Made by a program: the position numbers and the translations under genes | Notes under the pieces: model-generated | Databases searched by the model: none | What the model saw: only the letters and a program-made list of their open reading frames with translations | What the model was told of the DNA's origin: nothing | Shown: in pieces, positions 1 through 64,000 of the stretch | How the letters are laid out: every line of letters begins with the position of its first letter | Position numbering within the stretch: position 1 is the stretch's first letter | Assembly (NCBI RefSeq): GCF_024168825.1 | Contig: NZ_JALJWH010000001.1 | Span: forward strand, 3,410,001-3,474,000 | From: Paenarthrobacter sp. A20 | Lineage (GTDB): Bacteria > Actinomycetota > Actinomycetes > Actinomycetales > Micrococcaceae | Length of the DNA stretch: 64,000 nucleotides | Direction: 5' to 3'

Positions 1-710
1 ATCTTAGCCACCCATTCCTGCCGGCGTCGATCACTTCGGGACAGTTCGCCGACGGCGGGACGCACCACTGGGGCTGCAGGCGCCGCCCCATCCAGCCCGG
101 GCATCACGGAAAATTCGGTGCCCCACTGTCCCCGCGACGGGATAGTCGTCCGGTACGCGAAACCTTCACGGCCCGCTTCAGCGACATCGGAACTTACGAC
201 GACGGACTTCCGGACTTCCTGCCAGCGGGCGCGAATCGTCAGCGCCTTGGCATGGACCTCGCGGCTTTCTTCCCACTGCGTATGGACGCGCGCTTCCTTC
301 ACCTCGAAAACATCGGCGAAATCGGAACCTACGGTGATGGAAATGAGGCACTCCGCCGGGTTCGCCGAGTAGTTGCGCACGGTGATGTGCTCCACCATGC
401 CAACGCCCACTTCCCGTGTGCGTTCCACGATCAGCGGGTTGTCCGCGTATCCGTCGGACATGGTGATACGGCCGGCGAAGATTGCCCGGTAGGGTTCCTT
501 CGTTTGGGCGGTCAGGGGTTCCACCGGCTGCCCGTTCACGGTCAGTCCCCACGCGGAGAGGATGCGGGTGTCCTGGAAGAACAGGCCATGTGGATGTTCC
601 GGGCTGATGTCACCGCTGGGCAGCGAGATGCAGAAGGAAGTGCCCTCAACCAGGGTGACTGTCCCGGCGCCCAATGGACCGGCTGCGGTATCGGCATTCC
701 ATCCAGCCAT
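1..710 (-). CDS. Glycogen debranching-type protein, N-terminal part (cut by window edge)
   Basis: This gene starts at the ATG ending at 710, with an AAGGGAG ribosome site about 7 bases upstream, and leaves the window at base 1. About 236 N-terminal residues are visible. They match the N-terminal domain placed in front of amylo-alpha-1,6-glucosidase catalytic domains (GDE_N_bis). The visible part contains GLFFQDTRILSAW near residue 40 and a conserved VERTREVGVGMVEHITVRNY stretch further on. The family trims alpha-1,6 branch points of glycogen or related glucans in the cytoplasm. The catalytic (alpha/alpha)6 barrel lies outside the window, so substrate and completeness cannot be judged. Confidence 0.8.
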   Translation of the reverse strand, partial: MAGWNADTAAGPLGAGTVTLVEGTSFCISLPSGDISPEHPHGLFFQDTRILSAWGLTVNGQPVEPLTAQTKEPYRAIFAGRITMSDGYADNPLIVERTREVGVGMVEHITVRNYSANPAECLISITVGSDFADVFEVKEARVHTQWEESREVHAKALTIRARWQEVRKSVVVSSDVAEAGREGFAYRTTIPSRGQWGTEFSVMPGLDGAAPAAPVVRPAVGELSRSDRRRQEWVAK

Positions 711-795
711 TTTCCGGCTCCCTTGGCTGTCCTGTTACGTCCTCAGGGTGAGGCTACTCTTGCCCGTGGCCGTGGGCCACACCTTCGGATCGGGG

Positions 796-1053
796 TCAGC
801 TTCCGGGTGCGATGAATAGTTCGGTTTCGTCGTCGATATGGATGAGCCTGCGATCGCCAATGCGGTCTACTACCCAGATTGTGCGGCCATCAGCAGTGCG
901 ATCGTCCACCGAACCGCTGTGGTATTCATACCCACGCAAAGTCACTGTGACCCTGTCTCCGCGGTTCAGGGAGTTCCACAGGGACGCCTGCCGGCTCCTC
1001 GCGCTGGAAGAGGTGGCGGTGCTCACCGTCACGTTTTTCCGGTCTACGTTCAT
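796..1053 (-). CDS. Small conserved-looking hypothetical protein (85 aa)
   Basis: An 85-residue reading frame with a good ribosome site (AGGAGA, 9 bases before the ATG), lying 85 bases upstream of the debranching-type gene on the same strand. The N-terminal third is Ser/Arg rich. The remainder (about residues 33-80) alternates charged and hydrophobic residues (VTVTLRGYEYHSG, IWVVDRIGDRRLIHI) and looks like a small beta-barrel fold. There is no Cys, signal peptide or membrane segment. I do not recognise the family and infer no function. The ribosome site and regular codon use are the reasons to call it real. Confidence 0.6.
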   Translation of the reverse strand: MNVDRKNVTVSTATSSSARSRQASLWNSLNRGDRVTVTLRGYEYHSGSVDDRTADGRTIWVVDRIGDRRLIHIDDETELFIAPGS

Positions 1054-1135
1054 TTGGCGCGTTCTCCTAGGTGAGTGGACTGCGCCTTAGGCGAAGTGTC
1101 CGTCCTTTGGCTGTTTCCATGAAAGCCTATCGTCG

Positions 1136-1147
1136 ATTGTTGACAAT
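1136..1147 (+). promoter_or_regulatory. GntR/FCD-type operator, copy 1 (cupin promoter)
   Basis: Perfect 12-base palindrome ATTGTTGACAAT, 77 bases before the cupin gene. It contains a TTGACA hexamer (1140-1145) reading toward that gene. TAGAAT at 1151-1156 is a good -10 match just downstream. The same palindrome occurs at three other promoters here (5147, 9069, 9140), and a GntR/FCD repressor gene lies 500 bases away. Binding is inferred from copy number, placement and orientation. Confidence 0.7.
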
Positions 1148-1223
1148 TGCTAGAATGGAGTATGTGCCTTTCCAAAGACGGCGGGCACATTTACTTGGGG
1201 CCTCAGGCCCAGAAGGAGCAGTA

Positions 1224-1580
1224 ATGGTCAAGGCCACTGTTATGAACGATGCATTCACCGCCAACCCCGGGGAACACATCCCCAAAGCAACAAGCAGCAC
1301 ACCCGGTCAGACAGAAGTCTCGTTCCGCCTGTGGGCCAGGGACGGGCACAAGACGGGCATCTGGGAGGTCACGCGGGGAGTATTTCAGAGCACACGTCCG
1401 GGATACGACGAGATCTGCCAGATCCTCAGTGGCAAAGGAACCATCACCGAAGAAGATGGAAGCAGCTTTGAGGTTGGTCCTGGCACGTTGTTCGTGACGC
1501 CGGCCGGTTGGACGGGAACATGGACCATCCACGAGACGCTGCGGAAAATGTGGGTCGTGACTGACGTCCCCACGAACTAG
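1224..1580 (+). CDS. Cupin-domain protein, DUF861/Cupin_3 type
   Basis: A 118-residue single-domain cupin. The ATG at 1224 is preceded by AGAAGGAGC and fits the family length; an upstream in-frame extension has no ribosome site and would overlap the operator. Visible motifs are RPGYDEICQILSGKGTITEEDG (first cupin box, Glu as likely metal ligand) and GPGTLFVTPAGWTGTWTIHET (second box). Proteins of this type often sit in amino-acid, polyamine or ureide catabolic clusters, and some act as hydrolases or isomerases. It carries copy 1 of the shared operator and converges on the gntR gene across a strong terminator, so it is probably part of the same regulon. The reaction is unknown. Confidence 0.8.
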   Translation: MVKATVMNDAFTANPGEHIPKATSSTPGQTEVSFRLWARDGHKTGIWEVTRGVFQSTRPGYDEICQILSGKGTITEEDGSSFEVGPGTLFVTPAGWTGTWTIHETLRKMWVVTDVPTN

Positions 1581-1597
1581 CAGTGGCGATATAGCAG

Positions 1598-1636
1598 ACA
1601 AAGGAAGGGCCCGGTACGACCGGGCCCTTCCTTTGT
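1598..1636. terminator. Bidirectional terminator between cupin and gntR genes
   Basis: Perfect 17-bp inverted repeat (1598-1614 with 1620-1636, 5-base loop) rich in G/C at the apex and A/T at the base. Each strand therefore shows a GC hairpin ending in a TTCCTTT-like tail. It sits 18 bases after the cupin stop and 18 bases before the gntR stop, between convergent genes. Confidence 0.9.
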
Positions 1637-1653
1637 GCGAATCAAAAACGTGC

Positions 1654-2352
1654 CTAAGCGGTGATGCCGGTGACTTCCGGTTTGGACGTAAGGTCCTCCA
1701 CGGCCTTCTGCATGTGTCCCTTGATGGCTTCCTGAAGACCGCTCCGATCACGTGCTTCGAGCAGGTCCAGGATCATCTGGTGTTCCTGCACGAGTGCATC
1801 GATGCGGGGATATGCCACCTCCAGGCTGAGGATACACATCCTGGACTCGGCAGCAAGGGTCTCGTAGATCCGGATCAGGCGTGTATTCCCGGTTCCGGAC
1901 ACAAACGCGGTATGAAACTGCATATCCAGCCGGGCGATAGCCTGCCAGTCCGACGCCGCGACCTGTTTGGCCATACTGCGGATGATGCCTTTGAGTTCCC
2001 GGCAGGTGTCAGTGACCTGGTCCGGCTCGGAATCCAGGAGGGTGGTTGCGGCGGCAAGTTCCACTGCCTCGCGAACTGCGTAGATCTCCCTGACATCCTC
2101 CGTGGAGAGCTCCAGCACGAAAACGCCACGGTTGCGCTTGCTCACCAGGATGCCTTCCTGGCACAGCCGCTGCAGTGCTTCGCGGAGCGGGCCCCTGGAC
2201 GTACTAAGCTGGCTGGCTAACGCTGACTCGTTGACCTGCTGTCCAGGGCTGAAGGCTCCCTGGACTATCAGCTCACGCAATTGATCAGCGATCAGCTGCG
2301 CCGTGGGCCGGCCCTCCAATACGAACATTCCCTCCGGTGCCGCCATTGACAT
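1654..2352 (-). CDS. GntR-family transcriptional regulator, FCD subfamily
   Basis: A 232-residue protein. A GntR winged helix lies at about residues 15-80 (AQLIADQLRELIVQGAF, then SRGPLREALQRLCQEGIL). An FCD ligand domain occupies about 95-220. Likely metal-site residues are the Asp and His of RLDMQFHTAF and the His of VQEHQMILDLLEARD. It is the last gene of the gabT-gabD-gntR transcription unit, 33 bases after gabD. FCD regulators usually repress catabolic operons and release DNA on binding an organic or amino acid. The palindrome ATTGTNNACAAT upstream of four units around this gene is its probable operator, which implies autoregulation through the operon promoter at 5147. Confidence 0.92.
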   Translation of the reverse strand: MSMAAPEGMFVLEGRPTAQLIADQLRELIVQGAFSPGQQVNESALASQLSTSRGPLREALQRLCQEGILVSKRNRGVFVLELSTEDVREIYAVREAVELAAATTLLDSEPDQVTDTCRELKGIIRSMAKQVAASDWQAIARLDMQFHTAFVSGTGNTRLIRIYETLAAESRMCILSLEVAYPRIDALVQEHQMILDLLEARDRSGLQEAIKGHMQKAVEDLTSKPEVTGITA

Positions 2353-2385
2353 CCCCTCATTTCATGCTTCGGCAAGTTGAATCTA

Positions 2386-3840
2386 TTAGACCGCGATTGC
2401 TGTGTACTTATACTCCAGGAATTCTTCAATTCCGATTTTTCCGCCCTCACGGCCCAGCCCGGACTGCTTGACGCCGCCGAACGGTGCCGCCGGGTTGGAA
2501 ACCAGCCCGGTGTTCAGGCCAACCATTCCGACTTCCAGTTCCGCGGAGAACCGCAGGGCCTTTTCCATGCTCTCAGTGAATACGTACCCCACCAGGCCCC
2601 ATTCAGTATCGTTGGCCAGGCGAAGTACTTCGTCCTCGCTGTCGAACGGAGTGATCGCAGCAACCGGACCGAAGATTTCCGTGGCCATCAGGGTGGCATC
2701 CGTGGACACATCCACCAGCACCGTGGGGGAGTAGAAGTATCCCGGACCTTCCGGACGGCTTCCGCCGGTCAGGACCCTTGCGCCCTTGGAAACGGCGTCT
2801 GCAACGAGGCTTTCGACCTTCTCCAAGCCTTTCTGCTCGATGAGGGGCCCGACGTCGGTGCCGGTCAAAGCGCCGTTTCCCACCTGCAATTCTGACATCC
2901 TTTTGGAGAACTTCTCGCCAAATTCGTCCACCACGGAGCGGTGCACGAAGAAGCGGTTGGCAGCTGTGCAGGCCTCGCCCATGTTCCGCATTTTTGCCTT
3001 CATGGCGCCATCGACGGCCTTCTCGATGTCCGCGTCGGCCAGGACGATGAAAGGGGCGTTGCCGCCGAGCTCCATGGAGGACCGCATGACATTGTCCGCG
3101 GCCTGCCGCAGGAGAATCTTCCCCACTTCGGTGGAGCCGGTGAAGCTGATCTTGCGTGCGATCCCGCTGTCCGTCCAAGTTCTGACGACGCTGGAAGCGT
3201 TCGACGTCGTCACGACGTTCAGCACGCCGTCGGGAAGTCCCGCTTCCTTGAAGATGGCAACGAGCGCCAACGACGTGAGTGGCGTCAACTCCGCCGGTTT
3301 GAAGACCATGGTGCATCCCGCGGCGACTGCCGGCGCAATCTTTCGTGCACCCATGGCGAGTGGGAAGTTCCAGGGAGTCACCAGCACGGAAGGTCCCACA
3401 GGTTCCTTGGTGATGAGGATGCGGGTATTGCCATCCACGGAGGTGGCATTGTCGCCGCCGATCCGGACTGCTTCCTCCGAGAACCAGCGGAGCATCTCAG
3501 CACCATAGGCCACTTCGCCCCTTGCTTCGGCGAGGGGCTTGCCCATCTCGGCCGTCATGATGAATGCCAACCGGTCGGTGTTCGCAAGGACCAGGTCATA
3601 AGCGCGGCGGAGGATGTCTGCGCGCTCTCGGGGAGTGGACTTACCCCACGTTGCCTGTGCCTGTCCTGCAGCCTCGATAGCCAAGGCTGCGTCTTCAGGG
3701 CTGCCATCGGCGACGTGCGCAATGACTTCGTTCGTAGCGGGATTCTCCACAGCAAAAGTGGCGCCGTTTGCAGCGCTCTGCCACACGCCATTGATGAAGA
3801 GATTTGTCTGCAGGGTTGTGGGATCAAAGGAGGTGGTCAT
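2386..3840 (-). CDS. gabD: NAD(P)-dependent aldehyde dehydrogenase, succinate-semialdehyde type
   Basis: A 484-residue aldehyde dehydrogenase of GabD length. The cofactor-site Asn is in TPWNFP (about 158), the general base Glu257 is in MELGG, and the nucleophile Cys291 is in GEACTAANRF. It lies 25 bases after the class III aminotransferase and 33 bases before gntR on the same strand. A 4-aminobutyrate-type aminotransferase followed by this enzyme is the classic route of omega-amino acid to semialdehyde to dicarboxylate (GABA to succinate). Other semialdehydes, such as glutarate or malonate semialdehyde, cannot be excluded from sequence alone. Confidence 0.85.
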   Translation of the reverse strand: MTTSFDPTTLQTNLFINGVWQSAANGATFAVENPATNEVIAHVADGSPEDAALAIEAAGQAQATWGKSTPRERADILRRAYDLVLANTDRLAFIMTAEMGKPLAEARGEVAYGAEMLRWFSEEAVRIGGDNATSVDGNTRILITKEPVGPSVLVTPWNFPLAMGARKIAPAVAAGCTMVFKPAELTPLTSLALVAIFKEAGLPDGVLNVVTTSNASSVVRTWTDSGIARKISFTGSTEVGKILLRQAADNVMRSSMELGGNAPFIVLADADIEKAVDGAMKAKMRNMGEACTAANRFFVHRSVVDEFGEKFSKRMSELQVGNGALTGTDVGPLIEQKGLEKVESLVADAVSKGARVLTGGSRPEGPGYFYSPTVLVDVSTDATLMATEIFGPVAAITPFDSEDEVLRLANDTEWGLVGYVFTESMEKALRFSAELEVGMVGLNTGLVSNPAAPFGGVKQSGLGREGGKIGIEEFLEYKYTAIAV

Positions 3841-3865
3841 GGTGGCTCTTTCAGTGATCGTAAGG

Positions 3866-5119
3866 TTAGGAAGTGGCCGCTTTGAGTGCCTGCGTGAACC
3901 GGGTCAGGCCGGCTTGGATTTCGTCGCTTGTGACGTTCAACGCGGGGATGAGGCGGATGACGTTACCGTGCGGCCCACAGGTGAGGAGCAGGAGCTCTTC
4001 CTTGATGGCGGCCTGTTGGACGGCCAAAGCAGTGGTCGCGTCCGGGGTCTTGTCAGTGGCCGTGAATTCGACGCCCTGCATCAGTCCCCGGCCCCGGACA
4101 TTGCCAATTCCGGCGAACTCGGTTTGCAGCGCCTCCAGGCCCGTCCGCAGTTCGTCGCCGCGAAGAAGCGCGTTCTCCACGAGGTTTTCGCGCTGGATGA
4201 CGCCAAGAGTGGCGACGCCGGCGGCTGCGGCTACAGCGTTTCCACCGTAGGTTCCCCCCTGGGAGCCAGGCCAGGCTTTGCCCATCAGCTCTGCTGAGGC
4301 GGCGATTGCCGAGATGGGGAAGCCGCTGGCGAGGCCCTTGGCGGTAATGACGACGTCCGGCGTGATTCCGGCCCAGTCGTGACCCCAGAACTTACCGGTG
4401 CGGCCCACCCCGGCTTGGACCTCATCAAGGATCAGCACGATGCCGTGTTTATCTGCTCGTTCACGCAGTCCCTGGAGGAAGGCAACGGGCGTCGGGATGT
4501 AGCCGCCGTCACCAAGCACGGGTTCGATGATGAAACCGGCAGTATCGCTCGGGGCGCTGATAGTCAGCAGGAGGTGGTCCAGTTCTTTCAAGGCGAATTC
4601 GACGGCGGTAGCTTCGTCCCAGCCGTACCGGTACCAATGCGGGAACGGGGAAACATGAACCCCACCCATGATGGGGGAGAATCCGGAGCGGAACTTGGTG
4701 CCGGCCGTTGTGAGGGATGCCGCGGCAACTGTCCGGCCGTGGAACCCTCCTTGGAAGGAGATGATGTTGGGCCGCCCGGTGGCCATACGGGCCAGGCGGA
4801 TGGAGGCTTCTACTGCTTCAGAGCCCGACGTGGCGTAAAAGACGCTGTCTAAACCTTGCGGCAATATATCGCCAAGGAGTTCGGTGAGTTCCAGTAGCGG
4901 CTTGTGCATCACGGTGGTGTATTGGGCGTGAACAATTTTTCCCACCTGTTCACGGGCTGCGGCCACAACATCGGGGTGGCAGTGACCGGTGCTGGTCACA
5001 CCAATCCCGGTGGTGAAGTCCAGGTATTTCTTGCCGTCGGTCGCGTGGATCCAGCTACCGGCCGCATGGTCAACAACCACCGGGGTGGCTTGCTTCAGGA
5101 TAGGGCTAAGTGTTGCCAT
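3866..5119 (-). CDS. gabT: Class III (4-aminobutyrate type) aminotransferase
   Basis: A 417-residue PLP enzyme. It shows the phosphate-binding SGSEAVEASIRLA region (about 98-110), FQGGFHGRT (122-130), the cofactor Asp in LILDEVQAGVGRTG (about 229-242) and the PLP lysine K261 in ITAKGLASGFP. Length and motifs match 4-aminobutyrate aminotransferases. It is the first gene of the gabT-gabD-gntR unit. Operator copy 2 lies 28 bases upstream, and the -35-like TTGACA inside it is followed 17 bases later by AAGTAT, which would place transcription very close to the ATG. The leader may be very short. The true amino donor could be GABA, beta-alanine or a related omega-amino acid. Confidence 0.85.
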   Translation of the reverse strand: MATLSPILKQATPVVVDHAAGSWIHATDGKKYLDFTTGIGVTSTGHCHPDVVAAAREQVGKIVHAQYTTVMHKPLLELTELLGDILPQGLDSVFYATSGSEAVEASIRLARMATGRPNIISFQGGFHGRTVAAASLTTAGTKFRSGFSPIMGGVHVSPFPHWYRYGWDEATAVEFALKELDHLLLTISAPSDTAGFIIEPVLGDGGYIPTPVAFLQGLRERADKHGIVLILDEVQAGVGRTGKFWGHDWAGITPDVVITAKGLASGFPISAIAASAELMGKAWPGSQGGTYGGNAVAAAAGVATLGVIQRENLVENALLRGDELRTGLEALQTEFAGIGNVRGRGLMQGVEFTATDKTPDATTALAVQQAAIKEELLLLTCGPHGNVIRLIPALNVTSDEIQAGLTRFTQALKAATS

Positions 5120-5146
5120 GGCTTCATACTTTCTTAGGAACTGTAG

Positions 5147-5158
5147 ATTGTCAACAAT
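5147..5158 (-). promoter_or_regulatory. GntR/FCD-type operator, copy 2 (gabT promoter)
   Basis: ATTGTCAACAAT on the top strand, read as ATTGTTGACAAT toward gabT on the bottom strand. The TTGACA hexamer (5154 to 5149) again points at the regulated gene. The 16-mer GTAGATTGTCAACAAT at 5143-5158 is identical to 5143-equivalent bases 9065-9080 in front of the ABC transporter operon. Confidence 0.75.
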
Positions 5159-5199
5159 ACGCGATTGGCTGAGATATTCCCACGACGAGGCGGAACTCG

Positions 5200-6333
5200 T
5201 CAGGTCTCTTGGAACCTCTGTGGCCGAAGGAAGTCCAAACCGTCGAACCAGCGTTTGCCCAGTGCTTCGTTGGCGGCAATTTCCCCGTAGCCGGATGCCA
5301 TTTTGAAGCCGGCGCCTGAGAACCCGGTGGCGGAGTAGATGTGGCTGGACTCGTTGAGGAAGCCCATCAGCGGCTGCGAGTCGGAGGTAAAGAGATCCGG
5401 AAACGCATCGGAGCGCACGACGCTTGGAATCAAACCGGGGAAGAACTCTGAAACTGTTTCCGTGGTTTCGGCGATCTCGGCTTTGGTGAGGTCGCGGGGT
5501 ACTGAATCGGCCTCGGGGGTCGGTGCGCCACGACCATCAAGGGTGGCTTTGACGGTCACGCCGTCCACGGCGGGTGCGCCATACATGGAGCGATCACCGG
5601 AAATCCTGATGAAGATCGGAAACTGCTCCGGCGAGAATTGTTCTGCGTCACGTGCGACGAACCATGAGAGGAAGATCCTTCTGGTTTCGGTGTGGGCCTT
5701 GAGATATTCGGGCATGAGCTGTTTGGACCATGCCCCGGAGGCGACAATGACTCGTTCAAAGGTCCAGGAATTTGCGCCGGAGGTGATAACGACGCCATTG
5801 TCGGTTTCAGTAATGCTGTCAATTGGAGTGTTGGTGTTCACTGTTGCGCCGTTGGCCTCAGCTGCGGTGACGGCCGCGGTGATGGCACGATCTGTACGAA
5901 GGGCGCCCGCCTTGGGATCGTAGACGGCGATGTCATCAGCACGGAGGTTGTGTTGGGGGTAGCGGGAGGCCATTTCCTCACGGCTAAGTATCTGGTGGGT
6001 GCCTCCGGTCATTCGCGTGGTCTCGAGCAAGCTGCGGATGTATGGTCCGTCGCTGGTGCCGATGGAGAGTCCCCCACATCGGGTGAGGATGTCTTGTCCG
6101 GTCTCCGCTTCGAGTTCTGCCCAGAGTTCGCGCGAGCGTTCCAGTATGGGGTAGTAGGCAGGGTTGCCGCGGTAGATCATGCGGAAAAGCCGGGTGTCGC
6201 CACCTGCTGCACTGCGCCCGTGGGCAGGAGAGTGGGCTTCGAATCCCACGACGGAGTCGGTAAGGCGTGAGGCTTGCCAGAGGGCCATGCTGCCGATGCT
6301 GCCCAAGCCAATGACTGCGAGTTTCCCGTCCAT
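5200..6333 (-). CDS. FAD-dependent amine oxidase, monomeric sarcosine/N-methyltryptophan oxidase type
   Basis: A 377-residue DAO-superfamily flavoprotein. The N-terminal dinucleotide motif is VIGLGSIGSMAL (about 7-18), followed by GFEAHSPAHGRSAAGGDTRLFR, typical of the sarcosine oxidase/SolA branch. The C-terminal flavin motif is ATGFSGAGFKMASGYGE. In bacterial monomeric sarcosine oxidase FAD is linked to a Cys about 26 residues before GFSG; here that position is Phe, and the only Cys nearby in motif terms is in TRCGGLS near the N-terminus, so FAD is probably not covalent. The gene starts 2 bases after the ABC ATPase stop and belongs to the transporter operon. It probably oxidises the imported secondary amine or N-alkyl amino acid, giving an aldehyde plus amine and H2O2. 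Confidence 0.85.
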   Translation of the reverse strand: MDGKLAVIGLGSIGSMALWQASRLTDSVVGFEAHSPAHGRSAAGGDTRLFRMIYRGNPAYYPILERSRELWAELEAETGQDILTRCGGLSIGTSDGPYIRSLLETTRMTGGTHQILSREEMASRYPQHNLRADDIAVYDPKAGALRTDRAITAAVTAAEANGATVNTNTPIDSITETDNGVVITSGANSWTFERVIVASGAWSKQLMPEYLKAHTETRRIFLSWFVARDAEQFSPEQFPIFIRISGDRSMYGAPAVDGVTVKATLDGRGAPTPEADSVPRDLTKAEIAETTETVSEFFPGLIPSVVRSDAFPDLFTSDSQPLMGFLNESSHIYSATGFSGAGFKMASGYGEIAANEALGKRWFDGLDFLRPQRFQET

Positions 6334-6335
6334 GG

Positions 6336-7103
6336 TTAGAGGACCTGCTTGAGGAAGGCTTGGGTGCGGGGTTCTTTGGGGTTGGTGAGGACTTCGCGGG
6401 CGTCGCCGCGTTCTACGACGTTGCCTTCGTCCATGAAGATCAGGGAGTCGGCTACTTCGCGGGCGAAGCCCATTTCGTGGGTGACGACCACCATGGTCAT
6501 GCCTTTTTTGGCGAGGTCTTGCATGACGTTGAGGACTTCGCCGACTTTTCCGGGGTCCAGGGCGGAGGTGGGTTCGTCGAAGAGGATGATTTCGGGGTTC
6601 ATGGCCAGGGATCGGGCGATGGCGACGCGTTGTTGTTGTCCGCCGGATAGTTCGGCGGGGTAGCGGTCACCGAAAGCGCCGAGGCCGACGCTGGTGAGGA
6701 GTTCCTGGGCTTGTTTGGCTGATTGCTTTTTGTCGGCACGTTTGACCAAGACGGGGCCGGCCATGACGTTTTCGCGAGCGGTCATGTTGGGGAAGAGGTT
6801 GAAGGACTGGAAGACCATGCCTACGCGGGTGCGCTGTTGGGCTAATTTTTTGGGTGGTAGTGCGTGGTAAGCGGTGTCGGTTTCGTAGTAGCCGAAGTCT
6901 TCGCCGTTGACTTTCAGGATGCCGGAGTCCACGGTTTCGAGGCCGTTGATGCAGCGCAGGAGGGTGGATTTGCCGGAGCCGGAGGGGCCGATGATGCAGC
7001 AGATTTCTCCGCTGGCGATGGTCAGGTCGACGTCCTTGAGGACTGTTTTGGGTCCGAAGGACTTCCTGATCTTTTGGGCGTGGATGGTGCCGTCAGCGTT
7101 CAT
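6336..7103 (-). CDS. Amino-acid ABC transporter ATP-binding protein
   Basis: A 255-residue ATPase of the polar amino acid (HisP/GlnQ) class. It has Walker [14 protein letters not shown], the Q-loop region [15 protein letters not shown], signature [15 protein letters not shown], Walker [14 protein letters not shown] and switch His in [15 protein letters not shown]. The ATG at 7103 overlaps the permease stop as ATGA. Longer in-frame extensions run through the permease gene in the wrong frame and are not real. It energises the importer formed with the adjacent permease and lipoprotein. Confidence 0.95.
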
Positions 7104-8041
7104 CGTGCGATGCCTTCCGGTGCGGTGAGTGTCACTTTGCGGGCTTTGCGGGGGACCCGGGCGGAGGTGTGGGAGTACTTTTGTTCGAGCTTGGATTGGG
7201 GGTAGCTCAGGAGCATGGTCATGACGAGGTACCAGAGGCTGGCGACGATGAGCAGGGGGATGGTTTCGTAGGTGCGGGCGTAGATGAGTTGGGCGCTTTG
7301 GAGGAGTTCGGCTACGCCCAGGACGGAGACCAGGGAAGTGCCTTTGAACATGCCGATGACTTGGTTGCCGGTGGCGGGGATGATCGAGGGCATGGCTTGG
7401 GGGATGATGACTTTGCGCATTTTCATGGCACCGCTCATGCCCAGGGAGTCGGCGGCTTCGATTTGGCCTTTGCCTACTGAGGAGAATCCGCCGCGGATGA
7501 TTTCGGCCATGTAGGCTGCTTCGTTCAGGGTCAAGCCCACCAGGGCTGCGGTGATGGGGCCCATGAGGGCGTTGGTGTCGATCGCGGTGCCGATGTCGGT
7601 GAAGGGGATGCCGATGGACAGATTCGGGTACAGGGCGGAGAGGTTGAACCAGAAAATCAATTGGACCAGGACCGGGGTGCCGCGGAAGATCGTGATGTAG
7701 ACCCCGGCGACGGCGGCTATGGGTTTGATGGTGGAGGCCCGCATGATGGCCAGGCCCAGTCCGAGGAGAGTGCCCAGGGCCATGCTGGCCACCGTGAGGA
7801 AGATGGTGAGCATCAACCCGCGCAGGATCGATTCGTGCGTGAAGTACTTCGCCACGACGTCCCATTTGAAGTTCGGGTTCGTCGCGACCGAGCTAAGGAC
7901 GCCGATACCGACCAGGATGCAGACAACCCAGGAAACGTACTCAAAAGTGCTGCGCCGCTTCAGCCGCGGCTTCAACGCCGAATCCAACCCGTTCATCACT
8001 TTGCTTCTATCCATAGTCACTTGCTTCATCGGAAGACCCAC
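7100..8041 (-). CDS. Amino-acid ABC transporter permease
   Basis: A 313-residue inner-membrane protein of the His/Glu/Gln/Arg permease family. It has about five to six transmembrane segments and the EAA cytoplasmic loop ([23 protein letters not shown]), which docks the ATPase. The open frame starts with GTG at 8041, sharing a base with the binding-protein stop. ATG codons at 8029 and 8014 are alternative starts. Only one permease gene is present, so it probably forms a homodimer. The C-terminal tail after about residue 285 is basic and cytoplasmic. Confidence 0.92.
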
Positions 8042-8961
8042 TAGTTCAATTTGGCGTCGGTAATGGCTCCGGACTCGAGGCCCCAGTTGTCGAGGGACTC
8101 TTTGTACTCCGGGGTCTGAAGAACGGACTGGAGCGCCGTCTGGAAGGCCGGCGTCAAGGGTGAGCCCTTCTTCAAACCGATTGCGGTCAGGTCGCTGGCC
8201 CCCACATCAACGCGGCCCACCAGCTCGAAGGATCCGGGCTGCTGTTTCTCAGCCCACGCAAGTGCAGTTGTGTCGTACAGGATTCCGTCAATGCGCTTGG
8301 AGTGCAGCTGGGTCAGGGCGTCCTGGACGTTGGGCAACGTCACGCCATTGATGGCCGGCTGTCCCTTTGACGTGCAGCTCTGTTCGCTCAGAGCGGGGAG
8401 GCGCTTAAGCTGGCCTGTTGACCCTTGGGTGACGGCGATGTTCTTACCGCACAGGGTTTCCACGGTGAGCTTGAGCGGGTTGCCTTTGGGCACGGCCACG
8501 GAGTTGCCGGCCTTGAAGTAGTCGATCATGTCCAGGACTTTCAGTCGTTCTTCCGTCTTGGACATGGTGGTGGCAGTGAAGTCGAAGCGACCGCCATCAA
8601 GCCCAGGAACAATAGTGTCGAACTTCGTGTCCACGAATTTCAGCTTCAGGTCAAGCTTCCTCGCAATGAGCCTGGCGATGTCGGGATTGAGGCCAATCGC
8701 GGTCGTATTGTCTTCCGCGAGGAAGGTGGTGGGCGGGTAGTGCAGGTCCATGGCGACCGTGAGCTCGCCCTTGTCCTTGATCGACTGCGGCAACAGGGCC
8801 ACGGCAGCCGAATCAGGCTGGACGCCCTCGGAAATGTCTGTGGTGTCGGCAGTCTTGCTGTTGTCTGCAGAGTCGCTAGTGGCGGTGCCGCCACATGCGC
8901 TCAATGCAAGGAGTATTGCAAGTCCTGCGGCGGCGGTTTGCGCCTTGGTGCGAATCTTCAT
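8041..8961 (-). CDS. Amino-acid ABC transporter substrate-binding lipoprotein
   Basis: A 306-residue family 3 extracellular solute-binding protein. The signal sequence ends in lipobox LSAC near residue 23, followed by a Ser/Asp/Thr-rich linker. The binding core runs from about residue 60 and contains VAMDLHYPPTTF, GLNPDIARLIARKL and GGRFDFTATTMSKTEERL, typical of polar amino acid receptors. It is the first gene of the unit that also encodes the permease, ATPase and flavin amine oxidase. The promoter holds operator copy 3. The ligand is probably an amino acid or amine derivative later attacked by the co-transcribed oxidase. Confidence 0.92.
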   Translation of the reverse strand: MKIRTKAQTAAAGLAILLALSACGGTATSDSADNSKTADTTDISEGVQPDSAAVALLPQSIKDKGELTVAMDLHYPPTTFLAEDNTTAIGLNPDIARLIARKLDLKLKFVDTKFDTIVPGLDGGRFDFTATTMSKTEERLKVLDMIDYFKAGNSVAVPKGNPLKLTVETLCGKNIAVTQGSTGQLKRLPALSEQSCTSKGQPAINGVTLPNVQDALTQLHSKRIDGILYDTTALAWAEKQQPGSFELVGRVDVGASDLTAIGLKKGSPLTPAFQTALQSVLQTPEYKESLDNWGLESGAITDAKLN

Positions 8962-9068
8962 GGTGGTTCCCTTCGAGGGAGTCGGTCACTGGGGAGGGAG
9001 AAGTTTTCAGTTGCACTGTGATCCGGATCTCTCCGTCATCTAATGCAATGCAACCCCTTCAATAGTAG

Positions 9069-9080
9069 ATTGTCAACAAT
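9069..9080 (-). promoter_or_regulatory. GntR/FCD-type operator, copy 3 (ABC transporter promoter)
   Basis: Perfect palindrome ATTGTCAACAAT. Its bottom-strand TTGACA (9076 to 9071) points to the solute-binding lipoprotein gene 108 bases away. A candidate -10, TTGCAT, lies 17 bases further but is weak. Confidence 0.7.
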
Positions 9081-9139
9081 TGACGGAAACTTTTTTCAAC
9101 AATCGAGTGTATGAGAATCGTTCTAATCTGCGCATTCAA

Positions 9140-9173
9140 ACTGTTGACAATTGACAATCCAGCGGCCTAGAGT
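9140..9173 (+). promoter_or_regulatory. GntR/FCD-type operator copy 4 with promoter for the HAD-led operon
   Basis: ACTGTTGACAAT at 9140-9151 matches the palindrome except one base. The embedded TTGACA (9144-9149) is followed after 18 bases by TAGAGT (9168-9173), the best sigma70-like promoter of the four sites. An RNA starting near 9180 would have a leader of about 115 bases before the HAD gene. Confidence 0.7.
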
Positions 9174-9295
9174 CGAGACATCCGGCGACGATCTTTCGCT
9201 CGCCCAGCAGGATTTTTGCGGTTCATTTCGCTTCACCTGATACCCCAATAGTGCGGGGCCAGCCCGCTTCCATCTCCCCAAAAGAACGGAATCCC

Positions 9296-9970
9296 ATGGC
9301 AGACACCAACTTCCGGCCCAAGTACATCTCTTTTGATATCTACGGCACCCTGATCAACTTCGACATCGATCCCACCACCCGGCGGCTGCTCGATGGTCGT
9401 ATTTCCGAAGAGCAGTGGCCTGTGTTTAAGAAGCAGTTCCGCGGATACCGCTTCGACGAGGTGCTTGGCGATTACAAGCCTTACGAGGAGATCCTGCAGG
9501 ATTCCTTTGACCGGGTGTGCAAGCGATGGGGCATTGGGCCGACCGAGGGCGCCGGCGCAGAGTTCGCTGACGCTGTACGCGGCTGGGTTGCCCACGAGGA
9601 CGTGCCGGCCCCGCTCAAGGTCATGGGCGACAACTACCAGCTGGTGGCTCTGTCCAACGCGGACACCAGCTTCCTGGACATCAGCATCCCCAAGCTCGGC
9701 GCAGACTTCCACTCCGTCCTCACCGCCGAGCAAGCCCAGGCGTACAAGCCGCGCTACCAGGCCTTCGAGTACATGCTGGACACCCTGAACGCCAAGCCGG
9801 AGGACTTCCTGCACATCTCTTCCCACACGCGCTACGACATGCATCCCATGCACGACATGGGCTTCCGGAACCTCTGGATGCTGGACCGCGGCTATGACCC
9901 CATTGGCGACGGCTACGACCTCGACACCGCTAAATCCCTGGACGAGATCAACAAGCACCTCGGTCTCTAA
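9296..9970 (+). CDS. HAD-superfamily hydrolase, haloacid dehalogenase type II-like
   Basis: A 224-residue HAD protein. The nucleophile Asp is in ISFDIYGTL (about residue 14). Motif II is in VALSNADTSFL, and motif III Lys is in QAYKPRYQAFEYML. The DxYGT form and length resemble (S)-2-haloacid dehalogenases, yet many such proteins are phosphatases. The ATG at 9296 is preferred to an upstream in-frame start at 9251 because of conservation, although its ribosome site is weak. It is the first gene of the rightward operon under operator copy 4. Being next to flavin oxidases and dehydrogenases argues for a metabolic hydrolase or phosphatase step rather than dehalogenation; this is inference. Confidence 0.82.
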   Translation: MADTNFRPKYISFDIYGTLINFDIDPTTRRLLDGRISEEQWPVFKKQFRGYRFDEVLGDYKPYEEILQDSFDRVCKRWGIGPTEGAGAEFADAVRGWVAHEDVPAPLKVMGDNYQLVALSNADTSFLDISIPKLGADFHSVLTAEQAQAYKPRYQAFEYMLDTLNAKPEDFLHISSHTRYDMHPMHDMGFRNLWMLDRGYDPIGDGYDLDTAKSLDEINKHLGL

Positions 9971-9997
9971 ACCGACTACGAGGCGAAAGGCAAACCC

Positions 9998-11275
9998 GTG
10001 AAACTTGTTCCCTACTGGCTCGATACTGCTGAGCCATCCGGCGATTACCGCCGCACTCCGGTCCCGGAAAACGTTGATGTTGCGATCATTGGTGCCGGCT
10101 TTACCGGTCTATCCGCAGCACTTGAATTCGCCAAGCAAGGCGCCAGCGTGGCCGTTTTCGAGCGCCATACCGTTGGTTGGGGCGCGTCGGGCCGTAATGG
10201 GGGCATGGCTACCACTGGCTTGGCCATTGGCTTCAGCACGGCAGTCAAACGGTACGGGGCCCCACGAGCCGTTGAGATGTTCAGGGAATACAACGACGCC
10301 ATCGAAACCATCGAGAAGCTGGTGCACGACAACGGCATCGACTGCGACTACAAACGTTTCGGCAAACTCTCCCTCGCGTTCCACAAGTCACACTACGACG
10401 GCTTCCTGAAGTCCCAGGAGCTGCTCGCCAACCTTGTGGATCACCACGTAAATGTCATCCCTAAGTCCGAGATCCACAGCGAAATCGGAACAGACTTTTA
10501 CCAGGGTGCAATGATGGACCCCCTGGGGGCGGGCCTGCACGTGGGGAAGTTCGTTCACGGGCTGGCAAAAGTGGCCGCTGACCATGGAGCTGACATCTGC
10601 GAGAACGCAAGCGTCACTGAGCTGAAGAAGGTTTCGGGCACCGTGCATGACGTCCACACCACCCGGGGAATAACCCGGGCCAAACAGGTCCTGGTTGCCA
10701 CCAGCGGCTACACCGGCAACGTCACTCCCTGGCTTCAGCGCCGCGTGATTCCGGTGGGCAGCTTCATCATCGTCACCGAACCCTTGCCCGAAGAAGTGGT
10801 GAATCGAATTCTCCCGAACAGGCGACAGGCTTCGGACAGCAAGATGCTGACGTACTACTTCCGGATTACCCCTGACAACCGGCTGCTCTTCGGTGGCCGG
10901 GCGCGGTTCGCCATGTCCAATCCGGAATCGGATGTCAAGAGTGGCGAGATCCTGCATAGCGCCATGACTGAGCTCTTCCCATACCTGTCCAACGCCAAGG
11001 TGGATTACATCTGGGGTGGCCTGGTGGACCTGTCCATGGACCAGATGGTGCACGCCGGCGTTCATGACGGACTGTTTTACTCGCTCTGCTACAGCGGCCA
11101 TGGTGTACAGATGGCCGCACACATGGGCAAGAGGATGGCCCACTACATGGCAGGGGACAAGCAGGCGAATGTGTGGGAAGACCTGAAGAACCCGCCAGTG
11201 CCGGGCCACTTCGGCCCGCCGTGGTTCCTGCCCTTCATCGGCGCAGCGGCAAAAGTCATCGACCGGATCAAGTAG
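9998..11275 (+). CDS. FAD-dependent oxidoreductase, gamma-glutamylputrescine oxidase (PuuB)-like
   Basis: A 425-residue DAO-family flavoenzyme. The GTG start at 9998 has AAAGG seven bases upstream. The Rossmann motif is VAIIGAGFTGLSAALEFA (about 28-45), with the ribose-binding Glu55 ending VAVFE. GWGASGRNGGMA is typical of PuuB/glycine oxidase relatives. The C-terminal flavin contact is YSLCYSGHGVQMAAHMGK. Relatives oxidise secondary amines such as gamma-glutamylputrescine to an aldehyde. It is followed 15 bases later by an aldehyde dehydrogenase gene, as expected for an amine-to-acid route. No glutamylpolyamine synthetase lies in the window, so the exact substrate stays open. Confidence 0.85.
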   Translation: MKLVPYWLDTAEPSGDYRRTPVPENVDVAIIGAGFTGLSAALEFAKQGASVAVFERHTVGWGASGRNGGMATTGLAIGFSTAVKRYGAPRAVEMFREYNDAIETIEKLVHDNGIDCDYKRFGKLSLAFHKSHYDGFLKSQELLANLVDHHVNVIPKSEIHSEIGTDFYQGAMMDPLGAGLHVGKFVHGLAKVAADHGADICENASVTELKKVSGTVHDVHTTRGITRAKQVLVATSGYTGNVTPWLQRRVIPVGSFIIVTEPLPEEVVNRILPNRRQASDSKMLTYYFRITPDNRLLFGGRARFAMSNPESDVKSGEILHSAMTELFPYLSNAKVDYIWGGLVDLSMDQMVHAGVHDGLFYSLCYSGHGVQMAAHMGKRMAHYMAGDKQANVWEDLKNPPVPGHFGPPWFLPFIGAAAKVIDRIK

Positions 11276-11290
11276 CAGGAAAAGGTTTCC

Positions 11291-12841
11291 ATGAGTTCAT
11301 CAACCAAAGACGCTGCAGCGCGCCCAAAATCAGGGCAGGAGACTGCCTACAGGCGGGCAAGTATTGCCGCCCTGCCTGGCGGTGCCTTCCTGGAAGGCCG
11401 TTGGGAAACGGTTGACAGGATCCTTGAAGTCCGGGATCCCGAAGACGGCGTCCTGCTGGGCGCTGTGTGTTCTTCTTCCCCTCAGGATGTGCGCCGTGCG
11501 GTTGCCTTCATTCATCGCCACCTCCAGGAAGATGATTGGGTTCTCCGGGACCGCCGGGAGGCCCTGGAACGTGCTGCACTGCTGCTTACGGGCCAGAGCG
11601 TGCGGTTCGCGGAGATCATCGCCGCAGAAAGCAGCAAGACCATCAACGAGGCTGAGCGTGAAGTGCGCCGGTGCATAGAGACGTTGCGACTATCCGCTGC
11701 GGCGTCCAGCGAACTCGTCGGAGAGACGCTCGCGTTTGAAGACAGTATCGTCGGGGCGAATAAGATCGGCTGGTACAACCGCAAGCCAGTGGGAATCATC
11801 GCGGCCATCACCCCCTTCAATGATCCGCTCAATCTCGTGGCACACAAGCTGGGCCCGGCACTGATCGGGGGCAACGGCGTCGTGCTTAAACCCTCAGGCC
11901 GAACGCCACTCACCGGCCTTGCCCTGATCCAACTGTTGTTGGAAGCGGGCGTCCCCGCAGGTCGCCTTGCCGCAATCGTCTCGGGGCCGGGCGTCTCAGA
12001 AGCGATCGTGACCGACCCTCAGGTGGACCTCATCTCTTTCACGGGTGGACCGAAGACTGCCTACCGTATCGCTGCCGCCGCGGGAGCAAAGAAGATCCTT
12101 TCCGAGCTCGGCGGCAACAATGCAACGATCGTCTGCGCGGACGCAGACGCAAACGCCGCTGCCGAGGCGGTAGTGGCCGGCGCTTTCGGAGTGGCAGGCC
12201 AAAACTGCCTGTCCGTGCAACGGGTCTACGTTCACATCTCCCTGTTCGATCAAGTCCTTGAAAAGGTGGTCGCTGGAACCCGGACGCTTCGTGTCGGGGC
12301 TAAGTTCGATCGCGCCACGGACGTCGGGCCGATGATCACTGAAGCCGAGGCCCGCCGGGTGGAGGAATGGGTGGAGAAGGCCAAAAGCGCTGGCGGAACG
12401 GTCCATGTGGGTGGCCAGCGACACGGCGCGTTCTACCAGCCAACAGTGCTCACGGACGTGCCCCCAGACGCCCTGGTCATCCGCGAGGAAGTGTTTGGCC
12501 CCGTGGTCAGTATCTTGCCGTTCATCCAGATCGCCGATGCCATCCGTGCCGCCAACGACTCCGATTACGGGCTCCAAGCCGGCGTATTCACGGAGTCGAT
12601 CGAGCTGGCCCTGGCCATAGCCGACAAGTTGCACGTGGGTGCCGTGGTGATCAACGAGACCAGCGATGTACGGATTGACTCAATGCCCTTCGGCGGCTTC
12701 AAGAAATCCGGGGTGGGCCGCGAAGGCGTCAAACACGCGGTACGCGAGATGACCGAACCCAAAAGCACCATCATCAAATTGGCCGAACCCGCCACCCGCT
12801 GGCAGCAACTCAATGCCACCTCAGAACGGAATGCATCATGA
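11291..12841 (+). CDS. Aldehyde dehydrogenase family protein
   Basis: A 516-residue NAD(P)-dependent aldehyde dehydrogenase. Active-site residues are visible: Asn177 in TPFNDPLN, Glu272 in LSELGGNNA and Cys306 in GQNCLSVQRV. The divergent Asn region (FNDPLN rather than WNFP) places it with the phosphonoacetaldehyde/lactaldehyde/glyceraldehyde-type group rather than betaine aldehyde enzymes. AGGAAAAGG precedes the ATG. It overlaps the next gene by ATGA, so translation is coupled. It likely oxidises the aldehyde released by the upstream flavin oxidase. Confidence 0.88.
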   Translation: MSSSTKDAAARPKSGQETAYRRASIAALPGGAFLEGRWETVDRILEVRDPEDGVLLGAVCSSSPQDVRRAVAFIHRHLQEDDWVLRDRREALERAALLLTGQSVRFAEIIAAESSKTINEAEREVRRCIETLRLSAAASSELVGETLAFEDSIVGANKIGWYNRKPVGIIAAITPFNDPLNLVAHKLGPALIGGNGVVLKPSGRTPLTGLALIQLLLEAGVPAGRLAAIVSGPGVSEAIVTDPQVDLISFTGGPKTAYRIAAAAGAKKILSELGGNNATIVCADADANAAAEAVVAGAFGVAGQNCLSVQRVYVHISLFDQVLEKVVAGTRTLRVGAKFDRATDVGPMITEAEARRVEEWVEKAKSAGGTVHVGGQRHGAFYQPTVLTDVPPDALVIREEVFGPVVSILPFIQIADAIRAANDSDYGLQAGVFTESIELALAIADKLHVGAVVINETSDVRIDSMPFGGFKKSGVGREGVKHAVREMTEPKSTIIKLAEPATRWQQLNATSERNAS

Positions 12842-13950
12842 CGACCCATAAGATCGCAGTTATCGCGGGCGACGGAATCGGAAAAGAAGTTGTTCCCGCA
12901 GCCATTGAATGCCTCGAACGGATCGCGCAGCTCCACTCCATCAACCTTGAGTTCACCCACTTCGGCTGGGGCTCGGACTACTACGGCGAGCACGGGCGAA
13001 TGATGCCCAATGACGGGCTGGAACAGCTGTCGCAGCATGACGCGATCTTCCTGGGCGCCGTCGGCTCACCGGAAGTTCCGGACGCTGAATCCTTGTGGGG
13101 CCTGTTGATTCCCATTCGCCGCGAATTCCAGCAATACATCAACCTCCGCCCGGTGAAAACGCTCGACGGCGTGAAGTCACCCCTGGCAAACAAGGAACCG
13201 ATAGATATCCTCATCGTGCGTGAAAACAACGAAGGGGAGTACTCGGAGGTCGGCGGCCGCGCCTATCGCGGGTTGCCCCATGAGACAGCCGTCCAAGAAA
13301 CCATCTTCACCCGTCTGGGAGTATCGCGTGCCGCACACTACGCAGCATCGTTGGCATCAACCCGGAAGGGTCACCTGACCTCGGCCACCAAGAGCAACGG
13401 CATCATCCACACCATGCCGTTCTGGGACGAAGTAGTGGAAGAAACCACCCGCCTGTACCCTCACGTGACGCTCTCGAGCGAACTGGTGGACGCGCTGGCT
13501 GCCCACTTGGTTTTGAAACCCTGGACCTTCGACGTCATTGTCGCCTCCAACCTGCTGGGCGACATCCTCTCCGACCTCGGCAGCTCCGTTACCGGTTCCA
13601 TCGGCGTAGCCCCCAGCGCCAACCTGAACCCGGAAGGTGACTTCCCGTCCCTCTTCGAACCCGTCCACGGATCAGCCCCGGACATCGCAGGCAAAGGACT
13701 GGCCAACCCGGTAGGCCAGATCTGGTCCGGAGCAATGATGCTCCAGCACCTGGGCCACCCGGAAGCTGCCGAGCACCTGCAGCTGGCCTTCGAATCAGTG
13801 CTGCGCGAGGGCCTGGGCACCCGCGACGTCGGAGGACCCTCGTCGACCTCGGAATTCACTGCCGCCGTGCTGGCTGCCATCGATGTCTTGAGGGCTGTTG
13901 TCTCGCTGGATGCGAGCCCGGCCGGAAAGCCGGCAACGGCGTCGTCATGA
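12838..13950 (+). CDS. Tartrate / D-malate type oxidative decarboxylating dehydrogenase
   Basis: A 370-residue member of the isocitrate/isopropylmalate dehydrogenase family. It follows the DmlA/TtuC subgroup closely: IAVIAGDGIGKEV at the N-terminus, FGWGSDYYGEHGRMMP, INLRPVKTL, IVRENNEGEYSEVGGR, catalytic Lys in TSATKSNGI, metal Asp in VVASNLLGDILSDLG, and the cofactor loop FEPVHGSAPDIAGKG. The subgroup oxidises and decarboxylates D-malate, tartrate or related 2-hydroxyacids with NAD+ and a divalent metal. Both gene ends overlap neighbours by ATGA. In this operon it could handle the hydroxy-dicarboxylate end of the pathway. Confidence 0.88.
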   Translation: MTTHKIAVIAGDGIGKEVVPAAIECLERIAQLHSINLEFTHFGWGSDYYGEHGRMMPNDGLEQLSQHDAIFLGAVGSPEVPDAESLWGLLIPIRREFQQYINLRPVKTLDGVKSPLANKEPIDILIVRENNEGEYSEVGGRAYRGLPHETAVQETIFTRLGVSRAAHYAASLASTRKGHLTSATKSNGIIHTMPFWDEVVEETTRLYPHVTLSSELVDALAAHLVLKPWTFDVIVASNLLGDILSDLGSSVTGSIGVAPSANLNPEGDFPSLFEPVHGSAPDIAGKGLANPVGQIWSGAMMLQHLGHPEAAEHLQLAFESVLREGLGTRDVGGPSSTSEFTAAVLAAIDVLRAVVSLDASPAGKPATASS

Positions 13951-14927
13951 CGATAGCCGAACGCAAGCGGCCGGTTGTCGCACTCCTGTATCGGGAGGCT
14001 CTGCCGCCCGGATTGGACGAGATCGAGGAATTGGCTGACGTGCGCCTGACCACGGCAGACGGCCTCGCTGAAGCAATGGACGGTGCGGATGTGCTGTACC
14101 AATGGCATTCCTTCTCGCCTGCACTGCGTGAGAACTGGGCTGCGGCCTCATCACTGAAATGGGTCCACGTTTCAGCGGCCGGCGTCAGCCAACTCCTCTT
14201 CGATGATCTGATTAACAGCGACGTTGTATACACGAACTCGCGTGGTGTCCTGAGCCGTTCAATCGCCGAATTTACGCTTGGATTTGTCTTGGACATCGCC
14301 AAGGATTCCCAGGACTCGCTGAGGCTCCAGCAGGCCCGGCGTTGGAAGCACCGGGTCACCCGGAAGATCCAAGGCCAGCGGGTGCTGGTGGTCGGGACAG
14401 GGTCAATCGGACAGGAGATCGCGGCCCTGTTCCGTGCCGTGGGCCTGCGCGTCAGCGGTGCCGGACGCAGCAGCCGACCAGGGGATGAGTACTTTGATGA
14501 GATCCACTCCTCCCGGGATCTGGCCGTGATTGTCCGCGACTTTGACTACGTTGTACTGGCCGCACCGCTGACCGAAGACACCAAGTATTTGGTGGACGCC
14601 AACGTCCTTTCCGCCATGAAGCCCACAGCACATCTCATCAATGTGGGGCGCGGAGAGTTGGTTCAGACTGATGCCCTGGTGGACGCACTGCGCTCGGGAT
14701 CCATTGCCGGGGCCGCGCTCGACGTGGTGCACCCGGAACCACTGCCGCCTGAACACCCGCTATGGAGCATGAACAATGTCATCCTCACTCCACACATGAG
14801 CGGCGACACCGAGGACTACCTCGACGATCTTGGGAAGCTGTTCGTCGAAAACCTCTGGCGGTTCAGCCGGGGAGAACCACTGCAGAACGTTGTGGACAAA
14901 AAACTCGGGTTCGTTCCCGTTCCCTGA
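13947..14927 (+). CDS. D-isomer specific 2-hydroxyacid dehydrogenase
   Basis: A 326-residue NAD(P)-dependent oxidoreductase. The Rossmann motif is VLVVGTGSIGQEIA. It has INVGRGELV, ALDVVHPEPLP and the His of ILTPHMSGDTEDY, a general acid/base position of this family. The hydrophobic patch KWVHVSAAGV lies near residue 72. It overlaps the preceding gene by ATGA and ends the tightly coupled block that began with the HAD gene. The family reduces 2-ketoacids or oxidises D-2-hydroxyacids. Specificity is not readable, but it resembles glyoxylate/hydroxypyruvate reductase-like members. Confidence 0.87.
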   Translation: MTIAERKRPVVALLYREALPPGLDEIEELADVRLTTADGLAEAMDGADVLYQWHSFSPALRENWAAASSLKWVHVSAAGVSQLLFDDLINSDVVYTNSRGVLSRSIAEFTLGFVLDIAKDSQDSLRLQQARRWKHRVTRKIQGQRVLVVGTGSIGQEIAALFRAVGLRVSGAGRSSRPGDEYFDEIHSSRDLAVIVRDFDYVVLAAPLTEDTKYLVDANVLSAMKPTAHLINVGRGELVQTDALVDALRSGSIAGAALDVVHPEPLPPEHPLWSMNNVILTPHMSGDTEDYLDDLGKLFVENLWRFSRGEPLQNVVDKKLGFVPVP

Positions 14928-14971
14928 TTCCTCCTTACCTCTACCTATTCAGCTTCCAAAGGGACTTTGCC

Positions 14972-16483
14972 ATGAGCACTTAAACGTTGACGCTCACCAT
15001 CAACCACTTCATCAACGGCGCCGAGTCCGCAGGCGAGGGGACCAGTACCCGGCCGGTGTACAACCCGGCGACCGGCCAGATCTCCGCTGAACTGCGTCTG
15101 GCCAACGAGGCAGACCTGAACACCACCGTTGCTGCTGCGAAGAAGGCTGCCGGGTCGTGGGGCGATATTTCCCTGGCCAAGCGCACCGCGGTGTTGTTCA
15201 AGTTCCGTGAACTCGTCGCAGCGCACGTGGACGAACTCGCCGAGCTGATCACCGCCGAGCACGGCAAGGTCCTTTCCGACGCGAAGGGTGAGATCGGCCG
15301 TGGCCTGGAAGTCATCGAGTTCGCCTGTGGCATCCCGCAGCTGCTCAAGGGCGACTACTCCGACCAGGTCTCCACCGGCATTGACGTCTTCTCCTTCCGC
15401 GAACCGCTGGGCGTGGTGGCAGGTATCACGCCGTTCAACTTCCCGGTCATGGTGCCGTTGTGGATGGCCCCGATGGCCATCGCCACCGGCAACGCGTTCA
15501 TCCTCAAGCCTTCCGAGCGTGACCCGTCCGCCTCGATGCTGCTGGCCCAGCTGTGGAAGCGGGCCGGCCTGCCCGATGGCGTGTTCCAGGTCCTGCACGG
15601 CGGCAAGGAAACAGTCGATGGGCTGCTGACCCACCCGGACGTGGACGGGATTAGCTTTGTCGGGTCCACTCCGATCGCCCAGTATGTCCATGAGACCGCC
15701 ACCAAGCACGGCAAAAGGGTCCAGGCCTTGGGTGGGGCGAAGAACCACGCCATCGTGATGCCCGACGCGGACCTGGACAACGCCGCCGACCACCTCGCTG
15801 CTGCTGCTTTCGGTTCCGCGGGGGAGCGCTGCATGGCCATCTCTGTGGCCGTTGCTGTGGGGGACGCTGCGGATCTGATCGTGAAGAAGGTCGAGGAACG
15901 CGCCCTGGCCGTGAAGGTCAAGAACGGCACCGAGCCCGACGCCGAGATGGGCCCAGTCATCACCCCGGCCTCCAAGGAACGCATCGTCAAGATCGTCACC
16001 GAAGCCGAAACCGCCGGCGCCGCGATGGTGGTGGACGGCCGCGACCTGGTGGTCCCCGGCCACGAAGACGGTTTCTGGGTTGGGCCTACCGTGATCGACC
16101 ACGTCACGGCCGAAATGACCGCGTACACCGAGGAAATCTTCGGCCCGGTCCTGGTGGTGGTCCGTGTCGCGGACTTGGACGAAGGCATCCGACTGATCAA
16201 CTCAAACCCGTACGGCAACGGGACGGCGATCTTCACCTCCTCGGGTGCGAACGCCCGCAAGTTCCAGCGCTCCGTGACCGTAGGCATGGTCGGCATCAAC
16301 GTGCCGCTGCCCGTCCCCGTGGCCTACCACTCCTTCGGTGGCTGGAAGAACTCCCTCTTCGGCGACAAACACATCTACGGCCCCGAAGGCGTCTCCTTCT
16401 ACACCCGCGGCAAAGTCATCACCTCCCGCTGGCCCGAACCCACCCACGCCTCCGGCGCCTCCTACAACTTCCCCTCCAACTAA
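14972..16483 (+). CDS. mmsA: CoA-acylating methylmalonate/malonate-semialdehyde dehydrogenase, with early in-frame stop
   Basis: From TTG at 14987 the protein is 498 residues and matches MmsA/IolA enzymes. Cys282 lies in GSAGERCMA, and [15 protein letters not shown] has no Glu general base, as expected for CoA-acylating members. These convert malonate or methylmalonate semialdehyde to acetyl- or propionyl-CoA. The best start, ATG at 14972 with AAAGGG upstream, is followed in the same frame by AGC ACT TAA, so a stop codon is codon 4. Translation must restart at TTG 14987, four bases after the stop, or a sense codon was lost by one substitution or a sequencing error. The gene follows the hydroxyacid dehydrogenase by 44 bases and would finish beta-alanine- or branched-type semialdehydes. 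Confidence 0.85.
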
Positions 16484-16571
16484 TCCCCACCTCCACCCTC
16501 GCCTCGCAAGCTCGGCCAGGGAGCCCGGGCGGCGTGTGCCCAGCCCCGAAGACACGGAAAGACCCAGTGGT

Positions 16572-17615
16572 ATGCCAATCAACGCCAAGGCCTATGTCGT
16601 TTCCTCTCCAACATCGGACCTTGGGCCTGGCGCCGTGGAACGACGGGATCCCGGTGACTTCGATGTGCTGATCGCCATCAGGTTCACCGGGATCTGCCAT
16701 TCCGACATCCACGCTGCACGCGGCGACTGGGCAGGAGTTAAGTACCCTCTTGTGGTTGGTCACGAGATCACCGGCGTGGTGCAAGCTACCGGCCGAAAGG
16801 TCACCAGTCACTCAGTGGGGGACCGGGTTGGGGTAGGTTGCTTTGTTGATTCCTGCAGGGAATGCGCCAACTGCCGTGAAGAGGGGCAACAGTACTGTCT
16901 GCAGGGGGCAACGAGCACCTACAACTCGTTTGGCCGGGACGGCCTTCCAACTGCCGGAGGTTACAGCACAAGCATCGTGGTGGACGAGAACTACGTCCTG
17001 AGCATCCCCGACGGCATTTCCCTCGAAGCCGCGGCGCCCCTGATGTGTGCGGGCATCACCATGTACTCGCCGCTGCGTCAATGGCGGGCAGGGCCAAGGA
17101 AACGCGTGGCCATCATCGGTATGGGCGGACTTGGCCACATCGGCGTCAAGATCGCTTCTGCGATGGGAGCCGAAGTGACAGTCCTCAGCCAATCATTGAA
17201 GAAGCAGGAGGACGCCCTCCGGCACGGCGCACATCGCTACTACGCAACGTCCGAAGCCACAACCTTCGAATATTTGAAGGGCCAGTTGGACCTGATCATC
17301 AACACCGTCTCTGCGGACATCGACATGGATGCTTACCTGTCCTTACTCTCCATGGGCGGCACCATGGTCCTTGTGGGCCTTCCCTCGAAACCATTGAGCC
17401 AGCGTGCGTGGTCCCTCATTGGAATGCGACGAAACCTCACGGGTTCCAAAATGGGTGGCATCCGCCAAACCCAGGAAATGCTGGAGTTCTGTGCGGCCAA
17501 CGGGCTCGGAGCGGAGGTGGAAGTCATTCCGGCGCACCAGATTAACCAAGCCTTCGAGCGGGTAATGGCGAGCGATGTCCGATACCGGTTCGTCATCGAC
17601 GCCGACACCTTCTAA
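16572..17615 (+). CDS. Zinc-dependent alcohol dehydrogenase
   Basis: A 347-residue medium-chain dehydrogenase of the CAD/YahK-AdhC type. Catalytic zinc ligands are Cys42 (GICHSD) and His64-Glu65 (GHEITG). The structural zinc Cys residues are 95, 98, 101 and 109 (CRECANC...C). The NAD(P) motif is [15 protein letters not shown]. The ATG at 16572 has GGAAAG about 12 bases upstream; a longer in-frame extension overlaps the previous gene and is rejected. It is the last gene of the rightward catabolic run, 88 bases after the semialdehyde dehydrogenase, and may interconvert an aldehyde and alcohol of that pathway. Confidence 0.88.
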
Positions 17616-17701
17616 AACACTGCCCGTGGGCTCGAACACACTGTTACGCGGGACCGGGAGTGTTGTTACGTCGGCCCGCTAGCGTTATTTCCCGCAGGTG
17701 G

Positions 17702-17720
17702 CTAGGTAAGGCTAACCTAA
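17702..17720. promoter_or_regulatory. DtxR/IdeR-type iron box
   Basis: The 19-base site CTAGGTAAGGCTAACCTAA matches the consensus TTAGGTTAGGCTAACCTAA at 17 of 19 positions and is near-palindromic. It lies 60 bases before the TTG start of the ABC binding protein, in the promoter position. DtxR/IdeR bound to Fe2+ represses iron-acquisition genes from such sites in Actinobacteria, so this transporter is probably switched on in iron starvation. Confidence 0.8.
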
Positions 17721-17779
17721 ATATTCTTCACTCTCTCCCATGCCCCTCCCGTTCGGGCATAAACAGCAGGCGGTTCCCT

Positions 17780-19330
17780 TTGCGCACTCCCGGCCGATCC
17801 ACGGCAGCCCTTGGGCTGGCAGCCCTCCTCACTCTTTCCGGTTGTGGCCTCAGTGGCGGCCAGCCGACGACCACCGAGAAGTTGGCGGACACCAACCAGC
17901 GCATCGTCGTGGATAACTTCCGCGCACCCGTGGCCAACTGGGCCCCCGAGTCCGACGCCGCGTACATCCTGTCATTGTCCGGCTGCTTGGAAACCCTCAC
18001 CAAGTACGATTCCGCCGAGGGAAAAGTGGTTCCCTTCCTTGCTACGGAATGGAAGCAGACCTCACCGCTGGAATGGGACTTCACCGTCCGTGATGGCGTG
18101 AAATTCCAGGACGGCACCGATCTCACCGCCGAAGCTATAGCCGCTTCCCTGAACCACGTTCTCAAGGCAAAAGTGCCTGCCAGGGCGTTCAGCCCCAGCG
18201 TTGTTAGTGCTGTCCAAGCAATCGATGCCAAGACTGTTCGCGTGACCACGCCCGAGGAGGACCCACTCGTGCCGTTCCGCCTTGCGAGCGTCAACACCGG
18301 CATTCTGGCTTCTGCGGCTTATGCAGGCGCCACTGTTGATCCCTTCGGTCATTGCACCGGCCCGTTCACTCCGGTTTCGGAGAAAGCCAAGCAGTCTCTG
18401 ACGCTGGACCGTAACGAAAATTATTGGGGCGGAGAAGTGCAGCTTGCCGGGGCGGAGGTCCGCTTCATCACGAACGGCGCAACACGCGCGGCGCAAGTCC
18501 AAACCGGCGAGGCAGACATTTCCCTGTCCATCCCGGCATCTGCCCTGTCCACGCTTGGGAATGCCCCCGGAGTCTCCGTGCTGAAGGCAGACTCACCGCG
18601 CACGGCCACGCTGTATATGAACAACGGCAAGGCTCCATTCAACAACATCGATTTCCGCAAGGCATTACGCTCGGCACTCGACTTGGAGGCGTTGGCCGCC
18701 AGCGTTTACGAGGGCGCTGCACTTCCGGCCGCCGGACCCTATGCGCCTTCAGAACCGTGGGCGTCAACCAATGCGAGCTCACCAAAGCAGAACGTTGAAG
18801 AAGCGAAGAAGCTTCTCGCTAGTGCGGGATACACGACGGAGAAGCCGCTGGAAATCATCGCGATCGTAGAGCGTGCAGAGTTCGCCGACGTTGCTACAGT
18901 CATCCAGGACAACCTGAAGAGCATCGGTGTCCCGGTCAGTATCCAAGCCAAGGAATACGCCTCCGCAGAGCCCGATGTTCTAGCCGGGAACTACGACATG
19001 ATCCTTAGCCAGCGCAACCGGCTCATTGACATTGCCGATCCCATTGGCTTCCTGACGGCCGACTACACCTGCAAAGGCACGTACAACCTCAGCCACTTCT
19101 GCAGCGAAGAATACGACGCGATCGTCACCGAAGCAGCCCGTACCTCCAGCACAGAGGAACGCTACAAGCTGTATGCCAAGGCCGGTCAGCTGCTGGATGA
19201 CCAGGCGGTAAACCTCTGGCTCGTCAATGAACAGGCCACCGACGCCGTTCGCAGCAACGTCCTGTCTTACGTCCAGGATCCGCTTTCCCGCTACGTCCTG
19301 ACCGCCCAAACGGCCAAATCCGGCTCCTAG
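17780..19330 (+). CDS. Iron-regulated ABC transporter substrate-binding lipoprotein, peptide/nickel (family 5) type
   Basis: A 516-residue lipoprotein when started at TTG 17780, which has AGCAGG nine bases upstream and leaves the iron box outside the coding region. The upstream in-frame GTG at 17660 would put the box inside the gene. A signal peptide rich in Ala/Leu ends with lipobox LSGC. The body matches SBP family 5: TEWKQTSPLEWDFTVRDGVKFQDGTDLTAEA near the N-terminus and YMNNGKAPFNNIDFRKALRSALD in the middle. This family binds peptides, Ni, heme or opine-type metallophores. Iron control favours a metal or siderophore-like ligand. Confidence 0.88.
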   Translation: MRTPGRSTAALGLAALLTLSGCGLSGGQPTTTEKLADTNQRIVVDNFRAPVANWAPESDAAYILSLSGCLETLTKYDSAEGKVVPFLATEWKQTSPLEWDFTVRDGVKFQDGTDLTAEAIAASLNHVLKAKVPARAFSPSVVSAVQAIDAKTVRVTTPEEDPLVPFRLASVNTGILASAAYAGATVDPFGHCTGPFTPVSEKAKQSLTLDRNENYWGGEVQLAGAEVRFITNGATRAAQVQTGEADISLSIPASALSTLGNAPGVSVLKADSPRTATLYMNNGKAPFNNIDFRKALRSALDLEALAASVYEGAALPAAGPYAPSEPWASTNASSPKQNVEEAKKLLASAGYTTEKPLEIIAIVERAEFADVATVIQDNLKSIGVPVSIQAKEYASAEPDVLAGNYDMILSQRNRLIDIADPIGFLTADYTCKGTYNLSHFCSEEYDAIVTEAARTSSTEERYKLYAKAGQLLDDQAVNLWLVNEQATDAVRSNVLSYVQDPLSRYVLTAQTAKSGS

Positions 19331-19362
19331 CCAGAGAACTGAGACCGACAAACCAAAATCGC

Positions 19363-20304
19363 ATGATCACGTTCCTTGCGAAGCGGACGGCGACCCTCAT
19401 GGTCGCCGTATTGCTGTCGTCTTTTGCTGTTTTCCTGATTCCCTACGTCACCCCGGGCGATCCTGTCCGGAAGATCATCCGCTCCCGCGTCGCCGAGGAC
19501 GTGGTGGATGACGCCACCGTTCGAGCCTTGGGTGAGAGCCTGGGACTCAACGATCCCCTTCACGTCCAGTACCTGAGGTGGCTGGGTGACTTCTTCAGGG
19601 GGGATATGGGGCTATCCCATATCAGCAGGACACCCGTGGTTGACCAGGTGATGCCCGCGTTGGGCATTACCCTCAGCCTGGTGATCGTCGCCCTGGGCGC
19701 CGCGGTGGTGGTGTCGCTGCCCTTGGGGATTGTGGCCGCGCTGAAACAAGGCAGTAGAACCGACAAATTGATCACTACGGTTACCCAGTCCTTCATCGCA
19801 ATGCCTGAATACTGGCTGGCTCCGCTGTTGGTGCTCCTGTTCGCCCTCAAATTGTCCTGGCTGCCTTCTGCAGGTTGGAACACGGCCTCGTCCATCGTCC
19901 TGCCGGCGGTGACGCTGGCATTACGGCCCATTAGTTTCTTCACATCGGTTGTGCGCTCGGGAATGATTGATGCCCTCGAAGCAGAACACATCTCCGCCGC
20001 ACGAGCCCGGGGGCTGAGCCACGTGCAAACCGTCATGCGGCACGTTGTTCCCAATGGCCTGGTCCCGTTGTCCACCCTGTTCGCGGTGTGGTTCGCGGGG
20101 CTGCTGGGAGGCTCGGTCATTGTGGAGGTGATCTTCGCGATACCAGGCATGGGCAGGCTCCTGTTTGATGCCGTGGTCAACAGCGACATCCCCCTGGCCC
20201 AAGGAGGCGTGGTAGTGGTAGTGGCGTTGGCTGTCGCGATCACCACACTTGCCGATTTCCTGCACCGGATCCTGAGCCCGAAAGTGAGTGGCGCCCTTGC
20301 GTAA
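19363..20304 (+). CDS. ABC transporter permease, DppB type
   Basis: A 313-residue membrane protein of the DppB/NikB family. An N-terminal helix (MVAVLLSSFAVFLIPYV) precedes a periplasmic loop with TPGDPVRKII, as usual. Five further transmembrane segments follow, with the EAA loop EAEHISAARARGLSHVQTVMRHVVPNGL at about residues 205-232. It lies 32 bases after the binding protein and overlaps the second permease by 17 bases. Confidence 0.92.
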   Translation: MITFLAKRTATLMVAVLLSSFAVFLIPYVTPGDPVRKIIRSRVAEDVVDDATVRALGESLGLNDPLHVQYLRWLGDFFRGDMGLSHISRTPVVDQVMPALGITLSLVIVALGAAVVVSLPLGIVAALKQGSRTDKLITTVTQSFIAMPEYWLAPLLVLLFALKLSWLPSAGWNTASSIVLPAVTLALRPISFFTSVVRSGMIDALEAEHISAARARGLSHVQTVMRHVVPNGLVPLSTLFAVWFAGLLGGSVIVEVIFAIPGMGRLLFDAVVNSDIPLAQGGVVVVVALAVAITTLADFLHRILSPKVSGALA

Positions 20305-21133
20305 CCGTTCAGCGATCGACGCCGCCGCCGTCGTGATTCTCGTCCTGATAGTTGTAGCCGTGGCAGCTGCGCCATGGCTGGCACCTTTCCCTCCGGATGA
20401 TCAAAACCTCGCCGAACGTCTTGCACCGCCCAGCGCCACGCACTGGCTGGGAACGGACCACCTCGGGCGGGACACCCTCAGCCGCTTGCTCGACGGCGGT
20501 CGCTTCTCTTTGCTGGTTGCCGCACTGGCCACCGTGCTCACCGGCGTCATAGGTTTGGTGATCGGTGTCCTCAGCGCCCGCCGCAAAGGCTGGATGGATG
20601 AGTTCTTCACCCGCACCAATGACGTCCTGCTCGCGTTGCCTGAGATGGTGGTGGCGCTCTTCATTGTGGCTGCGATGGGGACCGGCTTCACGTCGCTGTT
20701 GGTGGCGCTGACCGTGACAGGGTGGACGCCGTTTGCGCGGCTGGCCCGGACTCTGGCCTATGACATCTCGGCACGCGGCTTCGTGGAAGCAGCGCGGGTG
20801 GTCGGTTGTTCGCCGTCGTTCATTGTGGTCCGGCACATCCTGCCGCATCTGGCCGCACCAATGCTGGGGCAGGCGACGCTGCGCTTCGGGCAACTGCTGA
20901 TCAGCGTGGGTGCCTTGTCTTACCTGGGGCTTGGCGTCCAACCGCCGCAGTCTGACTGGGGATCGATGCTGGCTGCCGCCCAGCCGTATGCGGAGAGGGC
21001 GCCGTGGGGCATCTTTGCTCCCGGCCTCGCCATCTTCCTGGTGGCATTGTGTGTGACCCTTATCGGCCAGCGGGCATCACGTCGGACCGGTGAACCCGTG
21101 GACGTTCTTGTGGCGGAGGGCCAGCATGTCTGA
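20288..21133 (+). CDS. ABC transporter permease, DppC type
   Basis: A 281-residue DppC/NikC-family permease. The GTG at 20288 overlaps the previous gene, and a TTG at 20297 is an alternative start. It has an N-terminal membrane anchor followed by the conserved HWLGTDHLGRDTLSRLLDGG stretch. Five transmembrane segments surround the EAA loop DISARGFVEAARVVGCSPSFIVVRHILPH. It heterodimerises with the DppB-type partner. Its last codons overlap the ATPase gene by 8 bases. Confidence 0.92.
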   Translation: MAPLRNRSAIDAAAVVILVLIVVAVAAAPWLAPFPPDDQNLAERLAPPSATHWLGTDHLGRDTLSRLLDGGRFSLLVAALATVLTGVIGLVIGVLSARRKGWMDEFFTRTNDVLLALPEMVVALFIVAAMGTGFTSLLVALTVTGWTPFARLARTLAYDISARGFVEAARVVGCSPSFIVVRHILPHLAAPMLGQATLRFGQLLISVGALSYLGLGVQPPQSDWGSMLAAAQPYAERAPWGIFAPGLAIFLVALCVTLIGQRASRRTGEPVDVLVAEGQHV

Positions 21134-22727
21134 ACTCATCGTTGAGGACCTGACTGTTCGCAGCACCGCAACACAGCGGACTGTGCTTTCCAAGGTGAGT
21201 TTTTCCGTAAAGCCGGGCGAGTTCGTCGCATTGGTGGGTGGTTCGGGCTCCGGCAAGACCATGACAGCCAGGTCCATACTGCAGTTGTTGCCTGGGCAAT
21301 TGCAGATTGCGTCCGGCTCCATCAGGCACGGTGGTGTGGACGTGGGCAGCGCGCCCGAGGCAGAGCTGAATCGCATCCGGGGCGGTCGACTTGGGATGCT
21401 GTTCCAGCAACCCAAAAGGATGTTCAACCCGAACCGAACCATCGGCAAGCATCTTAAGGAGCCATTGAAGGTCCACGTCGGCCTTCGGGGCAGGGCTGCT
21501 GATGCGAAGGTGCACGAGTTGCTGGCCGACGTCGGCTTTGAGGACCCTGCGTGGGGGGCCCGGGCGTACCCGCACCAGTTGTCCGGTGGCATGGCGCAGC
21601 GTGCCATGACGGCCGTGGCCTTGGCTGGCCAACCCGAGATCCTGCTGGCCGACGAGCCGACCTCCGCGCTGGACAAGGTACTGGAGCAGCAAATCCTGGA
21701 GTTGCTCGACCGGCAACGGATCCAGCGTGGGTTGGGGATCCTTTACATCACGCACAACCTGGCCTCCGTGGCCGCCTTCGCCGATCGGGTGTTGGTGATG
21801 GAGGCCGGAGGGATCGTGGAATCGGGCGCCACCGAAGCTGTGCTGGGAAGTCCCAAGACTGCCTACACGCGCAAACTCCTGGACGCGTCCAACCTGACAC
21901 CGACCAGCACCGCTGACACCGCGGCAACCGGGCGTAGCGTCCTGACACTAACTAATGTGGTCAAGCACTTCGGCTCCGGCAAACGTCGGATTTGGGGTGG
22001 CCGTGAGCGTCCAGCCTTGGACTCGGTCTCCCTCGATGTGAAGCAGGGTGAGATCCTGGGTGTTCTCGGCCAATCCGGATCCGGGAAGAGTACCCTTGCC
22101 CGGGCCATTGTTGGACTGGAAGGAATCAGCGGGGGAAGTATCACCAGGGCCCTCGCCGCAGGGGCAACGAGTGCCCCCACTGCCGTGCAGCTGGTGTTCC
22201 AGGAACCACACGATTCCTTTGACCCCCGGATGACGCTGCGCGCCAGCCTTGAAGCGCCGCTCCGACCGCGCAAGGAACTGACATCTGCTGAACGGAGCCA
22301 GCGGCTCGAAGCGGCTATGGTGGAGGTCGAATTGGACCCTGACCTGCTGGACAGGCACCCAAGTCAATGTTCCGGTGGCCAGTTGCAGCGCGTCACGATC
22401 GCCAGGGCACTGCTGATGGAACCCGAAGTGCTCATCTGCGACGAAGCCACATCCGCCCTGGACGCGCTGACCCAGCGGACCATTCTGGATCTGCTTCAGC
22501 GCCTCCACCGGGAGCGCGGAATGACCCTTATTGTCATCACCCACGACATGGACGTGGTGCGGCACATGTGCCAGCGGGTTGCTGTCCTCTTCCAAGGTCG
22601 CTTGGTGGAACTGACCGGCACCAAGAAGTTCTTCGCCGATCCGCAGCACCAACACAGCCAAGACCTCGTCTCAGCGGCGATCCCTTGCCGGGGGCTGCAC
22701 CTGAAGAAGATCAGGGCAGTGAGCTAA
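21126..22727 (+). CDS. Fused dual-domain ABC ATPase, DppD-DppF type
   Basis: A 533-residue protein with two complete nucleotide-binding domains. The first has Walker A GGSGSGKT, signature LSGGMAQRAM and Walker [12 protein letters not shown] (about residues 1-250). The second has GQSGSGKST, CSGGQLQRVTIARAL and LICDEATSALD (about 275-530). The ATG at 21126 overlaps the DppC-type gene. Fusion of the two ATPases gives one chain for the importer, so binding protein, two permeases and ATPase form a complete system. The second Walker B has Ala where Pro is usual (DEATSALD), a common variant. Confidence 0.93.
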   Translation: MSELIVEDLTVRSTATQRTVLSKVSFSVKPGEFVALVGGSGSGKTMTARSILQLLPGQLQIASGSIRHGGVDVGSAPEAELNRIRGGRLGMLFQQPKRMFNPNRTIGKHLKEPLKVHVGLRGRAADAKVHELLADVGFEDPAWGARAYPHQLSGGMAQRAMTAVALAGQPEILLADEPTSALDKVLEQQILELLDRQRIQRGLGILYITHNLASVAAFADRVLVMEAGGIVESGATEAVLGSPKTAYTRKLLDASNLTPTSTADTAATGRSVLTLTNVVKHFGSGKRRIWGGRERPALDSVSLDVKQGEILGVLGQSGSGKSTLARAIVGLEGISGGSITRALAAGATSAPTAVQLVFQEPHDSFDPRMTLRASLEAPLRPRKELTSAERSQRLEAAMVEVELDPDLLDRHPSQCSGGQLQRVTIARALLMEPEVLICDEATSALDALTQRTILDLLQRLHRERGMTLIVITHDMDVVRHMCQRVAVLFQGRLVELTGTKKFFADPQHQHSQDLVSAAIPCRGLHLKKIRAVS

Positions 22728-22975
22728 CTGGTTGGAACCGACTCTTTCCCGTGGGGACGTTCCGCCGGGCTTTATGCGTCGACCCGTGGCGATAGCGAGA
22801 TGACACCGATAAGCAAGCACCCCGTTTGGAGGGCCATTTCCACGTGAGACGTCAGCTGTACGGCTGACCGAGTGCTTTTGGGGTTGGTTTTTGTCCGTAT
22901 AGTCGGCGCGGCATTAAGAAGGAATATGGGGGAGGTGGTCCAGGGTCTGTGAGCCGTTGCGTTCGCCCACCCGAT
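22728..22975. other. Convergent intergenic stretch
   Basis: Gene-free bases between the rightward transporter operon and the leftward hydrolase. A small hairpin GTCAGC/GCTGAC (22851-22868) is followed by T-rich bases (CTTTTGG, GGTTTTTG) and could end rightward transcription. Nothing else was recognised. Confidence 0.35.
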
Positions 22976-23656
22976 TCAGTCCCGCACGGATTGGTCAAGG
23001 AGCCGGCGGAGTTGAGCGACCGGGTCGGGGACCTCGGGTCCATGCGAGAAAATCATTCTTGTTGGTTCCAACCGGCTGAGTTTGAGCAGTGAACGTTCAG
23101 CTTCGGCGGCATCCGCCGTGAACTGGGAAGGACCACGTGTCATGGCCCCGTTCGTTGTGCCTACTGTGTCCCCGACGAACAGGACGCCTGAGTCGTCGTG
23201 GAGCAGACTGAGATGACCGGCTGTGTGTCCTGGTGTCAGTAGGGTGCGCATTCCGCGGACATGGTCCCCGTCCGAGAGCGGGCGGATGAGTGTATCTGAT
23301 GGGATTGTGGGGATGTCGGGCCCCCCGGCCCAGATGGCCGCTGCGGGCGCTTTTGAGGCCACTTCTGCCAACCCGCCGACATGGTCTGGATGCGAGTGGG
23401 TCAGGACGAGATCCGTGATGTCCGCCCATTCCGCTCCGAGGCGTCCCAGCGCCTGTTCTATCGCCGATGCGCTGCCTTCAAGCCCTGCGTCGATCAGAAC
23501 CAGCCCGGACGCGCCCCCCGCAAGAAAGCATCGAACGTCAAAGTCCAACTCCAAAGCCCCGGCTACTCCAGCCGGCAGATGGATCTGCTGGATGATCGGC
23601 TCCAGAAAGAACTGAGGTGCAGCAGCACGGGGTTTTCCCGGGTCATTGTTGGTCAT
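22976..23656 (-). CDS. MBL-fold metallo-hydrolase
   Basis: About 226 residues from ATG 23656 (an in-frame upstream ATG is possible). The metal-binding signature THSHPDHVGG is followed by the third His in LTPGHTAGHLSLL, Asp in FVGDTVG and a C-terminal His in FSHGPE, giving a complete dinuclear metal site. Relatives include glyoxalase II-like and lactonase-like hydrolases. The gene stands alone, with a cupin gene 166 bases upstream on the same strand. The substrate is unknown. Confidence 0.83.
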   Translation of the reverse strand: MTNNDPGKPRAAAPQFFLEPIIQQIHLPAGVAGALELDFDVRCFLAGGASGLVLIDAGLEGSASAIEQALGRLGAEWADITDLVLTHSHPDHVGGLAEVASKAPAAAIWAGGPDIPTIPSDTLIRPLSDGDHVRGMRTLLTPGHTAGHLSLLHDDSGVLFVGDTVGTTNGAMTRGPSQFTADAAEAERSLLKLSRLEPTRMIFSHGPEVPDPVAQLRRLLDQSVRD

Positions 23657-23822
23657 GAAGGCATCGTGCCACCGCATGCCCCATTCCGGAAGGCAGTAAA
23701 GCCGGGAACGAGGTCTCACGGCGATGAGCTGTCGAAGCCCTGTCAGGTACTCCGGGCAGGAGTCAATGGTGCCTCATTGCTGCCCACATCATATTGGGCC
23801 GGGGTCCGGACCCGATCACCGG

Positions 23823-24323
23823 TCAGATCCCGGGCTCGGGAAAAGGCGGCGGGCCGATGATGTGGATACCGCCATTGAGCCTCCCTGACTCTCGAATGCG
23901 ATTGAAGTCCACCTCCCCGTCATCCATTCCGGGAGCGAGCGGCTCGCTGGCCTCGTTGTAAAAAGCTTGCGCGCTTCCTGGGGTATGGAGACACAGGACT
24001 CGGGTTCCGTCCTGAAGGACCTTGAAGGCGTGGGGAACGCCGCGTGGTGCAATCGCCACGCCACCCGCGGAGAGCCTATGCTCGGTTCCGTCCATGTGCA
24101 TCAGGATTTCCCCGGTCAGGACGTACATGGTTTCGTCGGCGTCAGGATGGGTGTGCAGGGGAGTGACCTTATGGAGAGCCATCTCGTCTTCAAAAAGAAG
24201 GAAGGCTCCACCGGTTTCGTCTTCGGTCGCCTTCCAGGTGTGCACTCCTCCGCCATAGAACCAACGTCGGGAACCTTCTCCTGGCTGTCGGACGATTGCT
24301 GATGCGGTCTTGTTCGTCTCCAT
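23823..24323 (-). CDS. Cupin-domain protein
   Basis: A 166-residue protein from ATG 24323 (GAGGCG upstream). The first cupin box has two His and a Glu: TPLHTHPDADETMYVLTGEI. The second is GGVAIAPRGVPHAFKVLQDG, so the metal ligands are intact. WFYGGGVHTWKATEDETGG at the N-terminus is typical of quercetinase-like cupins of soil actinobacteria. It is transcribed away from a TetR gene across a short region with a 16-base palindrome, so the neighbour probably controls it. Function could be dioxygenase, isomerase or binding protein. Confidence 0.82.
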   Translation of the reverse strand: METNKTASAIVRQPGEGSRRWFYGGGVHTWKATEDETGGAFLLFEDEMALHKVTPLHTHPDADETMYVLTGEILMHMDGTEHRLSAGGVAIAPRGVPHAFKVLQDGTRVLCLHTPGSAQAFYNEASEPLAPGMDDGEVDFNRIRESGRLNGGIHIIGPPPFPEPGI

Positions 24324-24356
24324 GGTGTTCGCCTCAATGGTCAAAAGGAAGACTTG

Positions 24357-24372
24357 TGAGACACATGTCCCA
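24357..24372. promoter_or_regulatory. Candidate TetR operator
   Basis: TGAGACACATGTCCCA is a 16-base imperfect palindrome (TGAGACA / TGGGACA arms, 2-base centre) in the 67-base gap between divergent cupin and TetR genes. A second palindrome, GACATGTC (24397-24404), lies over the TetR start region. Placement suggests control of both genes. Confidence 0.5.
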
Positions 24373-24390
24373 TAACAAGACTCATGTACC

Positions 24391-25014
24391 ATGAATGACA
24401 TGTCAAGAGGTTATGTTGAGGTCGGAAGGACGGGGCAGAAGCGGCGCACGTTTGACGCCCTTGTTGAGGCTGCCCGCACACTCGTCGCATCAGGGATTTC
24501 ACCCACTGTTGACGACGCCGCGCAGGCCGCCGGGATCGCGAGGAGTACCGCTTATAGGTACTTCCCGGGCCAGCGGGAGCTGCTCGCCGCCGCGCATCCG
24601 GAAACCAGCCGGGCATCACTGTTGCCGGTGCCGCATCCGGAAAGCGTGAAGGAGCGGTTGGACGCAGTGGTCTCGGAATTCATCAGGATCATCGTGGACA
24701 CCGAATCCCAGCAACGCACCATGCTGAGGCTTTCGCTGGAGCAAACTGATTCTGATGGCAACGGTCTTCCCCTCCGGCAGGGACGGGCCATCGCCTGGAT
24801 CACCGAAGCCCTCACACCCCTTGAAGGGACACTGACGGAGGCCCAGATTCACCGGCTCGTCCTGGCCATCAGGAGTGCCATTGGAATCGAGTCATTGGTG
24901 TGGCTGACCGATATTGGTGGTCTGAGTCGAGAAGAGGCTACCGCCTCGATGCGATGGACGGCCAGCGCTCTGTTGGCCCACGCCCTCAGCCATGGACTTG
25001 CCGCCCACGAATGA
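24391..25014 (+). CDS. TetR-family transcriptional regulator
   Basis: A 207-residue protein. The helix-turn-helix lies at about residues 20-65 (FDALVEAARTLVASG, then TVDDAAQAAGIARSTAYRYFPGQRELL). The ligand-binding part is helical. Starts at 24391 (ATG) and 24400 (ATG) are both possible, and neither has a clear ribosome site, so the message may be leaderless. It is divergent from the cupin gene and probably represses it and itself. Confidence 0.85.
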   Translation: MNDMSRGYVEVGRTGQKRRTFDALVEAARTLVASGISPTVDDAAQAAGIARSTAYRYFPGQRELLAAAHPETSRASLLPVPHPESVKERLDAVVSEFIRIIVDTESQQRTMLRLSLEQTDSDGNGLPLRQGRAIAWITEALTPLEGTLTEAQIHRLVLAIRSAIGIESLVWLTDIGGLSREEATASMRWTASALLAHALSHGLAAHE

Positions 25015-25412
25015 ATCACTTTTCCTGGGCGTAGTTTTAGCGATGAAGAGGTATAGGTCAGCGAGCGCGAATCGATCTTCAACGGATAGGGTCAGAACGA
25101 CCCAGAGCATCCCGCAAACAGGCAATTGGGCAGCGATTTGAGAGCGGGGCGGTCCCTCAGTGACGGCGGTCGCGACATACCCGCTTCCGCGGTGGCTGGG
25201 AATATGGCAGGCCTGACCTATTGCGATGTTGTTTATGGGTCGACCTGCCCACGTCGTGCCTAGCGGCAAGGTCCTCGGGGTCCTATCGCGTCAGCCGCGC
25301 ATCGCAGGCCGCAAAACCCGAATGAAGTATCACGTGACGCGGCCCCCCATCCGGGCGATGTCTTTCCATTGCGCCAGGAACGATCCTCTGTGGTACCGGC
25401 CCAGGAGCTGCG

Positions 25413-25447
25413 CGAACGCCAAGGGCTGCGTCAGCCCTTGGCGTTCG
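25413..25447. repeat. Perfect 16-bp inverted repeat
   Basis: Arms CGAACGCCAAGGGCTG (25413-25428) and its exact complement (25432-25447) around a 3-base loop. No T-run follows on either strand, so it is not a standard intrinsic terminator. It is flanked by two copies of GCCAGGAACGAT. Confidence 0.7.
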
Positions 25448-25714
25448 TATGCCAGGAACGATGATGCCGACCGCAAGCTCACTATGATGCCGACCAACCT
25501 GGCTTGGCTGAGCAGTTGTTTTTGGGGCGGAGTCCAGGGCGAACCGGACGTCCGAGTCTCTCGCCATTGCTGTTCTACACGTCGCTGCCGAGGACGTTAC
25601 TGAGAATCATGGCGTCCTCCGGGGATCTTTCCCATCACGTGGTTCCGCAGCCACCGCTCCGCCCATGAGGTATCGAGCGAATCGGAGCTGACGCCGAAAT
25701 GGGACACCACGGTC

Positions 25715-25748
25715 CCACGCAGTGCGGCTGCACTGCGTGGGCTTTCTG
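25715..25748 (+). terminator. Terminator-like hairpin in gene-poor region
   Basis: Stem CCCACGCAGTGC (25715-25726) pairs with 25731-25742 over a 4-base loop and is followed by CTTTCT. No intact rightward gene lies within 700 bases, so it may be the relic of a lost gene. Confidence 0.45.
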
Positions 25749-26040
25749 TGGACCACTAATGGAGAGTGGTTGGCCCGTAGTTTTTAGGCTGAAGGCTAAG
25801 AATCTGGGCAGGTAGTCACGACGTGGACTGTTCGGCGGGGAGTCATCGTGGTCAGCCGGCGGCGGGGCTATGCGCCCCGTATTGATTTACGCCGGACGCC
25901 AAAGCGATGATCATGTGTCCCCGCCCTGCCGTATAAAACCGCCTTGGCAATCTGGCGCATGTGAAGATCAGTCTTCTGCGTTCCCGACGCAATAGGCAAC
26001 CGGTATCGGCCCTCGAACCGGAATGCGGCAGCTTCATGCC

Positions 26041-27789
26041 TCACTCGACAAGCTTGCCAGCGACGGAGTCCTCGGTGTGGGCCTCGGCCAAGGCTCGGAA
26101 GGAGTCTGGAGCCGGGGCCAGCGTTTCGAAGCTGACGCCTTCGCCTGGGGACCAAACAAAGTTGCCCTGCAGTGACGGATCAAGTGCTGGGAAGTCTGCC
26201 CGGTTGTGGGCACCGCGGGTTTCGCGACGCTCAAGCGCGCACTCCAAGGTGGCCCGCGCGGCGAGGAGCGATCCCAGCAGGTCGTAGGCGTGGGCCAGGT
26301 CGTCGAACCCCGCGATGTCCGGGTGTGCCGTAACGAAACGGGCCCGTTCCTCCAGATCGGCCAGCTTCCGCAGTCCCTCTTGCAGCCCCTGCTCGGTGCG
26401 CACCACACCGGCATGTTCGGTCATGACATTGCGCAGTTCACGCTGCAACCGACGCGCTGACTCCGTACCCTTTCCGTTCAGCAGGCCCTGCATTTCGTTG
26501 CGGGCCAGCCCGACCGCTGCCGGATCCCGACGGACATCGGTGCGCGAACGCACGTATTCGGCCACGTGCTCGCCGGTAATGCGCCCGTAGACGAGTAGTT
26601 CGATCAGTGAGTTGCCACCGAGACGGTTGGCTCCATGCAGGCCCGAGGATGCTTCTCCAATGGCGTACAGTCCATTCACTCCCGTTCCGTGGTCCTCCGG
26701 TGCTACCCAGACTCCGCCCATGGAGTAGTGGGCGGTGGGCGCGATCTCGATCTTGGTAGTGGTGATGTCCAGCATTTGAAGGTCGATCAGGGTGCGGTAG
26801 ACCCGGGGCAGTTTTTTCATGATGGTCTCCCGAGGCAGGTGGGAGACGTCCAGGTAGACGCCGCCCTTCGCAGTCCCACGGCCTTCTGCGACCTCGGTGA
26901 AGCCGGCAAGGGCAACCCGGTCCCGGGTGGAGAGCTCCATCCGCTCGGCGTCGTAACGTTCCATGAAGCGCTCACCGAGTGCGTTGGTGAGGATGCCGCC
27001 TTCTCCGCGTGCCGCTTCGGAGACCAATGTGCCCGCGGCGTCGTCCGGGTCCAGCAGGCCTGAGGGGTGGAACTGGACCAGTTCTGCGTCACGTATCCGG
27101 GCACCAGCCAGGGCGGCCAGTCTGAAGGAGTCGCCGGTGTTCTCGTCGCGTCGTGAGGAGGTGTGGCGCCAGATGCGCGTGTGGCCGCCGGCGGCCAGGA
27201 TGACGGCATCGGCGTGGATCTGCACAGGGGTGCCGTCTACGACGTCGAATCCATAGGCGCCGAATATGGTGCCGTCGGCGACTAGCAGCCGGGTGATGTA
27301 CACGGTGTCGATGATGGGAATGCTCAACTCGGCCGCCCGGCGCATCAGCGTGCGCTGGATCTCCAGCCCGGTGTAGTCCCCGGCGTAGGCAGTGCGGCGG
27401 TATTTGTGCGCGCCGAAGAAGCGCTGGGAGATGCGGCCGTCCTCTTCGCGAGCAAACGGCATCCCCCATTGTTCAAGGTCCTCGATACCGCGGGCAGCGT
27501 GCCGCGCAACCGTTTCGACAATGGTCGGGTCGGCCAGGAAGTACGACTCCCGCAAGGTGTCGGCGGCGTGCTGCTCCCAGCTGTCTTCCGGGTCCATGGT
27601 GCCCAAGGCGGCGTTGATGCCCCCGGCGGCCAGACTCGTATGTGCATCGTGCTTTCTACGCTTACCTACAGCCAGCACCTGCACTCCTCGCTGGGCGAGT
27701 TCAATCGAGGCGCGCAGCCCGGCGCCGCCGGTGCCGATGACCAGCACTGAAGTGGACAAGAGACGTTCTGGAGCTGAAGAAGGGTTCAT
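26041..27789 (-). CDS. Succinate dehydrogenase/fumarate reductase-type flavoprotein (orphan)
   Basis: A 582-residue FAD protein of SdhA/FrdA length. It shows VLVIGTGGAGLRASIELA (about 15-32), AHTSLAAGGINAA (His50 aligns with the histidine that carries covalent FAD in SdhA and FrdA), substrate residues in QFHPSGLL, STRDRVALAG and AHYSMGGVWV, and the C-terminal helical domain. L-aspartate oxidases lack that His, so it is closer to dicarboxylate oxidoreductases. No iron-sulfur or membrane subunit gene is nearby. It is divergent from a LysR gene, which probably controls it. The redox partner and substrate are unknown. Confidence 0.82.
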   Translation of the reverse strand: MNPSSAPERLLSTSVLVIGTGGAGLRASIELAQRGVQVLAVGKRRKHDAHTSLAAGGINAALGTMDPEDSWEQHAADTLRESYFLADPTIVETVARHAARGIEDLEQWGMPFAREEDGRISQRFFGAHKYRRTAYAGDYTGLEIQRTLMRRAAELSIPIIDTVYITRLLVADGTIFGAYGFDVVDGTPVQIHADAVILAAGGHTRIWRHTSSRRDENTGDSFRLAALAGARIRDAELVQFHPSGLLDPDDAAGTLVSEAARGEGGILTNALGERFMERYDAERMELSTRDRVALAGFTEVAEGRGTAKGGVYLDVSHLPRETIMKKLPRVYRTLIDLQMLDITTTKIEIAPTAHYSMGGVWVAPEDHGTGVNGLYAIGEASSGLHGANRLGGNSLIELLVYGRITGEHVAEYVRSRTDVRRDPAAVGLARNEMQGLLNGKGTESARRLQRELRNVMTEHAGVVRTEQGLQEGLRKLADLEERARFVTAHPDIAGFDDLAHAYDLLGSLLAARATLECALERRETRGAHNRADFPALDPSLQGNFVWSPGEGVSFETLAPAPDSFRALAEAHTEDSVAGKLVE

Positions 27790-27809
27790 ATCAACAACGG
27801 TAGGAGGAG

Positions 27810-27830
27810 TTCATCGATGTCTCCAATGAA
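27810..27830. promoter_or_regulatory. Candidate LysR binding site (T-N11-A type)
   Basis: TTCAT-N11-ATGAA, a perfect 5-base inverted repeat with 11-base spacing, in the 71-base gap between the divergent flavoprotein and LysR genes. The shape fits the general LysR-type box. Confidence 0.5.
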
Positions 27831-27860
27831 TTATCCTGCTCAGGCTGATGCGTTTATGCT

Positions 27861-28802
27861 ATGACCATGAAATTAGACCAGTTGCGTTCCTTCGAGATGG
27901 TCGCCCGTGTAGGGCATTTCACACGCGCGGCCGAGGAACTGTATCTCGCTCAGCCGTCACTGAGCCGACAGATCGCCACACTGGAGGCCCATCTCGGTAC
28001 GGCGCTCTTTGACCGTCGACCTGCAGGGGTCACGCTGACCAATGCGGGAGAGCTGCTCCTGCCCATTGCCCGCCGCATGCTCGGCGACGCGCAGGCAGCG
28101 CAGGACCAGATTCAGGAGCTTGCGGGATTGCGCCGCGGCCGCGTTCGCCTTGGTGCACCACCTACGCTGTGCGTTTCGCTGGTGGCCGATGTGCTGGCCG
28201 CTTTCCGCAGCGCCCATCCGGGAGTGGAATTGCACATCACTGAAGGCGGTTCGCGTTTTCTGGTTGAAGCGCTTAACGAAAGCACGCTGGATCTGGCCCT
28301 GGTGGTCACGCGCGGAACAGACCCCTCTGCTCCCGGCATTGAGTTGGTCCCGCTCCTCTCCGAGGAACTGGTGGTCATTTCCGCCGCCACATCGGGGTCG
28401 CCGGAAGAATTCACGCTCGAAGCACTCGCAGGCGTGCCGCAAGTGGCCTTCAACCGCAGCTATGAGCTGCGCGTGGCGACAGATGCTGCGTTCGCCGCGG
28501 CCGGTTTCGAGCCCCTGATTGCCGTCGAGGGTGGGGAAATGGACGCCGTACTTCGGTTTGTGGAACGCGGGTTGGGCGTGGCGGTCGTGCCGGCGATGGT
28601 GGTCATCGACCGTCCCGGGCTACGCAGTGCACGTTTGGTTCGTCCCTCCCTGACGCGGACCGTCAACCTTGCCCGTCGCAACGACGTCGGGCCTTCAGCG
28701 GCTACCGCCGCAATGCAGCAGTTCATCTTCGACACTGTGGACCGGCTCGCGGCACCGGGGACCGAGCTGTCGCGCCTGGTGACGGCAGCGCCACGTACTT
28801 GA
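27861..28802 (+). CDS. LysR-family transcriptional regulator
   Basis: A 313-residue regulator. The N-terminal winged helix is LDQLRSFEMVARVGHFTRAAEELYLAQPSLSRQIATLEAHLG (shown in part: residues 4-45), followed by a linker helix and a periplasmic-binding-like effector domain. ATG at 27861 and 27867 are both possible. It lies divergent to the SdhA-like flavoprotein, the likely target, and converges on mycothione reductase. Confidence 0.93.
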   Translation: MTMKLDQLRSFEMVARVGHFTRAAEELYLAQPSLSRQIATLEAHLGTALFDRRPAGVTLTNAGELLLPIARRMLGDAQAAQDQIQELAGLRRGRVRLGAPPTLCVSLVADVLAAFRSAHPGVELHITEGGSRFLVEALNESTLDLALVVTRGTDPSAPGIELVPLLSEELVVISAATSGSPEEFTLEALAGVPQVAFNRSYELRVATDAAFAAAGFEPLIAVEGGEMDAVLRFVERGLGVAVVPAMVVIDRPGLRSARLVRPSLTRTVNLARRNDVGPSAATAAMQQFIFDTVDRLAAPGTELSRLVTAAPRT

Positions 28803-28842
28803 CGGAACGCCGGGCAGGCCGGCCAACCAAGGCAGGGCGACG

Positions 28843-30255
28843 TCAGGATCTGAAGGTGAGGCCTAACAGGGCGTTTTCGGTGACTTCGGGTAGTGCGGGG
28901 TGGATCCAGTATTGCTTGGCTGCAAACTCGCGGACGTCGAGGTCGAAGGCCAGGACGGTGATCATTTGCTGGATCAGGGTTGATGCTTGCGGGCCCATGT
29001 AGTGGGCGCCGAGGAGCTTGCCGGTGTCTTGGTCGGCGATGAGTTTGCAGATACCGGTGGTGTCCTCCAAGGCCCAGCCATAGGCGACGTCCCCGTAGTC
29101 CTGGACCTTGACCGTGACCTTGTGGCCGTGGTCGCGCGCCTGGGATTCGGTCATACCGACGGTGGCGATCTGGGGGTGGCTGAAGGTAGCGGCGGGGACG
29201 TGGTCGTGCGGCATTCCCTGCAGGTTATCCGGGTTCAGCAGGTTGTGTCGCACGGCCCGCATCTCGGCGTTGGCCACGTGTTTGAGCATGTAGGGCGAGG
29301 AGACGTCGCCGAGGGCCCAGATACCTGCGGCGGAGGTTGACCGACCATACTCATCGACCTTGATGCGCCCGTCGTTTGTCATCTCGATTCCGCCGGCTGG
29401 CAGGTCCAGCAGGTCCCCGTTGGGGATGCGCCCGGTGGCGACCAGCAGTACCTCCCCGGTGGCGGAGGAGCCGTCGTCGAGCCTGACGGTGATGCCCCGG
29501 TCTGTCTGATCGGCGCCGATGGTGGTCCGGCCGGACCGGACGTCGAAACGGTCGGCTGCCACGGTGTTGAACCGGTGGTGCAGGTCATCGTCGAGGTTCC
29601 GCAGGAGCGTGGAGCGGGCAATGATCGTGACGTCCGTGCCCAGGGCCTCGAAGACGTGGGCGAACTCCATGGCGATGTAGCCACCACCGATGATAACCAA
29701 GGACTTGGGTAGCTGCGGGAGCCGCATGATGTCTTCGTTGGTGTGGTAGCGCACGCCCGACGCGGTGATGGCATCGGGGATGAACGGCCGGGACCCTGCA
29801 GCGATAACCACCTGGTCACCGGAGATGGTTCTCTGCTGGGCGCCTTGGCCAGTGCGCAAGGTGCGTTCTCCGACGAAGACGGCGTGCTGGTCATAGACGT
29901 CGATGTTCGGGGACTGTGGGCCACGGCGGTATTCCTCACCGGCGGCGGCGATAGGGTCGACGCGGTTCTCGAAGATCCGGTTGACGATGCCCGGCCAGTC
30001 CACCGAGTCGACCGTGGCTTGAAGGCCCAGGCGCCCGGACTCAACAATATCCAGCGCGGTGTCGGCGGTGTGCACATACATCTTCGACGGGATGCAGCCT
30101 GCGTTCAGGCAGGTTCCGCCGAACGGCCCTTTCTCGATGATCGCGATCGACCGGTCGTCGAATTCAGGTCCGGGAATGGAGTTCCCCGACCCGGTGCCGA
30201 TGATGACCAGGTCGTAGTGTCGATCCACGGTGGTCTTGCTGGCATTGGTGGGCAT
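28843..30255 (-). CDS. mtr: Mycothione reductase
   Basis: A 470-residue flavoprotein disulfide reductase from ATG 30255 (GAGG nine bases upstream). The redox pair is in GTCLNAGCIPSK (Cys49 and Cys54). The second nucleotide motif is LVIIGGGYIAMEFAHVFEALG. The C-terminal interface has QYWIHPALPEVTENALLGL with the catalytic His-Glu pair. IIGTGSGNSIPGPEFDD is characteristic of mycothione reductases compared with glutathione or lipoamide enzymes. It reduces the disulfide of mycothiol with NADPH, maintaining the actinobacterial thiol pool. It appears monocistronic. Confidence 0.92.
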   Translation of the reverse strand: MPTNASKTTVDRHYDLVIIGTGSGNSIPGPEFDDRSIAIIEKGPFGGTCLNAGCIPSKMYVHTADTALDIVESGRLGLQATVDSVDWPGIVNRIFENRVDPIAAAGEEYRRGPQSPNIDVYDQHAVFVGERTLRTGQGAQQRTISGDQVVIAAGSRPFIPDAITASGVRYHTNEDIMRLPQLPKSLVIIGGGYIAMEFAHVFEALGTDVTIIARSTLLRNLDDDLHHRFNTVAADRFDVRSGRTTIGADQTDRGITVRLDDGSSATGEVLLVATGRIPNGDLLDLPAGGIEMTNDGRIKVDEYGRSTSAAGIWALGDVSSPYMLKHVANAEMRAVRHNLLNPDNLQGMPHDHVPAATFSHPQIATVGMTESQARDHGHKVTVKVQDYGDVAYGWALEDTTGICKLIADQDTGKLLGAHYMGPQASTLIQQMITVLAFDLDVREFAAKQYWIHPALPEVTENALLGLTFRS

Positions 30256-30776
30256 CTGGGTGGTCCTCACTCCGGGGTCTTCTCCACCTTACTGAACTCG
30301 GCGCGAACAAGACGCCCGTGCGATGCCTAAGTGTTCCCGGAAACCAAAGTGGTGCTGTGCGGGTCCAGCTGCTCGCCGGGTGCGGGCTGTGGAAGTCTTT
30401 CGGCTCTCATGGATGATGAGGAAGATCTTGACGGTGGCTTCGATAGATCGACTGTGGCGCCGCTGACAAGGATCGTTGGCGCTATCCGCTCGAGATGCGA
30501 CCGGGTCTGGGACACGAGATCGAGGGTGCCGCCGCTGAGCACCCATTGCTCCGCACCTCGCTTGAATGCAGACCTCGTTCGTCGGAATCATTGCCGCCGT
30601 TCACGAGGTCCCGTACAAAACCCCAGGCAGGGCCGCCGGTGTGGCGGCCCTGCCTGGGATGTGTGAGTCTTTGCGCTTTTGCGCCCGTCTCTCGGGCTAC
30701 CTGTTGCGATGGTGTGCAAGGCGCAAACCCCACGCCGGCCGATCAATGATGCCGGCAGCCTTTCGGGCAATGATGC
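30256..30776. other. Gene-free stretch between mtr and the MatC-type transporter
   Basis: 521 bases. It holds the mtr promoter side at 30256-30330, a bottom-strand stretch at about 30330-30540 with protein-like composition but no start, ribosome site or recognisable family, and a strong terminator at 30622-30658. I see no intact gene. Confidence 0.5.
30616..30658 (-). terminator. Terminator of the prpF-matC unit
   Basis: Perfect 16-bp stem (30622-30637 with 30643-30658, 5-base loop). On the bottom strand it is followed by GTTTTG, forming an intrinsic terminator about 120 bases after the transporter stop. Confidence 0.85.
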
Positions 30777-32222
30777 TTACATGATGCCGGTTGGTACCAA
30801 CAAGGCCCACGCAAGTGCGGGTGCCACCAGGACTACTCCGCCGGCGTACATCATGAGCTGCTTGTAGACGCGCTGACGGTCGTCTTCGCGGGCGTTGGCC
30901 ACCACCAGGGCGCCGTCGGTGGAAAACGGCGAAACATCGACGACGGTTGCGGCGATGGCTAGGGCGGCCACCGTTCCCGACGCACTGAGTGAGCTCGTTG
31001 CCAGCAGGGGACCAGCCAAGGGGATGAAGGCGGTCAGAAGTGCGGTGGACGAGGCGAAGGCTGAGCCGACGCCGATGACGTAGCAGAGCACCAGGGCGAT
31101 CAGGAGCGGTGCGCCGAGTGCAAGGGCTTGCTCGGCGAGGGTGTCGATGACCCCTACGTGTTGCAGCAGGGAAACGTAGGTGATCATTCCGGCTACGAGC
31201 AGGACGGTTGACCAGGAAATTCCGCCGATGAAGGTTCGGTGTTCCTTGATGTTGACCAGTGCCAGCAGGAGCCCGGCGGAGAGGGCCACGAAACCGATTG
31301 GCATGTGGAAACCCAGGGCGCAGACGAGCATGGCGACGATGAGTGCCAGGGTGAGGATCTGCTGGCCGTGGGGCCGGGTCTTGCGTGTCTCCAGATCGGC
31401 GTGCTGGCCCGTGGCGCCGTCGCGGAGTTTTCCCAGGAGGGCGAACAGCACCACGGTCGCGACTGACAGGATGAGGTTCAAGGTGAAGCTGGAAGCGAAG
31501 AGGGCGCCTTGGGAGATCGGGAAGCCGTTCTTCACCGCGATGTCGTGGACCAGGACTCCGGCGACAGAGAGTGGGGAGAAGCCGCCTGCATGGGCTCCGT
31601 TGATAATGAAGGCGCCCATGAGGACGGGGTGGATGCGTGATTCGTAGGCCAAGCCGATGGCGGCAGGGGCCAGCAATGCGACGGCGGCGGGGGAGAACGT
31701 GCCCAACGCGGTCAGGGACGCTGCCAGGAGGAAGAAGACCCACGGCAGTAACAACGTCTTGCCGCGCACAAGCCGGACGCAGTTCTGGACAATGATGTCG
31801 ATGGTCCCGTTCCGCTGGGCCATGCTGAAGAAATACGTGACGCCGATGATAGTGATCACGATGTTGGCGGGGAAGTCGGCCAGGATCTCCTTGTCGGTCA
31901 TGCCGAGCATGAAGTAGCCGACGCCGAAGGAGGCTACGAGTCCCATCACACCGATGTTCAAGGGCCATTTGGTGGCGACGACAAACATCACCACGAGGAT
32001 GACCAGCGGGATGATCTGGGTGGCGGTCATGGTCGGCTCCGATTCCGGGGTAGCCGCCGGGTTGAAGATGGCACCCCCGAACAGGATGGCAACCAGACCC
32101 AGGATGACGGAAGCGGCAACCGTTATCAGCAGGATACGGCGGCGGTTAATGGGTCGCGGGGAACGTTCTTCCCGGATGTCGCTCTCTGCCTCGGGAGCTG
32201 GTTGGTAAATAGTCTTAGCCAT
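30777..32222 (-). CDS. MatC-type dicarboxylate transporter
   Basis: A 481-residue membrane protein with about 11-12 hydrophobic segments. A basic cytoplasmic N-terminus (RRILLITVAASVILG) precedes the MatC_N-type core with VVATKWPLNIGVMGLVASFGVGYFMLGMTDKEI. GTFSPAAVALLAPAAIGLAYE and VDVSPFSTDGALVVANA are family-like transport motifs. Relatives carry malonate and other dicarboxylates. It follows the PrpF-family isomerase by 12 bases, so uptake and isomerisation of an unsaturated dicarboxylate or tricarboxylate is likely. Confidence 0.85.
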   Translation of the reverse strand: MAKTIYQPAPEAESDIREERSPRPINRRRILLITVAASVILGLVAILFGGAIFNPAATPESEPTMTATQIIPLVILVVMFVVATKWPLNIGVMGLVASFGVGYFMLGMTDKEILADFPANIVITIIGVTYFFSMAQRNGTIDIIVQNCVRLVRGKTLLLPWVFFLLAASLTALGTFSPAAVALLAPAAIGLAYESRIHPVLMGAFIINGAHAGGFSPLSVAGVLVHDIAVKNGFPISQGALFASSFTLNLILSVATVVLFALLGKLRDGATGQHADLETRKTRPHGQQILTLALIVAMLVCALGFHMPIGFVALSAGLLLALVNIKEHRTFIGGISWSTVLLVAGMITYVSLLQHVGVIDTLAEQALALGAPLLIALVLCYVIGVGSAFASSTALLTAFIPLAGPLLATSSLSASGTVAALAIAATVVDVSPFSTDGALVVANAREDDRQRVYKQLMMYAGGVVLVAPALAWALLVPTGIM

Positions 32223-32234
32223 GGTGGTTTCTCC

Positions 32235-33353
32235 TCATCGAGTGGCTGTTGCTAGTGAGGCTTCGACTGCGTTGCCGAGAGTCTCCGGGAGGTGGATGAT
32301 GCTGGTCGCGATGGTGCGGGCTGTCCGGTCCACGCCCACCAGAAGGGTCCCTTCGTGTTCCTCGCTCCAGGTTTCGATGACCCCGGCAGGTGTCCTGAGT
32401 CTCAGGACTGCTTCCGATGTCCTGCCTGTAATGGTGTTGAGCACAGTGCCGGGCGTTCGGGCGGCGAGAGTCAGGGCAATGCTGCCGGTGATGGCCAGGG
32501 CAGGATGCGGTTTACCCATGGAGAGCATCATGACGTTGACGTCGTCTTCTGCGTCCGGCCCCGTAGGGGGTCCGACGATTGCAAGCTTGGGGACTGCCCG
32601 CGCGGCGTCAGCGGGCGTTGCCGCCATTCCCATGCGGACTGCGGCCTGGCGACGGATAAGATCCAGGGTGTCCAACTGCAGTTCAACGCCGGCCTTCCAT
32701 GTGTCGAAGCGGGCGGTGTCCAGCCCCAACTCTTCGGCGCGTACAATCACGACTGGCGCTCCGGCGTCGACCATCGAGACGGTCCAGCTTGTTCCGCCGG
32801 CCACGACTGTGTCGGTTGCTGCGCCGGTGGGCAGCAGTTTTCCCGTGGTCTTGCCGGCAGGATCCTGGAAGCCGAGACCTACTCTGTATCCGGGAAACAC
32901 GACGCCGGGCATCTGCGCATCCGGAACGATCGGCAGGGCGCCGGCTGGAGTTGAGACCCGCTGAATGATGATCTGGCCGGTGTTGGTGTTGCGTGTGACG
33001 ATGCGCGTGGAATCGCCGGTGGGCACAACCCACCCTTTTTCGATGGCGTAGAGACCCACAACTGCCGAGCAGTTGCCGCAGTTGCTGCCCCAATCGACAG
33101 CGGCCTCTTCGATCCCCACCTGGGCGAAGGTGAATTCGACGTCGACGTCCTCTACTGCAGATCGGCTGAGGATCATTGCTTTGCTTGTAGTCGAGGTAGC
33201 TCCGCCCACCCCATCAATTTGGCGGGAATCCGGACTCCCGAAGAGCCGGGGCAGGAGATCATCCAGTTTGGCGTGTGCCTTATCCAGATGGTCCGTTTCA
33301 AAGACCCAGCACTTGCTGGTGCCTCCGCGCATCCATTCGGCTTCTATCTTCAT
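32235..33353 (-). CDS. PrpF-family isomerase/tautomerase
   Basis: A 372-residue protein from ATG 33353 (AGGGAA upstream; the longer frame lacks a ribosome site). It has the PrpF signatures MRGGTSKCWVF at the N-terminus, DSRQIDGVGGATSTTSKA, and DWGSNCGNCSAVVGLYAIE, which holds a candidate catalytic Cys. Family members isomerise double bonds of trans-aconitate, 2-methylaconitate, methylitaconate or 4-oxalomesaconate. It is first in a two-gene unit with a MatC-type transporter and is divergent from a LysR gene. The substrate is probably an unsaturated carboxylic acid; no prpC or prpD lies nearby. Confidence 0.87.
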   Translation of the reverse strand: MKIEAEWMRGGTSKCWVFETDHLDKAHAKLDDLLPRLFGSPDSRQIDGVGGATSTTSKAMILSRSAVEDVDVEFTFAQVGIEEAAVDWGSNCGNCSAVVGLYAIEKGWVVPTGDSTRIVTRNTNTGQIIIQRVSTPAGALPIVPDAQMPGVVFPGYRVGLGFQDPAGKTTGKLLPTGAATDTVVAGGTSWTVSMVDAGAPVVIVRAEELGLDTARFDTWKAGVELQLDTLDLIRRQAAVRMGMAATPADAARAVPKLAIVGPPTGPDAEDDVNVMMLSMGKPHPALAITGSIALTLAARTPGTVLNTITGRTSEAVLRLRTPAGVIETWSEEHEGTLLVGVDRTARTIATSIIHLPETLGNAVEASLATATR

Positions 33354-33591
33354 GGTGTTCCCTGCTTCCCGTGGCTCTTTGTGAATCTGTGGCCTATTAC
33401 GAGGATGATGCGGATCACATATGAAGACAATGTTGGATAGATTAGGGGGAGTGAAGACTTGCTTCATTCACAGTCGCAGCAGTCTCCAGGGATCTTCTCT
33501 TGCGTTCCTGCTCGTATCGATTGGGCTCTAAAACAGCCCCTACGAACGGTTAACTGCATAGAATGAACCAAATACGAGGAAGGATGAAGCA
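33354..33591. promoter_or_regulatory. Divergent prpF/lysR promoter region
   Basis: 238 bases. TAGAAT at 33559-33564 is a good -10 for the LysR gene. GGGCT-N7-AGCCC (33523-33539) and the paired CTCGTAT (33511) / ATACGAG (33572) are candidate regulator sites. No single box is decisive. Confidence 0.45.
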
Positions 33592-34530
33592 TTGCTTAAG
33601 GATGAGAATGTGGATTTATTCGATATCCGGCGGCTCGCCCTCCTGGTGGAGGTGGTGGAACAAGGGTCCATCACGGCGGCGGCTGACATCATGATGTATT
33701 CGCCCTCGGCCGTCTCGCAGCAGTTGCGGAAGCTGGAGCAGGAAGTGGGGCAGCCACTTTTGAATCGCCGATCCCGCGGAGTGGTTCCCACTGAGGCCGG
33801 TCAGGTGTTGGCAGGACACGCGCGAAAGATCGTAGGACAGATGCGCGCGGCCCGGTCCGACCTTGGCCAAATCGCCGGCCTGAAGCGGGGATCGCTGACA
33901 GTCGGTACGTTTCCCACCTTGGCCGGTTCATTCTTGCCCTTGGTGATCCGCGCCTTCAAGAAGCGCTATCCTGCGATCGGCCTCTCGGTGCGCAGCGCCC
34001 GATTCGACGAGCTCGTCTCGGACCTGGAGTCCGGAGTGACCGGATTGTGCTTGCTGTGGGACTACCCATGGAACCGCTTCAATGATGAGTCCATTCGAAT
34101 CACCGAAGTCTTCCAGGAGAGCACGGTGATTCTGGTGGCCAAGGGGCACCCCCTCGCTGACCGTGATCAAGTGACCATGAAAGAGCTCCGAACGGAGTCG
34201 TGGATAGTCCGTGCGGAGGCCCACCCGGTGGTGGAGGTACTTCACCGATCCGCCCACGACGCCGGCTTTGAGCCGAGCATTGGATTCCTGGCCAACGATT
34301 ACCAGGAGGCCCAAGCCATGGTCAGCGTCGGGATGGGGGTGGCGATGGTTCCCAAGACAGCGGTCGCCCTGCAGCATCCGGATGTCAGGATCCTCAGCCT
34401 TGGAGCTGACGCGCCACAGCGACGGGTACTCCTTGCCCAGCGCCAGGACAAGGTGTATGCGCCTGCGGAGGTGGCTTTCCACTCAACGCTTCTGGAAATT
34501 GCACGAGAACGGGGTGCGGATTATCTCTGA
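33592..34530 (+). CDS. LysR-family transcriptional regulator
   Basis: A 312-residue regulator. The TTG start at 33592 has GGAAGG 8 bases upstream; GTG 33610 is possible. The helix-turn-helix is in LLVEVVEQGSITAAADIMMYSPSAVSQQLRKLE, shown here as residues 14-46. It is unlike most LysR proteins in having MYSPSAVSQQL in the recognition helix, typical of an actinobacterial subgroup. It is divergent from prpF-matC and probably senses their substrate. Confidence 0.92.
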   Translation: MLKDENVDLFDIRRLALLVEVVEQGSITAAADIMMYSPSAVSQQLRKLEQEVGQPLLNRRSRGVVPTEAGQVLAGHARKIVGQMRAARSDLGQIAGLKRGSLTVGTFPTLAGSFLPLVIRAFKKRYPAIGLSVRSARFDELVSDLESGVTGLCLLWDYPWNRFNDESIRITEVFQESTVILVAKGHPLADRDQVTMKELRTESWIVRAEAHPVVEVLHRSAHDAGFEPSIGFLANDYQEAQAMVSVGMGVAMVPKTAVALQHPDVRILSLGADAPQRRVLLAQRQDKVYAPAEVAFHSTLLEIARERGADYL

Positions 34531-34727
34531 GGCAGGGCGGCGCTCATCCCATTGACGTCGACATCAACACTCTTGGGCCTCTACTCGTGGACTTGGCCAA
34601 ACCGGACGCTGGCCACCTCTGGCCGCCGCCGGACTGCCCGACGACGGCACCAAGGTGGGGGCATGGGATTCAGACCTTCCTGGGTGGTCACAGGTTCTTC
34701 CCGCGTCCCGACCGTCCGCTGCTGTTT

Positions 34728-34762
34728 CCGGTCCCCGTCGACGAATTGGTGACGGGGACCGG
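34728..34762. terminator. Hairpin between convergent lysR and membrane-protein genes
   Basis: CCGGTCCCCGTC (34728-34739) pairs perfectly with 34751-34762 over 11 bases. It lies 5 bases past the end of the leftward gene and 200 bases after lysR. There is no T-run, so strength as a terminator is uncertain. The remaining bases 34531-34727 show no gene. Confidence 0.55.
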
Positions 34763-34766
34763 CATC

Positions 34767-35324
34767 CTAAGACGGTGCCTGATGGGGTTCAGGCACAAGG
34801 TTGAGACAGGCGTCCTGATTGCGGTGAATTTCAGGCGTCAAAGACCCAGCCCTTCGAAGCCAGCTCGCAGAAAGCCAAGCCACGATGAAGTCGGCGCCCA
34901 CAACTCCCAAAGCCGGGAGGACATGGGGGGAATGAGCCGCAACCACCTCGCTCAAGGGCTCTGCTCCGGCATGCGCGTGTCCCGTCGGGGACGTCGCGCC
35001 CAGTACGAGGGCCACGTGGAGGAGAGCCATTGCCAGGGACATTCCCACAAGCATCCGGGCCGTACGTAGAGAGGGGGCGCGCCACATGACCCATGCGCAA
35101 GGGACGCATACGAAAGCCATGCAGAGACCCATGGTGATCATCCAGTCTCCGGCCGAGACCATCCCCAGGTGGGCTGCGATTCCGACGGACGCTGCTGCGG
35201 CGGTCCAACGTGCGTGGCGCCCCAACACTTCTGCCCGCTTGATGGGCAACGCGGCGGCCGGACGTGGCCGGCAGAGGTTCCGTGCCGTCGCTGGAGGAGC
35301 GGCATGGGACAGGGTCTCATCCAT
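34767..35324 (-). CDS. Small multi-spanning membrane protein, unknown function
   Basis: 185 residues with about four hydrophobic segments (VGIAAHLGMVSAGDWMITMG, AFVCVPCAWVMW, LVGMSLAMALLHVALVLGA, VLPALGVVGADFIVAWL). A His-rich loop (TSPTGHAHAGAEPL) lies between the last two. It begins 3 bases after the APC permease stop, so it is almost certainly co-transcribed with it. I do not recognise the family. The His-rich loop and the copper enzyme upstream in the same operon make metal handling a thin possibility only. Confidence 0.65.
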   Translation of the reverse strand: MDETLSHAAPPATARNLCRPRPAAALPIKRAEVLGRHARWTAAAASVGIAAHLGMVSAGDWMITMGLCMAFVCVPCAWVMWRAPSLRTARMLVGMSLAMALLHVALVLGATSPTGHAHAGAEPLSEVVAAHSPHVLPALGVVGADFIVAWLSASWLRRAGSLTPEIHRNQDACLNLVPEPHQAPS

Positions 35325-35327
35325 GAA

Positions 35328-36773
35328 TCAGCCGCCCAGATCCGTGGCGTAGTCAAGTACCAGTCCCTTGCGACGGCGTTGGGCAGCGTACGCCCAACCG
35401 ATGGCGGCGGCACCTGGAATCAGCAAGAGCAGCCAACGCGCGGTCTCATCCGTGGCCCCCAGGAACTGGTAATTCTGGATGGCGAGCACCAGGACGCAGA
35501 TCATTCCGATCGCGGCAATGGCCGGAGCGATCCGGGTTGCCCACGCATTTCCTGCGGTTTCGTGTCGTGAGAAGAAGATGAGAATGGAGACGCTGACCAG
35601 GGAAAGGACGGCCAGCAACCCTACCGTGCCCAAGCCCACGAGCCAGCTGTAAGTGACGGCCACAGGGTCTGCCCCGGCCAGGGTAAAGGCCAACATAGCT
35701 AAGGCGATTGTTCCTGTCACCGCCAGGGAGGCTGCTGCCGGGTTGCCGTTACCGCCCTTCGTGGCGCCCAACCGTCGGGGCAGCGCTCCTGCGCGGGCAA
35801 GAGCGAAGACGTAACGCGAAATCATGCTCTGGAAGCCGATGAACAGTGCCAGGAAGCTTGTTGCCACCAGGATTTCCAGCAAACGGGTGAAGCCGGGCCC
35901 CATGGCGCTTTCCACGACGGCGAAAAAGAAGCCCGCGGGATCCTCAGCCGCGATGGACTGAACTGCATCGGGGCCGACATGGACGGTGATCAACCAGCTT
36001 GTCACTGCATAGAAGCCCGTGACGAAGCCCAGCGAGACGTAGACTGCCCGGCGAATGGTGCGGCGGGGGTCCCGGGCTTCTTCCGAGAAAACCACGGTTG
36101 CCTCCAACCCGCTGTAGCACGTCATGGACAGCAGAAGGGCTACTCCGAAGCCGGGGCCGATGATCACAGCTGGGTCGAAGCCAGCCAATGAATATCCCTG
36201 CGGTCCACCTTGAACCAGCAGGGCTACGTCCACAATTCCCAATGCCGCTACCTCGACTGCAAGCAGCAGCACCAGGAGCTTGACGTTCACTGAGATCCCC
36301 AGGTAGCCAAGGACTCCGACGATCGCGATGCCCGCGAACGTGACCCAGTATGCGTTGAATTCCAGCCCGAAGGTTCCTGCTGCGACGACGCCGGCAATCG
36401 CGTAGAAGGCAACCAAGGCTGCCAGATAGAACAGCAAGGTAACGGCGGCTGTTGCCGTGCCTGCAGTGGGGCCCATGGCTCTGGCGACGTATGCCACGAA
36501 GCCGCCGGCATTGACCATATGCCTGCTCATTGCAACATAGCCGACGGAGAAGACGGCGAATAGAATTCCGGCAATGAGGTACGTTGCCGGAGTGGCGGAG
36601 CCGTGAACAGCGAAGATGACCGGGGTGGCGGCCGCCATGACGGAGACCGGGGCAACCGCAGATACCACCAGACTCGCAATCGACAGTGTTCCCAGACGAT
36701 TCCTGGCGAGTGCGGGACCACTGGGGGCGGTCAGCGTGGAATTTCTTTGCTCTGGATGTTCTTCATTCGACAT
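35328..36773 (-). CDS. APC-superfamily amino acid/amine permease
   Basis: A 481-residue transporter with about 12-14 transmembrane segments. The TM1 motif region is SLVVSAVAPVSVMAAATPVIF, and FSEEARDPRRTIRRAV is the conserved loop after TM6. It is seventh in the amine-oxidase operon, 69 bases after the hydrolase, and very likely brings in the amine or amino acid that the copper oxidase attacks. The C-terminus is basic and cytoplasmic. Confidence 0.88.
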   Translation of the reverse strand: MSNEEHPEQRNSTLTAPSGPALARNRLGTLSIASLVVSAVAPVSVMAAATPVIFAVHGSATPATYLIAGILFAVFSVGYVAMSRHMVNAGGFVAYVARAMGPTAGTATAAVTLLFYLAALVAFYAIAGVVAAGTFGLEFNAYWVTFAGIAIVGVLGYLGISVNVKLLVLLLAVEVAALGIVDVALLVQGGPQGYSLAGFDPAVIIGPGFGVALLLSMTCYSGLEATVVFSEEARDPRRTIRRAVYVSLGFVTGFYAVTSWLITVHVGPDAVQSIAAEDPAGFFFAVVESAMGPGFTRLLEILVATSFLALFIGFQSMISRYVFALARAGALPRRLGATKGGNGNPAAASLAVTGTIALAMLAFTLAGADPVAVTYSWLVGLGTVGLLAVLSLVSVSILIFFSRHETAGNAWATRIAPAIAAIGMICVLVLAIQNYQFLGATDETARWLLLLIPGAAAIGWAYAAQRRRKGLVLDYATDLGG

Positions 36774-36842
36774 TGAAGTACTTCTTTCTCTCAGATGACC
36801 ACCTTCATTGGTGGCGGTGAGCAGTATTTGGTCGTGGGGAAA

Positions 36843-37637
36843 TCAGGGTGCCAGCGCCTGAGCAGCACACTCGAAGGCTGGCTGTCGTGGGTCGATGAAT
36901 GCGTAGTGGCCGGTTTTGGTGAGTGTCGTGAGGGAGACGTCTTCACCTGCCGCCAAGGCGGCGGCAGCGTGGCAGCGACTTTGAGCTGCGGGGACGGCCC
37001 GGTCATGGGTGCCGTGAAGCAGCACATGTCTGGCGTTTGTTGGCCATTGGTGTTGCAGGCGTGACGCCTCGTAGATCTCAGGGCGGTGGTCAGGTGCGGC
37101 GCCGAGCCAGGTCGAAATTGCGCCGTCATCGGCGCCCGAGCGTGTGGATGCCTCAAGGTCGGTCACTGCCGCCATGGCGACCACGAGGTCGACCGGTTCC
37201 AAGGCCGATACCCACTCTGCGAGGTACCCGCCGGCGGAGTGCCCGATCACAGCGACTCTGCTGGATTCAGCGGATGCGACAAAGGCGACCGCCCTGCGGA
37301 CGTCATCGGTGGTTTCCCTGAAGCCGCCGTGCCCAGGGGGCGCACGCCGGTACTCGATGTTCCAAACAGTGAAGCCCCGGCGGGCAAGGGCCCTCGAAAG
37401 TGGTGTGTGGATCTCCCGCCTGTACTCTTCGGAAAAGAATCCTCCGTGAATACTCACAACGATGCGGTCCGATGCTTCGTGCACAAGCTGCCATACGTCG
37501 GCCACTTGGTCCGGGAGGTCGCCGTATGGCACTGTCCGTACCGAAACCTCGGGTCCGTCGCTGTGGTTTCGGTCCCAATCCGCCAGGTCTGCGAACCATT
37601 CGCTGAGCAGGTCCTCGGAGGGGTCGAGCGCCGACAT
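36843..37637 (-). CDS. Alpha/beta hydrolase, kynurenine formamidase/esterase-like
   Basis: A 264-residue hydrolase from ATG 37637, overlapping the thiolase-like stop by one base (TGATG). The oxyanion motif is SIHGGFFSEEYRR, and the nucleophile is in VIGHSAGGYLAEW. His near the end is in TKTGHYAFIDP and Asp in HGTHDRAVP, so the catalytic triad is complete. HGGxW-type enzymes of this size hydrolyse N-formylkynurenine or small esters and amides. Translational coupling to the CoA-ligase/thiolase pair suggests an ester, lactone or amide intermediate. Confidence 0.82.
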   Translation of the reverse strand: MSALDPSEDLLSEWFADLADWDRNHSDGPEVSVRTVPYGDLPDQVADVWQLVHEASDRIVVSIHGGFFSEEYRREIHTPLSRALARRGFTVWNIEYRRAPPGHGGFRETTDDVRRAVAFVASAESSRVAVIGHSAGGYLAEWVSALEPVDLVVAMAAVTDLEASTRSGADDGAISTWLGAAPDHRPEIYEASRLQHQWPTNARHVLLHGTHDRAVPAAQSRCHAAAALAAGEDVSLTTLTKTGHYAFIDPRQPAFECAAQALAP

Positions 37638-38827
37638 CACGAGGCCAGATCCACCCGAAGGACCACAGCTGCCGCGCTGTCCCCGGCCGCGCACCCGGTG
37701 AACAAACCCGTACCGCCACCTTGCAGGGTCAGCGCCTCGATTAGCTCAGCTATCGCGCGCATGCCGGTGGGTGCTTGGGGATGCCCATAGATCAGGCTCG
37801 ACCCATAGGGGTTAAGCAGGTCCGGATTCAGCTCAAGCTCCCGGCATAGCCACAGATCGTTGACGACGAAAGGGTTGTGCGTGGTGACCACATCAAGCTG
37901 GCCGGGTGAAATGGCAGCGTCGCGAAGTGCGCGTCCGGCTGCAAGAACCGGTGCCTTTGGCATGGCTCCAAGCTCTGCCCGGGCCGTGCCCACAGAAAGG
38001 ATCTGTGCAACCCCGTGATTGCTCAGAGATCTGGCGCGGGAGCGGGTTGTAACCAGCATGCCGGCCGCACCATCTGCAGGGTGGGTCTGGGACCCGGAGG
38101 TCACTACGCCACCATGAACCGTCGGCGCCAAGGCAGCCAAGCCTTCCTTTGTGGATTCCCGGACACCCTCGTCTGCGTCAACCATCCGGATGCTTCCACG
38201 CGGTCCGGGGACTTCGACCTGTACGAAGTAGCGGCGCTGAAATGCCCGGTCCCCTGCAAGGGCGCGCTGGTACTGGGTGGAGCGAAGCAGAGTCATGTCG
38301 TCAAGCTGCGCCCTGGAGAATCCTGCTTCGCGGGCAACCCGCTCCGCGGTCTCAACCATCGGTTTCCCGGTCAGCGGATCCCGCGCAAAGTTATCGAGCA
38401 CCCAGTCCTCCGACTGGACGCGGCCGGATCCTGTTGGGTAGACCAAATGGGGACCATTGCTGGTGCGGTCAGCGGTGACTGCCAGCACGAGTTCATCCTC
38501 GTCGCTGCCTTCGACCGTTTGTGCGGCGTGGGACACGACGGCCGCCGAGGTCGCGCAGGCTTGCGCGATCACAGGACCGCCCAGTGCGGGCGCACCGATC
38601 CGATACGCCAAGGTCGGCGTCGCGTAAAAGGCCTCAGGCTGTGGAATTGTCATGCCCAGCGCGATGCTGGTGAGGGATGCGGAGTCCACCCCCCGGTCCG
38701 CCAGCGCCCGCCGCGTCACATCGGCAGCCAGTTCCAAGCTGGACAGAGATGCCAGGCTGCCCTGCCAACGGCTGAACGGCGTGGACCAGGCAGCCCCCAA
38801 GGGGATAAATGCGCGTTCGAACCTCAT
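37637..38827 (-). CDS. Thiolase-family protein (acetyl-CoA acetyltransferase-like)
   Basis: A 396-residue thiolase fold protein. The N-terminal nucleophile Cys is in IAQACATSAAVV, the His of the GHP motif is in YGHPQAPTGMRAIAELIEAL, and the C-terminal Cys is in LFTGCAAGDSAAAVV where classic thiolases read CGGGGQG. The residues needed for thiolysis are present, but the C-terminal loop differs, as in the thiolase-like proteins of actinobacterial lipid and steroid pathways. It overlaps the upstream ligase by ATGA and the hydrolase by one base. Confidence 0.82.
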   Translation of the reverse strand: MRFERAFIPLGAAWSTPFSRWQGSLASLSSLELAADVTRRALADRGVDSASLTSIALGMTIPQPEAFYATPTLAYRIGAPALGGPVIAQACATSAAVVSHAAQTVEGSDEDELVLAVTADRTSNGPHLVYPTGSGRVQSEDWVLDNFARDPLTGKPMVETAERVAREAGFSRAQLDDMTLLRSTQYQRALAGDRAFQRRYFVQVEVPGPRGSIRMVDADEGVRESTKEGLAALAPTVHGGVVTSGSQTHPADGAAGMLVTTRSRARSLSNHGVAQILSVGTARAELGAMPKAPVLAAGRALRDAAISPGQLDVVTTHNPFVVNDLWLCRELELNPDLLNPYGSSLIYGHPQAPTGMRAIAELIEALTLQGGGTGLFTGCAAGDSAAAVVLRVDLAS

Positions 38828-40167
38828 GCGCGTACCCCTGTGTCTGTGGCGGCCTGCACCCGGATCAGGCGGGTCTTGCCTTCTGATCGTTCCAAAGTGC
38901 CGCGCGGAACCAACTCAACCTCGCAGCGGGCAATCAACCGGTCACGCAGCTCCCGCTCAAGGTCTGCCATGAGCGCGGAGAGATCTTCGGCCTCACCGTG
39001 CTCCACGCGGAGCTGTAGGGGTGGCACCACAAGTGGGGGTTCTTGACTCAGCAGAATCTCAAAGGCTCCCGTGGTGGCCGGCACCATTGAGGACACGACG
39101 TCGCTGATCGCTGAGGGCCAGACGTTCACACCGTTGACAATGAGGAGGTCGTCGGTTCGCCCAATGCAGGTGATGCGGGGAGACAGCCTGCCGCACGAAC
39201 AAGCGCCGGTCCTGACGCGAACACGGTCGCGCGTGCGGAAGCGGATCAAGGGGACGCACTGCCGCAAAAGATGTGTCGTGACCAGCTCTCCCTCGGCGCC
39301 ATCCGCCCAGTCAATGACGTTCCCGGTTTCCGGGTCGATGAGTTCGAAGATGACGTGGTCTTCGGCGAGCAGGTGGTTTCCATCGAATTCGTTGCACATT
39401 GCCGAATACACGGGCAAGACGTCGGCATTGCCAACGCTTTCATATACCTCCGCGCCGAACGCCGACTCGATCTCCTGGCGGACCGATGGGATGGATCCGC
39501 CGGGTTCGGCTCCGACCAGGATGCGCCGGAATCCCAGGCTCCGAGGGTCCTCGCCGAGTCGGTTCCGCATGTAGTCGATGAGGTAACGCGCGAAAGACGG
39601 TGTACAGGAGAGGACGGTTGCGCCAAGGTCGCGTGCACTCTGTACCAAGCGGTCTGTAGCGCCAATACCAACGGGGACGAAGGTGGCCCCGGTGCGCTGC
39701 ACTCCTTCGGCCAGTGGCAATCCACCGACGAAGAAGCCCAACGCCAGCCCATGAATCACCACATCGTCTTCAGTGACGCCCTGGCAGCGGTACACACGGG
39801 CCGCAACCTCCGCCCAGGCGTCTGCGTCTTTTGCCGTGACGCCAACGTAGCTTGGCCGTCCGGTGGTTCCGCTGGACGCATGGACTCTCACTACATCCCT
39901 CAGCGCTGCAGCCGCGTGGTCGCCCAACGGTGGGGTAGTCAGCTGGCTTTCGCGAAGTTCAGACTTTTCCGTGAACGGAAGGGCGGCCAGGTCTGCGACG
40001 GAACGGATCGCGTCGAACGCTGTGCCGGCGTCGGCAAACTTCCTCCGATAAAACGGTGAGTGCCCTTGAACGTATTCGAGTTGGGCCCTTAGCCGTTCTT
40101 CCTGGAGGAGACGGACCTGGTCGCGGACGAGGCCCGCGGTCTCCGTCGTGGTGGGGTTTGATTGCAT
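38824..40167 (-). CDS. Phenylacetate-CoA ligase (PaaK)-like acyl-CoA ligase
   Basis: A 447-residue adenylate-forming enzyme. The ATP-binding motif is VHASSGTTGRPSYVGV. It has YESVGNADVLPVYSAMC in the middle and RTDDLLIVNGVNVWPSAI ahead of the mobile C-terminal domain. Four Cys residues (ACSCGRLSPRITC region) resemble the cluster seen in PaaK-type ligases. The start has AGGAG. It would activate an aryl- or alkyl-acetate made by the amine oxidase and aldehyde dehydrogenase in the same operon. Ring-attack genes (paaABCDE) are absent here, so the acid may not be phenylacetate. Confidence 0.85.
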   Translation of the reverse strand: MQSNPTTTETAGLVRDQVRLLQEERLRAQLEYVQGHSPFYRRKFADAGTAFDAIRSVADLAALPFTEKSELRESQLTTPPLGDHAAAALRDVVRVHASSGTTGRPSYVGVTAKDADAWAEVAARVYRCQGVTEDDVVIHGLALGFFVGGLPLAEGVQRTGATFVPVGIGATDRLVQSARDLGATVLSCTPSFARYLIDYMRNRLGEDPRSLGFRRILVGAEPGGSIPSVRQEIESAFGAEVYESVGNADVLPVYSAMCNEFDGNHLLAEDHVIFELIDPETGNVIDWADGAEGELVTTHLLRQCVPLIRFRTRDRVRVRTGACSCGRLSPRITCIGRTDDLLIVNGVNVWPSAISDVVSSMVPATTGAFEILLSQEPPLVVPPLQLRVEHGEAEDLSALMADLERELRDRLIARCEVELVPRGTLERSEGKTRLIRVQAATDTGVRA

Positions 40168-40224
40168 TATTGCTCCTGATGGCTGTAAGGCGCGGAGGCC
40201 TGGGGAGCGAGCCTGCCGCTGGTG

Positions 40225-40959
40225 TCATTGCGCCAGGGACCGGTGCCGGGTGACGAGGGCCGCGATCTGCTGCTGCAGTTCGAGGTCCTCTGAGATGACC
40301 AGCACCAGCCCCTGGCTGGTTTCCTCTGCCCCTGTGGAGGAACCGGTGTGGGCCGTTTTGAAGAGCGCGTGCGCGGACCGGCGCACAAGAACCCTTGCAC
40401 TGTCCAGCAATGCTGGAAGGTTGACGTCCTCGTGGAACGCCCACGTGTCCAAGACGCCGTCAACGGCCGCCACCAAACCCGCCGCGAAAATGCGAGCGGC
40501 AAGTTCGGTCTCCGGCTGGGTGGCTTGGCCGCTGCTGCCTCGGTGGTCGAGCTGGCCGACGAGGAATTCCTCGATGGCCAGCTCGTAGGCACGGTCAGCG
40601 ATGCGTTCGTGATCACGCAGCGCTTGTTCGGTGTGCACCAGCCGGTACCGTGGCCGGTAAAGCTCCGGCTGTTCGAAGTACTCGTGTGCCGATGCCAGGC
40701 TCACATCGATGGCGGCCTCAATCGGGTCGGCCGTGAGCACGTGTGCCGCCAGTGCTCCCTTGAAGCGCTGGACGCGCTCCTCGTGGTCGGGGAAAGCTGC
40801 CTGCTCCTTGGTGGGGAAGTAGCGGAAGAACGTGCGGGCCGCAACGCCGGCCTCCGCTGCAATCTCCTCGGCCGTGACGGCGTCATACCCGCGGTCGATG
40901 AACAATTTGATGGCGGCGGCTGCAATCGCGTATTTACGACGCTCGCTCGTTGGCGACAT
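40225..40959 (-). CDS. TetR-family transcriptional regulator
   Basis: A 244-residue TetR protein. The helix-turn-helix is in YDAVTAEEIAAEAGVAARTFFRYFPTKEQAA (about residues 25-55). GGGAGG precedes the ATG. It is embedded in the amine-oxidase operon, 25 bases after the copper oxidase and 57 bases before the ligase gene. It probably represses the operon through the palindrome at 44603, with an amine, aldehyde or CoA ester as inducer (inferred). Confidence 0.9.
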   Translation of the reverse strand: MSPTSERRKYAIAAAAIKLFIDRGYDAVTAEEIAAEAGVAARTFFRYFPTKEQAAFPDHEERVQRFKGALAAHVLTADPIEAAIDVSLASAHEYFEQPELYRPRYRLVHTEQALRDHERIADRAYELAIEEFLVGQLDHRGSSGQATQPETELAARIFAAGLVAAVDGVLDTWAFHEDVNLPALLDSARVLVRRSAHALFKTAHTGSSTGAEETSQGLVLVISEDLELQQQIAALVTRHRSLAQ

Positions 40960-40984
40960 GGGCTGGTACCTCCCGGTTGTGCTT

Positions 40985-43048
40985 CTAACAGTGACTCTGG
41001 CAGTGTCCCACGGCCTCCGCGGGTGGCACGTCGATTGCCGGACTCTGTGTGAAGAACCCCGATGGTTTGAGTGCGAATCCCATCCGCGCTACGGGCATGA
41101 CTGGCCAATCCTCTGGGCGGACCAGGTGGTGATGGCCCAGTGTGTACCAAAGGACGACGTCCTGATCACGGATGTTCCGGTCCTCCGCAGTCCAGACTTG
41201 AAGTCCGTCGGCCCCTGGATCCTGGTTGGGGAACATCCCGGCAGGGTACTTCTCGTCCTTGTTCCAAGGTGTCACCCACAGATGGTGGTACATGTACTCA
41301 GCCCGGGCGGCAATGGATGATCCCGGCTGGGCGTAGGGCTTGCAGTTCTCACCCGGCACCAACCGGTAGCCGGGGGTTCCGCCCAGCGCATTCTTAGTAG
41401 TGGAACTCTCGATCACCCATGAACGGGAGGTCTCCAGGTTCAAGTCCCGGATGGCTTCCAACTCGGTGTTGAAAGTTGTCTTCACCGGATAGAAGGCGTT
41501 TCCGTAGGGGTTGCTTGGTCCCAGGGGGTCCGCATGGGTATTGACCTCGGTAACGCGGTTCTGGATGCCGTCCACCATCGGATCCAAGCGGACGCAGAAG
41601 AAGTGCTGATGGTGGGGCGCGTACAGGTTCGGGCCCAGTTTGGTCCCGTGCCGGTTTGTTTCTCCATCGTGCAGCGCACCGGTCTGGACGATCCCGGTAG
41701 CCTTGACTTCCAGTTCCATGGTGCCGTCCTGATAGAAGTACCAGTAGAACCCATATTCGTAGTTGCCGATGGTGGATATGGACGAGATCACCAGGCGCCG
41801 GGAGCGGCGGACTTCGGTCTTGTCGGTGCGCTGGTCGTAGTGCTTCCAGAGGATCCCGGCATCTTCCTCATGGAGGCAGATCACGTTGTTGCGGGGATCG
41901 AGGTCACCTTGGGCGCTGATGACCGTGGAGTCGAAGTAGTAAATCTCGCCGAGGCAGTCGCACCCAAGTTCCAAGGCGTTGGCGCACATTCCGAGCCCGT
42001 ATTCACCAACATCAAATGCGTTCTTACGACGCTGGGTGAGGGATGTGTCACCATACGGAACGGTCATTTCCGCGATGGAAGCACGGTACATGATCGAGCG
42101 ATCGTTTCCGTTGTCGTTATAGCGGATGTCGTGCAGAACCAGGCCTTCACGCTGGCTGAAGCCGACCCGGAAACTCCACTTCTGCCAGTTGACCTTCCAA
42201 CCCTCGACCGTGAAACTCGGCCCTTGCGGCTGGACAATGTCGAGGGGCTTGATGTCCTCGCGCATGGTGTCGATGAACTTGGCCCCATAGTTGGCGTCTT
42301 CCATTGGGACCGGGTAGACGTCCTCGTCCTCCAGCCCCACCAATTCCAGCGTGTCAAGGTCGATGAGGGCCACCAGCCCGTCCACCGGGTGGGCGTACTG
42401 GTTGTCGTCGTTCTGGGATCTCATGTAGAAGACGCCGCGGGCGATGCGCCGCCCTTGCTCTTCTTCCACCCCAAAGTTGCCGGCGGACCAAGGATCCACC
42501 ATGACCATGGCGCGCTGTTGGAGGTCCAGGCCACGCTTGCGCAAGGCTTCCTGCACGCGAGGGTCCGACTTCGTTTCTATCTCGATATCGACGAACTCGT
42601 CGATGGTGATGGCCGGTTGTTGGCCCGGCATGTCGGTCCAGGACAGAACTGTTTCCTTGCGGACATCGACACTGAGCAAGTGGGTCACCCGGCGGCGTCC
42701 ATCGAGAAGCAGCACCTCTGCTTGTCGCTCGATTTCCGCGCCGCTGGCCATTTGCTGTTTGGTGGGCTCAGTTAGTTCGATCGAAGCGAACCGCATGTGG
42801 TATTCAAACCGGGCGTCGTGGCGGACCGTGGCGGCCACCCGCTCGTATTCATCAGGCGACAGCGGATCCAGCGGGTGTGCAAATTCTGTGAGTTCCTCTG
42901 CACGGGTTGCGTACCGCTCACGGAGGGTCTGTACTTTGCGGGCCCTGGTCACCGCGCGCTCGGGCGACCTCCGCGTGTCGCCAATGGACAGCCCCATTGC
43001 CTGCTCTTCCAGGCGAAGGCTTTGAGCCTCAATTGTTTGCTTGGTCAT
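40985..43048 (-). CDS. Copper-containing primary amine oxidase (TPQ type)
   Basis: A 687-residue quinoprotein. The Tyr converted to topaquinone is Tyr430 in TIGNYEY. The catalytic base is Asp346 in NAFDVGEYGLG. Copper ligands are His480 and His482 (HHQHFF) and His641 (HHLVRPEDWPVMP). Motifs and length match the Arthrobacter phenethylamine and histamine oxidases. It oxidises a primary amine to an aldehyde with O2, releasing NH3 and H2O2. GAGGAG precedes the ATG, 26 bases after the aldehyde dehydrogenase. The protein has no signal peptide and is probably cytoplasmic. The C-terminus ends in CQSHC, an unusual possible metal-binding tail. Confidence 0.95.
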   Translation of the reverse strand: MTKQTIEAQSLRLEEQAMGLSIGDTRRSPERAVTRARKVQTLRERYATRAEELTEFAHPLDPLSPDEYERVAATVRHDARFEYHMRFASIELTEPTKQQMASGAEIERQAEVLLLDGRRRVTHLLSVDVRKETVLSWTDMPGQQPAITIDEFVDIEIETKSDPRVQEALRKRGLDLQQRAMVMVDPWSAGNFGVEEEQGRRIARGVFYMRSQNDDNQYAHPVDGLVALIDLDTLELVGLEDEDVYPVPMEDANYGAKFIDTMREDIKPLDIVQPQGPSFTVEGWKVNWQKWSFRVGFSQREGLVLHDIRYNDNGNDRSIMYRASIAEMTVPYGDTSLTQRRKNAFDVGEYGLGMCANALELGCDCLGEIYYFDSTVISAQGDLDPRNNVICLHEEDAGILWKHYDQRTDKTEVRRSRRLVISSISTIGNYEYGFYWYFYQDGTMELEVKATGIVQTGALHDGETNRHGTKLGPNLYAPHHQHFFCVRLDPMVDGIQNRVTEVNTHADPLGPSNPYGNAFYPVKTTFNTELEAIRDLNLETSRSWVIESSTTKNALGGTPGYRLVPGENCKPYAQPGSSIAARAEYMYHHLWVTPWNKDEKYPAGMFPNQDPGADGLQVWTAEDRNIRDQDVVLWYTLGHHHLVRPEDWPVMPVARMGFALKPSGFFTQSPAIDVPPAEAVGHCQSHC

Positions 43049-43074
43049 TTCACTTGCTCCTCTTCATACACAGC

Positions 43075-44574
43075 TCAGTAGGCAATGCACACCGACTTGG
43101 TCTCGGTGTAGTGTTCGATCGCCGCCTTGCCATGCTCACGGCCCAAGCCTGACTGCTTGAAGCCTCCGAATGGCATGTTCGCGTCGAGGACGCCATGGGT
43201 GTTGATCCATATGGTTCCCGCTTTGAGGCGGGGTATGAGTTCGTGCACCCGACTGATGTTCTGGCTCCAGATGCTGGCGGCCAAGGCGTACTCGGAGTCG
43301 TTGGCCATCTCGACGAGCTGCTCAATGTCGTCGTAGGGCATGGCGACCAGTACGGGACCGAAGATTTCTTCCTGCACCACCTTCATCGAATGATCGGTGT
43401 TCGCCAGGATGGTCGGTTCCACGAAGTAGCCGGGTCCGTCTATGGCATTTCCTCCCAGAATGACCTCGGCGCCTTCTGCGCGGCCCGATTCGATGTAGCT
43501 GCATACCCTGTCACGCTGTTCGGCAGAAATCAGGGGACCCAGATGAACATTGGAGTCGAAAGGGGAACCGATGCGGAGGCTGTCGGCCAAGGATGTGATC
43601 CTCGTCAGGTACTCGTCGTAACGACGGCGGGGCAGATACAGCCGTGAGCCGGCAACGCATTGCTGTCCGGAATTGAAGAACAGCGCGCGCAGCATCCCCG
43701 CGCCGATGAATTCCGGATCAATGTCGTCGAGGACCACTACCGGGGACTTGCCGCCGAGCTCAAGAGAGGTCCGGGTCATGTTCTTCATGGCCTCGATACC
43801 GATTTGCTTCCCGACGCTGGTCGAACCGGTGAACGCGATCTTGTCGATGCCCTTGTGCTTGCTGAGCGCCGCACCCGCTTGGTAACCCAAGCCCGTGACA
43901 ACATTGAGGACGCCTGACGGGAATCCGGCCTCAAGGACCAGCTCGGCGAGCAGCAGCGCGGTCAGCGGTGTTTGCTCTGCGGGTTTGAGCACCACAGTGC
44001 ACCCGGTCGCAAGCGCTGGCGCTACCTTCCATACGGCCATGAGATGGGGGAAGTTCCACGGCACGATGGCAGCCACAACGCCCACTGGCTCACGCCGGGT
44101 GAAGGCATGGAACCGCGTGCCGTCGTCGTCGGTTGGCGAAAGGTCGAAGGTGCTGCCCTCGATCTTCGTGGCCCAACCGGCCATGTAACGGACGTAGTCG
44201 GCTGCCATGCCGACCTCGACCGTCCGTGCGACGTCGAGAAGCTTTCCTTGTTCCAGGGCCTCCAAAGACGCGATTTCCTCGCCCCGCTCCTCAATGAGGT
44301 CGGCGAGCCGGTGCATCAGCTGGGCACGATGATGCGGCAGCACCGATCCCCACGGCCCCTCCAGCGCTGTCCGGGCTGCGCGCACCGCCAGGTCCACGTC
44401 CGGCTCGTCGGCCGCTGGAACTTTGGCTATGAAACAGCCAGTAGACGGATCAAGAACGTCTATCTCCGCGCCACTGACGGCATCCACCCACTGGTCCGCG
44501 ATCAGCATCCGATGCTTACGTGAAAGGAAGGAATCCAGGACTGGGGGTGGAACAAACTCTGTTGAAACAAACAT
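43075..44574 (-). CDS. NAD(P)-dependent aldehyde dehydrogenase (aromatic/betaine aldehyde type)
   Basis: A 499-residue enzyme from ATG 44574 (GAGGTG upstream). The cofactor Asn is in VPWNFPH, Glu272 in LELGGKSP and Cys306 in NSGQQCVAGSR. A longer in-frame extension to 44760 lacks a ribosome site and would cover the operator palindrome. It leads the eight-gene amine-oxidase operon and would oxidise the aldehyde made by the copper oxidase to the acid used by the PaaK-like ligase, so it resembles phenylacetaldehyde dehydrogenases in context. Confidence 0.9.
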   Translation of the reverse strand: MFVSTEFVPPPVLDSFLSRKHRMLIADQWVDAVSGAEIDVLDPSTGCFIAKVPAADEPDVDLAVRAARTALEGPWGSVLPHHRAQLMHRLADLIEERGEEIASLEALEQGKLLDVARTVEVGMAADYVRYMAGWATKIEGSTFDLSPTDDDGTRFHAFTRREPVGVVAAIVPWNFPHLMAVWKVAPALATGCTVVLKPAEQTPLTALLLAELVLEAGFPSGVLNVVTGLGYQAGAALSKHKGIDKIAFTGSTSVGKQIGIEAMKNMTRTSLELGGKSPVVVLDDIDPEFIGAGMLRALFFNSGQQCVAGSRLYLPRRRYDEYLTRITSLADSLRIGSPFDSNVHLGPLISAEQRDRVCSYIESGRAEGAEVILGGNAIDGPGYFVEPTILANTDHSMKVVQEEIFGPVLVAMPYDDIEQLVEMANDSEYALAASIWSQNISRVHELIPRLKAGTIWINTHGVLDANMPFGGFKQSGLGREHGKAAIEHYTETKSVCIAY

Positions 44575-44602
44575 ATGACACACCTCACTAAATGACAGTA
44601 AA

Positions 44603-44618
44603 TGCCACATTAGTGGCA
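44603..44618. promoter_or_regulatory. Palindromic operator of the amine-oxidase operon
   Basis: TGCCACATTAGTGGCA, a perfect 6-bp inverted repeat with 4-base centre, 29 bases before the aldehyde dehydrogenase ATG. A bottom-strand TTGTCA (44629 to 44624) could be the -35, so the palindrome would lie between -35 and -10. The TetR protein of the operon is the likely ligand. Confidence 0.6.
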
Positions 44619-44716
44619 GGGACTGACAAGCGCAAGGTCTGGGTGCTTCCAACAACAAGAATTGTTCGGGTGGGTGTTCGCGGCCGCCGATTTGCAACCC
44701 GGCCAAGGCGACGTGC

Positions 44717-44972
44717 TCAGCCGCCGGCGGTCCGCGCCTGATCACCGAGCCGCATAGCAAGCTTGGCGCCGTAGACCTGCGCTTCCACCAGGTCGGTGAC
44801 CGGCGGCATAGTATCTTCGACCAAGACCAAGACCAAGCACGAGCCGTAGGAAGCCTCCGGGTCGAAGCCGTCCAGGCCGAAGAACTGCCGCTGGAAGTCT
44901 TCGCGACGCAGGCCGACGCAGGGGTAGGGCTTCGTCTGCCAGTAAGCGCGCTCGAAGCCGTAGCCGTAATTT
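44717..44972 (-). pseudogene. C-terminal gene fragment of unknown family
   Basis: An 84-residue open frame with real-looking codon use (GYGFERAYWQTKPYPCVGL, DGFDPEASYGSCLVLVLVED) that ends in a normal stop. It has no start codon or ribosome site before residue 50. It begins directly after the SCO1664-family stop, in another frame. I read it as the tail of a gene whose front was deleted. The family is not recognised. Confidence 0.5.
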
Positions 44973-44975
44973 CCC

Positions 44976-45743
44976 CTAGAACAGCGGCCAGGGCACCGCC
45001 GGCATGTCACCGCTCGGAGCGGGAAACTGCCCTGCCAAGCGCAACCGGTCACAGCGCGCGGCGAGCGATGCGATTTCTTCATCGCTGAGCAATTCAGCCA
45101 GGTCCAGGCCAAGCGCGCCATGCAGCCCTTCGCTGACACGATCGATACCAGCGCGCTCCTCGGCTGTGAGAGTGTCTCCCAGCCATCCCCACAGCACTGT
45201 GCGGAGCTTGTGTTCACTGTGAAAGGTGAGCCCATGGTCGACTCCGTGCCGGTGCCCGTCAGGCATGGCAAGAACGTGGTTGCCCTTGCGGTCAGCGTTG
45301 TTGACCAGCACGTCGAACACCGCCATGCGCCTTAGAGCCGGCGAGTCTTCGTGGACGAGGGCGACCAGGCTTCCGTCCTCATCGCGTCCCTCAAGAACGT
45401 GTTTCCAGCCGGTATCCGGCATATTGTCAGCAGCGATCAGGTCCACGGGGCTTTGGGCGGGGTCCTGTTCCTGCCAGAGCTGCACCATTCCCTGGCCCAG
45501 GGGACCTTCACGCAGCCAAGTGCGTGGCACTATGTTCCAGCCCAGGACCTGAGACACCAGATACGCAGCCACCTCCCGGTGGGCGAGTTTTCCGTCGGGA
45601 AAATCCCAGAGCGGACTTTCGCCAGCTATCGGCTTGTAGACCACAGGCACGTTGCTGATACTGCCCAGGAATGTAGCGTTTGAGGCCGTCGTAATGCGGC
45701 CGGTAAGAGTCAGCTCGGCCGTTACCAGGTCCGGCGCCGGCAC
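44976..45743 (-). CDS. SCO1664 family protein (kinase-like fold)
   Basis: A 255-residue protein starting at GTG 45743, sharing its G with the DUF3090 stop. SNVPVVYKPIAGESPLWDFPDG contains the ATP-site-like Lys, and FDVLVNNADRKGNHVLAM plus GVDHGLTFH resemble the catalytic and metal loops of phosphatidylinositol kinase-like (HipA/PI4K) folds. This family always accompanies DUF3090 and a histidine phosphatase in Actinobacteria. The biochemical role is unproven. It is third of three translationally coupled or near-coupled genes. Confidence 0.85.
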   Translation of the reverse strand: MPAPDLVTAELTLTGRITTASNATFLGSISNVPVVYKPIAGESPLWDFPDGKLAHREVAAYLVSQVLGWNIVPRTWLREGPLGQGMVQLWQEQDPAQSPVDLIAADNMPDTGWKHVLEGRDEDGSLVALVHEDSPALRRMAVFDVLVNNADRKGNHVLAMPDGHRHGVDHGLTFHSEHKLRTVLWGWLGDTLTAEERAGIDRVSEGLHGALGLDLAELLSDEEIASLAARCDRLRLAGQFPAPSGDMPAVPWPLF

Positions 45744-46297
45744 TAGGCCTCGGGGAGTGTGCAGTCGTGTCCGTCGGCGTCCATGGGGTACCCGCAGAGC
45801 GGGCATGCTGGGCGCCCTGCGCCGACGATCTCACGGGTGCGCTTGGCGAAGGCGCGGGCAGTGCCTACCGGCATACGCACCAGCATCATTTCTGTTTCGT
45901 TGGCGCTGTTCTCGTTGAGCGGTTCGTCGATGTCGTCAGGATCGACATCGCTGAGGGGATAGGCCTCTATGACGATCTGAGCCGTGGTTGGGTCCCAATC
46001 CAAGGTCATGGCACCGGTTCGAAACTGTTCATGAGGGGCCTCAAGCGGGTCATTGTCGACGAGCTCAATCGGCGTACTCGTAGGAACGCTGAAGGGGTTG
46101 CCGTCAATGGTGATGAGCTGGTCAAGGACCTCATCGATCTTCTCCGCAAGCAGAGCCGACTGTTCCTTCTCGAGGGCAATACTCACGATGTTCGCGCCTG
46201 TGCGCACCTGCATGTAGAACGTACGCGCTCCTGGAACGCCAATGGTGCCAATGACAACCCGATCAGGCCAGGAAAACTCGTGAACGCGTGTAGGCAT
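45743..46297 (-). CDS. DUF3090 family protein
   Basis: A 184-residue actinobacterial conserved protein. The N-terminal beta-rich part has VIGTIGVPGARTFYMQVRTG, the middle is acidic, and the C-terminus holds a zinc-ribbon-like CPLCGYPMDADGHDC. It lies 24 bases after the histidine phosphatase and overlaps the SCO1664-family gene by one base. Function is unknown; the fixed gene order suggests a shared pathway with both neighbours. Confidence 0.87.
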   Translation of the reverse strand: MPTRVHEFSWPDRVVIGTIGVPGARTFYMQVRTGANIVSIALEKEQSALLAEKIDEVLDQLITIDGNPFSVPTSTPIELVDNDPLEAPHEQFRTGAMTLDWDPTTAQIVIEAYPLSDVDPDDIDEPLNENSANETEMMLVRMPVGTARAFAKRTREIVGAGRPACPLCGYPMDADGHDCTLPEA

Positions 46298-46321
46298 GTC
46301 AGTATTTTAGGCACATGAGCC

Positions 46322-47014
46322 TTATGGCGTCTTCTGCCCTGCACCGCCACCCACCGGCGCATCGCCCGAACGGATGCCTTTCGACAGCCATGACAGATCA
46401 CCTGCTTCTGTGTTGGTCGCGTAGACGCTCGGCCGGCTGGCGCTGTAGTTGACGATTGATACGGAGGCAGGGCTGACGCTTATACGCTGGAACAGGTCAA
46501 GGTGCATTCCCAGCGCGTCGGCGAGGATTGACTTGATGACGTCACCATGGCTCACTGCCACCCAGACGGCCTCTGGCCCATACTCGGCTTCGAAGGCTGC
46601 ATCGTGGCGCCGGATCGCCGCCACCGACCGGGACTGCATCGCTGCCATGGACTCACCGCCCGGAAAGACGACGGCGGATGGTTGCGACTGCACCAGAGGC
46701 CACAGGTTTTCGGTCGCGAGATCACTGAGTTTGCGGCCCTGCCACTGGCCGTAATCGCATTCAGTGAGATCGGGATCCACAGGCGTGTAAGGGGTGCCAG
46801 CTTGGCGATCGATGATGAGCTGGGCGGTCTGCTGGCAACGCTCAAGCGGACTCGTCACGACGCCGACGACGGGCACGGTCGCGAGCCGCTCTCCGGTCAG
46901 AGCCGCTTGGTCGCGCCCCACCTGGTCCAGGCTGACGCCGATGGCACGACCGGCGAGCAGTCCACTGGCATTGGCTGTAGTACGGCCGTGCCGCACGAGA
47001 ATAAGTGTTGCCAT
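46322..47014 (-). CDS. Histidine phosphatase family protein (MSMEG_4193-type)
   Basis: A 230-residue phosphoglycerate-mutase-like phosphatase. The phosphohistidine motif is LILVRHGRTTANASG (His9), with the second Arg in TSPLERCQQTA, Glu in TECDYGQWQGR and the second His in VAVSHGDVIKS. The active site is complete. It heads the conserved trio with DUF3090 and SCO1664-family genes. In many Actinobacteria this trio stands next to mshC of mycothiol synthesis, which is not found here. Confidence 0.88.
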   Translation of the reverse strand: MATLILVRHGRTTANASGLLAGRAIGVSLDQVGRDQAALTGERLATVPVVGVVTSPLERCQQTAQLIIDRQAGTPYTPVDPDLTECDYGQWQGRKLSDLATENLWPLVQSQPSAVVFPGGESMAAMQSRSVAAIRRHDAAFEAEYGPEAVWVAVSHGDVIKSILADALGMHLDLFQRISVSPASVSIVNYSASRPSVYATNTEAGDLSWLSKGIRSGDAPVGGGAGQKTP

Positions 47015-47161
47015 CCACCCAGCCTAGCTACCCGCCTGCAGGTGAGGGGTCTAGTTTCCCGTGTACACGCTTGTCACCGTTCCGGGCTCAGTGGTTATCG
47101 GGGCCTGGCTACGGGCAAGGCTGAGGCGGCGACGATGATGGCAGAAGCATCACCTGCGTCT

Positions 47162-47542
47162 TCAGGCCCGCTGCTCGATGAGGGTGAGCTGCGTACCATC
47201 GGGGTCTACGAGGTATCCGGCGCGGAGTCCCCATGTTTGCATGCGGACCGGGTGCAGACGTGGCATGCCCGCCATAGCGACGGGTACACCGGATCGGAGA
47301 ATGGCGTCGTACAGTTCGTCGACATCAGTAACACGCAAGCAACACATGAAGTTGCTGGACAGCGGATCGAGGTCCGGGGCCGGAAAGAACTCCAGCTGCA
47401 GTCCGGCCCGCGTGAGGATCATCCATCCCTGATCGCGGAACAGGCGTTCAAAACCGAAGGCGCTGTAGAACGCCTCGGTCGCATCGAAGTCTTGCGATGG
47501 CAGATTTGGAACGGCGAGATCGTGCACCGGTGGCGAGGCCAT
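47162..47542 (-). CDS. VOC-family protein, bleomycin-resistance/glyoxalase type
   Basis: A 126-residue single VOC domain from ATG 47542 (a TTG at 47593 is also possible; neither has a clear ribosome site). DATEAFYSAFGFERLFRDQG is the typical first beta-alpha unit, and GYLVDPDGTQLTLIEQ the last. The family binds metals or small molecules in a dimer cleft. Resemblance to bleomycin-binding proteins is in fold and length only. Confidence 0.78.
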   Translation of the reverse strand: MASPPVHDLAVPNLPSQDFDATEAFYSAFGFERLFRDQGWMILTRAGLQLEFFPAPDLDPLSSNFMCCLRVTDVDELYDAILRSGVPVAMAGMPRLHPVRMQTWGLRAGYLVDPDGTQLTLIEQRA

Positions 47543-47576
47543 GGACCAATAGTGGCACACGGATTGAACTACTTGG

Positions 47577-47609
47577 TTGGGGGTGTCCGCCAACGACAGA
47601 CACCCCCAA
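47577..47609 (-). terminator. Hairpin after the hydroxyacid dehydrogenase gene
   Basis: Arms TTGGGGGTGTC and GACACCCCCAA (47577-47587 with 47599-47609) around an 11-base loop, 15 bases past the leftward stop at 47624. No long T-run follows. Confidence 0.6.
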
Positions 47610-47623
47610 CAGAGTTTGATTCC

Positions 47624-48583
47624 CTAGGCGATCGGTGCAGGGGGCAGTTCGCCGCTCAACACGGCGAGGGCGTTGTCGGCCGCGAGCATGGCCATGGCGG
47701 TGCGTGTCTCCACTGTGGCCGAGCCGAGGTGTGGAAGCAACGCGACATTGTCCAGGTCCAGAAGCCCGGGATGCACGCGGGGTTCCTGCTCGTAAACGTC
47801 CAGTCCGGCTCCCGCGATGACGCGATCTCGAAGTGCCGACGCCAGTGCTTCTTCGTCGATGATCGGTCCGCGCGCGGTGTTGACGAGGAATGCCGAGCTC
47901 TTCATCGCAGCGAGTTGCTCGGCGCCGATCAGGTGATGGGTGGCGGGACCGTAGGGGCAGTGCAGGGATACGACGTCGGAGACGGCCAGCAGTTCGTCGA
48001 GATCGACCCGCCGGGCGTCCAGTTCGGCGGCAATCCTGGGGTCGGTTTCGCTGCGGGACTGATAGATGATCTCCATGCCGAAGGCTTTGGCCCGGCGCGC
48101 CGTCGCTTGTCCGATGCCACCCATGCCAACGACCCCGAGCGTCTTGCCCTGCAGACTGCTGCCGAGCAGAAAGAACATGCCCCACTTCCATGCCTGGCCG
48201 GAGCGGATGAGCCGTTCCCCCTCACTGAGCCGCCGGGTTGCCATGAGGATGAGACCGAACGCGATGTCGGCCGTGGCCTCCGTCAGCACGCCGGGAGTGT
48301 TGGTGGCCACGATGCCCCGTTTGGCACACGCGGGCACGTCGATGTTGTCATAGCCGACTGCGACGTTCGCCACGACTTTGAGTTGCGGGCCGGCGGCGTC
48401 GAGCAGTTCAGTGTCGACGCGTTCGGTGAGCAGGGACACAACCGCGTCTGCGCCGGCGACCCTGCGCAGGAGTTCTTCGCGGGTGATGGATTCCGCGCCG
48501 GTCCAGGCATCGACCTCATGCTCAGCACGGAGCTTTTCAATCGCTGCATCGGGGATGCGCCCCGTGACGACGACACGGCTCAT
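47624..48583 (-). CDS. D-isomer specific 2-hydroxyacid dehydrogenase (glyoxylate/glycerate type)
   Basis: A 319-residue NAD(P) enzyme. It has ANVAVGYDNIDVPACAKRGI, the Rossmann motif LGVVGMGGIGQATARRAKAFG, Arg in VNTARGPIIDEEAL, Glu in LDVYEQEP, and catalytic His in LPHLGSAT. The spacing matches glyoxylate reductase/hydroxypyruvate reductases. It overlaps the preceding aminotransferase gene by ATGA. An aminotransferase plus 2-ketoacid reductase pair could turn an amino acid into its hydroxyacid. Confidence 0.9.
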   Translation of the reverse strand: MSRVVVTGRIPDAAIEKLRAEHEVDAWTGAESITREELLRRVAGADAVVSLLTERVDTELLDAAGPQLKVVANVAVGYDNIDVPACAKRGIVATNTPGVLTEATADIAFGLILMATRRLSEGERLIRSGQAWKWGMFFLLGSSLQGKTLGVVGMGGIGQATARRAKAFGMEIIYQSRSETDPRIAAELDARRVDLDELLAVSDVVSLHCPYGPATHHLIGAEQLAAMKSSAFLVNTARGPIIDEEALASALRDRVIAGAGLDVYEQEPRVHPGLLDLDNVALLPHLGSATVETRTAMAMLAADNALAVLSGELPPAPIA

Positions 48584-49788
48584 GCGGTCACGATCCAGTC
48601 GCGAAGGCGGCCAAGGCCGTCACGGATATCGGCGACGTCGATACCTGAGTAGGCGAGCCGGATGTATTGACGCTCTTCACCTGGTTGGCGCCGGCCGAAG
48701 TGCTCGCGGGTACAGAAAGAAACGCCGGTCTTATACAGTGCGTCGCTGGCGAAGTCGCCGACGGCCGTGTACCCCATTTTCTCCATGACGTCGGTGACAT
48801 CCGGGAAGAGGTAGAACGTCGATTGTGGCACCGCGACGTGCATCCCAGGGACGGCGTTCACGAGTTCGCAGGCAGCATCCCGGCGCTCCCGAAGGTTGTC
48901 GAGCATCTGCTGGACGGGTTCCTGGGTTCCTCGGAGTGCTTCGATGCCGGCCCATTGAACGTAGTGGGTGGTGCATGATTCGTCGTTGGTATTGAGGGTG
49001 CTGAGTACTTTGGCGATTTCAGGCGGCGCGACCGCACAGCCAAGACGTGAGCCGGTCATGGCGAACTTCTTGCTGAAGGTATACAGGATGACGGTGCGTT
49101 CGGCCATGCCTGGGATCGAAGCGATCGAGTTCGAGACGCCCTCGTAGCGGGTTTCGAAGTAGGCCTCGTCGGAGAGCACCCAGAGGTTGTGTTCCTGGGC
49201 GAGCTGGGCGATGGCTTCACGCTCGGCCGCTGTGGATTCCGCGGAGATGGGGTTCTGGAGGTCGTTGTAAATGATCGCAACGGTGTTGGAGGTAATTGAC
49301 GCGCGGACCTGGTCGAGATCGATGGAGAAGCCCTGGCTCGTAGGCAGGTAGCGGTACGGCACCGCCGTGCCTCCGAGGTATTCGATCTGCGACTCATAGA
49401 TCGGGAACCCTGGGTTCGGGTAGAGCACCTCCTGGCCGGGATTCATGACCGCCTGCAGGAACTTGGTAATGACCGGCTTGCCGCCAGTCATGACGACGAT
49501 GTTGTCCGGGGACAGGCTGATGCCGCGCCGTGATCCGATGTCGTCGGCGAGGGCTTCGCGCAGTTGGGGGATGCCTGGTCCGGGGCAATAGCCCGTGTAA
49601 CCGTCTGCGATTGCCTTGGTCATGGCTTCGACAATGTGCGGGGCGGTCGGGATATTGATATCGCCGAGGTGGAAGGGGTAGACCAGATTCCCCTTCGCCT
49701 TCCAGGCCGCCGCGGCTTGGGCGACGCTGAAGGCTGTTTCGGTGCCGAGCCGTTCGAGTCGATGCGCGAGTTGCTGCATGCAGTTCAC
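48580..49788 (-). CDS. Class I PLP-dependent aminotransferase
   Basis: A 402-residue aminotransferase. YPNPGFPIYESQIEYLGG and IIYNDLQNPIS place it in fold type I. The cofactor Asp-Tyr pair is in VLSDEAYFETRYEG, and the PLP Lys in LYTFSKKFAMTGSRLG. The catalytic Arg is in YIRLAYSG. ATG starts at 49788 and 49779 are both possible. It is first gene of a two-gene unit with the 2-hydroxyacid dehydrogenase. A clear promoter and palindrome lie just upstream. Confidence 0.9.
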   Translation of the reverse strand: MNCMQQLAHRLERLGTETAFSVAQAAAAWKAKGNLVYPFHLGDINIPTAPHIVEAMTKAIADGYTGYCPGPGIPQLREALADDIGSRRGISLSPDNIVVMTGGKPVITKFLQAVMNPGQEVLYPNPGFPIYESQIEYLGGTAVPYRYLPTSQGFSIDLDQVRASITSNTVAIIYNDLQNPISAESTAAEREAIAQLAQEHNLWVLSDEAYFETRYEGVSNSIASIPGMAERTVILYTFSKKFAMTGSRLGCAVAPPEIAKVLSTLNTNDESCTTHYVQWAGIEALRGTQEPVQQMLDNLRERRDAACELVNAVPGMHVAVPQSTFYLFPDVTDVMEKMGYTAVGDFASDALYKTGVSFCTREHFGRRQPGEERQYIRLAYSGIDVADIRDGLGRLRDWIVTA

Positions 49789-49821
49789 TCCTCGTTGAGT
49801 AAGAGCCGTTGGTAGACATCT

Positions 49822-49863
49822 AATACGGCATTAATATATCAGAGAGGAAATGGCCCGCTCAAT
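49822..49863 (-). promoter_or_regulatory. Promoter and palindrome upstream of the aminotransferase operon
   Basis: Bottom-strand -35 TTGAGC (49863-49858), 18-base spacer and -10 TATATT (49839-49834). The near-palindrome TAATACGGCATTA (49822-49834) begins at the -10 and would cover the start site, a classic repressor position. No dedicated regulator gene lies adjacent. Confidence 0.6.
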
Positions 49864-49928
49864 GACTCCTTATGTGAGCCCAGGGACGTTGAACCCTACG
49901 TGCCCCCGGGCGTCACACCGCCTGGGCA

Positions 49929-50708
49929 CTAGTGTTCGGCGTCCGCCGCTGCCTGCTTCCTGGCATTTTTTCCGGCGTCCTTTTCGGCCCGCAGGGCCTC
50001 GGCCTCGTGTTGCTCCTCAGCCTTTTCCTGATGGATGACGTCGGCGAAAAGCTTCTCCATTTCCTTGGCCACACCAGCCGCCGAGGCAGGGTTCTGGCCG
50101 GTCACCAGTCGGTCGTCCACCACCACCTTCTCTTCGAATACTCCCGCGGAGACGTGGTGTGCCCCCTGTTCCTCGAGCCGGTCGGCCAGGTAGAACGGGA
50201 TGACCTTGTCTTTCCCTGCGGCCACTTCCTCGTCATTGGTGAACGCGGCAACGTCCCGGCCTTCGACCAGCCGGAACCCGTTCTCCAGTTCCACCTTCAA
50301 CAGTCCGGCGGGCCCATGGCAGACCGCCCCGACCAAGCCGCCGGCGTTGTACACGCTGGCAACGAGGTTCTGCAGGCCTTCGCTGTCCGGGAAGTCCCAC
50401 ATAGTGCCGTGGCCGCCAACGAGGTAGACGGCGTCGTACTGCCCGGGATCGATGACGTCCACGCGGGCAGTGTTGTAGAGTCCGGCACGTGTTGTCTCGT
50501 CCGTCGTAAAGGCGACCTGGATGGGATCATCCGGGTCCACTTCATCGCGCGGAGGCTGGCCTCCCTTGATGGAAGAAAAATCGACAAAGTGGCCTGAGTC
50601 TTTGAAAACCTTCCAGGGATGTGCAGCTTCGGCTACGTTGTAGCCGGTCTTCTCTCCCGTATCGCCGAGCTCGGAAACGCTGGTTAGTACCATGAGGATT
50701 TTCTTCAT
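49929..50708 (-). CDS. DJ-1/PfpI family protein (type 1 glutamine amidotransferase-like)
   Basis: A 259-residue protein from ATG 50708 with GGAG upstream. KKILMVLTSVSELGDTGEKTGYN at the N-terminus, YDAVYLVGGHGTMWDFPDS, and nucleophile Cys in VGAVCHGPAGLL match Hsp31/YDR533C-type glyoxalase III and chaperones. The C-terminal 40 residues are highly charged and Ala/Glu/Lys-rich, an extension most PfpI proteins lack. It likely protects against reactive carbonyls (2-oxoaldehydes). Confidence 0.87.
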   Translation of the reverse strand: MKKILMVLTSVSELGDTGEKTGYNVAEAAHPWKVFKDSGHFVDFSSIKGGQPPRDEVDPDDPIQVAFTTDETTRAGLYNTARVDVIDPGQYDAVYLVGGHGTMWDFPDSEGLQNLVASVYNAGGLVGAVCHGPAGLLKVELENGFRLVEGRDVAAFTNDEEVAAGKDKVIPFYLADRLEEQGAHHVSAGVFEEKVVVDDRLVTGQNPASAAGVAKEMEKLFADVIHQEKAEEQHEAEALRAEKDAGKNARKQAAADAEH

Positions 50709-50931
50709 GAGGTGCTCCTTTCGTCCACCTTCCACCCTACGCCCCCTCCAATTTCGGTCCCTTCGGGAAGGCCTGACAGCGGGCCAGGATGGGTACGTTC
50801 CTCCAGAACCGAACGGCAGCGCTTGGGGATCGGATCCGGTGTCGCCTGAGCCTGGTGTTCGCGACTGCTTGATGGCCAACCGGACAATGACACATGCTTG
50901 AGTGGTTCCCTACGTCAGGAGTGTGAGTGCA

Positions 50932-51357
50932 ATGCCCAAGACCGGCAAGAACGATCATGCCCGGAAGGACGAGTTACCGTCGACCCTTCAGCGCTCCGAC
51001 CAGAAGGCTCAGGACACATTCGCCAAGACCTACGATTCGGCCATGGATTCCTACGATGGCGATGAGGGCCGGGCCGCCCGTACCGCGTTCGCTTCGCTGA
51101 AACACAGCTACGAAAAGGTAGGCGACCACTGGGAGGCAAAGGAAGAAAGGGGTCCTTCGGATCAGCGGGCGGAAGAAGGAATCACTTCAAATGCGCCCAC
51201 GGCTGGGGGAGTGGACGCCAATGCCTCCAAAGAGCACCTCTACCAGCGGGCCCGCGAATTGGATATCAAGGGGCGTTCGACCATGGACAAGGATGAACTG
51301 GTTGAGGCCCTGCAAAAAGCCAATGACGCTGCAACCCGAAAAGCCCGGGAAGGATAA
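50932..51357 (+). CDS. ChaB-domain protein with Rho N-terminal-like tail
   Basis: A 141-residue hydrophilic protein. Residues 10-70 follow ChaB (ELPSTLQRSDQKAQDTFAKTYDSAM, ... ASLKHSYEKVGDHWE). Residues 100-140 resemble the Rho N-terminal/SAP helix pair (EHLYQRARELDIKGRSTMDKDELVEALQKAN), known to bind nucleic acid. ATG 50932 follows AGGAG. It is common in actinobacteria as a stress or spore-associated protein. It converges on the NatB-type gene. Confidence 0.8.
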   Translation: MPKTGKNDHARKDELPSTLQRSDQKAQDTFAKTYDSAMDSYDGDEGRAARTAFASLKHSYEKVGDHWEAKEERGPSDQRAEEGITSNAPTAGGVDANASKEHLYQRARELDIKGRSTMDKDELVEALQKANDAATRKAREG

Positions 51358-51437
51358 GCCGCCGTACAGAATTCGCGCCAGCAATCGTCCCCTGGACCGT
51401 GATTGCAGCGGTAGCCCTGCCATGGGCGGCCAGGGTC

Positions 51438-52736
51438 CTATTTCCCGGTGAGTTCGGCTGGGCGTCGCCTCAAGGTCTTGGTGATGGAGAGCTTGCTGGA
51501 GTACTGGATGGAACCGTAGCGGAACAGGTGGACGGCCAACCGCAGGATCAGGGCGCCGAGGATGAAAAGCATGGCGATGATGACGATCGCTTCCCCGGTG
51601 CCCAGTGTTCCAAATCCGTTACGAAGCATCGCAGTGACCGGTGCGGAGAGGGGGAAGTACGTGAAGACCTGCACGATGGGCGCGGTAGGGTCCGAAAGGA
51701 TCAGGCTGATCGCGTAGAACGGGACAAAGATCAATGCCATGAGCGGGCCGAAGATGACACCGGCCTCTTTCGCGGTGGGCATGACCGCTCCAATGGCAAC
51801 CAGGACTGCGGTGAACAGGGTAAACCCGCTGAGGAGAAGCAGTGCGCCGATGATGAGGGGACCGGGTTCGAAAGTTAACGAGGACAGATCGAAGTCGGGC
51901 AAGGACAGCCGGTCGCGGAAGAAGACGTAACCGACAACGACCGGGGCCAGGAAGACCGAAACCTGTACGACGCCGATCAAGAACAGGGAGATGATCTTCC
52001 CGACGATGAGCGTGGTCGGATTAAGCGTCGTCAGGATCATCTCGGTGACCCTGTTTTCCTTCTCTTCAAGGGTGCTGTTCAGCATCTGGTTGGAGAGCAG
52101 CAGGATGACAACGTAGAACAGCAGCAGGAACATCAGGGGCGGCAAGGCAGAGCCGAATCCTCCCGAGACGTTCCCATCCCGGAACGTCTCGGTCCGGACC
52201 TTCACTTCACCGCCGGCGGCCGCCGTGAGTTCGGGGGAGTTGATGGTGGCTTGTGCCGCAACGGCCAGCAATTGTTTTGCGACCGCCTCGTAGGTGTTGT
52301 TGGCGAACACGCCCCTGTCGGTGCCGTAGACCCTGACGGTTTCAGTGGCCGGGTCGGCCGGGTAAGCGAAGTACGCATCGCTCGTGCCGGCCCTGACGTC
52401 GGAAAGTGCGGTCTCAGGATCAGAAGCCTTGCTGCCACCCATGGCTGTCGCGGCTGCCTCGGAGATGATTCCTGACGCGTCCGTGTAGGTGAAGCTCAGG
52501 GACGCATTCTTTTGGGCCTGTGCGGTGGCAGAGGTGGACGTGTTGCTGGCAAAGATGAGCACGAAGATGATGGCCATCACCACAGGTATGGCGAGGGTTG
52601 CGATCCAGAAGCGTGGCTTTTTCACCGTTCTGGTGAACTCGAAGCCGACAACAGTGCCGAGGTTGTGGCGGCTCAAGGGAGGGCGCTTGGTGGGTGCTGG
52701 AGCTATTGCTGGTGAGGGTTTGGTTGTAGTGCTCAT
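51438..52736 (-). CDS. ABC-2 type exporter permease, NatB-like
   Basis: A 432-residue protein from ATG 52736. A first transmembrane segment (FWIATLAIPVVMAIIFVLIF) is followed by a long extracytoplasmic domain (about 75-205), then five to six membrane segments, with the conserved EEKENRVTEMILTTLNPTTLIVGKII before TM3. This is the ABC2_membrane_3 layout of Na+ exporters NatB and related lipid/peptide exporters. Its start follows the ATPase stop by one base. Confidence 0.88.
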   Translation of the reverse strand: MSTTTKPSPAIAPAPTKRPPLSRHNLGTVVGFEFTRTVKKPRFWIATLAIPVVMAIIFVLIFASNTSTSATAQAQKNASLSFTYTDASGIISEAAATAMGGSKASDPETALSDVRAGTSDAYFAYPADPATETVRVYGTDRGVFANNTYEAVAKQLLAVAAQATINSPELTAAAGGEVKVRTETFRDGNVSGGFGSALPPLMFLLLFYVVILLLSNQMLNSTLEEKENRVTEMILTTLNPTTLIVGKIISLFLIGVVQVSVFLAPVVVGYVFFRDRLSLPDFDLSSLTFEPGPLIIGALLLLSGFTLFTAVLVAIGAVMPTAKEAGVIFGPLMALIFVPFYAISLILSDPTAPIVQVFTYFPLSAPVTAMLRNGFGTLGTGEAIVIIAMLFILGALILRLAVHLFRYGSIQYSSKLSITKTLRRRPAELTGK

Positions 52737-52737
52737 G

Positions 52738-53679
52738 TCAGGCCTCCGCCAAGGTGTTTTGTTCGCCGTAGACGCTGATGAAGATGTCCTCGAGGGAAAC
52801 CCGTTCGGTGGTGAAGCTGCGGACTCCAACGCCGGAAGAGATGAGCTCCCTCAGCACCGCGGTTTCCGTAGCGCCGTCCTTGGGCGCCAGATCTGCCGTA
52901 CCGGGGCCTTGGGCGACGATCTCGAAGAGGGGAGAAGCTGGCAGCGCTCCTTCAAAAGACAGCCGATATACAGTGCCGCCGAACTGGTCCTGAACCTCCG
53001 AAACCGTTCCATAGGCGCGTGAGGTGCCGTCTTTGAGGAGGATCACCCGGTCGCAAAGGCGTTCGACTTCTTCCATCTGGTGCGTAACCATGATGACGGT
53101 CGCCCCGCCGAGTTTCTGTTCTTCTATGATGTCCATCAGCAAGCGACGGTTCACGGGGTCGAACCCTTTGGTCGGCTCGTCCAGGATGAGCAGCTCCGGG
53201 TTGTTCATGATGGTTACACCCAGCTGGATCTTCTGCTGCTGGCCACCGGAAAGCTTGTCCACATTGAGGTTCGCTTTGTCCGCCAGTCTGACCCGCTCGA
53301 GATACTCCAGGGACCAGGCACGCGCAGCTGCTTTGGACAGGCCTTTGAGCCTGCCGAAGTAGACCATGACGTCCAGGACATGTTCCTTCTTGTACAGGCC
53401 GCGTTCCTCCGGCAGGTAGCCAAGCCGGGCACCGTCACGGGGTTCGAAGGCTTTTCCATCAATGTGCAGGGTTCCGGCGGTGGGCTGGTAGATGCCCAGC
53501 AGCGCCCTGAGCGTGGTGGTTTTTCCCGAGCCGTTACTGCCCAGGAACCCAAACGTTTCCCCGGCTTGGACATCGAAGGAGAGGTCCTTGATGACCGTCG
53601 TCGCCCCGAAATCCATCCTGAAGTCTTTGATGTGAACCAGCGGCTCGATGGCCGCGCCCCCTGCAGTCATGTCATTCAC
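52738..53679 (-). CDS. ABC transporter ATPase, NatA-like
   Basis: A 313-residue ATPase. Walker A is GSNGSGKTTTLR, signature LSGGQQQKIQLGVTI and Walker B LLILDEPTKGFDP, followed by switch His in MVTHQMEEVERL. The C-terminal 90 residues form the accessory domain of the DrrA/NatA branch. TGACATG links its stop with the permease start, so the two are co-translated as one exporter for sodium, drug or lipid. Confidence 0.92.
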   Translation of the reverse strand: MNDMTAGGAAIEPLVHIKDFRMDFGATTVIKDLSFDVQAGETFGFLGSNGSGKTTTLRALLGIYQPTAGTLHIDGKAFEPRDGARLGYLPEERGLYKKEHVLDVMVYFGRLKGLSKAAARAWSLEYLERVRLADKANLNVDKLSGGQQQKIQLGVTIMNNPELLILDEPTKGFDPVNRRLLMDIIEEQKLGGATVIMVTHQMEEVERLCDRVILLKDGTSRAYGTVSEVQDQFGGTVYRLSFEGALPASPLFEIVAQGPGTADLAPKDGATETAVLRELISSGVGVRSFTTERVSLEDIFISVYGEQNTLAEA

Positions 53680-53764
53680 TCTATAAAGATTCTCAAGGAA
53701 AGCGCGTCACGATTCGGTTCCAGCTCACACTGTAACCGTTAGGGGGGCTTTGTTCGTTGGCAAT

Positions 53765-54577
53765 TCAGGTCAGGTGGTCGAAATCGCCCCGCACCCAGGC
53801 AGCATGTCTCTGAGCCGAATCGTGAAGTGCGGCCTTGGCTCCGGAAGCGATGACGTTGTTGAAATTGCCGTAGATGCGGTCGAACTCGAGCCCCTCCAAC
53901 TCCGCGGCGATCCGCAACGCCACAGCGCCGGATAGCGGCAAGCGATTAGGGTAGCTGCGCATGAAGGAGATCGAGCGTCGATCAGGATTGGGAAACACGC
54001 TGTCACCGGTGAGCAGAACACCTTTCCCGCCTGCACCTGCTGGCCAGTGGGCCACTGCGCTGCCCGGGAAGTGTCCTCCGGTCTGCCGAAGCGTCAAGCC
54101 TCCGGCGACAGGCCTGCTGCCTGACCAATAGGCGATGTTCGGATCATCGCGTCCCAGCCATTGACGGTCTGCATCGGCCACCAGGACAGGGACGCCCCCA
54201 AGCCTCCGCGACCATTCAACCTGCACGCCGAACATGTGGGGATGGCTGGCGGCGATGGCCAGGACAGGACCCTGTTTCATGACGGCCTCCACGGCAGCGT
54301 CGTCGACGTATCCCACGGGGTCCCACAGCAACGAGCCCACGGATGTCACCACCAACTGGGCGGTCTGGCCGATTCCGACTTTCGGTTCAGTGCTGATCCC
54401 GATAAGTCCCGGCTCGGTCTCCTCCAACGTTATTCGCTGTCCGGCCAGCATCAGCTCCTCCAGGCTGAGCCAGTTTTGTCCTTCGTCGGGCACATACTGC
54501 CGTTCATCAGTGCAGATGGGGCAGAGCTCCGGGACGGGTTCGTCACGCTCAACGGCACAAGCCGCGCAGATCAGCAT
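53765..54577 (-). CDS. MBL-fold hydrolase with N-terminal zinc-ribbon
   Basis: A 270-residue protein from ATG 54577 (GGAAAGG upstream). It begins with a CxxC...CxxC ribbon (CAAC at 4-7, CPIC at 19-22). An MBL-like region follows: ASHPHMFGVQVEWS, TGGHFPGSAVAHW and LLTGDSVF. The canonical HxHxDH motif is reduced to SHPHMFG, so the metal site is incomplete and hydrolase activity is uncertain. The gene stands alone. Confidence 0.75.
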   Translation of the reverse strand: MLICAACAVERDEPVPELCPICTDERQYVPDEGQNWLSLEELMLAGQRITLEETEPGLIGISTEPKVGIGQTAQLVVTSVGSLLWDPVGYVDDAAVEAVMKQGPVLAIAASHPHMFGVQVEWSRRLGGVPVLVADADRQWLGRDDPNIAYWSGSRPVAGGLTLRQTGGHFPGSAVAHWPAGAGGKGVLLTGDSVFPNPDRRSISFMRSYPNRLPLSGAVALRIAAELEGLEFDRIYGNFNNVIASGAKAALHDSAQRHAAWVRGDFDHLT

Positions 54578-54782
54578 GGGTGGTCCTTTCCGCCAGAATA
54601 AGGGTCCTGCTGTCCGCCTTGCGCCGCAGGCTGGTGGGCCCAGATTATTGCACGGGATCGCTTGCCAGGAAGGGCAGCGCCAGTCCGAACAGTGTTGCCA
54701 AACCCAAGCCACAGGATCACAGTGGGATACGTCAGGTCACTAACACGATCAGGGAACCGTGCAGCCGCCGTGGAGGTCAACC

Positions 54783-56258
54783 ATGAGCACCACTTCCGAC
54801 AACGTCTACCAGGCACCAACCTCAGACGAAGAACCGCAGCTTAAGCGCGTTCTGGGATCGAAACTGCTGCTCCTGTTCATCGTCGGTGACATCCTTGGAG
54901 CGGGCGTCTATGCAGTCACAGGGACCATGGCCGGAACAGTCGGGGGCATCGTATGGCTCCCATTCCTCCTCGCCTTCATCGTCGCGACGCTCACTGCATT
55001 CTCCTATTTGGAACTGGTGACGCAGTACCCTCAAGCGGCGGGGGCGGCGCTCTATACGCACAAAGCATTCGGGATCCACTTCGTCACGTTCCTTGTGGCA
55101 TTCGCCGTCGTCTGTTCCGGCATCACCAGTGCATCCACATCGGCCAACGTCCTTGCCCAGAACCTGTTTGGAGGTTTGGAGGTCAACGGGTGGATGGGCG
55201 CGCCGGACAGGGGACTGATGACAGCTGTTGCCCTTGGCTTCATGCTGTTGCTCGCAGTGATCAACCTGCGCGGTGTTGGCGAGAGCGTGAAGTTCAACGT
55301 CGTCCTGACGTTGGTTGAGGTAGTCGCCTTATGCATCGTGATCGGGGTCGGCTTCTTCGTGCTGGCCCAGGGAACCGGGAACATCCAGGAAATCACTGTC
55401 TTCACGGACTACCAGGACAAAGGATTGTTCCTGGCCGTCACTGCTGCCACGTCCATAGCTTTTTTCGCGATGGTCGGGTTCGAAGACTCGGTCAACATGG
55501 TGGAGGAGACCAAGAACCCGGAGCGGATCTTTCCACGCACCATGCTGACAGGCCTTGGCATCGCCGTGCTCCTCTACATGCTGGTGGCGGTGTCTGTTGT
55601 CAGCGTGTTGTCCCCCGCGGAGCTGGGTGAGATCAGGGAATCCGAAGGGGCGGCCCTCCTTGAAGTCGTCCACAAAGGTTCCCCGGATTTCCCCATCGAC
55701 AAGGTCTTCCCGTTCCTGGCAGTCTTCGCGGTTGCCAACACAGCGCTGATCAACATGCTGATGGCCAGCCGCCTGATCTACGGAATGGCCCGCCAGAACG
55801 TCCTGCCACGAGGTCTGGGCAAGGTACTGCCGGGTCGCCGTTCACCGTGGGCCGGCATCACGTTCTCCACCCTTCTAGCCCTGGGATTGATCGTGTACGT
55901 CAGCAGCGATCCGGGAAGCAACATCGTGGCCAACCTGTCCGGGACCACGGCCTTTCTGCTGTTGTGCGTCTTCACTGTGGTCAACGTGGCGTGCGTTGTG
56001 CTCCGCCGCAAGAAGGACCCGAACCGCAAGGTCTTCTTCACCTCGCCAGGGCAACTGCCACTGGTGGCTGCCGTCCTCTGCGCTTTCCTTGCGGGTCCGT
56101 GGGTCGGCAGGAACCCCATCCAATACCAGGTGGCCGGTGGGCTGATGGCCATCGGAATTGTGCTTTGGTTCATCACGTGGCTAATCACCAGAAAGTCCAA
56201 CAGCACGGTGGGGCCCAGCGACCCGGAGCAGGGCCGCGGGAGGGTTCCCCGACAATAA
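54783..56258 (+). CDS. APC-superfamily amino acid permease
   Basis: A 491-residue transporter from ATG 54783 with GGAGG seven bases upstream. There are 12 hydrophobic segments. TM1 reads FIVGDILGAGVYAVTGT, with the unwound GAGVY motif that binds the amino-acid carboxylate, and FVGFEDSVNMVEETKNP-like sequence follows TM6. The layout matches cationic amino-acid transporter-like bacterial permeases. Substrate specificity is not clear. Confidence 0.9.
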   Translation: MSTTSDNVYQAPTSDEEPQLKRVLGSKLLLLFIVGDILGAGVYAVTGTMAGTVGGIVWLPFLLAFIVATLTAFSYLELVTQYPQAAGAALYTHKAFGIHFVTFLVAFAVVCSGITSASTSANVLAQNLFGGLEVNGWMGAPDRGLMTAVALGFMLLLAVINLRGVGESVKFNVVLTLVEVVALCIVIGVGFFVLAQGTGNIQEITVFTDYQDKGLFLAVTAATSIAFFAMVGFEDSVNMVEETKNPERIFPRTMLTGLGIAVLLYMLVAVSVVSVLSPAELGEIRESEGAALLEVVHKGSPDFPIDKVFPFLAVFAVANTALINMLMASRLIYGMARQNVLPRGLGKVLPGRRSPWAGITFSTLLALGLIVYVSSDPGSNIVANLSGTTAFLLLCVFTVVNVACVVLRRKKDPNRKVFFTSPGQLPLVAAVLCAFLAGPWVGRNPIQYQVAGGLMAIGIVLWFITWLITRKSNSTVGPSDPEQGRGRVPRQ

Positions 56259-56393
56259 TCACTATGCTTACGATTGTGCGGCGCTTGAAGTCAGAGCCGG
56301 AAGCCACAGTATGTGGTGGAATCCGATAAAACCGGCGCCCGGGCCGCGCACAAAGGCTCCGCGCTGACAGAGGCGACGTAGCACGATGTCCCG

Positions 56394-57064
56394 TCACTGC
56401 GTCCATCTCCATACCGGTAGCCGCCGCCCGGACCTGGGTCCGGGTGCTACGGCGTTGACCCGGATGCCCTGGGGTGCCAGCTGCCGGGCCAACCCCTTGG
56501 TGAAGTTGTTGATGCTGATGATGGTGGAACCCACGGGCAGATGGGGAAGGGCGGCCTTGGTCAGCCAGAACATCGCGTAGACATTGGTTTTCAGCGTGTG
56601 GTCGAATTGCTCGTCTGTGATGTCCGCTGGTTTTCCCCGTGCCACTTGCTTGCCGGCGTTGGTGACCAGGATGTCGACTCCGCCCAGGACGGCGACGGCG
56701 GTATCCACCACGCCCTGGCACGTCGCCGGGTTTTTGAGGTCGCCAGGCACTTTCACTGTCTGTCGGCCGGCAGCTTCGATAATGCCTGCGATTCGGGCCG
56801 CGTCCTCTTCCTCTTCGGGCAGGTAGGAAAGGACGGCGTCGGCGCCTCCCGTGCGAAGGCAATTGCGGTGGCGGCGCCGATTCCCGAATCCGTTCCCGTG
56901 ACGATCACTTTGCGGCCTTCCAGGCGGCCGGTTCCACGGTAGCTCGCTTCGCCGAGGTCGGCCGTGGGTGTCAGCTCCACATCCAGTCCAGGTTCAGGCT
57001 GGTGCTGTTTGGGCGGCGAAATTTGTTCGTAGGCGGTGACAGGCACGCAGGGATACGTCTGCAA
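56394..57064 (-). pseudogene. Broken short-chain dehydrogenase (YghA/Gra-orf type SDR)
   Basis: Two bottom-strand frames together spell one SDR. The front (57064 to about 56846) has GRKVIVTGTDSGIGAATAIAFARE. One missing G near 56846 then shifts the frame, and restoring it gives GADAVLSYLPEEEEDAARIAG, the exact family continuation. The second frame has VPGDLKNPATCQGVV and GGVDILVTNAGKQ. It then jumps from GSTIISI straight to NNFTKGLARQ, losing about 25-30 residues including the YxxxK catalytic motif, and reads out of family after NAVAPGP. Frameshift, deletion and truncation all argue for a dead gene. Confidence 0.88.
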
Positions 57065-57081
57065 AGTCCCGAGGCGAGTGT

Positions 57082-58359
57082 CTAGTTCCCGCCGGTGGGT
57101 GAAGCGCCCGACGGCGGGAGGTCGCCGTCGGGCGCTTGGTGCGTTTGGTCCGGACTGTTGTCGGATGGAAGCGGAACGTTGGGCAGCCGTGGTTCCTCGC
57201 CCTGCAGTTGTCGAAGCGCCAGCAGTGGAAACAGCAGGACTGAGAGCATTCCTGCGCCAACCAGTGCGGAGGAGATTCCACTGGTGATAAATCCGTGTTC
57301 CCGCCCGATGGTGGTCACGGCCACGATGATCGGCAGGCCCGTTGCTCCGAACAGGACCAGGGCACGTTTGACGGCACGGGTCGAGCCGCGGGGAGCAGCA
57401 AGCAAGGACGGCAAGCCGCGGATGATCAGCAGGAGGACCAGGAACAGGGGGATGAGCGCGAGAGTTGCCGGGCTTGATGTCAGCGCGCCAAGATCGAAAT
57501 CAATGCCGGTGTCGATGAAGAAGACTGGAACCAGGAAGCCGAAGGCGACGGCGTCGATTTTGGTCTCGATGACCCGCCGGTCAACTTCAGGTGCCCGGGC
57601 AATGATGACCTGCCAGAGGACACCTGCGGCGAAAGCGCCCAGCAGCATATCGAGCCCCAGCGCCATGCTCAGGACTACCAGTGAACTGAGAATGAGCATG
57701 ATGGACCGCATGGCGAACTGGCTGCTGGTGTGGAGGGTCCTGGTGACTTGGGCATGGAACAACGTGTGCTTTGCCCGTGAGGCGTAGACGATGGCTATGC
57801 CGGTCAGGAGAACGAACCCCAGCAGCACAGCGGACGCGGTGCCCACTTGCTTGCCGGTGAAGAACAGTGAGATCGCAATCAGCGGACCAAACTCCCCGAC
57901 GGCCCCCAGGGCTGCAACGGCAATCCCCGGCGGCGACTTCGATTCGCCGGCGTCGCGGATGATGGGCAGCAGCGTGCCCAGGGCGGTGGAGCACAGGGCG
58001 ACACCGATGATCACGGCGGCCTCGGGAGCAGGCGCCAGGACAAATCCGGCGCCGACCCCGGCCGCCAGGGAGATGACCCAGCCTCCCGAGGCTCGTTTGA
58101 TGGGGCGACCCCGGATTGCCGTGAAGTCGATTTCGTTCCCCGCAACGAAGAAGAGCATGGCCAGGCCGAAGTCGGCCAAAGTGTCGGTGAATGGGGTGGA
58201 GTGGACCCACCCCAAAAGGCTGGGGCCAAGCAGGATCCCCAGGAGAATCTCGAACACCACGATGGGCACCTTGATCACGGGATCAAGCAAACGCGCGGCA
58301 ATGGGTGCTGCAACTGCCAATGCTGCGATCAGGACCAGCGAAGCGGACAGGCCTTGCAT
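57082..58359 (-). CDS. Kef/CPA2-type cation:proton antiporter
   Basis: A 425-residue membrane protein from ATG 58359. It has 11-13 hydrophobic segments. LADFGLAMLFFVAGNEIDF and IIGVALCSTALGTLLPIIRDAGE carry the conserved acidic and polar residues of CPA2 exchangers. The C-terminus is short, with no TrkA-N regulatory domain. Its start lies one base after the LigD-type stop (TGACATG). A 15-bp perfect hairpin (57102-57137) sits over its last codons. Confidence 0.87.
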   Translation of the reverse strand: MQGLSASLVLIAALAVAAPIAARLLDPVIKVPIVVFEILLGILLGPSLLGWVHSTPFTDTLADFGLAMLFFVAGNEIDFTAIRGRPIKRASGGWVISLAAGVGAGFVLAPAPEAAVIIGVALCSTALGTLLPIIRDAGESKSPPGIAVAALGAVGEFGPLIAISLFFTGKQVGTASAVLLGFVLLTGIAIVYASRAKHTLFHAQVTRTLHTSSQFAMRSIMLILSSLVVLSMALGLDMLLGAFAAGVLWQVIIARAPEVDRRVIETKIDAVAFGFLVPVFFIDTGIDFDLGALTSSPATLALIPLFLVLLLIIRGLPSLLAAPRGSTRAVKRALVLFGATGLPIIVAVTTIGREHGFITSGISSALVGAGMLSVLLFPLLALRQLQGEEPRLPNVPLPSDNSPDQTHQAPDGDLPPSGASPTGGN

Positions 58360-58360
58360 G

Positions 58361-59605
58361 TCAGGACCCTGGCCGCCCCGGCCACTCCTTGCCGGCCCAC
58401 GGGTCGTAGTCGGCAATGAGTTCCTCCTGCGCCGGACGTTCGGGCTCAGGAACATGCTGCAGGTTCACGCGCACCCTGTACCAGAGCGAGCTGGACCCCC
58501 TCATGCCGTCAACAAGGACGTCAGCAGGGTGCAACGCCGAAACGAGATCCGGGTGCCTCGCTTTCCACTCATCCAAGGCAGTGAGGGCCTCAGGCTTGGT
58601 CTTCGTCCGGGCCACCTCAATGAGCGGCATCGTGGACATCCGGCGACCCGAGCCATCCCCGTTCCTGGGAGCCTTCTCGGCAGGGCCCAGTTCGACCGCT
58701 AATGCCAGCAGCCCATCGAGCGAACCTGCAGCGTCGTCTATGCCGGCGTGGGGATCACCCACGTCCGAGAAGCGATCGAGCACGGTGCGCACGGTGAACT
58801 GGTCCGGCCGAGCCGTGCGCACTTCTTTCCAGGTGAGCGGTGTTGAGACGCGGGCATCCGGCAGGGAACGGACCGAGTAGGCGGAAGCGACAGTTCGGTC
58901 CTTTGCGTTCTGGTTGAAGTCGACAAAGACACTTTCACCCCGTTCCTCTTTCCACCACCGCGCCGTAGCGAGTCCGGGGGCACGGTTTTCCACTTCGCGG
59001 GCCAGGGTTTCAGCGGCAAGCCGCACGTCGCGGTATGACCATTCCGGCGCGATCCGGACCAGGATGTGGAGTCCCCGCGAGCCGCTGGTTTTCGGCCACC
59101 CCACCAGCCCGACGTCGTCGAGGACTTCTTGTGCGACGTACGCGGTATCGACGATCTGCGACCAGTCCACCCCTGGCATGGGGTCAAGGTCCACCCGAAG
59201 CTCGTCAGGGTGGTCCAGGTCCTCGGCGCGGACGGGATGGGGGTTGAGGTCAAGGCAGCCCAGATTGACCACCCAAGCCAACCCTGCGGCGTCCCGGAGG
59301 ACGGTCTCTTCCGCGGATGTTCCGGATGAGTAATGCAGGGTTGCGGTGTCGATGAACGGAGGGTGGTTTTCGGGCACGCGTTTTTGGAAGAATGGCTCGG
59401 CGTCGATGCCCTTGGGAAAGCGCTTGAGGACCATCGGCCGGCCACCGGCCCCACGCAGCGCGCCTTCTGCAACAGCAAGGTAATAGCGGACCAGATCGAG
59501 TTTGGTCAGCCCGGGTTCGGGAAAAACCACCTTGTCCGGATTCGAGATACGGACCTCGGCGCCGTCAATGTCGAGGATCTCCGCTGGGGTCTTGGAGGGG
59601 CTCAT
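58361..59605 (-). CDS. LigD-type primase-polymerase (non-homologous end-joining polymerase domain)
   Basis: A 414-residue archaeo-eukaryotic primase-like protein. It has VRISNPDKVVFPEPGLTKLDLV, YFQKR-like FFQKRVPENHPPF, the catalytic Asp pair in LRVDLDPMPGVDWSQI, TSGSRGLHILVRI and FVDFNQNAKDRTVASAYSVR. These are the polymerase domain motifs of LigD. The ligase and nuclease domains are absent and no ku gene is in the window, so it is a stand-alone polymerase that may work with Ku and ligase encoded elsewhere. An extra C-terminal domain (about 310-414) of unknown role follows. It is coupled to the antiporter gene. Confidence 0.88.
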   Translation of the reverse strand: MSPSKTPAEILDIDGAEVRISNPDKVVFPEPGLTKLDLVRYYLAVAEGALRGAGGRPMVLKRFPKGIDAEPFFQKRVPENHPPFIDTATLHYSSGTSAEETVLRDAAGLAWVVNLGCLDLNPHPVRAEDLDHPDELRVDLDPMPGVDWSQIVDTAYVAQEVLDDVGLVGWPKTSGSRGLHILVRIAPEWSYRDVRLAAETLAREVENRAPGLATARWWKEERGESVFVDFNQNAKDRTVASAYSVRSLPDARVSTPLTWKEVRTARPDQFTVRTVLDRFSDVGDPHAGIDDAAGSLDGLLALAVELGPAEKAPRNGDGSGRRMSTMPLIEVARTKTKPEALTALDEWKARHPDLVSALHPADVLVDGMRGSSSLWYRVRVNLQHVPEPERPAQEELIADYDPWAGKEWPGRPGS

Positions 59606-60236
59606 GCGGTCACGCTAGCAACGAACAGCTGTCCCAGCCAGAGGAACTGAACAAAAAGTGCTTCAATGCCACCCCAGCCCGCCCCTGAATTACTCAGCTG
59701 GCCGTTAAAATATAAGTAGGTATGGTGATGGTAAAGCATCAAAGAATGGAGTGATTGGATTGTCCGGAAAATCCCCGGGTAATGGAAAATCGAAGAAACC
59801 CGGAAAGACCAAAGGTAACCCTGTTCGCCCCGACCAATGGGCATGGATTGATGCCGGTCGTCAGCCGTGCTGCTCCGACTGTTCATGGCCACCCTCCATG
59901 GCAACCCGCCAAAATTATCGGCGGCATTTGTGGAAGACATAAAAATGCGGACGTGAAGTTCAATTTCACCGCACTCGTTATGCCTGCGGGGCGTCCCATA
60001 CCCCCTTTGACTGGATTTCATAGGACATGGACTGGGAGTTTGAGAGAAACTCGTGGAGGGCAACGTGGAAACAATAAACGGACAGGGTTAACACGTTTTC
60101 CTGAATGACGAGGCCACATACATTTCCCTTCCTCCCAACCCTCGCGCAGAGGTGTTGATCCCAGCCGGGGCTAAGCCAAGCCGACTATATTTGGCCATGT
60201 CAGCCCACCACCACGAACTGAGGGAGCCTGCACACT
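59606..60236. other. Long intergenic region with AT-richer promoter stretch
   Basis: 631 bases between divergent polymerase and pyruvate oxidase genes. TATAAG near 59711 in an AT-rich block (GTTAAAATATAAG) could be a rightward promoter. A possible small gene follows at 59757. The 200 bases before the oxidase hold no clear operator. Confidence 0.45.
59757..59942 (+). CDS. Possible small basic protein (uncertain)
   Basis: A 61-codon frame starting at TTG with GGAG about 8 bases upstream, beginning SGKSPGNGKSKKPGKTKG and containing PVRPDQWAWID. The Lys/Gly-rich front could bind nucleic acid. Two alternative starts exist and a second frame overlaps it, so it may be non-coding. Listed because ribosome site and promoter-like AT block line up. 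Confidence 0.25.
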   Translation, partial: GLSGKSPGNGKSKKPGKTKGNPVRPDQWAWIDAGRQPCCSDCSWPPSMATRQNYRRHLWKT

Positions 60237-61985
60237 ATGGCCAAGGAACTTGCCACCCAGCTCATCGAACAACTTCAGGCTGCCGGCGTGCAGCGGATCT
60301 ACGGAATCGTCGGTGACAGCCTCAACCCGATCGTGGACGCTGTTCGCCAAACCGGAGGTTCGGCGAAGGGAGGCATCGACTGGATCCACGTGCGCCATGA
60401 GGAGGCGGCCGCGTTCGCCGCCTCTGCGGAGGCTCAATTAACCGGCAAGCTAGCTGTGTGTGCAGGATCCTGCGGTCCCGGCAATTTGCATCTGATCAAC
60501 GGATTGTATGACGCCAACCGCACCGGAGCCCCGGTTCTGGCAATTGCCTCACACATCCCCAGCAAGCAGATAGGATCAGGGTTCTTCCAGGAAACGCATC
60601 CTGACAGGCTCTTCAATGAGTGCTCGGTGTATTCGGAGCTGGTGAGTACGGCCGAGCAGGCGCCGCGTGTGATGCATAGTGCCATCCAGAACGCGATTGG
60701 CCTCGGGGGAGTCGCCGTGGTCACCCTCCCTGGTGACATCGCCGGTCTTGAAGCCACAGCCCCCACCCCCTTGCCTGCCACGTTCCGGCCCGCCAGCTTG
60801 GTCCCCGACCCCGACAGTGTCCAGCAACTGGCTGAGGCAATTAACGACGCCGGTAAGGTCGCCATTTTCGCCGGTGCCGGCGTCGAGGGCTCCCACAGCG
60901 AACTCATTGCGCTGGCCGAACTGACCAAGGCACCCATTGGCCATTCACTCCGGGGCAAGGACTTTGTCCAGTACGACAATCCGTTCGATATCGGCATGAC
61001 CGGACTGCTCGGCTATGGTGCCGCGGCGGAGGGCATCGAGGACGCGGACCTGCTGATCCTGCTGGGTACTGATTTTCCGTATGACCAATTCCTGCCCGAT
61101 ACCCGGACAGCCCAAGTGGATCGGGCGGCGCAGCGGCTGGGGCGGCGGACCGACGTCGACATTGCCGTCCACGGTGACGTGCTGCCGACACTCCAAGCGC
61201 TGCTGCCCTTGGTGCACCCCAAGAAGAACCGCCGATTTCTGGATCAGATGCTCAAGAAGCACGACCGCCTGATGAATAAAGCAGTAGGTGCCTACACTCG
61301 CAAGGTGGAGAAGAAGCAGCCGATCCACCCCGAATATGCGGCCTCATTACTGGACCAGGTCGCAGCCGACGACGCTGTCTTCACAGCCGATACCGGCATG
61401 TGCAACGTCTGGACCGCCCGGTACATCAACCCGCTGGGTACCCGACGGCTGATCGGTTCCTTCCTGCACGGCTCCATGGCCAACGCTGTTCCGCATGCGA
61501 TCGGCGCACAAGTGGCCTTTCCCGGCCGTCAGGTGGTATCTGTCTCAGGCGACGGTGGCCTGTCCATGCTGCTGGGCGAGCTGATCACTATTGCGGCGCA
61601 CAAGTTACCCGTGAACGTGGTGGTGTTCAACAACTCGACCTTGGGCATGGTCAAATTGGAAATGCTGGTGGACGGCCTTCCCGACTTTGGCGTGGATGTG
61701 CCGGACGCCAACTATGCCGGGGTAGCCAAGGCGCTGGGCTTCCACGCCGTGCGGGTCACGGATCCAGCGGATATCGAGGCTGCGTACAGGGCTGCCTTTG
61801 CACACCCGGGTCCGTCCCTGGTGGAGCTCATCACTGATCCGAATGCGCTGTCCATTCCGCCGAAGATCTCCGGATCGCAGGTGATCGGCTTCGCCACGGC
61901 CATGTCCAAGGTGGTCCTGAACCGGGGCGCGGGGGAGGCCGTGAGCATGGCGCGCAGCAACCTGCGCAACATCCCGCGGCGCTAG
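60237..61985 (+). CDS. poxB: Thiamine-diphosphate-dependent pyruvate oxidase/dehydrogenase
   Basis: A 582-residue ThDP enzyme. The N-terminal Pyr domain has IYGIVGDSLNPIVDAVR and Glu in VRHEEAAAFAA, the central FAD domain has AIFAGAGVEGSHSEL, and the C-terminal ThDP domain has VVSVSGDGGLSMLLGEL to VVVFNNSTLGMVK (the metal-ThDP motif). Members make acetate or acetyl-phosphate from pyruvate with quinone or O2. The last 20 residues resemble the membrane-binding tail of PoxB. GAGGGAGCC precedes the ATG. Its stop is one base from the opposing uvrA-like stop. Confidence 0.92.
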   Translation: MAKELATQLIEQLQAAGVQRIYGIVGDSLNPIVDAVRQTGGSAKGGIDWIHVRHEEAAAFAASAEAQLTGKLAVCAGSCGPGNLHLINGLYDANRTGAPVLAIASHIPSKQIGSGFFQETHPDRLFNECSVYSELVSTAEQAPRVMHSAIQNAIGLGGVAVVTLPGDIAGLEATAPTPLPATFRPASLVPDPDSVQQLAEAINDAGKVAIFAGAGVEGSHSELIALAELTKAPIGHSLRGKDFVQYDNPFDIGMTGLLGYGAAAEGIEDADLLILLGTDFPYDQFLPDTRTAQVDRAAQRLGRRTDVDIAVHGDVLPTLQALLPLVHPKKNRRFLDQMLKKHDRLMNKAVGAYTRKVEKKQPIHPEYAASLLDQVAADDAVFTADTGMCNVWTARYINPLGTRRLIGSFLHGSMANAVPHAIGAQVAFPGRQVVSVSGDGGLSMLLGELITIAAHKLPVNVVVFNNSTLGMVKLEMLVDGLPDFGVDVPDANYAGVAKALGFHAVRVTDPADIEAAYRAAFAHPGPSLVELITDPNALSIPPKISGSQVIGFATAMSKVVLNRGAGEAVSMARSNLRNIPRR

Positions 61986-61986
61986 C

Positions 61987-64000
61987 TCACTGCCCGAGCG
62001 CAGCGGCGAGGTACGGTGCCGTCCTGCTTTCCTTTGAGAGTGCCACGACGGCGGGCGGGCCGGCGGCGATCACCATGCCGCCGGCGTCGCCTCCGCCGGG
62101 TCCCAAGTCGATCACCCAATCCGCGTCCGCCACTACGTCCATCCCGTGTTCCACGACGATCACGGTGTTGCCGGCATCGACGAGCCTGTTGAGTTGCTTC
62201 ATCAGCAGTTGGACGTCAGCGGGGTGCAGGCCGGTGGTGGGTTCGTCCAGCAGGTAGAGCGTGTGGCCTCGCTGGATGCGCTGCAATTCGGTGGCGAGTT
62301 TGATGCGTTGCGCTTCACCGCCTGAGAGCTCGGTTGCAGGCTGTCCAAGCCTGAGGTATCCCAGCCCTACTTCCTGCAAGGTCTGGAGGCTTCGCGAGAC
62401 GGACGGGAGGTCGGAGAGGAAGTCAGAGGCTGCGGTGACGGTCATACCAAGGACCTCGGCAATGTTCCGGCCACGGAAGGTCACTTCCAGAGTGTCCGGG
62501 TTGAACCGGGAACCGTCGCACTCGGGGCAGGGGCCGTAGCTTCCTGGCAGGAAGAGCAATTCAACCGCCACAAACCCCTCTCCCTGGCACGTTTCGCAGC
62601 GGCCTCCGGCGACGTTGAAGGAGAATCTACCTGCACCGAACCCCCTGGCACGGGCGCCATCCGTCGCCGCGAATTCCTTCCGGACACCATCGAAGAGGCC
62701 CGTATAAGTGGCCAGGTTGGAACGCGGCGTACGGCCGATGGGCTTCTGGTCAACTTTCACGAGCCGGTCGAGCCGGTGCAGTCCCGACACGGATCCTGTG
62801 TCCGGTGCCGTTGTGGCAGCCTCGTTCTCCGATGATTCCGGATGCAGCCTTGCGCCAACAAGGTCTGCCAGAACCTGGCTGACCAGTGTGGACTTGCCTG
62901 AGCCGGAAACACCCGTCACGGCCGTGAGCACGCCCAAAGGGAACTCAATCCCCAGATCGCGGAGGTTGTGCCTGGTGACCCCTCGGAGCTCCAGCGACTC
63001 AGTCCAGGGTCGAGGACTGCGGTGATTCCTTTTGCCGCTTCCCGGGAAGAGGAATGGCTTGGTCACAGAATCATGGACATGTTTCAGCCCGTCCACGGGG
63101 CCGCTGTAGAGGACCTCTCCGCCACCTTCGCCCGCGTGCGGTCCCACGTCCACCAACCAGTCCGCGGCCCGGACGAAGCCCATGTTGTGCTCCACCACGA
63201 ACACGGAGTTCCCGGAGGCCTTGAGCTGGTTCAGGACGTCAAGCAGCGGCTCGGCGTCCGCTGGATGAAGCCCGGCGGAGGGCTCGTCGAGGACGTAGAT
63301 GACGCCGAAGAGGCCGGAGCGCAGTTGCGTTGCGATCCTGAGCCTTTGCATCTCCCCGGGCGAGAGAGTTGGTGTCGCCCGCCCAAGGGCCAGGTAGCCC
63401 AGGCCCAATTCCAGGAGCACGGTGACCCTGTTGAGCAGGTCCCGGGTGATGGCGACGGCAACCTCGTTGCTTTCTCCGGAAGAGTGGGTGCGGGAAGCCG
63501 TCCCGGCGCTGGTGAGTTCTGTCGTGGGCCGGATGACCGCCGCCAGTTCGGTCATCGGCAGGGCATTGAGTTCGGCGATGGTCTTTCCGGCGAAGGTGAC
63601 TGCGAGCGCTTCGGGCCTGAGCCCGCTGCCTTGGCATTTCGGACACCGGCCGGTCTCCATGTAACGCAGCACCCGGTCACGCATGGTGGTGCTCTTGGAG
63701 TCCGCGAGAGTGTGGAGGACGTAGCTTTTGGCGCTCCAGAACCGGCCTTTGTAGGGCTTGGCTACACGGTCACGCTGGGGCGTCACTTCCACCACTGGCT
63801 GCTCTTCGGTGAAGAGGATCCAGTCGCGGTCTTTCTTCGGCAGCTTTTTCCAGGGTGTATCCACGTCGTAGCCCAGGTGGGTGAGGATGTCACGGAGATT
63901 CTTGCCTTGCCATGCTCCGGGCCATGCGGCGATCGCCCCGTCCCTGATGCTGAGGGATGGGTCGGGCACCAAGGATGATTCGCTGACCGTGTGCGCGACG
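61987..64000 (-). CDS. UvrA-like ATPase (excinuclease A family), N-terminus beyond window
   Basis: About 671 residues are visible; the reading frame continues past 64000. The second UvrA zinc-finger motif CETCQGEGFVAVELLFLPGS ... CPECDGSRF, ATPase signatures LSPGEMQRLRIATQL and LSGGEAQRIKLATEL, Walker [11 protein letters not shown] and Walker B YLLDEPTTGLHP are complete. CPKCQGSGLRPEALAVTF is the UvrA zinc-hook region. Short spacing and the shape of the insertion suggest the UvrA2/drug-resistance class that lacks the UvrB-binding domain (inferred). Members bind damaged DNA or confer resistance to DNA-binding drugs. Confidence 0.88.
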   Translation of the reverse strand, partial: VAHTVSESSLVPDPSLSIRDGAIAAWPGAWQGKNLRDILTHLGYDVDTPWKKLPKKDRDWILFTEEQPVVEVTPQRDRVAKPYKGRFWSAKSYVLHTLADSKSTTMRDRVLRYMETGRCPKCQGSGLRPEALAVTFAGKTIAELNALPMTELAAVIRPTTELTSAGTASRTHSSGESNEVAVAITRDLLNRVTVLLELGLGYLALGRATPTLSPGEMQRLRIATQLRSGLFGVIYVLDEPSAGLHPADAEPLLDVLNQLKASGNSVFVVEHNMGFVRAADWLVDVGPHAGEGGGEVLYSGPVDGLKHVHDSVTKPFLFPGSGKRNHRSPRPWTESLELRGVTRHNLRDLGIEFPLGVLTAVTGVSGSGKSTLVSQVLADLVGARLHPESSENEAATTAPDTGSVSGLHRLDRLVKVDQKPIGRTPRSNLATYTGLFDGVRKEFAATDGARARGFGAGRFSFNVAGGRCETCQGEGFVAVELLFLPGSYGPCPECDGSRFNPDTLEVTFRGRNIAEVLGMTVTAASDFLSDLPSVSRSLQTLQEVGLGYLRLGQPATELSGGEAQRIKLATELQRIQRGHTLYLLDEPTTGLHPADVQLLMKQLNRLVDAGNTVIVVEHGMDVVADADWVIDLGPGGGDAGGMVIAAGPPAVVALSKESRTAPYLAAALGQ

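Follow-up and report, generated by a model that had tools for sequence, protein, structure and literature searches.

A local GntR/FCD regulator and a conserved predicted operator at five promoters of a probable amine uptake and oxidation cluster in Paenarthrobacter sp. A20

The window analysed here, a 64,000-nucleotide stretch of the Paenarthrobacter sp. A20 genome, contains a gene cluster in which one short palindrome recurs upstream of several genes. This raises the questions of which protein reads the palindrome and whether it acts, as a first-pass annotation had proposed, by occluding a -35 element built into each site. The four sites of that annotation, each upstream of a gene, were verified in position. 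Exact ATTGTTGACAAT occurs in the window at 1136 (+), 5147 (-) and 9069 (-), and the site at 9140 (+), ACTGTTGACAAT, differs from it by a single mismatch, the only one among the four. Operator 1 (1136..1147, +) lies upstream of the cupin gene and carries an outer box, ATCGT, placed 7 bp before its ATTGT; operator 2 (5147..5158, -) lies 28 nt before the aminotransferase ATG; operator 3 (9069..9080, -) precedes the binding-protein gene; and operator 4 (9140..9151, +), upstream of the HAD gene, is followed by a direct half-site ACAAT. Outer half-sites flank the operators at a 7-bp pitch, and operators 3 and 4 form a divergent pair 71 bp apart. A fifth, exact copy is located at genome position 3408225, roughly 1.8 kb ahead of window position 1, at a promoter that serves a 77-residue protein of unknown function.

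The exact 12-mer is present four times in the whole 5.38-Mb genome (3408225, 3411136, 3415147 and 3419069), within a span of 10.9 kb, against a genome-wide expectation of about 0.11 computed with the window's base composition. With palindromic sites scored once per strand, the window holds 10 matches at no more than two mismatches; 100 shuffles averaged 2.62, and no single shuffle had as many as 10. TTGACA, contained in the site, is a common -35 consensus, but the clustering of the exact copies and their conservation in related loci contradict chance, or coincidence with promoter consensus, which we regard as hardly credible. A looser pattern, ATTGTNNACAAT, adds one distant genomic copy at 3152936; the 12 other one-mismatch copies in the genome, this one included, lack the conserved flanks as judged by eye. 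The regulon is small here, with the site at five promoters of the genome.

The unit behind operator 2 does contain a GntR/FCD gene, as annotated. It encodes a probable repressor (1654..2352, -) with an N-terminal GntR winged helix and a C-terminal FCD domain, both Pfam models scoring above cut-off (65 and 80.1 bits, respectively). Asp143, His147, His191 and His213 match the metal-site pattern of FCD domains. The best NCBIfam match is TIGR03338 (phnR_burk), a phosphonate-utilisation-associated regulator; at 134.1 bits against a cut-off of 271.5, membership of this family was rejected. The core ATTGT-2-ACAAT has the form of a GntR/FCD operator, a palindrome with GT and AC boxes 2-3 nt apart (PMC4494728). 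The aminotransferase-SSADH-gntR unit has intergenic gaps of 25 and 33 bp, and ssadh lies immediately upstream in 32 of 54 gntR copies (at least 60% identity, window included); autoregulation through this unit is plausible.

The remaining genes point to amine catabolism. The cupin gene (1224..1580, +; Pfam Cupin_3, 66 bits, EutQ-like) has its probable start at 1224 behind AGAAGGAG. An SSADH-like aldehyde dehydrogenase (2386..3840, -; Pfam, with NCBIfam SSADH the best match, below cut-off) and a class III, GABA-aminotransferase-like aminotransferase (3866..5119, -; Pfam, PDB neighbours GabT and PuuE) share the regulator's unit. The neighbouring FAD amine oxidase (5200..6333, -) belongs to the N-methyltryptophan/sarcosine oxidase group and passes the NCBIfam N-methyl-L-tryptophan oxidase cut-off of 257 with 267.9 bits. 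A Cys carries the covalent flavin in the sarcosine oxidase group; both alignments place Phe311 in that column here. An amino-acid ABC transporter comprises an ATPase (6339..7097, -; TcyN/GlnQ/EhuA-like, best three NCBIfam matches below cut-offs), a permease (7100..8041, -; NCBIfam HEQRo_perm_3TM above cut-off) and a family 3 solute-binding protein (8041..8961, -; Pfam SBP_bac_3). The ATPase is the 3' part of ORF 6336-7865. On the plus strand, a HAD hydrolase of the haloacid dehalogenase type II family (9296..9970; NCBIfam above cut-off) is followed by a pipecolate-oxidase-like FAD-dependent amine oxidase (DAO; 9998..11275; Pfam, NCBIfam AmaA below cut-off), an aldehyde dehydrogenase (11291..12841; best 25 of 43 NCBIfam families below cut-offs), a tartrate dehydrogenase family protein (12838..13950; NCBIfam above cut-off) and a D-2-hydroxyacid dehydrogenase family protein (13947..14927; NCBIfam below cut-off). 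The GABA-aminotransferase-like and SSADH-like enzymes, the two FAD amine oxidases and the amino-acid importer together suggest an N-substituted or gamma-amino acid as the substrate; it is fixed by no family match (Pfam, NCBIfam, PDB neighbours) among the cluster enzymes, and searching a protein database for relatives of the HAD protein gave no functional clue among 120 of 1503 matches listed.

A scan of related genomes, proposed in the first-pass annotation, found the palindrome conserved upstream of orthologues of all four units, in loci and genomes that are non-independent observations. With the window included in each count, the exact site precedes all 27 aminotransferase genes and 9 of 11 cupin genes (at least 70% identity). 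Binding-protein genes that stand first in their unit carry the site in 24/24 cases, 20 exact and four with one mismatch; those placed behind another cluster gene are without it in 10 of 12. HAD genes (at least 60% identity) have a one-mismatch site in 20/21 loci, 19 of them identical to ACTGTTGACAAT, and two mismatches in the last (L045). One half of the HAD operator is consistently degenerate, reading ACTGT in 19/21.

Site and regulator gene also occur together. Across 149 genomes, the 12-mer was found in 23 of 25 with the gene (match at E<=1e-40) and in 13 of 124 without it (p=9e-16); within the genus alone the numbers are 21/23 and 8/68. A reversed-pattern control gave 8 matches in 6 genomes, compared with 117 in 36 for the true pattern. 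Both gene-bearing genomes that lack the site look decayed: in G054 the gntR match begins at residue 33 and carries an in-frame stop, and in G022 the adjoining ssadh is reduced to a 42-base match (1.5-kb flanks). Gene-bearing genomes have 74 of their 95 sites no more than 20 kb from a gntR copy, and no copy was found within 20 kb of the remaining 21. Three gene-negative, site-bearing genomes (G064, G119, G134) encode a homologue of 35-38% identity, and a site lies 1.4-2.2 kb from it. Nine of the other ten are without a homologue (E<=1e-15) within 20 kb; in G059, likewise gene-negative, one of the four sites has a 30% homologue at a distance of 11 kb.

A rival reading assigns the sites to a different GntR protein, or to several cross-reading paralogues. 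The Paenarthrobacter genome holds 34 FCD matches, 10 of the 25 gene-bearing relatives have two to six homologues, and homologues of 30-44% identity adjoin the same motif. However, among the 30 of 34 FCD loci compared, the best other match shares 31.7% identity across 221 residues, with up to 38% in shorter stretches, and the exact 12-mer is confined in this genome to the surroundings of the 1654-2352 gene. Either alternative is unlikely for this genome. The co-occurrence, the clustering of sites near the gene and the low identity of the best other FCD match make the 1654-2352 protein the likely owner of the predicted operator; in genomes with tandem gntR copies, cross-reading is likely.

The annotation had further observed that TTGACA reads toward the gene at its four sites. 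This is true of all five sites, the fifth lying outside the window, with the nearest downstream gene as the reference. The associated chance estimate of 1 in 16 is too generous, because 9069 and 9140 share a divergent region in which either direction faces a gene; these two sites were allotted to genes by distance. In related loci, TTGACA likewise faces the nearest gene at 27 aminotransferase, 20 transporter, 9 cupin, 6 fifth-site (exact) and 20 HAD operators, as would be expected if every operator acted by holding the promoter's own -35 hexamer.

The spacing to the -10 element separates the promoters. The HAD promoter appears to be the one clear case of an operator-embedded -35: a predicted -10, TAGAGT (9168..9173, +), begins 18 bp after TTGACA (9144-9149), and TANNNT is kept in all 20 loci, 19 of them with the 18-bp spacing and one with 17 bp, despite the degenerate other half-site. 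At the cupin promoter, the predicted extended -10 TGCTAGAAT (1148..1156, +) places TAGAAT (1151-1156) 5 bp after TTGACA, and TG-N-TANNNT recurs at this spacing in 9/9 cupin and 6/6 fifth-site homologues. Because this conserved predicted element begins so close, TTGACA cannot be the -35 of the cupin or fifth promoter. The aminotransferase promoter has AAGTAT (5126-5131) and the transporter promoter TTGCAT (9048-9053), each 17 bp after TTGACA; AAGTAT keeps that place in 22/27 aminotransferase sites and TTGCAT in 20/21 TTGACA-bearing transporter sites, and an embedded -35 is possible at both. TANNNT 16-19 bp after TTGACA was found in 0/27 aminotransferase, 0/21 transporter, 0/9 cupin and 0/6 fifth promoters. 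In addition, the transporter operators of two Nocardia and one Sinomonas locus (L036, L037, L038) read ACTGTCGACAAT, with a CG centre that loses TTGACA and retains the palindrome (one mismatch). In the paralogous clusters L041 and L022, TTGACA is directed away from the Cupin_3 gene, and in other paralogous clusters the operator centre is CG. An embedded -35 in each operator, as first annotated, therefore stands for the HAD promoter and fails at the cupin and fifth promoters. A common operator for the units, conserved and co-occurring with gntR, is upheld; its action by -35 occlusion at every unit is very unlikely.

Site conservation and co-occurrence with gntR lend good support to a local FCD repressor with one predicted operator at five promoters. 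Our full reading, to which we give a probability of about 0.82, is that the 1654-2352 protein, encoded locally and probably autoregulated, represses an amine uptake and oxidation cluster at five promoters in two registers. Sites, conservation, gene co-occurrence and promoter spacing are direct observations, from which we infer operator binding, repression, inducer and substrate. The regulator dimer would read ATTGT-NN-ACAAT, with outer half-sites at 7-bp pitch strengthening the contact. At the HAD promoter, repressor bound over the -35 would keep RNA polymerase off by occluding TTGACA, and the same may hold for the transporter and aminotransferase promoters; at the cupin and fifth promoters it would sit just upstream of the extended -10 and block there. 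Release may follow when the FCD domain holds a carboxylate or amine metabolite of the pathway, and the cluster would serve to take up and oxidise an amino-acid-like amine.

Repression rather than activation is read from operator position alone. GntR-family regulators are capable of both modes, and HypR of Streptomyces seems, in the part of the report drawn on here, positive at one promoter (PMC6608401). The HAD, cupin and fifth operators overlap or abut a predicted core element, the usual repressor position; that element is less certain at the transporter and aminotransferase promoters. Activation at some of these promoters is quite improbable.

A more tentative extension of the repressor reading, which we think doubtful, is that the one FCD repressor uses a four-half-site arrangement, ATNGT-NN-ATTGT-NN-ACAAT-NN-ACNAT, in two registers, and that the register and the selection of outer boxes determine how strongly each promoter is repressed and in which order the units are induced. 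If so, the -35 register would mark the uptake and oxidation units, the extended -10 spacer the cupin and the small protein, and the degenerate HAD half-site (ACTGT) would be a tuned weak operator.

RNA structure in the leaders was also considered. An Rfam search of positions 1-15000 for a structured leader turned up a single family, which stayed under its gathering score and matched the inverted repeat 1595-1639 on each strand. For a hairpin in the cupin leader, 93.9% of cells pair (77/500 shuffles as high), one pair changes on both sides (356/500) and the covariation score is 0.262 (107/500), figures that give no grounds for proposing a conserved structure.

The regulon is undescribed in the literature found on Arthrobacter and Paenarthrobacter GntR regulation, judged by listings, and the 12-mer itself occurs in the full text of one paper, on a cyanobacterial LacI promoter. 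For this Arthrobacter regulator, of which those listings showed no description, the analysis defines an operator and a regulon precisely enough to be tested. The small protein of unknown function counts as a likely member, and the promoters form a natural series in which the same operator takes different positions. It is a sound but ordinary local circuit that leaves the general picture of GntR regulation unchanged.

A survey of the GntR family, in the sections drawn on here, gives a GT-2-AC motif form with flanking boxes that agrees with our sites (PMC4494728). Its FCD regulons with 2-nt GT/AC spacing (GntR, HpxS, HypR, MdcY, PrpR, UxuR) share with ours the TKGT/ACMA-type palindrome, half-sites beside it and a local catabolic regulon. 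In contrast, the flanking bases, the TG centre that stays constant across most orthologous units and the outer boxes at exactly 7-bp pitch are particular to the present sites, and the gene content of this cluster is not named for the regulons in those sections.

Atu1419 of Agrobacterium fabrum, from the VanR group of FCD regulators, is also a catabolic-cluster repressor; the portion of its report used here describes a short palindrome with a GT-2-AC core, ATGTATACAT, with sites that cover the -10 and sites in the spacer between it and the -35 (PMC7797058). As a tetramer it loops sites lying 190 bp from each other, against 71 bp for our divergent pair. Across loci, the divergent operators are 61-83 bp apart in 20/21 cases and 48 bp in L045; considered for looping between them, these spacings have no clear helical phasing. 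HypR of Streptomyces coelicolor, as far as the excerpted account goes, is likewise an actinobacterial FCD repressor with autoregulation, and the genes it controls, for amino-acid oxidation, include one for a DAO-family enzyme, but it has a different consensus, CTNTGC(A/C)ATGTCAC, and controls another pathway (PMC6608401).

The regulator gene gntR (1654-2352, minus strand) encodes GntR and FCD domains and is the last gene of a unit that also encodes an aminotransferase and an aldehyde dehydrogenase (ssadh, 2386-3840, minus strand); its nearest relatives in the search, one of Paenarthrobacter sp. CM16 and the other of Arthrobacter sp. MYb23, are both 97% identical, which places the window probably in that group. 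Upstream of this unit, genes on the same strand encode an amino-acid ABC importer and a sarcosine/N-methyltryptophan-oxidase-like enzyme. Divergent genes encode a HAD protein, a DAO oxidase, an aldehyde dehydrogenase, a tartrate-dehydrogenase-family protein and a hydroxyacid dehydrogenase, and a Cupin_3 gene faces gntR. The four operators reported by the first-pass annotation are present: ATTGTTGACAAT occurs exactly at 1136 (+, cupin), 5147 (-, aminotransferase) and 9069 (-, transporter), and with one mismatch at 9140 (+, HAD). The 5.38-Mb genome contains four exact copies of this 12-mer, spread over just 10.9 kb; base composition predicts ~0.11 per genome. The first copy, a fifth operator, lies ~1.8 kb ahead of the window start. 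Other one-mismatch copies in the genome do not share the operator flanks, as judged by eye.

The palindrome is kept upstream of orthologues, a check that the annotation had proposed. We compared 42 related loci and the window, requiring at least 200 nt of upstream sequence and identities of at least 70% (aminotransferase, cupin) or at least 60% (HAD, binding protein). The site is exact at 27/27 aminotransferase starts and at 9/11 cupin starts; the two misses are Nocardia loci with the cupin downstream of gntR in the same direction. HAD starts carry a one-mismatch site in 20/21 cases, 19 of the 20 reading ACTGTTGACAAT, and the site of L045 has two mismatches. All 24 binding-protein starts that are first in their unit have a site (20 exact, four with one mismatch, three of these centred on CG); among 12 starts behind gntR or another cluster gene, ten lack the site and two have it with one mismatch. 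In a paralogous HAD family (30-60% identity), the half-sites are exact in 8/9 cases, with one mismatch in the ninth.

The suggested co-occurrence with the regulator was also found. Across 149 genomes, with regulator presence defined by E ≤ 1e-40 and 19 first-look candidates scored per listed genome, the gene occurs in 25 and the exact 12-mer in 36; the 12-mer is present in 23/25 gene-bearing genomes versus 13/124 others (gene only 2, neither 111). The Fisher p-value of 9e-16, and that of 4e-12 within the same genus (both 21, gene only 2, site only 8, neither 60), overstate the independent evidence because the genomes are related. A reversed-pattern control gave 8 matches in 6 genomes, compared with 117 in 36 for the true pattern. 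In one gene-only genome (G054) the regulator match begins at residue 33 and has an in-frame stop; in the other (G022) the ssadh match beside the gene spans 42 bases only (1.5-kb flanks). They hold 5 and 7 one-mismatch copies of the 12-mer, respectively. Among the 13 site-only genomes, three have a 35-38% homologue with a site 1.4-2.2 kb off, and in G059 one of the four sites lies 11 kb from a 30% homologue; in nine, a homologue was not found within 20 kb of a site. In gene-bearing genomes, 74/95 sites have a found regulator copy no more than 20 kb away, and 21/95 do not. As far as sequence can show, the regulon is real.

Ten related loci (L015-L018, L020-L022, L024-L026) contain a tandem second transporter-gntR module, in which two regulators, each 72-82% identical to that of the window, flank the second transporter set.

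The proposal that every operator carries the -35 of its promoter, TTGACA, survives in part when spacing to TANNNT is tallied by promoter class. At the HAD promoter the spacing is 18 bp in 19/20 cases and 17 bp in one, so TTGACA very probably serves as the -35. At the cupin (9/9) and fifth (6/6, within TG-N-TANNNT) promoters, the latter outside the window, TANNNT follows at 5 bp, and TTGACA is therefore not their -35. TANNNT is found at 16-19 bp in 0/27 aminotransferase and 0/21 transporter promoters; AAGTAT lies at 17 bp in 22/27 of the former and TTGCAT, despite its variable spacer sequence, at 17 bp in 20/21 of the latter; a -35 role for TTGACA is possible at both. The aminotransferase ATG lies 27-29 nt past the operator in 26/27 loci, and the transcript may therefore be nearly leaderless if AAGTAT is the -10; the purine-rich stretch ahead of this start codon might just as well be a ribosome site. 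The central TG is kept also where a -35 role is impossible, and thus may matter to the operator itself. The centre is CG in the transporter operators of L036, L037 and L038, and paralogous clusters have CG-centred operators, or TTGACA directed away from the Cupin_3 gene.

A direct half-site repeat (at most one mismatch) lies outward at exactly 7 bp on the upstream side of 41 of the 93 distinct sites and on the downstream side of 31; the remaining offsets from 5 to 15 give direct repeats at 0-4 sites and inverted repeats at 0-8. PMC4494728 describes weaker boxes 7-12 nt from the centres of GntR-family sites and a GT/AC spacing of 2 nt in several FadR-subfamily groups; by that account, the outer half-sites are usual GntR-family behaviour. 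Ordinary steric repression, with two operator registers, is the most likely mechanism.

Behind the fifth operator lies an ORF for a 77-residue protein (L048:12299-12529, ~1.7 kb before the window) with zero Pfam or NCBIfam matches; its homologues, which share the pattern TGHxCPxTGWW...MPA as judged by eye, stand behind the same operator in L009, L013, L014, L019 and L025. Divergent on the other side of that operator is a 129-residue ORF (L048:11711-12100), for which the domain search gives FCD and no GntR match, possibly an effector-only remnant or modulator.

Five loci (L013:10801, L016:13604, L020:10786, L025:10836, L026:10768) retain the operator together with its CTATCGT flank, although no cupin match was detected there. 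The operator, with a -10 of variable quality, is directed at the gntR 3' end, and a hairpin directly follows it in L013, L020 and L026 (by eye); these may be remnants left by loss of the cupin, or short RNAs. A short inverted repeat at 1163-1190 (GTGCC...GGCAC, conserved TCCAA loop) lies near the predicted cupin transcript 5' end, with covariation no higher than in shuffles. A GATCCGGATCACA-like element at 9017-9035 (minus-strand reading), downstream of the transporter promoter and conserved in many relatives, is a possible second regulator site. A paralogous cluster (L041:3509-11398), with TG- and CG-centred operators as neighbours, encodes Cupin_3, HAD, YjgF/RidA-like and D-threonine-aldolase/D-serine-dehydratase-like proteins, a DAO oxidase, a sarcosine-oxidase-like enzyme and two GntR regulators.
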